The notes under the pieces are model-generated. The model saw only the letters and a program-made list of their open reading frames with translations, was not told where the DNA came from and ran no database searches. A stretch of DNA of 64,000 bases from Stomorhina lunata (taxonomy: Eukaryota; Arthropoda; Insecta; Diptera; Rhiniidae): positions 86,514,319-86,578,318 of the forward strand of contig OW121743.1 of NCBI GenBank assembly GCA_933228675.1. The letters run 5' to 3'. Below, in pieces: positions 1 to 64,000 of this stretch. Position 1 is the first letter of the stretch. Each line of letters opens with the position of its first letter. Made by a program: the position numbers and the translations under genes.

Positions 1-485
1 ATTCTTATATATTTATATTACATCCCCTTTTTTATATCTACAATCAAAATGATTCGGAAGTACAAGCAGCATATTAAGATTATGTATATGGTAGATGCAT
101 TAGGAACTCCTAACAAAATATATGGACCTGTCGTATTACTATCAACTTCTTTATCTTAACTTAATATTAAGCTAAACGAAAAGTATTTAACAACTTATTA
201 ATGTAAAACCATACCCGGTTACGATAACGAATTTTTTTCAAATTAAATAAATACTAGGGAAACCACTTACACACTTTTGAATGTTGAACTTTAAAGCTAC
301 TGCAACCGAAGTTATTCCAAATATTTTACCAACAATACCAACTAGCGTAACAACTTTTTTCCAATTTGGTCCACGTTTTGAATTTGCTGCAGCCTAATAG
401 ATATATGAGATATGTTTCTAAATTTAACACAACTTGATGGTGGGTATATAAGATTCGGCACAGCCGAATATAACACTCTTTCTTG
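1..485 (+). mobile_element. Helentron-like non-autonomous element, 3' part, cut by window edge
   Basis: This segment is the reverse complement of 55683-56166 with only a few differences, so both are copies of one young dispersed repeat. The right end has the features of a Helitron/Helentron 3' terminus: a perfect 7-bp stem with 3-base loop (ATTCGGC 453-459, GCCGAAT 463-469), then a short tail ending in CTTG at 485 before a T run. A GGTGGGTATA motif lies just before the hairpin (439-448). There is no coding capacity. The 5' part lies left of the window. The Helentron assignment is inference from the ends; the copy relationship is seen directly. Confidence 0.7.
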
Positions 486-629
486 TTTCAATCTACTGCA
501 AGTAAGTAATCTTTAGAAAAATTATATTGGAAAAACTTTTAAAGTATCACTTTAGCATTTTAAAGACCTTAATAACAATAGTTCATATTTCGAACTTATT
601 GGGTTGATAACTTCATACAAAAACAATAT
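486..629. other. AT-rich sequence, nothing recognised
   Basis: Short AT-rich stretch between two dispersed repeats, with no open frame or motif that stands out. Confidence 0.5.
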
Positions 630-1090
630 TTTTCAATTGTATACTGCAACTTAGGGGTTAAGGTGAAATTTCCTATTATTGTAATCTAGTGGGTACCTTC
701 TGTTGGGATCCCTTTCCGAAAAGAATGTTTAGAACCTAACAGCAACAAATTTGTTTATATATTAATATTTAAAAATTCAGCATAAATATTGCTTATGGTA
801 ACATAAATCAGCGTATAAAAACTTTTTTATAATCCGCCAATATTTGACCTTTACTGCAGTTATGGTTTATGTAAACATAAACTTATAACCGAAATTTGGT
901 AACAATCAGTTTACATATGACCCTAGATCTCATATTAGACCCTCTGCATATATGTACTTAAATCTCAACATTTGGGAAACAAAATAGCATTTATAGTTTT
1001 AAGAATTATGGAAAATTAGTTGGTCCATATTTGGCCTTAGAAGTGATGGATACTGAGGCTTGACGACTAAAGATTTTCTTATTTTTTCCC
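630..1090 (+). mobile_element. decayed Helentron-like repeat
   Basis: Blocks in the same order as in 51961-52548 can be followed by eye: 'ggtaccttctgttgggatccctt', an 'acagcaacaaatttgtt' block, 'aatattgcttatggtaac', 'atgaccctag', 'ggtccatatttggcctta', and a terminal block 'gaggcttgacgactaaagattttctta' that matches the hairpin-plus-tail end of the 52548 and 59328 copies. It is much more diverged than the copy at 1-485. Limits are approximate and no coding is seen. Confidence 0.5.
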
Positions 1091-1590
1091 ATAAAATTGT
1101 TGGATTTTTTCCTTAACATTAACTTTTCCACAACAAAATATTCTAATGCATAACAAGGTCGGAAATTTATCCATAAATGTCTGCACATCATTTACATATT
1201 CATACATACATACATATATTGGCCAAACAATTTATAGAGCCCATAATTTTCTATTACTTAGTAAATACAATCTTAAATATTCATTGAAACTAACAACTAT
1301 TGACCAAAAAAAAAAAAAAACTATTGACCAAAAGTAAATGTTTTCATTGTATTAGACCAAAAACAAATTTAAGTAGTAACAAGTTTAGGAAATACTCCAT
1401 AAGATATATGAGACCATAAAAAACTTGGTACGAATAGCCAGAGGGAACAATTTTAATAAAATTTTATCTTGTGAAGTTCATGGCAAATAGAATTAGGTAT
1501 TGACATACAATATACAAAATGTATAAGTATATGTGTTCTATATGTATTTATAAATCAATATATGCTTATGTATATGTTTAGCAAGAATAC
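1091..1590. other. AT-rich non-coding sequence
   Basis: No supported gene. A small direct repeat, ACTATTGACCAAAA, occurs twice around an A run (about 1297-1334). The short open frames here have no codon structure or homology that I recognise. Confidence 0.5.
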
Positions 1591-2695
1591 TACCCCTGTA
1601 GAAATTTGAGTTAACTAAAAATTGACTCTAAGTTAACCAATGATGAGTAACAAGTGATTCAAAAACTAACTCATTTTCTTCATGAGAACCTATTCAGTTT
1701 TTCAACGTATTGTCCTCTGAGTGAGTCAGTACTGACTTACTGCAGATAATTATTAGTTATCTTTGAGTTAGCTGTTAAAACGGTACTCTGAGTTAACTCC
1801 TAGATGGCTAACTAATTATTTGTATTGAATAATTATCCTATTATCTACCTTTAATTAATAAAACACTAATTTTCATCTTTTTTCGGTTTATTAAAACATG
1901 TATTATTAAACATGTATTATTCCAAAAAGTAAAAATTACATGAATTTAATATTACAGTGCAATTTGTTAAAAATTGGTTTAATGACAAAATTCTTGAATA
2001 GTTGTATTCAAAAGGGCTTGCTTTTTCTTTTCAACGCAAATTTTTTAATTTTTTTTCTTAACTTCAGTGCATATCTCTAAGTTTTTTCAGGATTTTCTTC
2101 GCCAATGCCAAGATTTGCATCCTATAGAAAAATTAAAATATAGATTTGAAATTAAAAAACATTATTTACAGATTAAGTTATTAAATAGCATTCTGAAGCT
2201 TTTTAGCGATATACATACAATGCCATCAATATTCAAAGATAGTATGAGTTCTACAGAACAAAATTTCCTGAAGAGACTTGTGAAGTTGCCCTTTAAGTAA
2301 GAATGATATACACCTTGTCTGAAAGGATTGAATTTGATTTCATATAAATTCATTATTAATAACTAATAGGTACTCACAAAAATTGCACGATTTACTCCGC
2401 CTCTATTGTTGTTGAAGCTTTCTAATTGTTATTTGCTTATAACACCTTTTATATTAATTTATTTTTATTTTGTTAAAATTTCGTTAAAATTTTTTATTTG
2501 ATTTAATTTTCTTTTACAAATTGTGAATTTTTTTTATTAGCATAACAAATTTTTCAAAGCTAACTGACAGAAAAGAAAAATATTTGTTATATTATTTCTG
2601 AATCATTTTTGAGTTCATTTTAAATGAGTTTAAATGAGTTTTCCATAGGCTTACTTGATTTCTAACTAGTTTAGTTAATTCCGATAGGGACCTTT
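1591..2695. mobile_element. possible old DNA transposon with GAGTTAACT-rich ends
   Basis: The left part is dense in GAGTTAACT-like words (about 1607, 1627, 1665, 1765, 1790). The right part has GAGTT repeats (about 2611-2640) and an end that, reverse-complemented, reads roughly CCCTATCGGAATTAACTAAACT, resembling the left CCCTGTAGAAATTTGAGTTAACT. A perfect 14-bp palindrome AGTCAGTACTGACT lies at 1724-1737. I found no convincing target-site duplication, so the limits and the call are tentative. It encloses the BESS-like fragment at 2067-2300. Confidence 0.25.
2067..2300 (+). pseudogene. possible terminal exon or relic with a BESS-like motif
   Basis: An open stretch of 77 codons with no ATG at its start. 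It follows a pyrimidine run ending in TTCAG (2063-2067), which looks like a splice acceptor, so it could be a last exon. The first ~35 residues fit the spacing of the BESS motif of insect MADF-BESS proteins: paired Phe, hydrophobics, Leu-x-Pro, then a Lys/Arg-rich helix with Ile. BESS domains mediate protein contacts, and MADF-type proteins occur in host regulators and as PIF/Harbinger transposon accessories. No MADF domain was found upstream. The frame closes with TAA at 2298-2300. It could also be a chance frame in AT-rich DNA. The resemblance is my reading; function is unknown. Confidence 0.3.
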
Positions 2696-2889
2696 GGCTT
2701 TTCTAAATTGAAATATGTATAAGGAAATTTTAGTATAAAAAAATTAGAATTTTTTAAATGGCAAAATAAACATTCTTCTCAATATTGAGAAAGAAAATAT
2801 TAATGTATTACATACATACATAATTTATGAATATATATATATTTATATATGTACATGAACATATGTGCGAAAATAAATGTCATTCATTT
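2696..2889. other. AT-rich spacer
   Basis: Short AT-rich spacer with ATACATACATA and TATATATA runs before the satellite block. Nothing else is seen. Confidence 0.5.
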
Positions 2890-5005
2890 GTTCGCTCTAA
2901 AACATTTTTAGAAAACCTTCTACTAAAATAATAAATTTTTGATAAATTTAATATAAATTTATTTTTTTGTAAAACTTCCTATCAAAATAGGAAATTTTTG
3001 AAAAATTTCCTATAAAGAGAGCAAATTTTTGAAAAATTTCCTATGAAGATGTTAAATTTTTGAAAGTTTTCCTATAAAAATAAGATATTTTAGAAAAATT
3101 TCCTATAAAAATAGGAAATTTTTAAAAAATTTCCTATAAAAATAGGGAATTTTTAAAAAATTTCTTATAGAAATAGGAAATTTTTAAAAAATGTCTTATA
3201 AAAATAGGAAATTTTTAAAAAATTTCCTATAAAAATAGGACATTTTTAAAAAATTTCCTATAAAAATAGGAAATTTAAAAAAAAAATTCGTATGAGAATA
3301 GGAAATTTTTGAAAAATTTCCTATAAGAATAGGAAATTTTTGAAAAATTTCCTTTATAAATAGGAAATTTTTGAAAAATTTCCTGTAAAAATAGGAAATT
3401 TTTGAAAAATTTCCTATAAAAATAGGAATTTTTGAAAAATTTCCTATAAAAATAGGAATTTTTGAAAAATTTCGTATAAAAATAGAAGATTTTTGAAAAA
3501 TTTCCTATAACAATAGGAAATTTTTGAAAAATTTCTTATAAAAATTGGAAATTTTTGAAAAATTTCCTACAAAAATAGGAAATTTTTGAAAAATTTCCTA
3601 CAAAAATAGGACATTTTTGAAAAATTTCCTATAAAAATAGGAAATTTTTGAAAAATTTCATATAAAGATAGGCAATTTTTGAAAAATTTCCTGTAAAGAT
3701 AGGAAATTTTTGAAAAATTTCCTATAAAGATAGGAAATTTTTGAAAAATTTTCTATAAAGATAGGAAATTTTTGAAAAATTTCCTATAAAGATAGGAAAT
3801 TTTTGAAAAATTTCCTATAAAGATAGGAAATTTTTGAAAAATTTCCTATAAAGATAGGAAATTTTTGAAAAATTTCCTATAAAGATAGGAAATTTTTGAA
3901 AAATTTCCTATAAAGATAGGAAATTTTTGAAAAATTTCCTATAAAGATAGGAAATTTTTGAAAAATTTCCTATAAAGATAGTAAATTTTTGAAAAATTTC
4001 CTATAAAGATAGGAAATTTTCTACTTTTATAGGAAACTTTTCAAAAATTTCCTATTTGTATAGGAACTTTTTTAAAAGCTTACTATTTTTATAGGAAATT
4101 TTTCAAAAATTTCCTATTTTTATAGGAAATTTTTCAAAAATTTCCTATTTTTATAGGAAATTTTTCAAAATTTTCCTATTTTTATAGAAAATTTTTTAAA
4201 AATTTCCTATTTTTATAGGAAATTTTTCAAAAATTTCCTATTTTATAGGAAATTTTTCCACAATTTTCTACTTTTATAGGAAATTTTTTAAAAATTTCCT
4301 ATTTTTATAGGAACTTTTTTAAAAGCTTACTATTTTTATAGGAAATTTTTCAAAATTTCCTATTTTTATAGGAAATTTTTGAAAAGTTTATTATTTTTAA
4401 AGGAAATTTTTCAAAAGTTTCCTATTTTTAAAGGAAATTTTTCAAAAGTTTCCAATTTTTATAGGAAATTTTTCAAAAGTTTACTATTTCTATAAGATTT
4501 TTTTCAAAAGTTTCCTATTTTTATATGAAATTTTTTAAAAATTTCTTATAAAAATAGGAAATTTTTGAAAAATTTCCTATAAAAATGGGAAATTTTTGAA
4601 AAATTTCTTATAAAAATAAGAAAAATTTCAAAACTTTCGTATTTTTATAAGAAATTTTTCAAAAATATAATGTTTTTATAGGAAATTTTTTAAAAAATTT
4701 AATATTTTTATAGGAAATTTTTCAACAATTTCCTATTTCTGTAGGAAATTTTTAAAAAATTTTCCATTTTTAAAGGAAAATTTTCAAAAATTTCCTATTT
4801 TCAAAGAAAATTGTTAAAAAAGTTTTCTATTTTTAAAGGAAATTTTTCCAAAATTTTCTTATTTTTATAAACAAAATTTTCTTATTTTTACAGGAAATTT
4901 TTCGAAAATTTCCTATTTTTATAGGAAATTTTTCTAAAATTTTCTTATTTTTATAGCAAATTTTTCAAAAATTTTCTATTTTTATAGGAAATATTTAAAA
5001 AATGT
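2890..5005. repeat. 31-bp quasi-palindromic satellite (TTTCCTAT type), block 1
   Basis: Tandem 31-bp monomers. The consensus is a 27-bp perfect palindrome with arms ATAGGAAATTTTT and AAAAATTTCCTAT around one central G, followed by a 4-base linker AAAA or AAAG. Monomers at about 3660-4015 are a homogenised AAAG-linker subfamily; others carry AAAA. Orientation (central G versus C, linker A versus T) flips at about 4020, back at about 4535 and again at about 4625. Edges are decayed, as expected for array margins. No coding. Confidence 0.95.
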
Positions 5006-5029
5006 TTACATATGTTACAGAATTTAATA

Positions 5030-5275
5030 TAATTTTACAATGGTTATATTAGATTCGACACGGCAAATATAACAGTCTGACTGCTTAAATATTGGGACAA
5101 TTGATGAACATTTAATACTGCTCTCAAATAAAACAATGACTGCTCTTATAAAGGAAATGTATCGAGAAACATTTTATTTATTAACATAATTTTGAAAGTG
5201 CTGTTGAATATTAACCTCAGTAAGATATGATCAGGTCTAACCGACTTAAATACTTTTTTACTGTTTTAATTTCCA
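5030..5275 (+). mobile_element. two decayed Helentron-like 3' ends
   Basis: 5037-5080 resembles the 3' end at 441-485 (TATATTAGATTCGACACGGCAAATATAACAG against the intact hairpin), with a broken stem. 5221-5270 resembles the 52500-52548 end (ATATGATCAGGTCTAACCGACTTAAATAC). They appear to be remnants of two related elements next to each other. Decay is too strong for firm limits. Confidence 0.4.
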
Positions 5276-6594
5276 TAATTTTTCCTACCTACCAATCAAT
5301 AAAATTACATATAAATATTTAAAATTATAATATTTAATCATAAATTTTCATTTAAAATATTTCCCTTTTCCACAAAACCCACATTCTGCTTATGTAATTC
5401 CGTAATAAAATTTAAAAAGCAAAAAATATAAAACAATTTTACACTACATTACTTTAACCCTTAGGGATTTATACAGGAGAAGCAAAACAGAAAAAAAAAA
5501 CATGAACAACATAAAATTCCAAATTCAAAGGTCATGATTATGTTAGAGTATCTGGATATGGCTTAACAAACATGAACATAAGTAGATATACTATATAAAT
5601 TCCAACAGTTTCATATACAAATACATTTACATTCTTGGGTACTTGTACTTTTGCTCTGGCTGATGTTCTTTTAGTTTTTTTTAAGGTGATTAAATTCCAT
5701 AATATTCATTTCACTTGTTTTTCAAACCAACATTTTGCCAAAGGCTAAAATGTTGTTGCTCCATAGAATGAACAACGTTGCTCATTTATTAAGAGTCAGC
5801 TTGTTCTGGTTACTGGTAAGATAAAGATTTTTTTTCTCTATTATTTGTACTCGTTTTATATTTTTCCTATTCTTTAAATGGGGTTATAGAAATTTCTAAT
5901 AACAAACAGAAGGGTCTTTTAGTTGTGAAATTAGAAAAAAAAATAAAGTATTCAACTGTTTTTGTTGCAATATTCTATGGATTCTGGTTTTGCTTTTTTA
6001 GGGAAATTTCTGTTAAGTGTGTCATAATACTTATACTTTTCTGCCTAAAATACAATATAAAAACTTGGCCTTATTCCAGGATATTTATTAAAAATATATA
6101 CATACATATATAGGACTTTATAAAAAAAAATGTATTTTTTGAAATCATTTATAAGCCAATTACTTTATAGACCTCTCAGACCATCTGGATCGCAAATGAA
6201 CCACCTATAGAACCTAAGTGACTCTGACTTCGTCGTCATGTACCAGCTTAATATACCCAATATATGTACGCAAATTTTCCTCATATATAAATTAAATAAT
6301 TTTTGAGAAATACCCATATGTTGGTTTTCGAACATAAAGGGTTTCTAGCTTAGAAAAACATTTGAAATAAACTTATATTAATGCCACCGGAAAAGTTTTA
6401 CTATTATTTAGTTTATGACTTGTTTGGAAAAGGAAAAATAAAATAAGGAAAAATATTTTATTCATTGCTGGCCTACAAAATATTATCTCAATATAGTTTT
6501 ACTTTTAGTTCGTATAAAAAGAAACTAAATAAAAAAACTAACTAGACTTACTAGCATATGAATATTAGACTAGCTCGACAAAAAATCTCTCAAG
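5276..6594. other. AT-rich non-coding sequence
   Basis: No gene, RNA or element could be supported. Short frames, including one at 5925-6113, are compatible with chance in sequence of this composition. 'TTTAACCCTTAGGGA' near 5454 looks like a TTAA-element end, but no partner was found. Confidence 0.5.
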
Positions 6595-7610
6595 CAACTT
6601 AAAACTTTTCAAAAAATTTATATTTCTAAAGTAATTTTTTTCAAAAATTGCATATTATTAAAAAAATTTCTTATTTTTAAAAGAAACTTTTCAAAAATTT
6701 TCTATTTTTATAGGAAAATTTTCAAAAATTTGCTGTTTTTATAGGAAATTTTTAAAAAATTTCCTATTTTTATAGGAAATTTTTCAAAAATTTCCCATTT
6801 TTATAGAAAATTTTTCAAAACTTTCCTATTTTTATAGGAAATTTTTCAAAAATTTCCTATTTTTACGCAAATTTTTCAAAAATTTCCTTTTTGTATAGGA
6901 AATTTTTCAAAAATTTCCTTTTTGTATAGGAAATTTTTCAAAAATTTCCTATTTTTATAAGAAATTTTTAAAAAATTTCATATAAAAATAGGAAACTTTT
7001 GAAAAAAATCCTATAGAAATAGTAAACTTTTGAAAAATTTCCTATAAAAATAGGAAACTTTTGAAAAATTTCCATTAAAAATAGGAAACTTTTGAAAAAT
7101 TTCCTTTAAAAATACTAAACTTTTCAAAAATTTCCTATAAAAATAGGAAACTTTTAAAAAATTTCCTATAAAAATAGTAAGCTTTTAAAAAAGTTCCTAT
7201 AAAAATAGGAAATTTTTGAAAAATTTCCTATAAAAGTAGAAAATTGTCGAAAAATTTCCTATAAAATAGGAAATTTTTGAAAAATTTCCTATAAAAATAG
7301 GAAATTTTTGAAAAATTTCCTATAAAAATAGTAAGCTTTTAAAAAAGTTTCTATACAAATAGGAAATTTTTGAAAAATTTCCTATAAAAGTAGAAAATTT
7401 TTGAAAAATTTCCTATAGAAATAGGAATTTTTTGAAAAATTTCCTATAAAAAGTAAATTTTTGAAAAATTTCCTATAAAAAGTAAATTTTTTAAAAATTT
7501 CCTATAAAAAGTAAATTTGTGAAAAATTTCGTGACATCCACTGGTCAATTTTTGAACATTTTTTTATCAGAAGTAAATTTTTGAAAAATTTCTATAAACA
7601 GTCACATACG
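6595..7610. repeat. 31-bp quasi-palindromic satellite, block 2
   Basis: Same family as 2890-5005. Monomers up to about 6960 carry the central C and TTTT linker; after that they carry the central G and AAAA linker, so the block is an inverted pair joined at about 6960-6970. The right margin shortens to a unit with an AAAAAGTAAA linker (about 7440-7520) and then decays. Confidence 0.93.
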
Positions 7611-8011
7611 GATTCAGTATATAAAAATTCTTCAAAAGTATATTGATTTTTATGAACATTTTGACAAGAAACTATAAACATTATTTTGTTTTTTCTAAGC
7701 TTGAAACGTAAAAAGTAACCCACGTGTTTTTGTAACACAAAATCCTATAATTATATGCAAATTGTAATAATTGTCATACAAAATTTCAGTTTATATCGTT
7801 ATAGTTGAAGCTACCAATTAACATTTTTAAAACGTAACGAAATATGTTTAATACACATTTTTATTCATACAAAAAATTCTAAGTAAAAATATAAAATGCT
7901 AAAAAATATAATGGGTGACTTTTCAAGAGCTTTCTAAAATGACTCAAAAAAAATAACATAAAATTTAGACAAATGTATAAAATTTTTGAGTCGATAAAAC
8001 GATCTATATAG
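7611..8011. other. AT-rich spacer
   Basis: Nothing recognised between the satellite block and the TTAA element. Confidence 0.5.
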
Positions 8012-9304
8012 TTAACCCTTATGTGTATACCAAGGTACCCCGGTACCTTTAGCACTTTCTTCTTAACTTTTTTAATGGAAACAGATGGGTTACAAACTTC
8101 TTGAGAACTCCTAACAATTGAAATAGTTTAAATTATTATTACTTTTAAGCTAAAAAATTATATTGTATAGGCGCTGTGGTCCAATTTATATCTTATATAC
8201 GTAACCGTACCGCAATGTACACGGGTACCTTCATACATTATATATGAAAAAACTATAATAAAAAGTAAAATTTTATTGAAAGATAACTAAAGCAAAATAA
8301 GACAGATTAGTTATAAATATTTTATGTATGAATATTTATGAAGAAACAAGATTTATATGATTTTCTTTGTTTCATACATAGTTTCGAATTTTTTTCAAAT
8401 TTTATTCTTGACCCTGGTTATAAAAGGGTTAGTGACATTCAATTTCAACCAATATTCTAAAATATATATTTTTATCCATTGAAACAATCATAATTTCAGT
8501 TCTGCTTATAAAAATTTCTAATATATAACAATTTACGTGCTTTTTTATAACTTTTTTGAAAAATTATGTTTTTGTAGAAATTCTTTGATTTTAAGTCGCA
8601 GGTACGACAAAGCCATTAAAGATATTGCTCTAGTTCTTTCTTTGTGATAATTTGTAGGGGGTTCTAACTATAACAGGATCTTTTTTTACTTTTTTCGAGT
8701 TCGTTAAACAATCAATTTTGAAAAACCAAGAAAGGAGTTTTTAAAACGGTATGAACAAAATACTTTTTTTCGTCCTGTGCAAAAGTGACATATCGTTAGC
8801 CCATTGCATTAAAAATGGGTTTTTAAATATCCTAAGACCTTAAAAAAGTAAATCTATTCAAAGTTTAAAAAAAAATCATTTTTTTTATAACATATGCTCA
8901 GGAGAGTCTCCAAGGACATAGGATATTTAATAAAACCCTTGATAATTAGAAAAGTCTTCAACCGATTTTAAGGTTATATATCATGTATTTGGATTTTTGG
9001 AGTCAAACGTAGAAAAATTGGAGGCTACATCTTCCTGTAGTGCGAAACTTAATTTACTTAATACAAATTTATGGTATACATATATATTCGCATTGACTTG
9101 TATCCTTACAACTGCCACTTTGAATTCACCTTGAGATTTACTATTTACTATAAATTAACGTGTATTGTAATTCCCAAAGTTATTTTCCGAGATCAAGCAT
9201 TTATTTTCTCCAAAAATGTTTGTTTACAATAATTTTTCCATATAGACACCCGGGTACCTTGCCATTCTCTTAAAGGTGTTGTTTGTCATACACATAAGGG
9301 TTAA
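8012..9304. mobile_element. non-autonomous piggyBac-like TTAA element
   Basis: TTAA lies at both ends (8012-8015, 9301-9304). It is followed by a perfect 13-bp terminal inverted repeat: CCCTTATGTGTAT at 8016-8028 and its complement at 9288-9300. A 3-bp spacer separates the left repeat from the motif GGGTACCTT (minus strand, 8032-8040), which recurs at 8223-8231 and 9252-9260. The 13-bp repeat, the 3-bp left spacer and the longer right spacer (27 bp) are the layout known for classical piggyBac (13 bp, 3 bp and 31 bp). The interior of about 1.2 kb holds no recognisable transposase, so it would need a transposase in trans. TTAA ends and repeats are seen directly; superfamily is inferred. Confidence 0.75.
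8016..8049. repeat. left end: 13-bp terminal repeat plus GGTACC hairpin
   Basis: CCCTTATGTGTAT (8016-8028) is followed by ACC and then by an 8-bp inverted repeat, AAGGTACC at 8032-8039 and GGTACCTT at 8042-8049, with a 2-base centre. This is a likely transposase-binding end. Confidence 0.65.
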
Positions 9305-10614
9305 ACGTTTAGAGATAACTTCATATAAATGTTGACAGAAGTTAGGTCTTAAATAATTATTTAATGTTGAATTCCTGTAGAAAAGCTTAGCAACTAAAAA
9401 AATCACCCGATAAAAATATCTATGTACATTTAGCTATATTATAATATTTATGTATCATATAATTGTACGTGTCTTTTTTGCATAAAACACTAGATATTTA
9501 TGGGAAATTTATGCGTTGATGATGTCAACAGAGACTGATTTTATTCTATTTAAATTTAATTTTATTCAGATTTTCATTTATGCTAACTAAATTTTTTTGA
9601 ATATTTAAAATACTAGATTTTAGGGATCTGAAACTAAAAACAATATACATATATAAAATAACAATAAGCTTGTTGTTGTTGTAGGAGTATAAATTTTAAA
9701 AATTAAAAATGTATATGCTAATACGAGGTTAGACAACATAACATTTGCTTTTTATTGTTATAACATTTTTATGGTTATAAACAAAATACTTTTCTAGTTA
9801 CTCGCTAGTTACATAAATTAATAGATATAAAACTTAAATGTACATGTATTAGTGCTTAAAGTTTTTTACCCTGAATCAAATAATAAAACCGATTTCAAAT
9901 ACAAAATTTTTCATAACAGATTCCTATATAAAATCCTTAATAAATTTTTTAATAATATTTTAGCTGGGGGTTTCATTTTGAATATCTCCTTTGTCATGCA
10001 TCACTCCCTGCGAACTTCTGCTAAATTAAGCATTAAATATTTATTTTATATACATTTTTTGTATTCGAGAAATTTGTCCTTTACTATTTATGGCCGCCTT
10101 GCAAAAAAAAACCTAGTAATTGAAATGAATGAAGTTCAATATTCCGGTTCATTAACTGATAAATAAAAAATAATTGTGCATAGATTAATTCTTAAATTCA
10201 TTGCTATTAAAAAAAATGTGGCATAAGCAAAAACATTAATATAAAAATGCATCATTTAACTTGATAATAATTGACTTTAGTTAATAGTAAATTACAGTGT
10301 AAAAACTCAGCTCTTTTTTTATAAAAACAAAATAAAAAATATGTAAATTAAACAATTCAATACAATAAGTCATCACAAAATACTAAAAATAATTAATTAA
10401 TCCATTTGTCAATAATTAGGGACCTAAAATATAATTTTGAAACTAATTGATAGTAAAGGAGAGTTTATGTTGAGGATTGAAGACTGCACCCGTATATTTG
10501 CACTTTTTCACATGGCACTAGTATCTTCTCAAGGACTTATCCATTTCTTGTAGAATGGCCTGTGGAGCGCAAAACATATAACAGCTAAAATTCGTTTTTC
10601 AGCCAAATTTTTCC
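9305..10614. other. AT-rich non-coding sequence
   Basis: No supported gene. A 104-codon frame at 9852-10166 has no ATG at its start, strongly AT-driven composition and no motif I know, so I do not call it. 10470-10610 is a somewhat more complex stretch just before the satellite; its origin is unknown. Confidence 0.45.
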
Positions 10615-13320
10615 TCAAACGAAAAATTAAAAATTTCCTATAAAAATATGAAATTTTTGGAAAATTTCCTATTAAAATAAAAAATTTTTGAAAAATTTCA
10701 TATAAAAATAAGATAATTTTTAAAAATTTCCTGTAAAAATAAGAAATTTTTGAAAAATTTCCTAAAATATAAAAAAAAAATTTGTAAAATTTCCAACAAA
10801 AATAAGAAATTATTGTAAAATTTTTAAAAAAATTTTTAAAAAAATAAGAATTTTTTAAATAATTTCCTATAAAAACAAGAAAATTAAAAAAAAATCCTAT
10901 TTAAATAAGAAAATTTTTAAAAATTACCTAAAAAAAATAAAAAAAAAAAAATTTATAAATTTTTAAAAAAATTAAGTTTTGAAAAAATTCCTATAAAAGA
11001 AATTTTTTAAAAACTTCCTATAAAAATAAAAAATTATCAAAAAAAATCCTATAAAGATTAAAAAGTTTTGAAAATGTCTTTTAAAATAAGAAATTTTAGA
11101 AAAATTTTATATAAAATAAGAAACTTTTGAAAAATTTTTCAAAAATTTCTTATAAAAATAAAAAAAATCCTACAAAATTAAGAAATTTTTCAAAAATTTG
11201 CAACAAAATAAAGAAATTTTGAAAATTTTTTTATAGAAATAAGAAACTTTTTTAAAAATTATTTTTAAAAATATAAATTATTTAAAAAATTTGCTATAAA
11301 AATGGGAAATTTTTTAAATTTTTTTCTATCAAATAACAAATTCCTTAAAATTTTCCTATAAAAATAGGACATTTTTAAAAACTCTCCTAAAAAATAGCAA
11401 ATTTTTTAATAATTTCCTATAAAAGTAGGTCATTTTTCAAAAATTTTCTATAAAAATTGGCAATTTTTAAAAAATTTTTTATAAAAATAGGAAATTTTTG
11501 ACAAATTTTCATTAAAAAGAGGAAATTTTTTTAATTTTGAAAAAATTTCATATAAAAATAGGAAACTGTTGAAAAATTTCCTATAAAAATAGAAAGTTTT
11601 TGAAAAATTTCTTATAAAAATAGGAAATTTTTGAAAAATTTCTTCTAAAAATAAAAAATTTTTGAAAAATTTGTAGAAAATTTTTGAAAAATTTTCTATA
11701 AAAATAGGAAATTTTTGAAAAATTTCCTATAAAAATAGGAAATTTTTAAAAAATTTCCTTCAAAAGTTGGAAATTTTTGAAAAATTTCCTCTAAAAATTT
11801 GAAAATTTTTGAAAAATTTTCTATAAAAATAAAAAAATTTTAAAAATTTTCTATTTTTATAAAAATAGAAAATTTTTAAAAATTTTCTATAAAAAAAAAA
11901 TTTTTTTAATTTTCTATACAAATAAAAAATTTTAAAAAATTTCCTATAAGAACAGGAAATTTTTGAAAAATTTCCTATAATAACAGGAAGCTTTGAAAAA
12001 TTTTCCTATAAAAATATGAAAATTTTGAAAAATTTTCTATAAAAATAGGAATTTTTTGAAAAATTTCCTATAAAAATAGGAATTTTTTGAAAAATTTCCA
12101 AAAAAAAAAGGAAATTTTTCAAAAAATTCGTATAAAAAAAGGACATTTTTAAAAAACTTTGCATAAAAAACAAATTTTTGAAAAAATTCCTACAAAAGTA
12201 AATTTTTGAAAAATTTCCTATAAAAAGTAAATTTCTGAAAAATTTCTTATAAAAAATAAATTTTTGAAAAATTTCCTATAAAAATTAAATTATTAAAAAA
12301 TTTCCTATAAAAATTAAATTTTTTAAAAATTTCCTATAAAAATTAAATTTTTAAAAAATTTTTTATAAATTGTAAATTTTTGAAAAATTTCCTACAAACA
12401 GTAAATTTTTGAAAAATTTTCTATAAAAATAGGATTTTTTTTTTAAATACTTATAAAAATATAAAATTGTTGAAAAATTTCCTATAAAAATAGGATTTTT
12501 TTTTTAATTTTATATTAGAATAGAAAATTTTTGAAAAATTTCTTATAGAAATATGAAATTTATGAAAAATTTCTTATAAAAATAGGAAATTTTTGAAAAA
12601 TTTCCTATAAAAATAGGAATTTTTTTAAAAAATTTTATATATAAATAGGAAATTCTTGAAAAATTTCTTATCAAAATATGAAATTTTTGAAAAATTTCTT
12701 ATAAAAATAGGAAATTTTTGAAAAATTTCTTATAAAAATGGGAAATTTTTGAAAAATTTCCTATAAAAATAAGAAATTTTTGAAAAATTTTCTATAAAAG
12801 TAAGAAATTTTTTAAAAATTTCTTATAAAAATTAGAAGTTTTTGAAAAATTTCCTATAAAAATAAGAAATTTTTGAAAAATTTTCTATAAAAATAGGAAA
12901 TTTTTGAAAAGTTTCCTATAAAAATAAGAAATTTTTTAAAATTTTCTTATAAAAATAAGAAATTTTTGAAAAATTTTCCAATAAAAATAAGAAATTTTTG
13001 AAAAATTTTCTATAAACATTTAAAAATTTTTGAAAAAATTGCCATAAAAATAAGAAATTTTTTAAAAATTTCCTTTAAAAATTAGATATTTTTAAAAAAT
13101 TTCCAATAAAATTAATTTAAAAATTTCCTATAAAAATAAAAAAATTGTAAAATTTCCGGTAAAGATAAGAAAGTTTTGAAAAATTTTCTATTAAATTTAA
13201 AGTTGTTGAAAGTTTTCTATAAAAATAAGAGTTTGTTGAAAAAATTGTATAAATATTTGCAATATTTATACAATTGTTTTGATAAATTTCCTATTAAAAT
13301 ATAAAATTTTTGAATAATAA
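10615..13320. repeat. 31-bp quasi-palindromic satellite, block 3 (part of copy A)
   Basis: Same monomer as the earlier blocks, almost all in the central-G orientation. The left half (10615-11520) is strongly decayed with deletions; the right half is better kept. Variants with shortened linkers AAAAAGTAAA and AAAATTAAA occur at about 12180-12360. The part from about 12290 onward aligns with 30950-31960 in copy B. Confidence 0.92.
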
Positions 13321-14924
13321 GCTATCTACCCAGTGAACAGGATCTCAAATTTTTTGGATTTGATTTAAAATTGTTTTTTTAGAATCAAAAGTAATAAGAA
13401 ACCTGAGTTCTTGGAATTATAATAACATGAAAAGAAAGTTGTATAAAATATTCAATTTTCTTGATTTAAGAAATTTGTATTAATATTTTTTAGAAATTAG
13501 TGACGGCTCGTCACTTCTTAAAATTTGAAATAAACAACTAAGTTTTTGTTTAAATTTTAGGAAGACTTAGCTAGTCTTTTTTTTAATTTAGTATTTGTTT
13601 TTTAATATGTGTTATTTTTTTTAGAGAATTAGTTATTAAAAAAAACAATATTGCTTTTATATTTCTGAAACAATAATTTAAGCGCTTTAAATTTGTTACT
13701 CATGTATAATTTCTGTTCAAATGATTACTCAAAAGAAAATTTAAATGAAAAAGAAAACTTTATCCGTAGCAACTTATCGTCATGTACAAAGAAAATAAAA
13801 TTATAAAGAACTTTGTATTGTCTCTATGCTATTGTCTGTTTCATGCAAAATTTTGCAGTTGGAAAAAACATTTTTCATTCAACTTTATTTATACTTTGTA
13901 CCACACGGCGTATGAATATTGTTTCAGTTTCTTTTGCGTTTTATGTTAATCATACGCACGATATAGTCGTTTTTATAAATATTGATTCTTTGCTGCAATA
14001 GACGTATAACTTATACATACATACATATATGAATGTATAATTTGAAAATAGGCGGGTCAGTAAGTTCATGACTTTTATAATTTCCAGCCTCTTAACCCTA
14101 GAGGGCTAACATATGAAACAACCGCGAAAAATTGTTGTTACTGCAACCCCCAAAAAGGTATTAAGCGATAGTTATAAAAGTAAATTTTACAAATGTAAGC
14201 AAAAACATGAAGGGAAAAAAACTTTTTTAATTATATAGTAAAACTGCAACAAAAAAATGTGCGAAACTTTTAATTTAATTTTTGTGCATAAAAAAGTGCT
14301 AATTATAAATAAAACTCTGTAATGCAAACAGACATTTTTCACATTCGCATGCGAAATGCGCTCTCCCATGAAATGCAATTATTTTTATTTAAACAAGTAT
14401 TTACGCAAATGAGTATAAATATTTAATTCATACAATTTGCTGAAGTTTTTTGCTTATTTTTTTATTTATTTTAATTTAATTTTCATTTATTTACTTTATA
14501 TAATTCATTGTTGTAAATCACAAAGATTGAAAAAGTTTATAAAATATTGATTACAATGAATTGTTGACGAAAATTGTTTAAATATAATGGCAAAAAAAAG
14601 AATATTTACAAGGTTGCGGGTAAATAGTCAACAGCGTATAGTCATATGAGGGTATAAAATTCCGTTTTCTCATTATTATTATATATTTATTTAATATGTA
14701 TTTATTACATATAATATAAACGTTAATTAAATATTTTTATGAAATACTGATTCTGTGGTATTTACCACGCTCGTTAAAACATTAAATCTTTTTAATATTT
14801 TCCTTTTTTTATTTTGGGAAAATTTATTTTAATGATGGCCAAGAAGCTCAATTTAATGCGTATTCATGTTGCTAAATATTTTGTTAATTTATTTGGATCG
14901 TTTTTATGTATTTTAGATTAAGAA
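13321..14924. other. spacer 1 of copy A, non-coding
   Basis: Non-repetitive AT-rich sequence, present again in copy B at 31961-32985 and 35675-36187 (interrupted there by piggyBac). Small hairpins are visible: AGTGACG/CGTCACT with a 3-base loop (13499-13515) and AAGACT/AGTCTT around TAGCT near 13562. A quasi-palindrome TTAACCCTAGAGGGCTAA lies near 14093. No gene was recognised. Confidence 0.6.
14389..14392. other. empty TTAA target site matching the piggyBac insertion in copy B
   Basis: Flanks read 'atttttatTTAAacaagtatttac'. In copy B the same flanks carry the piggyBac element with TTAA on each side (32986-32989, 35671-35674). This is the exact pre-insertion site and shows clean TTAA-specific integration. 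Confidence 0.95.
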
Positions 14925-16155
14925 AAAAAAATATTTTTATCAAAAATTTTAATATAGAAAATATTTTTATAGAAAATTTTTCCTAAGAAAAATATTCTTA
15001 TAGACAATTGTTCAATAGAAAAATATTTTAATAGAAAATTTTGGAATAGCAAAATATTTTTATGGAAAATTTTTCTGTAGAAAATCATTTTTACCGAAAA
15101 CTTTTCTATAGTAAAATATTTTTATAGAAATTTTTTTTGTTAAATATTTTTATGGGCATTTTTTCCAAAGAAAGATATTTTTATAGAAAAATATTTTGAT
15201 CGATTTTGTTCTATAGAAATATATCTTATCAAACATTTTTGTATAGAAAAATATTTTAACCAAAAATTTGTCTATAGAAAAATATTTTTTTATGGAAAAT
15301 TTTTCTATAGAAAAATATTTTTATCGAAAATTTTTCTATAGAAAAATTTTTTGTCGAAATTTTTTTTGCAGAAAAATATTTTAATAAAATTTTTTTCTTA
15401 ATAAAAAAACATTTATCGAAAGTTTTTCTATAGAAAAATATTTCTAGAGAAAATTTTTTGTAGAAAAATATTTTTATCAAAAATTTTTCTATAGAAAAAT
15501 ATTTTTATCAAAATTTTTTCTATAGAAAAATATTTTAATCGAAAATTTTTCGATAGAAAAATATTTTTATCGAAAAGTTTTCTATAGCAAAATATTTTAA
15601 TCAAAAATTTTTCTATAGCAAAATATTTTGGTCAAAAATTTTTCAATAGGAAAATATATTTATCGAAAACTTATCCGTACAAAAATATTTCTATCAAACA
15701 TTTTTCTGTAGTAAAATGTTTTTATTGAAATTTTAATGTAGTAAAATATTTTTATCGAAAACTATTCTTTAGAAATGTATTTTTTTTTTAATTTTTCTAT
15801 AGAAAAATACTTTTATCGAAAAATTTTCTATAGAAAAATACTTTTATCGAAAATTTTTCTTTAGAAAAATATTTTTATCGAAAAATTTTCTATAGAAAAA
15901 TATTTTTATCGAAAACTTTTCGGTAGAAAAATATTTTTATTTTACATTTTTCTATAGAAAGATATTTCTATCGAAAATTTTTCTATAGAAAAATATTTCT
16001 ATCGAAAAATTTTTTATAGAAAAATATTTTTATCGAAAAATTGTCTATAGAAAAATATTTTTTTATCGATTTGGTTCTATAGAAAAATACATTTATATTT
16101 CTATCGAAAATTTTTCTATATAAAAATATTTCTATCGAAAATTTTTCTATAGAAA
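14925..16155 (-). repeat. CTATAG-type 31-bp satellite, decayed and inverted left margin (copy A)
   Basis: Monomers read TATCGAAAA-TTTTTCTATAGAAAAATA on the plus strand, which is the reverse complement of the core array to the right. They are heavily diverged at the left edge and become regular towards 16150. Each keeps the palindrome TTTTTCTATAGAAAAA or a close variant. Confidence 0.9.
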
Positions 16156-19100
16156 AATATTTTTTCGATAGAAATATTTTTCTATAGAAAAATTTTCGAT
16201 AGAAATATTTTTCTATAGAAAAATTTTCGACAGAAATATTTTTCTATAGAAAAATTTTCGACAGAAATATTTTTCTATAGAAAAATTTTCGACAGAAATA
16301 TTTTTCTATAGAAAAATTTTCGACAGAAATATTTTTCTATAGAAAAATTTTCGACAGAAATATTTTTCTATAGAAAAATTTTCGACAGAAATATTTTTCT
16401 ATAGAAAAATTTTCGACAGAAATATTTTTCTATAGAAAAATTTTCGACAGAAATATTTTTCTATAGAAAAATTTTCGACAGAAATATTTTTCTATAGAAA
16501 AATTTTCGACAGAAATATTTTTCTATAGAAAAATTTTCGACAGAAATATTTTTCTATAGAAAAATTTTCGACAGAAATATTTTTCTATAGAAAAATTTTC
16601 GACAGAAATATTTTTCTATAGAAAAATTTTCGACAGAAATATTTTTCTATAGAAAAATTTTCGACAGAAATATTTTTCTATAGAAAAATTTTCGACAGAA
16701 ATATTTTTCTATAGAAAAATTTTCGACAGAAATATTTTTCTATAGAAAAATTTTCGACAGAAATATTTTTCTATAGAAAAATTTTCGACAGAAATATTTT
16801 TCTATAGAAAAATTTTCGACAGAAATATTTTTCTATAGAAAAATTTTCGACAGAAATATTTTTCTATAGAAAAATTTTCGACAGAAATATTTTTCTATAG
16901 AAAAATTTTCGACAGAAATATTTTTCTATAGAAAAATTTTCGACAGAAATATTTTTCTATAGAAAAATTTTCGACAGAAATATTTTTCTATAGAAAAATT
17001 TTCGACAGAAATATTTTTCTATAGAAAAATTTTCGACAGAAATATTTTTCTATAGAAAAATTTTCGACAGAAATATTTTTCTATAGAAAAATTTTCGACA
17101 GAAATATTTTTCTATAGAAAAATTTTCGACAGAAATATTTTTCTATAGAAAAATTTTCGACAGAAATATTTTTCTATAGAAAAATTTTCGACAGAAATAT
17201 TTTTCTATAGAAAAATTTTCGACAGAAATATTTTTCTATAGAAAAATTTTCGACAGAAATATTTTTCTATAGAAAAATTTTCGACAGAAATATTTTCGAC
17301 AGAAATATTTTTCTATAGAAAAATTTTCGACAGAAATATTTTTCTATAGAAAAATTTTCGACAGAAATATTTTTCTATAGAAAAATTTTCGACAGAAATA
17401 TTTTTCTATAGAAAAATTTTCGACAGAAATATTTTTCTATAGAAAAATTTTCGACAGAAATATTTTTCTATAGAAAAATTTTCGACAGAAATATTTTTCT
17501 ATAGAAAAATTTTCGACAGAAATATTTTTCTATAGAAAAATTTTCGATAGAAATATTTTTCTATAGAAAAATTTTCGATAGAAATATTTTTCTATAGAAA
17601 CATTTTCGATAGAAATATTTTTCTATAGAAAAATTTTCGTTAGAAATATTTTTCTATAGAAAAATTTTCGATAGAAATATTTTTCTATAGAAAAATTTTC
17701 GTTAGAAATATTTTTCTATAGAAAAATTTTCGATAGAAATATTTTTCTATAGAAAAATTTTCGATAGAAATATTTTTCTATAGAAAAATTTTCGATAGAA
17801 ATATTTTTCTATAGAAAAATTTTCGATAGAAATATTTTTCTATAGAAAAATTTTCGATAGAAATATTTTTCTATAGAAAAATTTTCGATAGAAATATTTT
17901 TCTATAGAAAAATTTTCGATAGAAATATTTTTCTATAGAAAAATTTTCGATAGAAATATTTTTCTATAGAAAAATTTTCGATAGAAATATTTTTCTATAG
18001 AAAAATTTTCGATAGAAATATTTTTCTATAGAAAAATTTTCGATAGAAATATTTTTCTATAGAAAAATTTTCGATAGAAATATTTTTCTATAGAAAAATT
18101 TTCGATAGAAATATTTTTCTATAGAAAAATTTTCGATAGAAATATTTTTCTATAGAAAAATTTTCGATAGAAATATTTTTCTATAGAAAAATTTTCGATA
18201 GAAAAATTTTCGATAGAAAAAATTTTCGACAGAAATATTTTTCTATAGAAAAATTTTCGACAGAAATATTTTTCTATAGAAAAATTTTCGACAGAAATAT
18301 TTTTCTATAGAAAAATTTTCGACAGAAATATTTTTCTATAGAAAAATTTTCGACAGAAATATTTTTCTATAGAAAAATTTTCGACAGAAATATTTTTCTA
18401 TAGAAAAATTTTCGACAGAAATATTTTTCTATAGAAAAATTTTCGACAGAAATATTTTTCTATAGAAAAATTTTCGACAGAAATATTTTTCTATAGAAAA
18501 ATTTTCGACAGAAATATTTTTCTATAGAAAAATTTTCGACAGAAATATTTTTCTATAGAAAAATTTTCGACAGAAATATTTTTCTATAGAAAAATTTTCG
18601 ACAGAAATATTTTTCTATAGAAAAATTTTCGACAGAAATATTTTTCTATAGAAAAATTTTCGACAGAAATATTTTTCTATAGAAAAATTTTCGACAGAAA
18701 TATTTTTCTATAGAAAAATTTTCGACAGAAATATTTTTCTATAGAAAAATTTTCGACAGAAATATTTTTCTATAGAAAAATTTTCGACAGAAATATTTTT
18801 CTATAGAAAAATTTTCGACAGAAATATTTTTCTATAGAAAAATTTTCGACAGAAATATTTTTCTATAGAAAAATTTTCGACAGAAATATTTTTCTATAGA
18901 AAAATTTTCGACAGAAATATTTTTCTATAGAAAAATTTTCGACAGAAATATTTTTCTATAGAAAAATTTTCGACAGAAATATTTTTCTATAGAAAAATTT
19001 TCGACAGAAATATTTTTCTATAGAAAAATTTTCGACAGAAATATTTTTCTATAGAAAAATTTTCGACAGAAATATTTTTCTATAGAAAAATTTTCGACAG

Positions 19101-22100
19101 AAATATTTTTCTATAGAAAAATTTTCGACAGAAATATTTTTCTATAGAAAAATTTTCGACAGAAATATTTTTCTATAGAAAAATTTTCGACAGAAATATT
19201 TTTCTATAGAAAAATTTTCGACAGAAATATTTTTCTATAGAAAAATTTTCGACAGAAATATTTTTCTATAGAAAAATTTTCGACAGAAATATTTTTCTAT
19301 AGAAAAATTTTCGACAGAAATATTTTTCTATAGAAAAATTTTCGACAGAAATATTTTTCTATAGAAAAATTTTCGACAGAAATATTTTTCTATAGAAAAA
19401 TTTTCGACAGAAATATTTTTCTATAGAAAAATTTTCGACAGAAATATTTTTCTATAGAAAAATTTTCGACAGAAATATTTTTCTATAGAAAAATTTTCGA
19501 CAGAAATATTTTTCTATAGAAAAATTTTCGACAGAAATATTTTTCTATAGAAAAATTTTCGACAGAAATATTTTTCTATAGAAAAATTTTCGACAGAAAT
19601 ATTTTTCTATAGAAAAATTTTCGACAGAAATATTTTTCTATAGAAAAATTTTCGACAGAAATATTTTTCTATAGAAAAATTTTCGACAGAAATATTTTTC
19701 TATAGAAAAATTTTCGACAGAAATATTTTTCTATAGAAAAATTTTCGACAGAAATATTTTTCTATAGAAAAATTTTCGACAGAAATATTTTTCTATAGAA
19801 AAATTTTCGACAGAAATATTTTTCTATAGAAAAATTTTCGACAGAAATATTTTTCTATAGAAAAATTTTCGACAGAAATATTTTTCTATAGAAAAATTTT
19901 CGACAGAAATATTTTTCTATAGAAAAATTTTCGACAGAAATATTTTTCTATAGAAAAATTTTCGACAGAAATATTTTTCTATAGAAAAATTTTCGACAGA
20001 AATATTTTTCTATAGAAAAATTTTCGACAGAAATATTTTTCTATAGAAAAATTTTCGACAGAAATATTTTTCTATAGAAAAATTTTCGACAGAAATATTT
20101 TTCTATAGAAAAATTTTCGACAGAAATATTTTTCTATAGAAAAATTTTCGACAGAAATATTTTTCTATAGAAAAATTTTCGACAGAAATATTTTTCTATA
20201 GAAAAATTTTCGACAGAAATATTTTTCTATAGAAAAATTTTCGACAGAAATATTTTTCTATAGAAAAATTTTCGACAGAAATATTTTTCTATAGAAAAAT
20301 TTTCGACAGAAATATTTTTCTATAGAAAAATTTTCGACAGAAATATTTTTCTATAGAAAAATTTTCGACAGAAATATTTTTCTATAGAAAAATTTTCGAC
20401 AGAAATATTTTTCTATAGTAAAAATTTTCGACAGAAATATTTTTCTATAGAAAAATTTTCGACAGAAATATTTTTCTATAGAAAAATTTTCGACAGAAAT
20501 ATTTTTCTATAGAAAAATTTTCGACAGAAATATTTTTCTATAGAAAAATTTTCGACAGAAATATTTTTCTATAGAAAAATTTTCGACAGAAATATTTTTC
20601 TATAGAAAAATTTTCGACAGAAATATTTTTCTATAGAAAAATTTTCGACAGAAATATTTTTCTATAGAAAAATTTTCGACAGAAATATTTTTCTATAGAA
20701 AAATTTTCGACAGAAATATTTTTCTATAGAAAAATTTTCGACAGAAATATTTTTCTATAGAAAAATTTTCGACAGAAATATTTTTCTATAGAAAAATTTT
20801 CGACAGAAATATTTTTCTATAGAAAAATTTTCGATAGAAATATTTTTCTATAGAAAAATTTTCGATAGAAATATTTTTCTATAGAAAAATTTTCGATAGA
20901 AATATTTTTCTATAGAAAAATTTTCGATAGAAATATTTTTCTATAGAAAAATTTTCGATAGAAATATTTTTCTATAGAAAAATTTTCGATAGAAATATTT
21001 TTCTATAGAAAAATTTTCGATAGAAATATTTTTCTATAGAAAAATTTTCGATAGAAATATTTTTCTATAGAAAAATTTTCGATAGAAATATTTTTCTATA
21101 GAAAAATTTTCGATAGAAATATTTTTCTATAGAAAAATTTTCGATAGAAATATTTTTCTATAGAAAAATTTTCAATAGAAATATTTTTCTATAGAAAAAT
21201 TTTCAATAGAAATATTTTTCTATAGAAAAATTTTCGATAGAAATATTTTTCTATAGCAAAATTTTCGATAGAAATATTTTTCTATAGAAAAATTTTCGAT
21301 AGAAATATTTTTCTATAGAAAAATTTTCGATAGAAATATTTTTCTATAGAAAAATTTTCGATAGAAATATTTTTCTATAGAAAAATTTTCGAGAGAAATA
21401 TTTTTCTATAGAAAAATTTTCGATAGAAATATTTTTCTATAGAAAAATTTTCGATAGAAATATTTTTCTATAGAAAAATTTTCGATAGAAATATTTTTCT
21501 ATAGAAAAATTTTCGATAGAAATATTTTTCTATAGAAAAATTTTCGATAGAAATATTTTTCTATAGAAAAATTTTCGATAGAAATATTTTTCTATAGAAA
21601 AATTTTCGATAGAAATATTTTTCTATAGAAAAATTTTCGATAGAAATATTTTTCTATAGAAAAATTTTCGATAGAAATATTTTTCTATAGAAAAATTTTC
21701 GATAGAAATATTTTTCTATAGAAAAATTTTCGATAGAAATATTTTTCTATAGAAAAATTTTCGATAGAAATATTTTTCTATAGAAAAATTTTCGATAGAA
21801 ATATTTTTCTATAGAAAAATTTTCGATAGAAATATTTTTCTATAGAAAAATTTTCGATAGAAATATTTTTCTATAGAAAAATTTTCGATAGAAATATTTT
21901 TCTATAGAAAAATTTTCGATAGAAATATTTTTCTATAGAAAAATTTTCGATAGAAATATTTTTCTATAGAAAAATTTTCGATAGAAATAATTTTCTATAG
22001 AAAAATTTTCGATAGAAATATTTTTCTATAGAAAAATTTTCGATAGAAATATTTTTCTATAGAAAAATTTTCGATAGAAATATTTTTCTATAGAAAAATT

Positions 22101-22690
22101 TTCGATAGAAATATTTTTCTATAGAAAAATTTTCGATAGAAATATTTTTCTATAGAAAAATTTTCGATAGAAATATTTTTCTATAGAAAAATTTTCGATA
22201 GAAATAATTTTCTATAGAAAAATTTTCGATAGAAATATTTTTCTATAGAAAAATTTTCGATAGAAAATATTTTTCTATAGAAAAATTTTCGATAGAAATA
22301 TTTTTCTATAGAAAAATTTTCGATAGAAAAATTTTCGATAGAAATATTTTTCTATAGAAAAATTTTCGATAGAAATATTTTTCTATAGAAAAATTTTCGA
22401 TAGAAATATTTTTCTATAGAAAAATTTTCGATAGAAATATTTTTCTATAGAAAAATTTTCGATAGAAATATTTTTCTATAGAAAAATTTTCGATAGAAAT
22501 ATTTTTCTATCTAAAACTTTTCTTTAGAAAAGTATTTTTTTTAATTTTTCTATAGAAAAATGCTTTTGTCAAAAATTATTTTATAGAAAAATATTTTTAT
22601 CGAACATTTTTCTATAGAAACTATAGAAAAATAATTTTATCGAGCATTTTTTAATAGAAAAATATTTTTATTGAAATTTTTTTTTATTGA
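16156..22690 (+). repeat. CTATAG-type 31-bp satellite, homogeneous core (copy A)
   Basis: About 200 tandem 31-bp monomers. Each contains the perfect palindrome TTTTTCTATAGAAAAA followed by TTTTCGACAG or TTTTCGATAG. The two subfamilies lie in blocks: GACAG from about 16230 to 17545, GATAG to about 18210, GACAG to about 20830, GATAG to about 22510. Short monomer deletions occur at about 17285, 18190 and 22325. The last ~170 bases are a decayed margin. No coding. Confidence 0.95.
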
Positions 22691-24410
22691 AAACACAAAA
22701 ACACCAAAAAGATAGGGGGTACGCCTGTCGCTCAAATGAAAGTGCGTTAGTCCCTCAACGAGAAGTACTATTTTCCATATCTTGAAAAAGCTGTGTATTG
22801 AAAATATTTGAAATCGGTATATAATACTTTTACTTATTTTCAAGAAATTTTCATTTGTATAATACTTTAAATTTTCTTATTTTCCTTAGAATCGGTTGGG
22901 ATCGATTTGGTGCTTTTTAATGTATAAATAATAAACAGTATAATAAATATTTAAAAAATGTGTAATCTATAAATATCAAAAAAAAAAACATTATTTATTT
23001 TACTTATGCATATAAAACACTTTAATTTTATAATATAATTTAACACTGCAGCAACAATTTATTCAAAATAAATATGTATTTTTTGGCAAAATATAAAGAC
23101 ACATTTGAATTTATGTCAAACAAGCGCCACGTGTTGTTACATGAAATAAAATATGAATAGAAAACAAATAGAAAAATGTTAATTTACATAAAGTTATATA
23201 TCAAATATTATGACAAGGTATTTTAGATTTTTTTTTATGCTTCTATTTAAAATTTATTTTATATGAAAATTTATTTATTTATTTGTATTGCAGTAAAATT
23301 TTGTTATTTACGGATGTATTGTATATAAGTGGTAATGTAAATGTGTATATTTATTGAAATGCATGTATAGTAATGTAATAAATATATAAACATATGTATT
23401 CTGTATGAGTATATGAATAAATAACAAAATTGTTCACTCTTGATTTAATTTAAAACAAAATTTCCGTTTGAAGTTATTTCTGGCAAATGATACACTTGGG
23501 ACAAGTTGAAACAAATTTCAATTGCAAAATACATACAAATTTACTATATTTAAAAAAATTGCAAAAATAAGTTCAAGTACTTATGCAAATATAAATATAC
23601 ATATTCGACTAAGTTTTTTTAAAGGTTCTTTATAATAAATACAAAAATTTTATTAAACAAAAAGCTCTTGTAACATTTTTTTATATAAAAATTTCAGAAC
23701 CGTAAATTTTGTCCTAAGTGTATGCATGTTTTTAAAAAAAAAACTTACATTAAGGCTTAAAAAATTCAAATTTGATATATTTTTTATATTTTTCTATGCA
23801 TTTGGGTAAAAACATTTTTATATAAACTTTTATACTTTTACAAACACACACAAATCCAATGCCAAGCAAATATTTTCATAATATTTTGCAAAAATATCAC
23901 AAGATATTATTTAAAATTTTCCCATAAATCCAATTAGCTTTAGTTTCAATCAAAACTTTTAATTTGTTCAGTTTCGAAACTGTGAAAAATTTTTACTCAT
24001 ATTTACTTTTACTTAAATAGAAGCTGTTTTGATTAGTTTCACATAAAACTTGAAAACATTAAAAAAAAATATATTGAAAAATAAAATCAGCAGCAAAAAC
24101 TTTTGCCATAAAATGGAAAATATTTGCCAAAGATGACGGGGGATAAAATGCGTAGCTACAGGCGTATTAAATACTCACGAAGGGCCAAATCTAAAAGCAA
24201 ATATTAAAAATAAAATTTGTAAATTAGTTTTCTAAAAACTTTATCAAAAAAAATTTTCCGCGATAAAACCAAGAGAAAATCAGCTTAGAAATGTTTAATG
24301 CAGTTATGCAATTTTCATGGAATTTTTTTAATAAATTGGAAAAATTTAAATAAATGAAATAAGCTCAATGTAACGAAAAGCCTAGAATGATATACTAATT
24401 TAATTACAGT
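22691..24410. other. spacer 2 of copy A, non-coding
   Basis: Non-repetitive AT-rich spacer, nearly identical to 44178-45895. It contains a conspicuous GC-richer island at 22711-22768. A 68-codon minus-strand frame crosses it (22637-22843), but it begins in satellite and its copy in B differs at several residues, so it is not called as a gene. Confidence 0.6.
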
Positions 24411-27400
24411 CATACTCATACTCTACTCATACTCTACTCAAACTTTCCTCATACTCTACTCATACTCTACACATACTCTACTCATACTCTACTCATACTC
24501 TACTCATACTCTACTCATACTCTACTCATACTCTACTCATACTCTACTCATACTCTACTCATACTCTACTCATACTCTACTCATACTCTACTCATACTCT
24601 ACTCATACTCTACTCATACTCTACTCATACTCTACTCATACTCTACTCATACTCTACTCATACTCTACTCATACTCTACTCATACTCTACTCATACTCTA
24701 CTCATACTCTACTCATACTCTACTCATACTCTACTCATACTCTACTCATACTCTACTCATACTCTACTCATACTCTACTCATACTCTACTCATACTCTAC
24801 TCATACTCTACTCATACTCTACTCATACTCTACTCATACTCTACTCATACTCTACTCATACTCTACTCATACTCTACTCATACTCTACTCATACTCTACT
24901 CATACTCTACTCATACTCTACTCATACTCTACTCATACTCTACTCATACTCTACTCATACTCTACTCATACTCTACTCATACTCTACTCATACTCTACTC
25001 ATACTCTACTCATACTCTACTCATACTCTACTCATACTCTACTCATACTCTACTCATACTCTACTCATACTCTACTCATACTCTACTCATACTCTACTCA
25101 TACTCTACTCATACTCTACTCATACTCTACTCATACTCTACTCATACTCTACTCATACTCTACTCATACTCTACTCATACTCTACTCATACTCTACTCAT
25201 ACTCTACTCATACTCTACTCATACTCTACTCATACTCTACTCATACTCTACTCATACTCTACTCATACTCTACTCATACTCTAATCATACTCTACTCATA
25301 CTCTACTCATACTCTACTCATACTCTACTCATACTCTACTCATACTCTACTCATACTCTACTCATACTCTACTCATACTCTACTCATACTCTACTCATAC
25401 TCTACTCATACTCTACTCATACTCTACTCATACTCTACTCATACTCTACTCATACTCTACTCATACTCTACTCATACTCTACTCATACTCTACTCATACT
25501 CTACTCATACTCTACTCATACTCTACTCATACTCTACTCATACTCTACTCATACTCTACTCATACTCTACTCATACTCTACTCATACTCTACTCATACTC
25601 TACTCATACTCTACTCATACTCTACTCATACTCTACTCATACTGTACTCATACTGTACTCATACTCTACTCATACTCTACTCATACTCTACTCATACTCT
25701 ACTCATACTCTACTCATACTCTACTCATACTCTACTCATACTCTACTCATACTCTACTCATACTCTACTCATACTCTACTCATACCCTACTCATACTCTA
25801 CTCATACTCTACTCATACTCTACTCATACTCTACTCATACTCTACTCATACTCTACTCATACTCTACTCATACTCTACTCATACTCTACTCATACTCTAC
25901 TCATACTCTACTCATACTCTACTCATACTCTACTCATACTCTACTCATACTCTACTCATGCTCTACTCATACTCTACTCATACTCTACTCATACTCTACT
26001 CATACTCTACTCATACTCTACTCATACTCTACTCATACTCTACTCATACTCTAATCATACTCTACTCATACTCTACTCATACTCTACTCATACTCTACTC
26101 ATACTCTACTCATACTCTACTCATACTCTACTCATACTCTACTCATACTCTACTCATACTCTACTCATACTCTACTCATACTCTATTCATACTCTGCTCA
26201 TACTCTACTCATACTTTACTCATACTCTACTCATACTCTACTCATACTCTACTCATACTCTACTCATACTCTACTCATACTCTACTCATACTCTACTCAT
26301 ACTCTACTCATACTCTACTTATACTCTACTCATACACTTCTCATACTCTACTCATACTCTACTCATACTCTACTCATACTCTACTCATACTCTACTCATA
26401 CTCTACTCATACTCTACTCATACTCTACTCATACTCTACTCATACTCTACTCATACTCTACTCATACTCTACTCATACTCTACTCATACTCTACTCATAC
26501 TCTACTCATACTCTACTCATACTCTACTCATACTCTACTCATACTCTACTCATACTCTACTCATACTCTACTCATACTCTACTCATACTCTACTCATACT
26601 CTACTCATACTCTACTCATACTCTACTCATACTCTACTTATACTCTACTCATACTCTACTCATACACTTCTCATACTCTACTCATACTCTACTCATACTC
26701 TACTCATACTCTACTCATACTCTACTCATACTCTACTCATACTCTACTCATACTCTACTCATACTCTACTCATACTCTACTCATACTCTACTCATACTCT
26801 ACTCATACTCTACTCATACTCTACTCATACTCTATTCATACTCTATTCATACTCTACTCATACTCTACTCATATTCTACTCATATTCTACTCATACTCTA
26901 CTCATACTCTACTCATACTCTACTCATACTCTACTCATACTCTACTTATACTCTACTCATACTCTACTCATACACTTCTTATACTCTACTCATACTCTAC
27001 TCATACTCTACTCATACTCTACTCATACTCTACTCATACTCTACTCATACTCTACTCATACTCTACTCATACTCTACTCATACTCTACTCATACTCTACT
27101 CATACTCTACTCATACTCTACTCATACTCTACTCATACTCTACTCATACTCTACTCATACTCTACTCATACTCTACTCATACTCTACTCATACTCTACTC
27201 ATACTCTACTCATACTCTACTCATACTCTACTCATACTCTACTCATACTCTACTCATACTCTACTCATACTCTACTCATACTCTACTCATACTCTACTCA
27301 TACTCTACTCATACTCTACTCATACTCTACTCATACTCTACTCATACTCTACTCATACTCTACTCATACTCTACTCATACTCTACTCATACTCTACTCAT

Positions 27401-30400
27401 ACTCTACTCATACTCTACTCATACTCTACTCATACTCTACTCATACTCTACTCATACTCTACTCATACTCTACTCATACTCTACTCATACTCTACTCATA
27501 CTCTACTCATACTCTACTCATACTCTACTCATACTCTACTCATACTCTACTCATACTCTACTCATACTCTACTCATACTCTACTCATACTCTACTCATAC
27601 TCTACTCATACTCTACTCATACTCTACTCATACTCTACTCATACTCTACTCATACTCTACTCATACTCTACTCATACTCTACTCATACTCTACTCATACT
27701 CTACTCATACTCTACTCATACTCTACTCATACTCTACTCATACTCTACTCATACTCTACTCATACTCTACTCATACTCTACTCATACTCTACTCATACTC
27801 TACTCATACTCTACTCATACTCTACTCATACTCTACTCATACTCTACTCATACTCTACTCATACTCTACTCATACTCTAATCATACTCTACTCATACTCT
27901 ACTCATACTCTACTCATACTCTACTCATACTCTACTCATACTCTACTCATACTCTACTCATACTCTACTCATACTCTACTCATACTCTACTCATACTCTA
28001 CTCATACTCTACTCATACTCTACTCATACTCTACTCATACTCTACTCATACTCTACTCATACTCTACTCATACTCTACTCATACTCTACTCATACTCTAC
28101 TCATACTCTACTCATACTCTACTCATACTCTACTCATACTCTACTCATACTCTACTCATACTCTACTCATACTCTACTCATACTCTACTCATACTCTACT
28201 CATACTCTACTCATACTCTACTCATACTCTACTCATACTCTACTCATACTCTACTCATACTGTACTCATACTGTACTCATACTCTACTCATACTCTACTC
28301 ATACTCTACTCATACTCTACTCATACTCTACTCATACTCTACTCATACTCTACTCATACTCTACTCATACTCTACTCATACTCTACTCATACTCTACTCA
28401 TACCCTACTCATACTCTACTCATACTCTACTCATACTCTACTCATACTCTACTCATACTCTACTCATACTCTACTCATACTCTACTCATACTCTACTCAT
28501 ACTCTACTCATACTCTACTCATACTCTACTCATACTCTACTCATACTCTACTCATACTCTACTCATGCTCTACTCATACTCTACTCATACTCTACTCATA
28601 CTCTACTCATACTCTACTCATACTCTACTCATACTCTACTCATACTCTACTCATACTCTAATCATACTCTACTCATACTCTACTCATACTCTACTCATAC
28701 TCTACTCATACTCTACTCATACTCTACTCATACTCTACTCATACTCTACTCATACTCTACTCATACTCTACTCATACTCTACTCATACTCTATTCATACT
28801 CTGCTCATACTCTACTCATACTTTACTCATACTCTACTCATACTCTACTCATACTCTACTCATACTCTACTCATACTCTACTCATACTCTACTCATACTC
28901 TACTCATACTCTACTCATACTCTACTTATACTCTACTCATACACTTCTCATACTCTACTCATACTCTACTCATACTCTACTCATACTCTACTCATACTCT
29001 ACTCATACTCTACTCATACTCTACTCATACTCTACTCATACTCTACTCATACTCTACTCATACTCTACTCATACTCTACTCATACTCTACTCATACTCTA
29101 CTCATACTCTACTCATACTCTACTCATACTCTACTCATACTCTACTCATACTCTACTCATACTCTACTCATACTCTACTCATACTCTACTCATACTCTAC
29201 TCATACTCTACTCATACTCTACTCATACTCTACTCATACTCTACTCATACTCTACTCATACTCTACTCATACTCTACTCATACTCTACTCATACTCTACT
29301 TATACTCTACTCATACTCTACTCATACACTTCTCATACTCTACTCATACTCTACTCATACTCTACTCATACTCTACTCATACTCTACTCATACTCTACTC
29401 ATACTCTACTCATACTCTACTCATACTCTACTCATACTCTACTCATACTCTACTCATACTCTACTCATACTCTACTCATACTCTACTCATACTCTACTCA
29501 TACTCTATTCATACTCTATTCATACTCTACTCATACTCTACTCATATTCTACTCATATTCTACTCATACTCTACTCATACTCTACTCATACTCTACTCAT
29601 ACTCTACTCATACTCTACTTATACTCTACTCATACTCTACTCATACACTTCTTATACTCTACTCATACTCTACTCATACTCTACTCATACTCTACTCATA
29701 CTCTACTCATACTCTACTCATACTCTACTCATACTCTACTCATACTCTACTCATACTCTACTCATACTCTACTCATACTCTACTCATACTCTACTCATAC
29801 TCTACTCATACTCTACTCATACTCTACTCATACTCTACTCATACTCTACTCATACTCTACTCATACTCTACTCATACTCTACTCATACTCTACTCATACT
29901 CTACTCATACTCTACTCATACTCTATTCATACTCTATTCATACTCTGCTCATACTCTACTCATACTCTACTCATACTCTACTCATACTCTACTCATACTC
30001 TACTCATACTCTACTCATACTCTACTCATACTCTACTCATACTCTACTCATACTCTACTCATACTCTACTCATACTCTACTCATACTCTACTCATACTCT
30101 ACTCATACTCTACTCATACTCTACTCATACTCTACTCATACTCTACTCATACTCTACTCATACTCTACTCATACTCTACTCATACTCTACTCATACTCTA
30201 CTCATACTCTACTCATACTCTACTCATACTCTACTCATACTCTACTCATACTCTACTCATACTCTACTCATACTCTACTTATACTCTACTCATACTCTAC
30301 TCATACACTTCTCATACTCTACTCATACTCTACTCATACTCTACTCATACTCTACTCATACTCTACTCATACTCTACTCATACTCTACTCATACTCTACT

Positions 30401-30749
30401 CATACTCTACTCATACTCTACTCATACTCTACTCATACTCTACTCATACTCTACTCATACTCTACTCATACTCTACTCATACTCTACTCATACTCTACTC
30501 ATACTCTACTCATACTCTACTCATACTCTACTCATACTCTACTCATACTCTACTCATACTCTACTCATACTCTACTCATACTCTTCTCATACTCTACTCA
30601 TACTCTACTCATACTCTACTCATACCCTACTCATACTCTACTCATACTCTACTCATACTCTACTCATACTCTACTCATACTCTACTCATACTCTACTCAT
30701 ACTCTACTCATACTCTACTCATACTCTACTCATATTCTACTCATACTCT
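24411..30749. repeat. 11-bp satellite (ACTCATACTCT)n, copy A
   Basis: About 575 copies of an 11-bp unit with composition A3 C4 T4 and almost no G on the plus strand. Variant units (AATCATAC, GTACTC, CCCTACTC, ATGCTC, TTATACTC, ACACTTCTC) form an ordered series at about 25283-27000 that recurs about 2.6 kb later, at 27880-29660. The array runs into the assembly gap. Because the unit lacks stops in all three plus frames, it yields open frames of 640 and 799 codons (25958-27880, 28565-30964) that merely repeat an 11-residue pattern; these are not genes. Confidence 0.97.
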
Positions 30750-30949
30750 NNNNNNNNNNNNNNNNNNNNNNNNNNNNNNNNNNNNNNNNNNNNNNNNNNN
30801 NNNNNNNNNNNNNNNNNNNNNNNNNNNNNNNNNNNNNNNNNNNNNNNNNNNNNNNNNNNNNNNNNNNNNNNNNNNNNNNNNNNNNNNNNNNNNNNNNNNN
30901 NNNNNNNNNNNNNNNNNNNNNNNNNNNNNNNNNNNNNNNNNNNNNNNNN
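30750..30949. other. assembly gap of exactly 200 N
   Basis: A run of 200 N separates the 11-bp array of copy A from the 31-bp satellite of copy B. A round number is typical of a scaffold gap of arbitrary size, so the true distance and even the adjacency are unknown. Confidence 0.98.
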
Positions 30950-31960
30950 AAAAATTTCCTATAAAAATTATATTTTTTAAAAATTTCCTATAAAAATTAA
31001 ATTTTTAAAAAATTTTCTATAAAATGTAAATTTTTGAAAAATTTCCTACAAACAGTAAATTTTTGAAAAATTTTCTATAAAAATAGGAATCTTTTTTTAA
31101 ATTCTTATAAAAATATAAAATTGTTGAAAAATTTCCTTTAAAAATAGGATTTTTTTTTTAAATTTTATATTAAAATAGAAAATTTTTGAAAAATTTCTTA
31201 TAGAAATATGAAATTTATGAAAAATTTCTTATAAAAATAGGAAATTTTTGAAAAATTTCCTATAAAAATAGGAATTTTTTTAAAAAATTTTATATATAAA
31301 TAGGAAATTCTTGAAAATTTTCTTATCAAAATATGAAATTTTTGAAAAATTTCTTATAAAAATAGGAAATTTTTGAAAAATTTCTTATAAAAATAGGAAA
31401 TTTTTGAAAAATTTCCTATAAAAATAAGAAATTTTTGAAAAATTTCCTATAAAAGTAAGAAATTTTTTAAAAATTTCCTATAAAAATTAGAAGTTTTTGA
31501 AAAATTTCCTATAAAAATAAGAAATTTTTGAAAACTTTTCTATAAAAATAGGAAATTTTTGAAAAGTTTCCTATAAAAATAAGAAATTTTTGAAAAATTT
31601 CCTATAAAAATAGAAAATTTTTGAAAAGTTTCCTATAAAAATAAGAAATTTTTGAAAAATTTTCTATAAAAAAATAGAAGTTTTTGAAAAAATTGCCATA
31701 AAAATAAGAAAATTTTGAAAAAATTCCTTTAAAAATTAGATATTTTTAAAAAATTTCCAATAAAATTAATTTAAAAATTTCCTTAAAAAATAAAAAAATT
31801 GTAAAATTTCCGGTAAAAATAAGAAAGTTTTGAAAAATTTCCTATTAAATTTAAAGTTGTTGAAAGTTTTCTATAAAAATAAGAGTTTGTTGAAAAAATT
31901 GTATAAATATTTGCAATATTTATACAATTATTTTGATAAATTTCCTATTAAAATATAAAA
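30950..31960. repeat. 31-bp quasi-palindromic satellite, start of copy B
   Basis: Aligns with about 12290-13315 of copy A, including the same odd units (AAACAGTAAA linker, the TTATAGAAATATGAAATTTATG unit and the ATTAATTTAAA decay at the end). Central-G orientation throughout. Confidence 0.93.
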
Positions 31961-32985
31961 TTTTTTGGATTTGATTTAAAATTGTTTTTTTAGAATCAAA
32001 AGTAATAAGAAACCTGATTTCTTGGAATTATAATAACATGAAAAGAAAGTTTTATAAAATATTCAATTTTCTTGATTTAAGAAATTTGTATTAATATTTT
32101 TTAGAAATTAGTGACGGCTCGTCACTTCTTAAAATTTGAAATAAACAACTAAGTTTTTGTTTAAATTTTAGGAAGACTTAGCTAGTCTTTTTTTTTAATT
32201 TAGTATTTGTTTTTTATATTAGAGAATTAGTTATTAAAAAAACAATATTGCTTTTATATTTCTGAAACAATAATTTAAGCGCTTTAAATTTGTTACTCAT
32301 GTATAATTTCTGTTCAAATGTTTACTCAAAAGAAAATTTAAATGAAAAAGAAAACTTTATCCGTAGCAACTTATCGTCATGTACAAAGAAAATAAAATTA
32401 TAAAGAACTTTGTATTGTCTCTATGCTATTGTCTGTTTCATGTAAAATTTTGCAGTTGGAAAAAACATTTTTCATTCAACTTTATTTATACTTTGTACCA
32501 CACGGCGTATGAATATTGATTCAGTTTCTTTTGCGTTTTATGTTAATCATACGCACGATATAGTCGTTTTTATAAATATTGATTCTTTGCTGCAATAGAC
32601 GTATAACTTATACATACATACATATATGAATGTATAATTTGAAAATAGGCGGGTCAGTAAGTTCATGACTTTTATAATTTCCAGCCTCTTAACCCTAGAG
32701 GGCTAACATATGAAACAACCGCGAAAAATTGTTGTTACTACAACCCCCAAAAAGGTATTAAGCGATAGTTATAAAAGTAAATTTTACAAATGTAAGCAAA
32801 AACATGAAGGGAAAAAAACTTTTTTAATTATATAGTAAAACTGCAACAAAAAAATGTGCGAAACTTTTAATTTAATTTTTGTGCATAAAAAAGTGCTAAT
32901 TATAAATAAAACTCTGTAATGCAAACAGACATTTTTCACATTCGCATGCGAAATGCGCTCTCCCATGAAATGCAATTATTTTTAT
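31961..32985. other. spacer 1 of copy B, left part
   Basis: Counterpart of 13357-14388. No gene. A 63-codon minus-strand frame (32784-32975) is identical to the one in copy A simply because the DNA is nearly identical; it is AT-driven and has no recognised domain. Confidence 0.6.
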
Positions 32986-32989
32986 TTAA

Positions 32990-33005
32990 CCCTTTCGGTG
33001 ATTCT
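32990..33005. repeat. piggyBac left terminal inverted repeat
   Basis: CCCTTTCGGTGATTCT; matches the complement of 35655-35670 at 14 of 16 positions. Confidence 0.9.
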
Positions 33006-33021
33006 ATGCCATATGGCATAG
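33004..33021. promoter_or_regulatory. 18-bp palindrome, copy 1 (left end)
   Basis: CTATGCCATATGGCATAG, a perfect dyad with CATATG at its centre, lies 14 bp inside the left end. Its position is that of the internal repeat next to the terminal repeat in classical piggyBac, so transposase binding is plausible. Confidence 0.75.
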
Positions 33022-33358
33022 CCACTTTTTGAAGCCCATTTTAGGTCATAATGCGTGTGGGTACACTTTTTTCTTAATTTTGTATTTTTCTTTGAAGTGT
33101 TATCTATAAATAAATTTAAAAAAAAAATTGATTGATGGACCCTACACATTGTTATGTTTCAGAGAGCAAGCGTTCCTCGTGAGATTCACAATTTGCAAAA
33201 AAAGAACATGTTATACTTTTATATATTTTTTTAAATAAAATTGTTAATTTGTTAGATTTTTTAATTAATTTAGTAGATAAACATTGCCCTAGTAATTTAG
33301 GAAAAAATTAGATCCGAAATATAGTTCAATAGAGCTGTCAGATTTTTTTTATTTCATA
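33022..33358. other. piggyBac 5' non-coding region
   Basis: AT-rich leader between the left-end palindrome and the promoter-proximal palindrome. It probably contains the transposase promoter. No clear TATA or initiator could be singled out in this composition. Confidence 0.5.
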
Positions 33359-33376
33359 CTATGCCATATGGCATAG
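33359..33376. promoter_or_regulatory. 18-bp palindrome, copy 2 (upstream of transposase)
   Basis: Identical CTATGCCATATGGCATAG, ending 63 bp before the start codon, in the promoter or 5' leader. If transposase binds the end copies, this copy could let it control its own expression; that role is inference. Confidence 0.7.
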
Positions 33377-33439
33377 ATTTTTCCCAAAGGAAATTTTTTA
33401 CTTTGTTGTATAAGTTCGTAGTGACTAGACGTGTTGACA

Positions 33440-35245
33440 ATGCCTAATAAACTAAACACCGAAGAAATTGAAAATATTTTAATTAATTTTGATAACTCAG
33501 ATATATCTGATTTTGATGATGAGGAAGAAGAAGAAAATAGTGTTTTGGAGTCACTATTGCAAACTTTAAATGATAGAAATAACAATGACTTCTTGATCGA
33601 AGAGTTAACTAATCCGGATGGGAATATTGATAAGTTTGAGAAAAATTTGGATGTAGGAGTTGATTTGATGGATTTGGAAGATGCCTCGGATCCACCATTC
33701 CAAAAAGTTATTTCATATAGATGGGCAAAGACGGAATGGAATACTCCAATCTCAGGATTTTCAGAAAGTTATCCAAAGCAAGATGTAAAAACTCCTGTTT
33801 CATATTTTCTAAAGTATTTTCCATATGATTTTATTGACACTATTGTTGAGGCAACAAATCAAGTCTCACTTATGAAGAGTGGAACCGCTGTTAATGTTGA
33901 AAAAGGAGAGATTCTGACATTAATGGGATTGGAAATCATTATTGGAACAATCGGATATCCTCGATTACAAATGTACTGGGCTGGTGCTACTGAAATACCA
34001 GCCTTTCGTAAACACATGACAAAAAAACGGTTTCATATAATACGTACTTCTCTAAAGTTTTGCATAGAGGGGAACTCAACCGACAAACTTTTTAAAGTTC
34101 GTCCACTTATAAATACATTCCTGAAAAAATCTTATGATATTCCAAAAGATGAAAACTGCTGCTGTGATGAAATGATGATTCCATGCAAATCGAAAACTGG
34201 ATTGAAGCAGTATATGCCTAAAAAACCTATTAAATGGGGAATAAAAATATTTTGCCTGTGTAGCTCAAATGGAATTCTTTATGATCTGGAAATATACCAG
34301 GGAAAAAACACAATTGTTGGAGACTCAAACTTAGGTTTTTGTTCGGATATTTTTATTCATTTATGTAAAACTATTCCGGAAAATAAAAACCACAAGATAT
34401 TTTTTGATAACTATTTTACCACTGTAAACTTATTAATATATTTGCGAACAAAGGGAATATGGGCAACAGGCACCATACGAGGAAACAGAATTGGAAAAGC
34501 TCCCCTAAAACAAGAAAAGGATTTAAAAAAGTTAGGAAGAGGTAGCTATGACTATTGCATTGAAAGGAATCAAAACATTTTCGTTTTGAAATGGCTAGAT
34601 GGGGGCTGTGTTCAATTGGCTTCGTCCATTTATGGTGATAAAGACACAAAAGAGGTCACCAGATTTTCTTCTGAGCAAAAGAAAAAGATCGTTGTATCAC
34701 AGCCTAACGTTATCGCTGTGTATAATAAATGTATGGGAGGAGTCGACAAGATGGACTTTTTGCTATCTTTGTATCGAATTTCTATTCGGACAAAAAAGTG
34801 GACCCTTAGAGTTTTCGACCATTTTCTGGACTTAGCAGTATGCAACTCTTGGTTAGAATATCGCAATGATTGCGAAAGTAATAACATAAGAAAAAAAGAT
34901 CAAATGGATTTATTAGCGTTCCGGAATGATGTAGCTGATGGATTGCTGGCATTGGCGACAGTTCAAAGTGTCGCACGAAAAAGAGGAAGACCCAAGCAAT
35001 CGGAGGACTTAGACCTTTCTAGCACTCCATCAACTTCGAAATCAAGACCTTCATATGAAAGGGCACCTTCAGTTTCGATTCGTTTCGATGGTATTCAACA
35101 TTGGCCTGAGTATACACCTGTAAAACGTATATGTAAAGTACCAGGATGCAAAGGATATTCCAGATACTTGTGTGCAAAATGTAACGTTCATCTCTGCATT
35201 CCAAACGGGACCAGAAATTGCTTTAGATTGTACCATGAAAAGTGA
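33440..35245 (+). CDS. piggyBac-family transposase, intact
   Basis: A 601-residue DDE/D transposase that would excise and insert the surrounding element at TTAA sites in the nucleus. The first ATG is at 33440; an upstream in-frame GTG is not a credible fly start. Order: an acidic N-terminus (Asp/Glu run near residues 27-33), then the DDE_Tnp_1_7 core from about residue 100 to 500. Expected catalytic acids are all present: D243 (CDEMM), D323 (FFDNYFT), D436 and D439 (GGVDKMD). A basic KRGRPK stretch near 515 may be a nuclear signal or AT-hook-like contact. The C-terminal cysteine-rich domain has C565, C570, C578, C581, C586, C594 and H599. Length is normal for the family (T. ni piggyBac has 594). 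No stops or frameshifts. Family is certain; the subfamily is not named. Confidence 0.97.
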   Translation: MPNKLNTEEIENILINFDNSDISDFDDEEEEENSVLESLLQTLNDRNNNDFLIEELTNPDGNIDKFEKNLDVGVDLMDLEDASDPPFQKVISYRWAKTEWNTPISGFSESYPKQDVKTPVSYFLKYFPYDFIDTIVEATNQVSLMKSGTAVNVEKGEILTLMGLEIIIGTIGYPRLQMYWAGATEIPAFRKHMTKKRFHIIRTSLKFCIEGNSTDKLFKVRPLINTFLKKSYDIPKDENCCCDEMMIPCKSKTGLKQYMPKKPIKWGIKIFCLCSSNGILYDLEIYQGKNTIVGDSNLGFCSDIFIHLCKTIPENKNHKIFFDNYFTTVNLLIYLRTKGIWATGTIRGNRIGKAPLKQEKDLKKLGRGSYDYCIERNQNIFVLKWLDGGCVQLASSIYGDKDTKEVTRFSSEQKKKIVVSQPNVIAVYNKCMGGVDKMDFLLSLYRISIRTKKWTLRVFDHFLDLAVCNSWLEYRNDCESNNIRKKDQMDLLAFRNDVADGLLALATVQSVARKRGRPKQSEDLDLSSTPSTSKSRPSYERAPSVSIRFDGIQHWPEYTPVKRICKVPGCKGYSRYLCAKCNVHLCIPNGTRNCFRLYHEK

Positions 35246-35246
35246 G

Positions 35247-35306
35247 GTAAGTTATAGATTTATTTCTATATTTGAATTTGTTTTATATTATTTATTTTTT
35301 TTTCAG
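35247..35306 (+). other. likely 60-bp intron in the 3' UTR of the transposase
   Basis: A consensus donor GTAAGT begins one base after the stop codon, and a T-rich tract ending in CAG closes at 35306. The 60-base length is usual for fly introns. Because it lies after the stop it does not change the protein. Being right at the stop, it should not trigger nonsense-mediated decay. Confidence 0.6.
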
Positions 35307-35520
35307 AGAACTATACAGATGCAGACATACTCTTGAACCAGAAATTGACAATGAATTCCTATTTTTTATAGTTTTAGTTACAATGAACTCTTATTTTTTA
35401 TAGTTTTTTGCGTTTGCTTATGTTAAAGTTTAAAAAAAATAATTTAAATCCAATAAAAACCACAATTTTAGAACTGAATTAAAAACTTATATATTTTATT
35501 TTTTTTCCTTTAAATAGATT
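35307..35520 (+). other. transposase 3' UTR with poly(A) signal
   Basis: A 32-bp unit (CAATGAA..., TATTTTTTATAG) is repeated twice at about 35349-35408. AATAAA at 35452-35457, about 210 bp after the stop, is the best poly(A) signal. Confidence 0.6.
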
Positions 35521-35538
35521 CTATGCCATATGGCATAG
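35521..35538. promoter_or_regulatory. 18-bp palindrome, copy 3 (right end)
   Basis: Third identical CTATGCCATATGGCATAG, 132 bp inside the right end. It shares GATT on its 5' side with copy 1. Confidence 0.75.
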
Positions 35539-35654
35539 TGTCCAAAAACCACTTTTGCAAACAAAATGTTAAAAAATTAGTTTTGATTATTCATAAAGAG
35601 GGCTTAAGTATATAAAAAAACTAAAAAATAGATTTTTAAAACCAAAAACAAAAA

Positions 35655-35670
35655 AGAAGCCCCGAAAGGG
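35655..35670. repeat. piggyBac right terminal inverted repeat
   Basis: AGAAGCCCCGAAAGGG, the complement of the left repeat apart from two positions, directly followed by TTAA. Confidence 0.9.
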
Positions 35671-35674
35671 TTAA

Positions 35675-36187
35675 ACAAGTATTTACGCAAATGAGTATAA
35701 ATATTTAATTCATACAATTTGCTGAAGTTTTTTGCTTATTTTTTTATTTATTTTAGTTTAATTTTCATTTATTTACTTTATATAATTCATTGTTGTAAAT
35801 CACAAAGATTGAAAAAGTTTATAAAATATTGATTACAATGAATTGTTGACGAAAATTGTTTAAATATAATGGCAAAAAAAAAGAATATTTACAAGGTTGC
35901 GGGTAAATAGTCAACAGCGTATAGTCATTCCGTTTTCTCATTATTATTATATATTTATTTAATATGTATTTATTACATATAATATAAACGTTAATTAAAT
36001 ATTTTTATGAAATACTGATTCTGTGGTATTTACCATGCTCGTTAAAACATTAAATCTTTTTAATATTTTCCTTTTTTTATTTTGGGAAAATTTATTTTAA
36101 TGATGGCCAAGAAGCTCAATTTAATGCGTATTCATGTTGCTAAATATTTTGTTAATTTATTTGGATCGTTTTTATGTATTTTAGATT
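35675..36187. other. spacer 1 of copy B, right part
   Basis: Counterpart of 14393-14924. It lacks 15 bases that copy A has after 'tatagtcat' (35922-35930). No gene. Confidence 0.6.
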
Positions 36188-37946
36188 AAGAAAAGAAAAA
36201 TATTTTTATCAAAAATTTTAATATAGAAAATATTTTTATAGAAAATTTTTCCTAAGAAAAATATTCTTATAGACAATTGTTCAATAGAAAAATATTTTAA
36301 TAGAAAATTTTGGAATAGCAAAATATTTTTATGAAAAATTTTTCTGTAGAAAATCATTTTTACCGAAAACTTTTCTATAGTAAAATATTTTTATAGAAAT
36401 TTTTTTTGTTAAATATTTTTATGGGCATTTTTTCCAAAGAAAGATATTTTTATAGAAAAATGTTTTGATCGATTTTGTTCTATAGAAATATATCTTATCA
36501 AACATTTTTGTATAGCAAAATATTTTAACCAAAAATTTGTCTATAGAAAAATATTTTTTTATGGAAAATTTTTCTATAGAAAAATATTTTTATCGAAAAT
36601 TTTTCTATAGAAAAATTTTTTGTCGAAATTTTTTTTGCAGAAAAATATTTTAACAAAATTTTTTTCTTAATAAAAAAACATTTATTTTTCTATAGAAAAA
36701 TATTTCTAGAGAAAATTTTTTGTAGAAAAATATTTTTATCAAAAATTTTTCTATAGAAAAATATTTTTATCAAAAATTTTTCTATAGAAAAATATTTTAA
36801 TCGAAAATTTTTCGACAGAAAAATATTTTTATCGAAAAGTTTTCTATAGCAAAATATTTTAATCAAAAATTTTTCTATAGAAAAATATTTTGGTCAAAAA
36901 TTTTTCAATAGGAAAATATATTTATCGAAAACTTATCTGTACAAAAATATTTCTATCAAACATTTTTCTGTAGTAAAATGTTTTTATCAAAATTTTAATG
37001 TAGTAAAATATTTTTATCGAAAACTATTCTTTAATAATGTATTTTTTTTTAATTTTTCTATAGAAAAATACTTTTATCGAAAAATTTTCTATGGAAAAAT
37101 ACTTTTGTCGAAAATTTTTCTTTAGAAAAATATTTTTATCGAAAAATTTTCTATAGAAAAATATTTTTATCGAAAACTTTTCGGTAGAAAAATATTTTTA
37201 TTTTACATTTTTCTATATAAAGATATTTCTATCGAAAATTTTTCTATAGAAAAATATTTCTATCGAAAAATTTTTTATAGAAAAATATTTTTATCGAAAA
37301 ATTGTCTATAGAAAAATATTTTTTTATCGATTTGGTTCTATAGAAAAATACATTTATATTTCTATCGAAAATTTTTCTATAGAAAAATATTTCTATCGAA
37401 AATTTTTCTATAGAAAAATATTTCTATCGAAAATTTTTCTATAGAAAAATATTTCTATCGAAAATTTTTCTGTAGAAAAATATTTCTATCGAAAATTTTT
37501 CTATAGAAAAATATTTCTATCGAAAATTTTTCTATAGAAAAATATTTCTATCGAAAATTTTTCTATAGAAAAATATTTCTATCGAAAATTTTTCTATAGA
37601 AAAATATTTCTATCGAAAATTTTTCTATAGAAAAATATTTCTATCGAAAATTTTTCTATAGAAAAATATTTCTATCGCAAATTTTTCTATAGAAAAATAT
37701 TTCTATAGAAAAATATTTCTATCGAAAATTTTTCTATAGAAAAATATTTCTATCGAAAATTTTTCTATAGAAAACTATTTCTATCCAAAATTTTTCTATA
37801 GAAAAATATTTCTATCGAAAATTTTTCTATAGAAAAATATTTCTATTGAAAATTTTTCTATAGAAAAATATTTCTATCGAAAATTTTTCTATAGAAAAAT
37901 ATTTCTATCGAAAATTTTTCTATAGAAAAATATTTCTATCGAAAAC
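36188..37946 (-). repeat. CTATAG-type 31-bp satellite, inverted left part (copy B)
   Basis: A decayed margin to about 37360 aligns with copy A. It is followed by about 19 homogeneous monomers in the inverted orientation (TTTCTATCGAAAA with TTTTTCTATAGAAAAA). Copy A lacks this homogeneous inverted stretch. Confidence 0.92.
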
Positions 37947-40900
37947 ATTCTATAGAAAAATTTTCGACAGAAATATTTTTCTATAGAAAAATTTTCGACA
38001 GAAATATTTTTCTATAGAAAAATTTTCGATATTTTTCTATAGAAAAATTTTCGACAGAAATATTTTTCTATAGAAAAATTTTCGACAGAAATATTTTTCT
38101 ATAGAAAAATTTTCGACAGAAATATTTTTCTATAGAAAAATTTTCGACAGAAATATTTTTCTATAGAAAAATTTTCGACAGAAATATTTTTCTATAGAAA
38201 AATTTTCGACAGAAATATTTTTCTATAGAAAAATTTTCGACAGAAATATTTTTCTATAGAAAAATTTTCGACAGAAATATTTTTCTATAGAAAAATTTTC
38301 GACAGAAATATTTTTCTATAGAAAAATTTTCGACAGAAATATTTTTCTATAGAAAAATTTTCGACAGAAATATTTTTCTATAGAAAAATTTTCGACAGAA
38401 ATATTTTTCTATAGAAAAATTTTCGACAGAAATATTTTTCTATAGAAAAATTTTCGACAGAAATATTTTTCTATAGAAAAATTTTCGACAGAAATATTTT
38501 TCTATAGAAAAATTTTCGACAGAAATATTTTTCTATAGAAAAATTTTCGACAGAAATATTTTTCTATAGAAAAATTTTCGACAGAAATATTTTTCTATAG
38601 AAAAATTTTCGACAGAAATATTTTTCTATAGAAAAATTTTCGACAGAAATATTTTTCTATAGAAAAATTTTCGACAGAAATATTTTTCTATAGAAAAATT
38701 TTCGACAGAAATATTTTTCTATAGAAAAATTTTCGACAGAAATATTTTTCTATAGAAAAATTTTCGACAGAAATATTTTTCTATAGAAAAATTTTCGACA
38801 GAAATATTTTTCTATAGAAAAATTTTCGACAGAAATATTTTTCTATAGAAAAATTTTCGACAGAAATATTTTTCTATAGAAAAATTTTCGACAGAAATAT
38901 TTTTCTATAGAAAAATTTTCGACAGAAATATTTTTCTATAGAAAAATTTTCGACAGAAATATTTTTCTATAGAAAAATTTTCGACAGAAATATTTTTCTA
39001 TAGAAAAATTTTCGACAGAAATATTTTTCTATAGATAAATTTTCGACATAAATATTTTTCTATAGAAAAATTTTCGACAGAAATATTTTTCTATAGAAAA
39101 ATTTTCGACAGAAATATTTTTTATAGAAAAATTTTCGACAGAAATATTTTTCTATAGAAAAATTTTCGACAGAAATACTTTTCTATAGAAAAATTTTCGA
39201 CAGAAATATTTTTCTATAGAAAAATTTTCGACAGAAATATTTTTCTATAGAAAAATTTTCGACAGAAATATTTTTCTATAGAAAAATTTTCGACAGAAAT
39301 ATTTTTCTATAGAAAAATTTTCGACAGAAATATTTTTCTATAGAAAAATTTTCGACAGAAATATTTTTCTATAGAAAAATTTTCGACAGAAATATTTTTC
39401 TATAGAAAAATTTTCGACAGAAATATTTTTCTATAGAAAAATTTTCGACAGAAATATTTTTCTATAGAAAAATTTTCGACAGAAATATTTTTCTATAGAA
39501 AAATTTTCGACAGAAATATTTTTCTATAGAAAAATTTTCGACAGAAATATTTTTCTATAGAAAAATTTTCGACAGAAATATTTTTCTATAGAAAAATTTT
39601 CGACAGAAATATTTTTCTATAGAAAAATTTTCGACAGAAATATTTTTCTATAGAAAAATTTTCGACAGAAATATTTTTCTATAGAAAAATTTTCGACAGA
39701 AATATTTTTCTATAGAAAAATTTTCGACAGAAATATTTTTCTATAGAAAAATTTTCGACAGAAATATTTTTCTATAGAAAAATTTTCGACAGAAATATTT
39801 TTCTATAGAAAAATTTTCGACAGAAATATTTTTCTATAGAAAAATTTTCGACAGAAATATTTTTCTATAGAAAAATTTTCGACAGAAATATTTTTCTATA
39901 GAAAAATTTTCGACAGAAATATTTTTCTATAGAAAAATTTTCGACAGAAATATTTTTCTATAGAAAAATTTTCGACAGAAATATTTTTCTATAGAAAAAT
40001 TTTCGACAGAAATATTTTTCTATAGAAAAATTTTCGACAGAAATATTTTTCTATAGAAAAATTTTCGACAGAAATATTTTTCTATAGAAAAATTTTCGAC
40101 AGAAATATTTTTCTATAGAAAAATTTTCGACAGAAATATTTTTCTATAGAAAAATTTTCGACAGAAATATTTTTCTATAGAAAAATTTTCGACAGAAATA
40201 TTTTTCTATAGAAAAATTTTCGACAGAAATATTTTTCTATAGAAAAATTTTCGACAGAAATATTTTTTATAGAAAAATTTTCGACAGAAATATTTTTCTA
40301 TAGAAAAATTTTCGACAGAAATATTTTTCTATAGAAAAATTTTCGACAGAAATATTTTTCTATAGAAAAATTTTCGACAGAAATATTTTTCTATAGAAAA
40401 ATTTTCGACAGAAATATTTTTCTATAGAAAAATTTTCGACAGAAATATTTTTCTATAGAAAAATTTTCGACAGAAATATTTTTCTATAGAAAAATTTTCG
40501 ACAGAAATATTTTTCTATAGAAAAATTTTCGACAGAAATATTTTTCTATAGAAAAATTTTCGACAGAAATATTTTTCTATAGAAAAATTTTCGACAGAAA
40601 TATTTTTCTATAGAAAAATTTTCGACAGAAATATTTTTCTATAGAAAAATTTTCGACAGAAATATTTTTCTATAGAAAAATTTTCGACAGAAATATTTTT
40701 CTATAGAAAAATTTTCGACAGAAATATTTTTCTATAGAAAAATTTTCGACAGAAATATTTTTCTATAGAAAAATTTTCGACAGAAATATTTTTCTATAGA
40801 AAAATTTTCGACAGAAATATTTTTCTATAGAAAAATTTTCGACAGAAATATTTTTCTATAGAAAAATTTTCGACAGAAATATTTTTCTATAGAAAAATTT

Positions 40901-43900
40901 TCGACAGAAATATTTTTCTATAGAAAAATTTTCGACAGAAATATTTTTCTATAGAAAAATTTTCGACAGAAATATTTTTCTATAGAAAAATTTTCGACAG
41001 AAATATTTTTCTATAGAAAAATTTTCGACAGAAATATTTTTCTATAGAAAAATTTTCGACAGAAATATTTTTCTATAGAAAAATTTTCGACAGAAATATT
41101 TTTCTATAGAAAAATTTTCGACAGAAATATTTTTCTATAGAAAAATTTTCGACAGAAATATTTTTCTATAGAAAAATTTTCGACAGAAATATTTTTCTAT
41201 AGAAAAATTTTCGACAGAAATATTTTTCTATAGAAAAATTTTCGACAGAAATATTTTTCTATAGAAAAATTTTCGACAGAAATATTTTTCTATAGAAAAA
41301 TTTTCGACAGAAATATTTTTCTATACAAAAATTTTCGACAGAAATATTTTTCTATACAAAAATTTTCGACAGAAATATTTTTCTATAGAAAAATTTTCGA
41401 CAGAAATATTTTTCTATAGAAAAATTTTCGACAGAAATATTTTTCTATAGAAAAATTTTCGACAGAAATATTTTTCTATAGAAAAATTTTCGACAGAAAT
41501 ATTTTTCTATAGAAAAATTTTCGACAGAAATATTTTTCTATAGAAAAATTTTCGACAGAAATATTTTTCTATAGAAAAATTTTCGACAGAAATATTTTTC
41601 TATAGAAAAATTTTCGACAGAAATATTTTTCTATAGAAAAATTTTCGACAGAAATATTTTTCTATAGAAAAATTTTCGACAGAAATATTTTTCTATAGAA
41701 AAATTTTCGACAGAAATATTTTTCTATAGAAAAATTTTCGACAGAAATATTTTTCTATAGAAAAATTTTCGACAGAAATATTTTTCTATAGAAAAATTTT
41801 CGACAGAAATATTTTTCTATAGAAAAATTTTCGACAGAAATATTTTTCTATAGAAAAATTTTCGACAGAAATATTTTTCTATAGAAAAATTTTCGACAGA
41901 AATATTTTTCTATAGAAAAATTTTCGACAGAAATATTTTTCTATAGAAAAATTTTCGACAGAAATATTTTTCTATAGAAAAATTTTCGACAGAAATATTT
42001 TTCTATAGAAAAATTTTCGACAGAAATATTTTTCTATAGAAAAATTTTCGACAGAAATATTTTTCTATAGAAAAATTTTCGACAGAAATATTTTTCTATA
42101 GAAAAATTTTCGACAGAAATATTTTTCTATAGAAAAATTTTCGACAGAAATATTTTTCTATAGAAAAATTTTCGACAGAAATATTTTTCTATAGAAAAAT
42201 TTTCGACAGAAATATTTTTCTATAGAAAAATTTTCGACAGAAATATTTTTCTATAGAAAAATTTTCGACAGAAATATTTTTCTATAGAAAAATTTTCGAC
42301 AGAAATATTTTTCTATACAAAAATTTTCGACAGAAATATTTTTCTATACAAAAATTTTCGACAGAAATATTTTTCTATACAAAAATTTTCGACAGAAATA
42401 TTTTTCTATACAAAAATTTTCGACAGAAATATTTTTCTATACAAAAATTTTCGACAGAAATATTTTTCTATACAAAAATTTTCGACAGAAATATTTTTCT
42501 ATACAAAAATTTTCGACAGAAATATTTTTCTATACAAAAATTTTCGACAGAAATATTTTTCTATACAAAAATTTTCGACAGAAATATTTTTCAATACAAA
42601 AATTTTCGACAGAAATATTTTTCTATACAAAAATTTTCGACAGAAATATTTTTCTATACAAAAATTTTCGACAGAAATATTTTTCTATACAAAAATTTTC
42701 GACAGAAATATTTTTCTATACAAAAATTTTCGACAGAAATATTTTTCTATACAAAAATTTTCGACAGAAATATTTTTCTATACAAAAATTTTCGACAGAA
42801 ATATTTTTCTATACAAAAATTTTCGACAGAAATATTTTTCTATAGAAAAATTTTCGACAGAAATATTTTTCTATAGAAAAATTTTCGACAGAAATATTTT
42901 TCTATAGAAAAATTTTCGACAGAAATATTTTTCTATAGAAAAATTTTCGACAGAAATATTTTTCTATAGAAAAATTTTCGACAGAAATATTTTTCTATAG
43001 AAAAATTTTCGACAGAAATATTTTTCTATAGAAAAATTTTCGACAGAAATATTTTTCTATAGAAAAATTTTCGACAGAAATATTTTTCTATAGAAAAATT
43101 TTCGACAGAAATATTTTTCTATAGAAAAATTTTCGACAGAAATATTTTTCTATAGAAAAATTTTCGACAGAAATATTTTTCTATAGAAAAATTTTCGACA
43201 GAAATATTTTTCTATAGAAAAATTTTCGACAGAAATATTTTTCTATAGAAAAATTTTCGACAGAAATATTTTTCTATAGAAAAATTTTCGACAGAAATAT
43301 TTTTCTATAGAAAAATTTTCGACAGAAATATTTTTCTATAGAAAAATTTTCGACAGAAATATTTTTCTATAGAAAAATTTTCGACAGAAATATTTTTCTA
43401 TAGAAAAATTTTCGACAGAAATATTTTTCTATAGAAAAATTTTCGACAGAAATATTTTTCTATAGAAAAATTTTCGACAGAAATATTTTTCTATAGAAAA
43501 ATTTTCGACAGAAATATTTTTCTATAGAAAAATTTTCGACAGAAATATTTTTCTATAGAAAAATTTTCGACAGAAATATTTTTCTATAGAAAAATTTTCG
43601 ACAGAAATATTTTTCTATAGAAAAATTTTCGACAGAAATATTTTTCTATAGAAAAATTTTCGACATTCGACAGAAATATTTTTCTATAGAAAAATTTTCG
43701 ACAGAAATATTTTTCTATAGAAAAATTTTCGATAGAAATATTTTTCTATAGAAAAATTTTCGATAGAAATATTTTTCTATAGAAAAATTTTCGATAGAAA
43801 TATTTTTCTATAGAAAAATTTTCGATAGAAATATTTTTCTATAGAAAAATTTTCGATAGAAATATTTTTCTATAGAAAAATTTTCGATAGAAATATTTTT

Positions 43901-44177
43901 CTATAGAAAAATTTTCGATAGAAATATTTTTCTATAGAAAAATTTTCGATAGAAATATTTTTCTATAGAAAAATTTTCGATAGAAATATTTTTCTATCTA
44001 AAACTTTTCTTTAGAAAAGTATTTTTTTTTAATTTTTCTATAGAAAAATGCTTTTGTCAAAAATTATTTTATAGAAAAATATTTTTATCGAACATTTTCT
44101 ATAGAAACTATAGAAAAATAATTTTATCGACCATTTTTTAATAGAACAATATTTTTATTGAAATTTTTTTTTATTGA
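37947..44177 (+). repeat. CTATAG-type 31-bp satellite, core (copy B)
   Basis: About 195 monomers, mainly the GACAG subfamily, with GATAG only at the right edge (about 43725-43990). A block of about 17 monomers with CTATAC instead of CTATAG lies at about 42315-42840, plus two isolated ones near 41325-41360; copy A has none. A partial unit (GACATTCGACAG) occurs near 43664. The last ~180 bases are the decayed margin shared with copy A. Confidence 0.95.
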
Positions 44178-45895
44178 AAACACAAAAACACCAAAAAGAT
44201 AGGGGGTACGCCTGTCGCTCAAATGAAAGTGCGTTAGTCCCTCAACGAGAAGTACTATTTTCCATATCTTGACAAAGCTGTGTATTGAAAATATTTGAAA
44301 TCGGTATATAATACTTTTACTTATTTTCAAGAAATTTTCATTTGTATAATACTTTAAATTTTCTTATTTTCCTTAGAATCGGTTGGGATCGATTTGGTGC
44401 TTTTTAATGTATAAATAATAAACAGTATAATAAATGTTTAAAAAATGTGTTATCTATAAATATCAAAAAAAAAACATTTTTTATTTTACTTATGCATATA
44501 AAACACTTTAATTTTATAATATAATTTAACACTGCAGCAACAATTTATTCAAAATAAATATGTATTTTTTGGCAAAATATAAAGACACATTTGAATTTAT
44601 GTCAAACAAGCGCCACGTGTTGTTACATGAAATAAAATATGAATAGAAAACAAATAGAAAAATGTTAATTTACATAAAGTTATATATCAAATATTATGAC
44701 AAGGTATTTTAGATTTTTTTTATGCTTCTATTTAAAATTTATTTTATATGAAAATTTATTTATTTATTTGTATTGCAGTAAAATTTTGTTATTTACGGAT
44801 GTATTGTATATAAGTGGTAATGTAAATGTGTATATTTATTGAAATGCATGTATAGTAATGTAATAAATATATAAACATATGTATTCTGTATGAGTATATG
44901 AATAAATAACAAAATTGTTCACTCTTGATTTAATTTAAAACAAAATTTCCGTTTGAAGTTATTTCTGGCAAATGATACACTTGGGACAAGTTGAAACAAA
45001 TTTCAATTACAAAATACATACAAATTTACTATATTTAAAAAAATTGCAAAAATAAGTTCAAGTACTTATGCAAATATAAATATACATATTCGACTAAGTT
45101 CTTTTTAAATTTTCTTTATAATAAATACAAAAATTTTATTAAACAAAAAGCTCTTGTAACATTTTTTTATATAAAAATTTCAGAACCGTAAATTTTGTCC
45201 TAAGTGTATGCATGTTTTAAAAAAAAACTTACATTAAGGCTTAAAAAATTCAAACTTGATATATTTTTATATTTTTCTATGCATTTGGGTAAAAACATTT
45301 TTATATAAACTTTCATACTTTTACAAACACACACAAATCCAATGCCAAGCAAATATTTTCATAATATTTTGCAAAAACATCGCAAGATATTATTTAAAAT
45401 TTTCCCATAAATCCAATTAGCTTTAGTTTCAATCAAAACTTTTAATTTGTTCAGTTTCGAAACTGTGAAAAATTTTTACTCATATTTACTTTTACTTAAA
45501 TAGAAGCTGTTTTGATTAGTTTCACATAAAACTTGAAAACATTAAAAAAAATATATATTGAAAAATAAAATCAGCAGCAAAAACTTTTGCCATAAAATGG
45601 AAAATATTTGCCAAAGATGACGGGGGATAAAATGCGTAGCTACAGGCGTATTAAATACTCACGAAGGGCCAAATCTAAAAGCAAATATTTAAAAATAAAA
45701 TTTGTAAATTAGTTTTCTAAAAACTTTATCAAAAAAAATTTTCCGCGATAAAACCAAGAGAAAATCAGCTTAGAAATGTTTAATGCAGTTATGCAATTTT
45801 CATGGAATTTTTTTAATAAATTGGAAAAATTTAAATAAATGAAATAAGCTCAATGTAACGAAAAGCCTAGAATGATATACTAATTTAATTACAGT
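44178..45895. other. spacer 2 of copy B, non-coding
   Basis: Near-identical to 22691-24410, including the GC-richer island (44198-44255). No gene. Confidence 0.6.
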
Positions 45896-48800
45896 CATAC
45901 TCATACTCTACTCATACTCTACTCAAACTCTCCTCATACTCTACTCATACTCTACTCATACTCCACTCATACTCTACTCATACTCTACTCATACTCTACT
46001 CATACTCTACTCATACTCTACTTATACTCTACTCATACTCTACTCATACTCTTCTCATACTCTACTCATACTCTACTCATTCTCTATTCATACTCTACTC
46101 ATACTCTACTCATACTCTACTCATACTCTACTCATACTCTACTCATACTCTACTCATACTCTACTCATACTCTACTCATACTCTACTCATACTCTACTCA
46201 TACTCTACTCATACTCTACTCATACTCTACTCATACTCTACTCATACTCTACTCATACTCTACTCATACTCTACTCATACTCTACTCATACTCTACTCAT
46301 ACTCTACTCATACTCTACTCATACTCTACTCATACTCTTCTCATTCTCTACTCATTCTCTACTCATACTCTACTCATACTCTACTCATACTCTACTCATA
46401 CTCTACTCATACTCTACTCATACTCTACTCATACTCTACTCATACTCTACTCATACTCTACTCATACTCTACTCATACTCTACTCATACTCTACTCATAC
46501 TCTACTCATACTCTACTCATACTCTACTCATACTCTACTCATACTCTACTCATACTCTACTCATACTCTACTCATACTCTACTCATACTCTACTCATACT
46601 CTACTCATACTCTACTCATACTCTACTCATACTCTACTCATACTCTACTCATACTCTACTCATACTCTACTCATACTCTACTCATACTCTACTCATACTC
46701 TACTCATACTCTACTCATACTCTACTCATACTCTACTCATACTCTACTCATACTCTACTCATACTCTACTCATACTCTACTCATACTCTACTCATACTCT
46801 ACTCATACTCTACTCATACTCTACTCATACTCTACTCATACTCTACTCATACTCTACTCATACTCTACTCATACTCTACTCATACTCTACTCATACTCTA
46901 CTCATACTCTACTCATACTCTACTCATACTCTACTCATACTCTACTCATACTCTACTCATACTCTACTCATACTCTACTCATACTCTACTCATACTCTAC
47001 TCATACTCTACTCATACTCTACTCATACTCTACTCATACTCTACTCATACTCTACTCATACTCTACTCATACTCTACTCATACTCTACTCATACTCTACT
47101 CATACTCTACTCATACTCTACTCATACTCTACTCATACTCTACTCATACTCTACTCATACTCTACTCATACTCTACTCATACTCTACTCATACTCTACTC
47201 ATACTCTATTCATACTCTACTCATACTCTACTCATACTCTACTCATACTCTACTCATACTCTACTCATACTCTACTCATACTCTACTCATACACTACTCA
47301 TACTCTACTCATACTCTACTCATACTCTACTCATACTCTACTCATACTCTACTCATACTCTACTCATACTCTACTCATACTCTACTCATACTCTACTCAT
47401 ACTCTACTCATACTCTACTCATACTCTACTCATACTCTACTCATACTCTACTCATACTCTACTCATACTCTACTCATACTCTACTCATACTCTACTCATA
47501 CTCTAATCATACTCTACTCATACTCTACTCATACTCTACTCATACTCTACTCATACTCTACTTATACTCTACTCATACTCTACTCATACTCTACTCATAC
47601 TCTACTCATACTCTACTCATACTCTACTCATACTCTACTCATACTCTACTCATACTCTACTCATACTCTACTCATACTCTACTCATACTCTACTCATACT
47701 CTACTCATACTCTACTCATACTCTACTCATACTCTACTCATACTCTACTCATACTCTATTTATACTCTACTCATACTCTACTCATAGTCTACTCATACTC
47801 TACTCATACTCTACTCATACTCTACTCATACTCTACTCATACACTACTCATACTCTACTCATACTCTACTCATACTCTACTCATACTCTACTCATACTCT
47901 ACTCATACTCTACTCATACTCTACTCATACTCTACTCATACTCTACTCATACTCTACTCATACTCTACTCATACTCTACTCATACTCTACTCATACTCTA
48001 CTCATACTCTACTCATACTCTACTCATACTCTACTCATACTCTACTCATACTCTACTCATACTCTACTCATACTCTACTCATACTCTACTCATACTCTAC
48101 TCATACTCTACTCATACTCTACTCATACTCTACTCATACTCTACTCATACTCTACTCATACTCTACTCATACTCTACTCATACTCTACTCATACTCTACT
48201 CATACTCTACTCATACTCTACTCATACTCTACTCATACTCTACTCATACTCTACTCATACTCTACTCATACTCTACTCATACTCTACTCATACTCTACTC
48301 ATACTCTACTCATACTCTACTCATACTCTACTCATACTCTACTCATACTCTACTCATACTCTACTCATACTCTACTCATACTCTACTCATACTCTACTCA
48401 TACTCTACTCATACTCTACTCATACTCTACTCATACTCTACTCATACTCTACTCATACTCTACTCATACTCTACTCATACTCTACTCATACTCTACTCAT
48501 ACTCTACTCATACTCTACTCATACTCTACTCATACTCTACTCATACTCTACTCATACTCTACTCATACTCTACTCATACTCTACTCATACTCTACTCATA
48601 CTCTACTCATACTCTACTCATACTCTACTCATACTCTACTCATACTCTACTCATACTCTACTCATACTCTACTCATACTCTACTCATACTCTACTCATAC
48701 TCTACTCATACTCTACTCATACTCTACTCATACTCTACTCATACTCTACTCATACTCTACTCATACTCTACTCATACTCTACTCATACTCTACTCATACT

Positions 48801-49904
48801 CTACTCATACTCTACTCATACTCTACTCATACTCTACTCATACTCTACTCATACTCTACTCATACTCTACTCATACTCTACTCATACTCTACTCATACTC
48901 TACTCATACTCTACTCATACTCTACTCATACTCTACTCATACTCTACTCATACTCTACTCATACTCTACTCATACTCTACTCATACTCTACTCATACTCT
49001 ACTCATACTCTACTCATACTCTACTCATACTCTACTCATACTCTACTCATACTCTACTCATACTCTACTCATACTCTACTCATACTCTACTCATACTCTA
49101 CTCATACTCTACTCATACTCTACTCATACTCTACTCATACTCTACTCATACTCTACTCATACTCTACTCATACTCTACTCATACTCTACTCATACTCTAC
49201 TCATACTCTACTCATACTCTACTCATACTCTACTCATACTCTACTCATACTCTACTCATACTCTACTCATACTCTACTCATACTCTACTCATACTCTACT
49301 CATACTCTACTCATACTCTACTCATACTCTACTCATACTCTACTCATACTCTACTCATACTCTACTCATACTCTACTCATACTCTACTCATACTCTACTC
49401 ATACTCTACTCATACTCTACTCATACTCTACTCATACTCTACTCATACTCTACTCATACTCTACTCATACTATACTCATACTCTACTCATACTCTACTCA
49501 TACTGTACTCATACTCTACTCATACTCTACTCATACTATACTCATACTCTACTCATACTCTACTCATACTGTACTCATACTCTACTCATACTCTACTCAT
49601 ACTCTACTCATACTCTACTCATACTCTACTCATACTCTACTCATACTCTACACATACTCTACTCATACTCTACTCATACTCTACTCATACTCTACTCATA
49701 CTCTATTCATACTCTACTCATACTCTACTCATACTCTACTCATACTCTACTCATACTCTACTCATACTCTACTCATACTCTACTCATACTCTACTCATAC
49801 TCTACTCATACTTTACTCATACTCTACTCATACTCTACTCATACTCTACTCATACTCTACTCATACTCTACTCATACTCTACTCATACTCTACTCATACT
49901 CTCA
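45896..49904. repeat. 11-bp satellite (ACTCATACTCT)n, copy B
   Basis: About 365 units. It begins with the same transition sequence as copy A, but the variant units that follow differ (TTCTCATTCTC, TTATACTC, ACACTACTC, TATACTC, GTACTC), and the ordered variant series of copy A is absent. It ends in ordinary sequence at 49904. Confidence 0.97.
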
Positions 49905-50757
49905 TTTTATGAAATATCATATCTCGGGAGTTTCTGGATAGATTTCGATAAATTTAATAGTGTGTTGGTAAAATTTTGCATATATACATACATAGACACA
50001 TTTTTATATATTTTTTATATATGTATAATTAATTACTGTACACCTAAAAAGTTGTCAAAATACTGACATTGTATTTATCTATTTAATAGTTAAGCCTTTC
50101 GTTTAATATTAATTAAGATAAAACTACACACATAAATCTATAACATATTAGTTTTCAAAAAACGTGACAAATTTATTTATATATGTAAACTATTCATAAG
50201 GTAGGTATATATTATTAAAAATTTCATTTACCACATTTTTAGAATAAATTATTTATTTTAAATTATTATCATCGATTTAATTACCAAATGACATTTAAAT
50301 TCAATTTATTACCAACCATATAACGACATGTTTATGCGTATATTTATATTATTAAAGTGTGTATGGAAAAACCTAATTTGACAGTAGATTTCAATTACGA
50401 AATATATTAAGCAGAATTTTTATTTTAAATATTAATTAAACTATTGTCATGTAATAATTTACATTTCAATTATTGGATTTAGTTTAAGGGATTGAAGGTT
50501 TTAGTTAAGCGCAAAAATAGTTAGATGAAGTTTTTGGTAGTTTAAATTGCTAATACTATGGGGAAAAATTATAATAATTATATCATAAATTTGTTTGTTG
50601 TAAAGGTGGAAAGGGCATATATAAAATAGTAATGAAAGTTATTTTTTAAAAATTTGCCTTAAAAGAGGGCAGAGTTTGCCTGTTTTTCTTTATAATATCA
50701 TGAAAGATGGATCCGCGTAGTGCGTCATTCTTAAATTTATGAACATTACCATTGTCT
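49905..50757. other. AT-rich spacer between two 11-bp arrays
   Basis: Non-repetitive AT-rich DNA with no gene recognised. A short GC-richer word, GGATCCGCGTAGTGCGTCAT, lies near 50709. Confidence 0.5.
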
Positions 50758-51555
50758 AATCTCTACTATATATTCTACTCATACTTTACTCATACTCTAC
50801 TCATACTCTACTCATACTTCACTCATACTCTACTCATACTCTACTCATACTCTACTCATACTCTACTCATACTCTACTCATACTCTACTCATACTCTACC
50901 CATACTCTACTCATACTCTACTCATACTCTACTCATACTCTACTCATACTCTACTCATACTCTACTCATACTCTACTCATACTCTACTCATACTCTACTC
51001 ATACTCTACTCATACTCTACTCATACTCTACTCATACTCTACTCATACTCTACTCATACTCTACTCATACTCTACTCATACTCTACTCATACTCTACTCA
51101 TACTCTACTCATACTCTACTCATACTCTACTCATACTCTACTCATACTCTACTCATACTCTACTCATACTCTACTCATACTCTACTCATACTCTACTCAT
51201 ACTCTACTCATACTCTACTCATACTCTACTCATACTCTACTCATACTCTACTCATACTCTACTCATACTCATACTCTACTCATACTCTACTCATACTCTA
51301 CTCATACTCTACTCATACTCTACTCATACTCTACTCATACTCTACTCATACTCTACTCATACTCTACTTATACTCTACTAATACTCTACTCATACTCTAC
51401 TCATACTCTACTCATACTCTACTCATACTCTACTCATACTCATACTCTACTCATACTCTACTCATACTCTACCCATACTCTACTCATACTCTACTTATAC
51501 TCTACTCATACTCTACTCATATTCTACTCATACTCTACTCATACTCTACTCATAT
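50758..51555. repeat. 11-bp satellite, third short array
   Basis: About 72 units with diverged edges (TATTCTACTC, ACTTTACTC) and two places (about 51266 and 51438) where a 6-base CATACT insertion shifts the phase. The 209-codon open frame across it (50752-51381) is a repeat artefact. Confidence 0.96.
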
Positions 51556-51960
51556 AAAAATCATTCATTAAGGAAATGAGATTTATTTAATTTGAAACAT
51601 TCATAGTTTCGTGATCATGTAATGAAAATGGTTTATTTTTATAATCATCGATTTTTACGAATTTTTGAAAAATAAAAAAAATTAAATCATATCAAAAAAT
51701 TACCTTAAAAACACAAGATATTTTTATGTGTTATTCTTTTCTGTAACTTTCAACAAAACCGAATAATCCGTTTTAAATATATGATGACATTAATGGTTTC
51801 AAATGTTGAAAAATGACAAGTTTTATAAAAAAAATATAAATAATGTATCCATGGAATTTTAGATCTCAACCGTTTTTATAATTGGGAGACCACAGCAAAA
51901 AAAAAATGTAGTGGTGGTCAAGTGTAACGCAAAAAGTTTGATTTTGTGGAATAGTGTTGT
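51556..51960. other. AT-rich non-coding sequence
   Basis: Nothing recognised. A weak 6-bp hairpin (GACCAC/GTGGTC) spans 51888-51919. Confidence 0.45.
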
Positions 51961-52548
51961 CCATGTAAGCTTGTAACTTTAAACTTTAACTTTAATGCCT
52001 ATACTTTTCGGGCAAAATCGGATTACTATTTCATGTGCCTCCCATAGGGATACCTTTCCGTATTAGAGTTTTCATTTCTTTAGAGCCACAAATTTTGTTG
52101 CGTTTTAATAATACTCTGCACAAATATTGCCTATGATAACCTTAATTTGTAGAAATTGGCCCATATTTGACCATACCTCCCATACAAGACACATTCTCAA
52201 AAGTAGTTTAAATATCCATAAAAGCACAAGAAAGCTTACAAATCTTAAGATAAATGTTTGCTATTTCTAAAAATTTGCACAAATGAATATTTTGTAAATA
52301 TCAACCAATAGTCGAAAATTTTGGATCCGGAATTGACCCTAGCCCCATATCAGGCCCTTAGTCGGAAGTGACATAAATTTACTCTTCTTTACTTATCTCG
52401 AAATTTTGAAATAAAGCAAATAATATGTGAATGTATGTCTCTAAAACTTAAGGAAAACTTGTTAAATTATTGATCCATATTTGACCTTAGCAGTGAAAGG
52501 TATCATAAAGTTGGACTTGACCGACTATAGCACTTTATTACTTGTTTT
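51961..52548 (+). mobile_element. Helentron-like non-autonomous repeat
   Basis: Contains phrases shared with 630-1090 and 59150-59330: 'cctcccatagggatacctttccgta', 'ggcccatatttgaccata', 'attgaccctagccccatat', 'gatccatatttgaccttagcagtg'. It ends in a degenerate GC-rich hairpin (GTTGGACTTGACCGAC, about 52521-52536) and the tail CACTTTATTACTTGTTTTT. The 5' limit is approximate and there is no coding. Confidence 0.55.
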
Positions 52549-53529
52549 TGTATTCCATCTGATTGCTTTACTAATGTACTTATTTTTGTAATTCAGCAGG
52601 TAATACATACGGCTTAGTCACCTGTGAATATTTGCTTATAATTAACACATTTACAGGAATTTTCCTAATCGTTGCTTTGGTGGTAATTTTCTATAGGTTT
52701 TCATTGCCGAAGGTTCGTTTTTTCTTGATGTTTGTTAAGGTATTAGTGTTTAAGGCAATTACCCGTGATTTAGAAATAAATAGCAACACACGCCTAAAAT
52801 AAAACAAACTGACAACATATTTCGTTTTAAGCCATTTTCGTCATTTATCCCTTCATTAAATTCAGTACATGGTTTTAATAATTATCCCTTTTTTTGTAAA
52901 AAAAAAACTGTAGGAGTTTTTGTAAGGATTGTTTGTTTGTTGGCACGAAACCAAAAAAAAAATGTGAGTAAATACAAATAAACGGTTGCTCGTTTCTTCT
53001 ATTTGCACATACACTCCCCTACATTTATATTGTCAGTATAAACATTTACGCTTACAAATATAGAAAATTGGGCGTAAGGATTTGTTTGAACTTTCTTATG
53101 GTTTAAACGTTTTAAGAACATCCTGACAAATTAGCCCAGCTGTTAATTAGGGCTTAAAGTCACGACAAATAAGGATAATAAGAATAATATTTTTCTTTGG
53201 TCTCTATTTACTCCTCCTCTTCCTAGGTTTTTTCATTTTTTGCTACTTTCTTTAATCCTATAAAAATTTATTTATAACAAAGTGTTAAAAAATCGTATTT
53301 TGCATACGCATTTTATTTTAGGTTTAAATTTATGATTTTTTTTTAGCTGCCAAAGGCAATTTAATAATAACGTATAATTTTAAATGGGGGGAATAAAATA
53401 AAATTTTGTTAAATTGCCTTTGACGTTGTTAAAATTTACGGCTTATTTTATTTTTTTTTTGTCGTTTTTATAACTCATTCATCTTACAATAATTGCAAAA
53501 CACAAATTATATACAATAAAAATTGGAAT
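52549..53529. other. non-coding sequence, slightly more complex
   Basis: No gene recognised. It holds a 14-bp perfect inverted repeat, CAAAGGCAATTTAA at 53351-53364 and its complement at 53409-53422, with a 44-base loop. The 19-mer AACACACGCCTAAAATAAA at 52785-52803 occurs again at 63965-63983. Confidence 0.45.
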
Positions 53530-54680
53530 ACAATTATTTAGAGCTGATACAGCCATTTAGGCAAAAATCTGTGATCACTAAAAAAAAATTTCAAATTTCG
53601 TACTAATCCTAATTTTTTGAAAACTTTTATATGTAAATGTAAAACTTCGAATTTTTAAACAATTTTTATATAAAAATATAAAATTTCGATTTTCTTGGAA
53701 ACTAGAGTAGATACAGCCATTTAGGCAAAAATCTGTGATCACTAAAAAAAATTTCAAAATTCGTACTAAAACCTAATTTTTGTTTAAATTTTTTTATGAA
53801 AATATAAAACTTCGATTTTCTTGGAAACTAGAGCAGACACAGCCATTTGGAACAAAATCTGTGATCATTAAAAAAAATTTCAAAATTCGTACTAAAACCC
53901 AATTTTTTGAAAATTTTTATATGAAAATATAAAACTTCGATTTGCTTGGAAACTAGAGCAGATACAGTAATTTGGGCAAAAATCTGTGATCACTTAAAAA
54001 AATTTCAAAATTCGTACCTAAAACCAATTTTTCAAAAATTTTTATAAGAAAATATAAAACTTCGATTTGCTTGGAAATAAGAGCAGATACAGCCATTTGG
54101 ACCAAAATCTGCCATCACTAAGAAAAATTCAAAATTCGTACTAAACCCAATTTTCTTAAATTTTTATATGAAAATATAAAACTTTTATTTTCTTGGAAAC
54201 TAGAGCAGAAACGGCCATTTGGGCCAAAATCTGTGATCACTAAAAAAAATTTCAAAATTCGTACTAAAACCCAATTTTTTTTAACTTTTTATATGAAAAT
54301 ATAAAACTTCGATTTTCTTGGAAACAAGAGCAGATACAGCCATTTGGGGCAAAAATCTGTGATCACTTCAAAAAATTTTAAAATTCGTACCCAATTTTTT
54401 TTAAATTTTTATTTGAAAATATAAAACTTCGATTTTCTTGGAAACCAGAGCAGAAACAGCCATTTGGGCCATAATCTGTGATCACTAACAAAAATTTTAA
54501 AATTCGTACTTAAAATCAATTTTTTGAAAATAATTATATGAATATATAAAACTTTGATTTTTTTGGAAACTAGAGCAGAAACAGCCATTTGGGCAAAAAT
54601 CTGTGATCACTAAAAAAAATTTCAAAATTCTTACTAAAAGCCAATTTGTTAAAAATTTTAATATGAAAATATAAAATCTT
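53530..54680. repeat. 125-bp minisatellite, nine units
   Basis: The word ATCTGTGATCAC or a variant recurs at about 53571, 53735, 53861, 53986, 54111, 54233, 54359, 54478 and 54603, giving steps of 119-126 bp after a first step of 164. Each unit reads: 'gagcagatacagccatttgg', the GTGATCAC word, 'aatttcaaaattcgtactaaaa', a T-rich part, then 'atgaaaatataaaacttcgattttcttggaaac'. The first unit is longer because of an internal ~38-bp duplication. No coding. Confidence 0.9.
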
Positions 54681-55469
54681 ACTTACTCCAAATCAGATCA
54701 ATTATCAAAATTTTTCTTAAACAAATTTCTAAGCCTTTATTCTGCTAACCCTTTTCAAAAGATAACTAAATACACTCATATTTTTCAAATGTTTAACAAA
54801 ACTCATAGCTTAAATGTCAACAGCACATTCCCAGTAGATTTTAATAAACTGTCTTTACTCGAACCGAGTAATATTCCTTTATTCTTTACACTACTTCGTA
54901 AAAACTATCAATCAAACGTCAACCAAGTTAGTTTCACTTGTTAAACAAATTGTACTTAAATATTTTGTTTCTTTTTGCATTTTTCCAGAATTTCTCAAAT
55001 TCTATTTGGTTGGGTGTTAGTTAGTTTTTCCTTAAATCGTTGACATTTAGAAGATGAGGAGCAAGTTTTGTGTGCTACTGACACAATGACAGAATTCGAT
55101 TAATTTTAAAGTGCAGTAAATAAAAGGGCAGTGAAATAATGCTCGAATGCTAAAGACTTCGGCTATAGAAAAATTTTGTAAGAGTAAATGATGAATAAGT
55201 GTCTTTAGGATAGTAATAACTAAAATGAGCTGGAATATTTGATGTCTTTTGGTTAAACCATGAATTGAGGTTTGTTTGAGATAAACGAAAAGTTATATTT
55301 TAAAAGGTTTTTTTTGTTGGTTACATTGCAGATTTTTTGGTACACCTGTTATTTGGATTAGAGGTGTAAGGTTAAAGTTATTTCTTGTTTTAGAAATAAT
55401 ACACAGTAAATTTATATTGGAACTGATAAGTTTCGGAACGCAAGTTTTAGGATTAAGTCAATATGTTAT
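54681..55469. other. AT-rich non-coding sequence
   Basis: No supported gene or element. One small hairpin, TACTCGAACCGAGTA, near 54858. Confidence 0.45.
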
Positions 55470-55600
55470 ATCTTTCTATCCTTCACATCCTTGGGTGTAA
55501 AGATATAATCACTTTCTGAGTCGATTTAAAGATGTTAGTCCGTCCGTCCGCCCGTCTGACTATTTTTGCTGCTAGAAACCGCTCTTTAAAAATCTAATGA
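55470..55600. repeat. dispersed repeat fragment with a GTCC microsatellite
   Basis: GTCCGTCCGTCCGCCCGTCT at about 55539-55558, in a context (TTTCTGAGTCGATTTAAAG) typical of the GTCY-bearing Helentron/mini-me class of fly repeats. Class by general knowledge; limits uncertain. Confidence 0.35.
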
Positions 55601-55682
55601 TGCAGTTCTTTAGACAGGAGTCTAGGTATTAACCCTTCGTCAAAATGACTACGAAAAATTTTATTTTCAAATTAAAACAAAA

Positions 55683-57331
55683 CAAGAAAGAGTGTTATAT
55701 TCGGCTGTGCCGAATCTTATATACCCACCATCAAGTTGTGTTAAATTTAGAAACATATCTCATATATCTACGAGGCTGCAGCAAATTCAAAACGTGGACC
55801 AAATTGGAAAAAAGTTGTTACGCTAGTTGGTATTGTTGGTAAAATATTTGGAATAACTTCGGTTGCAGTAGCTTTAAAGTTCAACATTCAAAAGTGTGTA
55901 AGTGGTTTCCCTAGTATTTATTTAATTTGAAAAAAATTCGTTATCGTAACCGGGTATGGTTTTACATTAATAAGTTGTTAAATACTTTTCGTTTAGCTTA
56001 ATATTAAGTTAAGATAAAGAAGTTGATAGTAATACGACAGGTCCATATATTTTGTTAGGAGTTCCTAATGCATCTACCATATACATAATCTTAATATTCT
56101 GCTTGTACTTCCGAATCATTTTGATTGTAGATATAAAAAAGGGGATGTAATATAAATATATAAGAATTATAGCCAAATGTTGACCGATTGTAACAAAATT
56201 TCACACACTGGCTGGTATTTATACAGGGCTTATTCTTGCAAAATTTAGTGGCAATAGCTGTCACAGCTTCTAATTTAATAGCTTTTAACTGGTCCTTGCT
56301 AAACATTTTTTGGTTTCCGGGAGTGTTTTTTATATGAAAGCTATAGTCAAATATGGACCAATTCCTATAAAATTTGATATACTGACCAATAGTTGCATAA
56401 AACTTTGCTATACTAAATTTAGTCGTCATAGCTATCACAATTGTACTCAATTTATCAGCATTTATGTGTTTCCCGGGGCGGGGTTATATGGGAGCTCTAA
56501 CTAAATGTGAACCGATTTCGCCCATTTTCAGTACACAACTTTTGTTACATATCGGAAATACTTTTGTAAAATTTTGTCTCTCTAGCTTTTGTAGTTAAGG
56601 AGCTGTCGCGCTTTTATCTGACGGACAGACGGACATAAATCTCCTTTTCTTTTTGTATTTTTGGGTTTCTGTAAGTTTTTAATGGGAGCTATGGTCAAAT
56701 GGTGACCGATTGTAACAAAATTTTGCACACTGACTGGCATTCACATAAGACTTCCTTTTGCAAAATTTTGTTGCTGTAGCCCTTTCAGTTAAGGCGCTAT
56801 CGCGCTTTTATCTAACGGACAGACGGACATAAACCCCCTTTTCTTTTTGTATTTTTGTGTTTCCGTAAGTTCTTTATATGGGAGCTATGGTCAAATGGTG
56901 ACCGATTGTGACAAAATTTTGCACACTGGCTGGTATTCACATAAGACTTATTTGTGCTAAATTTGGTGGCGAAAGCTATTACATTTTAGCATTTATTGGC
57001 ATTTAAGTGAATTTCAGGTGGAATTTTGGCTGTTTCCGTATGTTTTTTATATGGGAGCTATGGTTAAATGTGAACCGATTTCGATGAAATTTTATATGCT
57101 GCCTAGTGCTTATGGAAAACTTCTAGATACCAAATTTTGTCATCATAGCTATTATAATTTGTCAGTTATTAGCAAATAAGCGACTAGTCTTGACGAGGTT
57201 ATACGGGAGCTATGGTCAAATGTTAACCGATTTTGCCCAATTTCAATAGCAAAATTTTCTCATAAATGAAGAATGTTTTTGCTAAGTTTCAGTGAGCTAG
57301 CTCCTTTCGTTTAGGCGTTATCGTGATTTCA

Positions 57332-57393
<62 letters not shown>

Positions 57394-57560
57394 GGACAGA
57401 CAGACGGACAGACAGACGGACATCGCTCAATCGTCTTAGAATTTCATAAGGATTCAGAATATATATCGTTTTTGATTTTTGAGCCAATATTAAGGAAATT
57501 ACAAACGGAATGACAATCTCAATATACCCCCCATTCTTTTTGATGGTGGGTATAAAAAGA
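55683..57560 (-). mobile_element. Helentron-like non-autonomous element, full length
   Basis: On the minus strand it runs from 57560 (TATACCCACCATC) to the 3' end at 55683, with the hairpin ATTCGGC/GCCGAAT at 55699-55715. Subterminal inverted repeats are ATACCCACCATC (about 55721-55732) and GATGGTGGGTAT (about 57542-57553). The interior (56490-57300) has four or five degenerate modules starting 'gggagctatggtcaaat' at about 56683, 56879, 57052 and 57208, and a GACA microsatellite sits near the 5' end. The 484 bp at its 3' end are nearly identical to 1-485. No protein; open frames inside (56091-56450 and others) are not credible. Confidence 0.7.
57332..57422. repeat. GACA tetranucleotide microsatellite
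   Basis: About 22 GACA units with three GACG interruptions at the right side, inside the Helentron-like element. Confidence 0.97.
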
Positions 57561-57775
57561 GGGCTATAATATGTTAAGTTTTTATTAATAATTAAGAAAT
57601 AAACAACTGAATTTCTTTAAAAATTTATTGAAAAGAGTCTATTAATACATAAGAAAACTATTTTGGTATCCATTTTTGCTCGCGAAGAGTTTAATAGTCT
57701 CTTGAAGTATATGTAGTCAAAATGACGAAGGATGATGTTATTGTATGTAAAATAAGGATGACGTTCCAGGGTTAA

Positions 57776-57940
57776 GAATTAATAATTGTTTTCAAGAAAA
57801 AATTATACTATGTGTTACAAAAAAGGTATTAAAATAGGCTTTATATTCATCAAACTCAGTAGCTCATGCATCGAATATAGTTTCACGGATTTAATCTTGA
57901 AGTCGATTTAATTAAGATACAGAATCATGGTTTTAGCCTG
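57776..57940. other. AT-rich spacer
   Basis: Nothing recognised. Confidence 0.4.
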
Positions 57941-59330
57941 CATCAAAAAATAACTAAATCTCGCATATAGTTTAGGAGATATCAGAGAATCAAAAAAGCT
58001 CTTCAAAATTCAGTGTTTAGGATATATCAGGAAATCAAAAAAGTTTTTCAAAATTTAGTGTTCTTGCTTTTCTTTGGACAAAAACTAAGTCGGCTCGGGT
58101 TTGTTTGGTGCTCCCACTATAACCATGTGGAAGGTTTATGTATCTTTTTTAGATTAAGCAAAAAAAATTCACCGAAATTTATCGACCGTAGAACAAAGTT
58201 CAAAATTTTCTGAAAAAAGTCACATAAATTGTTAAGCATAATTTAAACAAAAAGTGTTGCAGTCGTTTAGGCGTAACTTTTTAATCAAATTGAATTAAAG
58301 TGTAAGTCCCGAAAAAGTAAACGGATTTCAACCAAAATTTGTAGAGTTCTTTTTTAGGTCAGCCAATATTTCATTAAATTCTATTGAGAATTGCGACTTG
58401 TACATTGAAAAGAAAAATTGCTGAAAATATGGGGGTCCAAGGCAGATACCCTAAGAATCCTACAAGTTTCAACCAAAATGAGTAGATTTTTTGTTTTGAA
58501 TTAAATAATAAACGCGTATAGAATTTCACCAAATTCTGCTTAGAATTGTTACTTGTACATTGAGAAGAAAAATACGTGAAAAAGGGAAGCCCAAGGCAGG
58601 TAAACCAAGGAGTCGATCGATTTCAAAAATGGTTTGATTTTTTTTTATCGATATAAATCTAAATAAGTATGCAAAGTTTCATCATTGTATGGTAGGAAGA
58701 AATACCACTATGCGGCTGACTGGTCCTCCATATGAACCATGTAATCAAAGTACAGGCCGCAATTCCAAAGATAATTTGATAAAATTTGACACAGATAATT
58801 TCTTTGATTTTGGAACTATGGCTATTGAAATCTGTTAAAATCGGTGCATTTGTTTATGGTACCTCACATATGTCCCACTTTCCAGAATTGTTATCTTGGC
58901 CACAAATATCAATATTTTTTTATAAAATTTTAAACAAAAACTGATTATGTAAACTGACATCACCGTATCAAATTTTGTAGAAATCGCTATACATTTGCCC
59001 ATAGCTCCCATACAAACTCTTCTACCAAAACGCACTAAATGAGACAAAAAACACTAAAAAGCTCATAGATTTGAATTTAAAGACAATTTTAAGTTTTTTT
59101 TGCATTATTAATTTTTGTAAAATTTGTAATCAATTTTCTAAGTTTGAAGATAATCGGTCCATATTTGACCCTAGCCTTCATATGAGTCTGGAGTAAATGT
59201 TTGTATAATGACAAAATTCAGCAAATATTTGACTTTATTTCACTACGAAAAAGAACACCTTTGACCTTATTGGTTTAGGGTATCATATGGTCGGGCTTGG
59301 CAGACTATAGCACTTTCTTACTTGTTTTTA
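57941..59330 (+). mobile_element. Helentron-like repeat with internal tandem modules
   Basis: The 3' end (59260-59330) matches the 52548 end: a GTCGGGCTTGGCAGAC hairpin region followed by TATAGCACTTTCTTACTTG. The phrase 'cggtccatatttgaccctagccttcatatgag' (about 59157) is also shared. Two direct repeats are visible: a ~45-bp unit at 57971-58060 (twice), and a ~150-bp unit around 58320-58640 (about 2.5 times, sharing 'acttgtacattgaaaagaaaaat' and 'tttcaaccaaaat' words). I am unsure that the 5' half belongs to the same element. No coding. Confidence 0.45.
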
Positions 59331-59585
59331 AATAACAATTTCTTGTCCGCTTTAAGATTATTCTGCTATTAAATGTTTTTACTTAAAACGTCATGATAAC
59401 TTATCTTTCTAAAGACAGAAAATACTAAAAGTTATCCGAATCTTAAATTTGCATAATTTCTTGTTAAGTAAAAAGTTCAATAAACCCTAACATCCCTCCA
59501 CTTAAAATTAAATATTTATTTTGCTGACTTAGCCACTTTTCGTCTATGAAAACAATTTTTGTTATTTTTAGCAAAGGCATTATTT

Positions 59586-60174
59586 TAAAGGGTCTTCCAA
59601 CCAGGACTTCTGCATTTTGACAGTTGATAAAAGTTCTCTTGTTGAACCCACATATTTCAAATAAATTTTCTTTAATTTTGTCTGACTTTTTAAGTTGCCT
59701 TGAACGGATATAATCTTAAATATGAGGTCATTTCTGAATAGGGAATTGACAGTAGAATCACAATTTTGGATTTTTGGGCCAATACTTCAAACTAAGATCG
59801 AAAGGCGTCCAATGCATAACAAAAAAGTTACTGCCTAGTGTGAATTGTTGTGGCTTATACGGCGAAAATATTTCCTTGAGAATGAACGACAAAAGCAACG
59901 TCAACACTATCAGTGACCAGTTTCTATAACCAACTTCTTTAACCTGACTTGGAGTCTTAAGCCACAGGAGAATGTGAATAAGACGAAAATCACAATAATA
60001 AATTTTAGACATTATTTGAAGTTGTTGTGGCTTAGCCATATTCTACCTCATCCCCTTTCGAAAGAAGGAAGCCTAATTCGTATTTACACTCTTTGAAACA
60101 AAATTATCTCAATACGTTTCACTTTTTTTTTAATTAAATTAAAAGTTCGGAAGTGCCTAGTAAAAGACCCTTTA
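59586..60174 (+). mobile_element. internally deleted Tc1/mariner element
   Basis: TA dinucleotides flank a perfect 9-bp start and a longer imperfect inverted repeat: AAAGGGTCTT...AGGACTTCTG on the left (from 59588) and its counterpart AAAGGGTCTT...AGGCACTTCCG read from 60172. At 585 bp it is less than half of an autonomous element. The interior carries a decayed transposase fragment on the plus strand, which confirms the family. Confidence 0.75.
59716..59976 (+). pseudogene. mariner-type transposase fragment, broken
   Basis: Plus-strand reading in the frame of TCA at 59758 gives a stretch that follows the central DDE domain of Tc1/mariner transposases. It has a Phe-Leu-Asn start with Trp-Ile-Phe-Gly, then Arg-Pro-Met-His-Asn-Lys-Lys-Val-Thr, Cys-Glu-Leu-Leu-Trp, Tyr-Phe-Leu-Glu-Asn-Glu, and finally Asn-Phe-Phe. 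In-frame stops occur at 59836-59838 (TAG) and 59914-59916 (TGA). Upstream, near 59722, the segment that should contain the first catalytic Asp reads Tyr-Glu with a 1-base shift. The region of the second Asp is deleted. The gene is long dead and the copy non-autonomous. The minus-strand frame over it (59758-60039) is a shadow. Confidence 0.7.
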
Positions 60175-61334
60175 CTATAGAAAATTAAATTAAAATGAAA
60201 AATATCTTTAAATTTGTTAGAGTTTTTATCAAAAGATTTTCTTATAAGGCTTTGTTAAAAACAATTTACTGTCTGTACATAGAGACAAAAAGTATTTGCC
60301 CAAATTTTTGTATTCCAAATTATATGATAAATATGTTTACCATCCGATATACATACACTTTCATAGAATTTAATATTTTATTGCCAGAATATTTGTGTTA
60401 TCTACGCTTTAACCTCAAGAATTTATTCAATAAGCAAATATTTATAAACAAAACAAAAAACAGAAAAAACTTTATTGTGGCTCTTAAAGTCCCAGATAAA
60501 AAACATTAAATTGACTACAGGCAAATGGTATCGACCGAAGCAAATTGTTTTGTTGTGTAATCGGAAGCCAAAAGAAGACAAGTTTCGTTAAAAGGATAAT
60601 ATTATAAACACATTAGGGTTTTGACAAAAACTTATTTCTTGCTTAAGCATATTCTATATTTTTTTTCTTTTTTGACCTTCACAATATAAAGACCAAAGTT
60701 TTGGCGATTACTTATCGTCAACACGTGCTGACTTTATTTAGCAACTGATTAACAATTTTGTTAAAAAAAAGATTGACATAATCATATGAATGAACAAAAT
60801 TGAGTGTAGCCTAATTTAACATTTTGGTTTTTTCTAAATAAGATATCATTAACTAATTCTTAAGTATCAAGCTAGACACAATTTATATAAACAATAAGTT
60901 AGACATATGGGGAAATTAAATTACCGTTCAGTAGCAAATTGTTCGGCGATTTTTAAAGTTGTTTAAAATTTGTAAAAAGATTTGCTGGTTCACATATATT
61001 TATGAAATGCAAAAGCTTATTAAAAAAGCCCATTTGAAAAAATAATGGAACATTAAAGAAAACTAACACTGCTTTGTTTATAATAGCCAAAAACAAAAAT
61101 CCATAAAAAAGTTTTTGAGTTATTGAATTTTTCCCCTGAAAATTTATGTCCCTGAAAACGCGCCTAAGGATATGCGCCAAAAATGTTATGTTGTAAATAA
61201 AGAAATTTAAAAATTATTCATAATTTATCATTAAATGACTCGATAGTATTAAATAGTTCTGTTTTACTTAAATAAAATAGAATGCTTAGTTTTTTCCATG
61301 TTGGAATATGGTATATTTTTCTCAGGTCGTTTTT
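60175..61334. other. AT-rich non-coding sequence
   Basis: A 104-codon frame with an ATG at 60195-60509 is Lys/Asn/Ile/Phe-rich, as expected from base composition, and shows no domain, signal or codon bias that I can support. I see no other feature. Confidence 0.45.
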
Positions 61335-63600
61335 ATTTTTTAATTTTTTAAAAAATTCTTATTTTAATAGGAAATTTTTCAATTTTTTTCTTATTTTTAA
61401 TGAAAATTTTTCAAAAATTTCTTATTTGTACAGGAAATTTTTCAAAAATTTCTTAATTTTATATAAAATTGTTCAAAAATTTCTTATTTTTATAGGAAAT
61501 TGAACAAAAATTTCTTATTTTTTACAGGAAATTTAAAAAAAATTTTTATTTTTATAGAATATTTTTCAAAAATTTCTTTTTTTTACAGGAAATTTTTCTT
61601 TTATTATTTATAAAGACAATTTTTCAAAAAATTCTTATCTTTATAGAAAATTTTTCAAAAATTTTTAAAATATTTCTTGTTTTTGTGGGAAATTTTTCAA
61701 AAGATTCTTAAATTTATTGGAAATTTTTAAAAAATTTATTATATTTATAGGAAATTTATCAACAACTTCATTTTTTATGGGATATTTTTTTATTTTAAAT
61801 TTCTTATTTTTTTAGGAAATTTTTCAAAAAGTTCTTATTTTTGTAGAAAATTTGTAAAAAATTTGTATTTTTAATGGAAATTTTCAAAAACTTCTTATTT
61901 TTACAACAAAGTTTTCAAACATTTCTTATTTTTAAAGGAAATTTTTAAAAATTTTCTTGTTTTGATATCAAATTTTTCGACAATTTCTTATCTTTTAAGG
62001 AAATCTTTTCAAAAATCTCTTTTTTATTTAAAATAAATTTGTTAAAAATTTTTTATTTGTAAAGGAAATTTTTCAAAATATTGTTATTTTTACAGGAAAT
62101 TTTTTAAAAATTTCATATTTTTAAAGAAATTTTTTGAAAAATTTAAATTTTTTATAGGAATTTTTTGGTAATTTTATAAGAAATTTTTCAGAAACTTCTT
62201 TTTGGTATAGAAAATTCGTTAAAAATTTCTTATTTTTATTGGAAGTTTTTAATTTAATTTCTTTTTATAAGAAATTTTTTTAAATTTATTTTTATTGTTA
62301 TTAGAAATTGTTCACATTTTTTATTTTTATAAAACAATTCGTATTTTTAAACCAAATTTTTAAAAAATTTCCTATTTTTATAGGATATTTAAAAAAAGGT
62401 TATATTTTTTATGAGAAATTTTTAAAAAATTTCACTTTTTTATAGATTTTTTTTTAATTTCTTATTTTTATAGGAGCTTTTTTAAAAATTTCCTATTTTA
62501 TAGGATTTTTTTTATTGTTTAAAAAAAATTTTCAAAAAATTGTTATTCTTATAGGAAATTTTTCACAACTTTTTATTTTTTATGAATTTTTTTAAAAAAA
62601 TCTTAATTTTATAGGAATTTTTTTAAAAAATTTTCTATTTTTATAGGAAATTTTTGAAAAATTTCCTATTTTTATAGGAAATTTTCCAAAAATTTCCTAC
62701 TTTTATAGGAAATTTTCCAAAAATTTCCTACTTTTATAGGAAATTTTCCAAAAACTTCCTATTTTTATAGGAAATTTTTTAAAAATTTCCTATTTTAGAA
62801 AATTTTTCAAAAATTTCCTATTTTAGAAAATTTTTCTAAAATTTCCTATTTTAGAAAATTTTTCAAAAATTTCCTATTTTTTTATGAAATTTTTTCAAAA
62901 ATTTCCTCTTTTTATAGGGAATTTTTCAATAATTTCCTATTTTTAAAGGGAAATTTTTCAAAAATTTCCTATTTTTATAGGAAATTTTTCAAAAATTTCC
63001 TATTGTTTAGGAAATTTTTCAAAAATTTCCTATTGTTTAGGAAATTTTTCAAAAATTTCCAATTGTTTAGGAAATTTTTCAAAAATTTCCTATTTTTATA
63101 GGAATTTTCAAAAAGTTCCTATTTTTATAAGAAATTTTCAAAAATTTCTTATTTTTATAGGAAATTTTTCAAAAATTTCTTATTTTTTTTATTAAATTTT
63201 TAACAATTCCTTGTATTTATAGAAATTTTTTAAACATTTCTTATTTTAATAGGAAATTTTACAAAAATTTCTTATTTTTATAGGAAATTTTTAAAAAATT
63301 TATTATTTTTATAGGAAATTTTTTTAAAGTGTCCTATTTTTATTAAAGAATTTTCAAAAATTTCTTATTTTTGTACTCAATTTTTTAAAATTTCTGATTT
63401 TTTTAGGATTTTTTTTTTAAATTTTCTTATTTTTAAAGAAAATTTTACAAAAATTCGTGTCTTGATAGAAAATTTTTTAAAAATTTCTCTTTGTTATAGA
63501 ATATTTTTCAAAAATTTCTTATTTTTATTAGAAGTTTTAAAAAAATTTCTTATGTTTTCTAAAAAATTATAATTATTTATAGAAATTTTTTTAAAAAATG
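61335..63600. repeat. 31-bp quasi-palindromic satellite, block 5
   Basis: Same family as blocks 1-4, in the central-C, TTTT-linker orientation, opposite to block 3. The left two thirds are decayed; 62630-63170 is regular. Local variant clusters show recent short-range homogenisation: TATTTTAGAAAA units at about 62790-62870 and TATTGTTTAGG units at about 63000-63075. Confidence 0.93.
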
Positions 63601-64000
63601 ATTTTTTACTTCAAATTAATGTATGAAAGTGCAACATCTTTATATAATAGGGTCTTTACTTCAGTCAACATTTTTTATAAAGAATTTTAATAAAGCATTT
63701 TGTTGGGGTGTATATATATGTAAATCGGACTGTATTAAGTTTTCTTAACTAAAATCTTATTTCAAAAAAACTGTCATTTATTTTCCTATCATATACAGCA
63801 TATGATTACAAATAATCTTCGATAGTCAAAATACCTTTATTTACAACATTTAACCCAAAAAAAGGCAATCGGCGAAATAAATGGTGTATAAAATAAATAA
63901 ATTCTCAAAGCTTTTTTCCTCATAACTTGTTTAGGCTATAAAGAAATTTTATTTTATATTCCAAAACACACGCCTAAAATAAATATACCAAAGATAAAGC
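63601..64000. other. AT-rich non-coding sequence
   Basis: No gene. The 19-mer AACACACGCCTAAAATAAA at 63965-63983 repeats 52785-52803. Confidence 0.45.

Follow-up and report, generated by a model that had tools for sequence, protein, structure and literature searches.

A probably complete piggyBac-superfamily transposon with three identical palindromes, very probably heterozygous at its locus, in Stomorhina lunata

The window analysed here is a stretch of 64,000 nucleotides from the dipteran Stomorhina lunata (contig OW121743.1 of assembly GCA_933228675.1, positions 86,514,319 to 86,578,318 of the forward strand; all coordinates below are those of the window). It carries a single copy of a probably complete piggyBac-superfamily transposon, and it also holds a second version of the surrounding sequence in which the element is missing. 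Our reading is that the transposon is very probably heterozygous at this locus and that the two haplotypes stayed unmerged in the assembly. The element and its filled/empty pair are the ordinary trace of a mobile element. They are ordinary in kind, and it is the layout of three identical palindromes inside the element that provides a worthwhile lead.

The element is 2,681 bp long (32990 to 35670, plus strand) and has a TTAA on each side, at 32986 to 32989 and at 35671 to 35674, so that 32986 to 35674 reads as TTAA, 2,681 bp and TTAA. Its tips are inverted repeats (left 32990 to 33005 on the plus strand, right 35655 to 35670 on the minus strand) that agree without mismatch over the first 9 bp and at 14 of 16 bp overall. 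The 9-mer CCCTTTCGG forms both tips and occurs nowhere else in the window, and with it the element shows the short terminal repeats of the piggyBac superfamily, which commonly begin with CCCT. Among beetle piggyBac elements the reported starts include CCCT and CCCTTT, with CCCT being the most prevalent (available text of PMC12732532). The TTAA target duplication typical of the superfamily is seen in the two TTAA copies flanking the element and in the lone TTAA at the empty site, and both duplicates are exact, as the initial annotation had claimed. That annotation had also described the piggyBac as intact, a description that stands since both ends are present and the frame of 601 amino acids runs without stop codon or frameshift. 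The element is thus probably an apparently complete cut-and-paste DNA transposon of this superfamily, as judged from its sequence. Intact piggyBac elements are not rare. In a beetle survey elements were reported from 62 of 136 species with 534 intact copies, while the total number of copies is given as 645 in the text and as 654 in a table (PMC12732532, in the part available).

The single open gene of the element (33440 to 35245, plus strand) has 601 codons and would encode a transposase of the DDE_Tnp_1_7 type. The Pfam profile PF13843 is matched over its entire length (1 to 349 of 349) with an E-value of 2e-71 and 241.6 bits, the cut-off being 22.4. Directly 3' of the stop codon lies a stretch of 60 nt (35247 to 35306, plus strand) that starts with GTAAGT and ends with TTTTCAG, which we take to be consensus-like splice sites of a possible intron. 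AATAAA occurs seven times in the element, and only the copy at 35452 to 35457 (plus strand) lies 3' of the stop codon; this copy may be a polyadenylation signal. For the analysis of conserved residues the transposase was aligned with ten relatives, picked from the longer ones among 120 listed. The aspartates D243, D323 and D436 are kept in all 11 aligned proteins and D439 in 10 of them, and these residues align with the catalytic aspartates of piggyBat and piggyBac. Seven Cys/His positions mark the tail (residues 565 to 599); six are kept in all 11 proteins, C594 in 10 of them. One relative, P0018, is the sole exception for both D439 and C594, and the transposase of the element itself has all four aspartates and all seven Cys/His residues. 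The alignment agrees with the initial annotation that the catalytic aspartates are intact. The cysteine-rich tail, which that annotation also called intact, may form a zinc-binding domain: its Cys/His positions are conserved, but the Pfam profile zf-Tnp_2 reaches 20.2 bits here, below its cut-off of 24, and the structural model is uncertain in this region. A C-terminal Cys-rich zinc-binding domain is described as lacking in PGBD1 and PGBD5 in the available part of PMC11707139.

The search for relatives of the transposase returned 138 proteins, of which 120 were listed. Among the matches listed, the best-scoring one is a protein without name (P0002) with 57% identity over the full length, and P0005 shares 61% identity over 68% of the length. 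The best-scoring listed matches that carry a name come from ticks; they are annotated as piggyBac transposable element-derived protein 3 or 3-like and share 36 to 38% identity, within a range of 35 to 38% for the tick proteins overall. As other named relatives further down bear PGBD2- or PGBD4-like names, the naming does not decide for a PGBD3 lineage. Among solved structures, sequence comparison retrieved the piggyBat transposase (9c0f, E 2.8e-28) and the T. ni piggyBac transposase (6x67, E 2.1e-12); a third match with an E-value of 0.9 was taken as chance. A structure model calculated from the 11-sequence alignment has intermediate confidence (mean pLDDT 71.7, pTM 0.68) and a poorly predicted tail. 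Its top structural matches are again 6x67 (E 4.5e-24, TM-score 0.56) and 9c0f (E 6.5e-22, TM-score 0.55), with the TM-scores normalized by query length. The superposition with 6x67 is loose (rmsd 14.1), with 19% identity in the structural alignment. Of eight structural matches at E <= 0.001, three are chains of the 6x67 and 9c0f proteins and five are Tn5 transposase. In viral contigs no relative of the transposase was confirmed among 30 pattern matches of a single-protein query or among 188 of an alignment query, and none was confirmed among 223 pattern matches of the alignment query in bacterial and archaeal genome contigs.

Comparison of the window with itself revealed that the surroundings of the element are present twice in the same orientation. 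The copy without the element extends from 12296 to 30749 (plus strand), is aligned to the other copy until 28417 and consists of further 11-bp satellite array in the remainder. The filled copy extends from 30950 to 49902 (plus strand). Three long matches connect the two, namely 12296-14392 to 30950-32989 (89.7% identity), 14389-22694 to 35671-44004 (95.7%) and 14946-28417 to 36446-49902 (96.1%). These identities take in satellite arrays, and the second and third match overlap within a 31-bp satellite array where their registers differ. In the unique segments the copies are 99.3 to 99.6% identical, with 8 mismatches in 1091 aligned bases, 2 in 522 and 13 in 1787, adding up to 23 in 3,400, and 15 indel events of which the largest measures 81 bp. 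The left flank was aligned twice and gave 8 mismatches over 13244 to 14392 and 10 over the shorter 13600 to 14392, due to different gap placement; the total of 23 uses the longer alignment, and the shorter one leads to 25 over fewer bases. The largest interruption between the two copies is the element itself. At the corresponding position the empty copy holds a single TTAA (14389 to 14392) with the same flanking sequence on both sides as the filled copy, exactly the uninterrupted site that the initial annotation had pointed out. TTAA is a common motif here, found 19, 15 and 26 times in three segments of unique sequence from the empty copy, but a chance pairing of TTAA sites was rejected on the basis of the long matching flanks.

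The two copies are separated by an assembly gap of 200 N (30750 to 30949), the only run of N in the window, and the sequences flanking it were treated as separate contigs. According to the available text of PMC9516828, an assembly gap between copies is a mark of false haplotypic (heterotype) duplication, further marks being half read depth and heterozygous k-mers. The first of these marks, the gap between the copies, is present here. Base 30950, the first one past the gap, already belongs to the duplicated stretch and matches 12296. To the left of the gap, the match stops at 28417, where the 11-bp array of the filled copy ends, whereas in the empty copy an array of the same kind runs on to 30749, the last base before the gap. 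Because the duplicated stretch lies on both flanks of the gap and extends right up to it, alleles are favoured, and it is highly likely that the filled and the empty copy are alleles of one locus. Two parental haplotypes would have been left unmerged by the assembly and put in tandem across the gap. The initial annotation had spoken of a paralogous or allelic locus. Its filled/empty pair is confirmed, while the gap, which it did not mention, refines this choice towards alleles. Counted against alleles is the identity of only 89.7 to 96.1% in the satellite-bearing matches. A genuine tandem (segmental) duplication, spanning no less than about 16 to 18 kb and followed by insertion of the element into one daughter copy or by its seamless excision from the other, would give an identical picture if the junction lay inside the gap. 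The two copies are indeed neighbours with the same orientation, and satellite-rich surroundings might favour unequal exchange. However, there is a gap between the copies that the shared stretch touches from both sides, and no copy-to-copy junction is seen in the assembled sequence, so that we regard such a duplication as improbable. A filled/empty pair within one assembly can thus represent unmerged alleles, and a check for a gap should precede the calling of a paralogue.

The window is rich in other repeats, and its satellite landscape is AT-rich. The 11-bp satellite (TACTCATACTC) forms arrays at 24413 to 30749 and at 45898 to 49902, the left one being longer. Rare 33-mers are found once in the right array, and some of them twice in the left array at a distance of 2,607 bp, which suggests an internal duplication in the left array together with a difference in array length between the copies. 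Arrays of a 31-bp satellite, one per copy, lie at 15209 to 22620 and 36194 to 43997 and are nearly equal in length, the former having about 239 units and the latter about 251. Another 31-bp satellite family (AAAAATTTCCTATAAAAATAGGAAATTTTTG-like) occurs in both orientations at 2964 to 5003, 6662 to 7510, 10629 to 13243, 30950 to 31897 and 61342 to 63558. Furthermore, the window contains two inverted copies of 488 nt (1 to 488 and 55680 to 56167; 99% complementary), perhaps of a dispersed repeat, and a tandem repeat at 53652 to 54676 in which a unit of about 125 bp is repeated 8.2 times with 86% matches.

If the two copies are alleles, as we prefer, the age of the event is a separate question. 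The initial annotation had called the insertion very recent. This goes beyond the data, as the pair dates the event only to after the divergence of two copies that differ at 23 of 3,400 positions. Insertion or seamless excision postdates the split of the two sequences, and given these differences in the unique flanks a very recent date is not required. Between two haplotypes of an outbred insect, 0.7% divergence is nothing unusual. The open gene and the matching ends argue against a great age of the element. The transposase, which the initial annotation called possibly active, may still be able to move it. One variant of the allelic explanation is that the insertion is old and now inactive and persists as a standing polymorphism, with the gene still open by chance. 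The differences in unique sequence leave room for an old event, and the finding of a single element copy in 64 kb fits it as well. In contrast, 601 codons free of stops and frameshifts, matching ends and four retained aspartates speak against such an old insertion, which we consider possible, but with distinctly less than even prospects.

In a further variant the empty allele is a revertant, from which an element that was there first has been excised without footprint. In the piggyBac mechanism the element is nicked, a hairpin forms on TTAA and is opened again, the element joins a new TTAA, and the donor site is repaired seamlessly (PMC7351741, as far as available). Because excision allows this seamless repair at TTAA, the filled/empty pair fits either direction of the event. 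The flanks, however, give no sign in either direction, and insertion would be the simpler default. A revertant appears rather unlikely to us.

Within the element, the sequence CTATGCCATATGGCATAG is a perfect 18-bp palindrome and is present in three exact copies, without any other exact match in the window. The first copy (33004 to 33021) covers bp 15-32 counted from the left tip. The second (33359 to 33376) ends 63 bp upstream of the ATG. The third (35521 to 35538) starts 275 bp downstream of the stop codon of the transposase and ends 132 bp short of the right tip. When the element was shuffled 1000 times by dinucleotides, a perfect 18-bp palindrome arose in 27 cases and an 18-mer present three times in none. 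A single palindrome would be little remarkable on these numbers, but for the triplet an origin from base composition alone was rejected. In the titles and abstract openings covered, we met no literature report of a three-palindrome layout in an arthropod piggyBac, which is weak evidence of absence.

The layout resembles that of human PGBD3 in spacing, though the sequence of the palindrome differs. In PGBD3 an imperfect 16-bp palindrome, GTTCCAtTAtTGGAAC, adjoins the 5' repeat, recurs 59 bp upstream of the ORF and is found again 114 bp short of the 3' repeat (available part of PMC3459987). Both elements thus have one palindrome at three places and TTAA targets, a likeness that concerns the DNA layout. 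The 59 bp between palindrome and ORF correspond to 63 bp here, and the 114 bp to the 3' repeat correspond to 132 bp to the right tip, or to about 119 bp if a 13-bp repeat is assumed. Apart from the palindromes themselves (16 bp and imperfect in PGBD3, 18 bp and perfect here), the elements differ in the third copy, which lies 75 bp past the stop codon in PGBD3 and 275 bp past it here. In human PGBD3 one catalytic aspartate is changed to asparagine, and the CSB-PGBD3 protein binds near the three palindromes, for which the authors suggest a possible autoregulation (PMC3459987, in the text available).

The T. ni piggyBac (PDB 6x67 and 6x68) shares the transposase fold, the catalytic residues, the TTAA target and a palindrome adjoining the left inverted repeat. 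There, a Cys-rich dimer binds the palindrome at bp 17-33 (PMC7351741, available part), compared with bp 15-32 for the first palindrome described here. Its sequence, however, is distant (E 2.1e-12; 19% identity in the structural alignment), and according to the available text of PMC3459987 its palindromic repeat is found at two places, 3 and 31 bp inside the end repeats, compared to three here. The solved relative most similar in sequence is the piggyBat element of Myotis lucifugus (PDB 9c0f; E 2.8e-28), but it has its own imperfect palindrome three times on the left end, without a right-end counterpart in the part of PMC11707139 available.

Following the known mechanism, the transposase would bind the 18-bp palindromes as a dimer via its Cys-rich tail. 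It would pair the element ends, cut with formation of a hairpin on TTAA and join the element at a new TTAA. Binding to the palindrome before the ATG may in addition regulate transcription of the transposase gene itself. We tentatively speculate further that the element is currently active and belongs to a family not yet named, that the PGBD3-like palindrome spacing reflects an old scheme of control conserved in its piggyBac lineage, that the palindrome in front of the gene serves a self-shutdown of the transposase, and that palindrome and protein tail change together; this combined proposal is more likely to fail than to hold.

With its intact piggyBac structure and its empty counterpart, the element is a candidate for use as a natural transposon in genetic tools, and the filled/empty pair provides an exact site for genotyping. 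Through the layout shared with human PGBD3, autoregulation by the transposase becomes testable in an element that may still be mobile.
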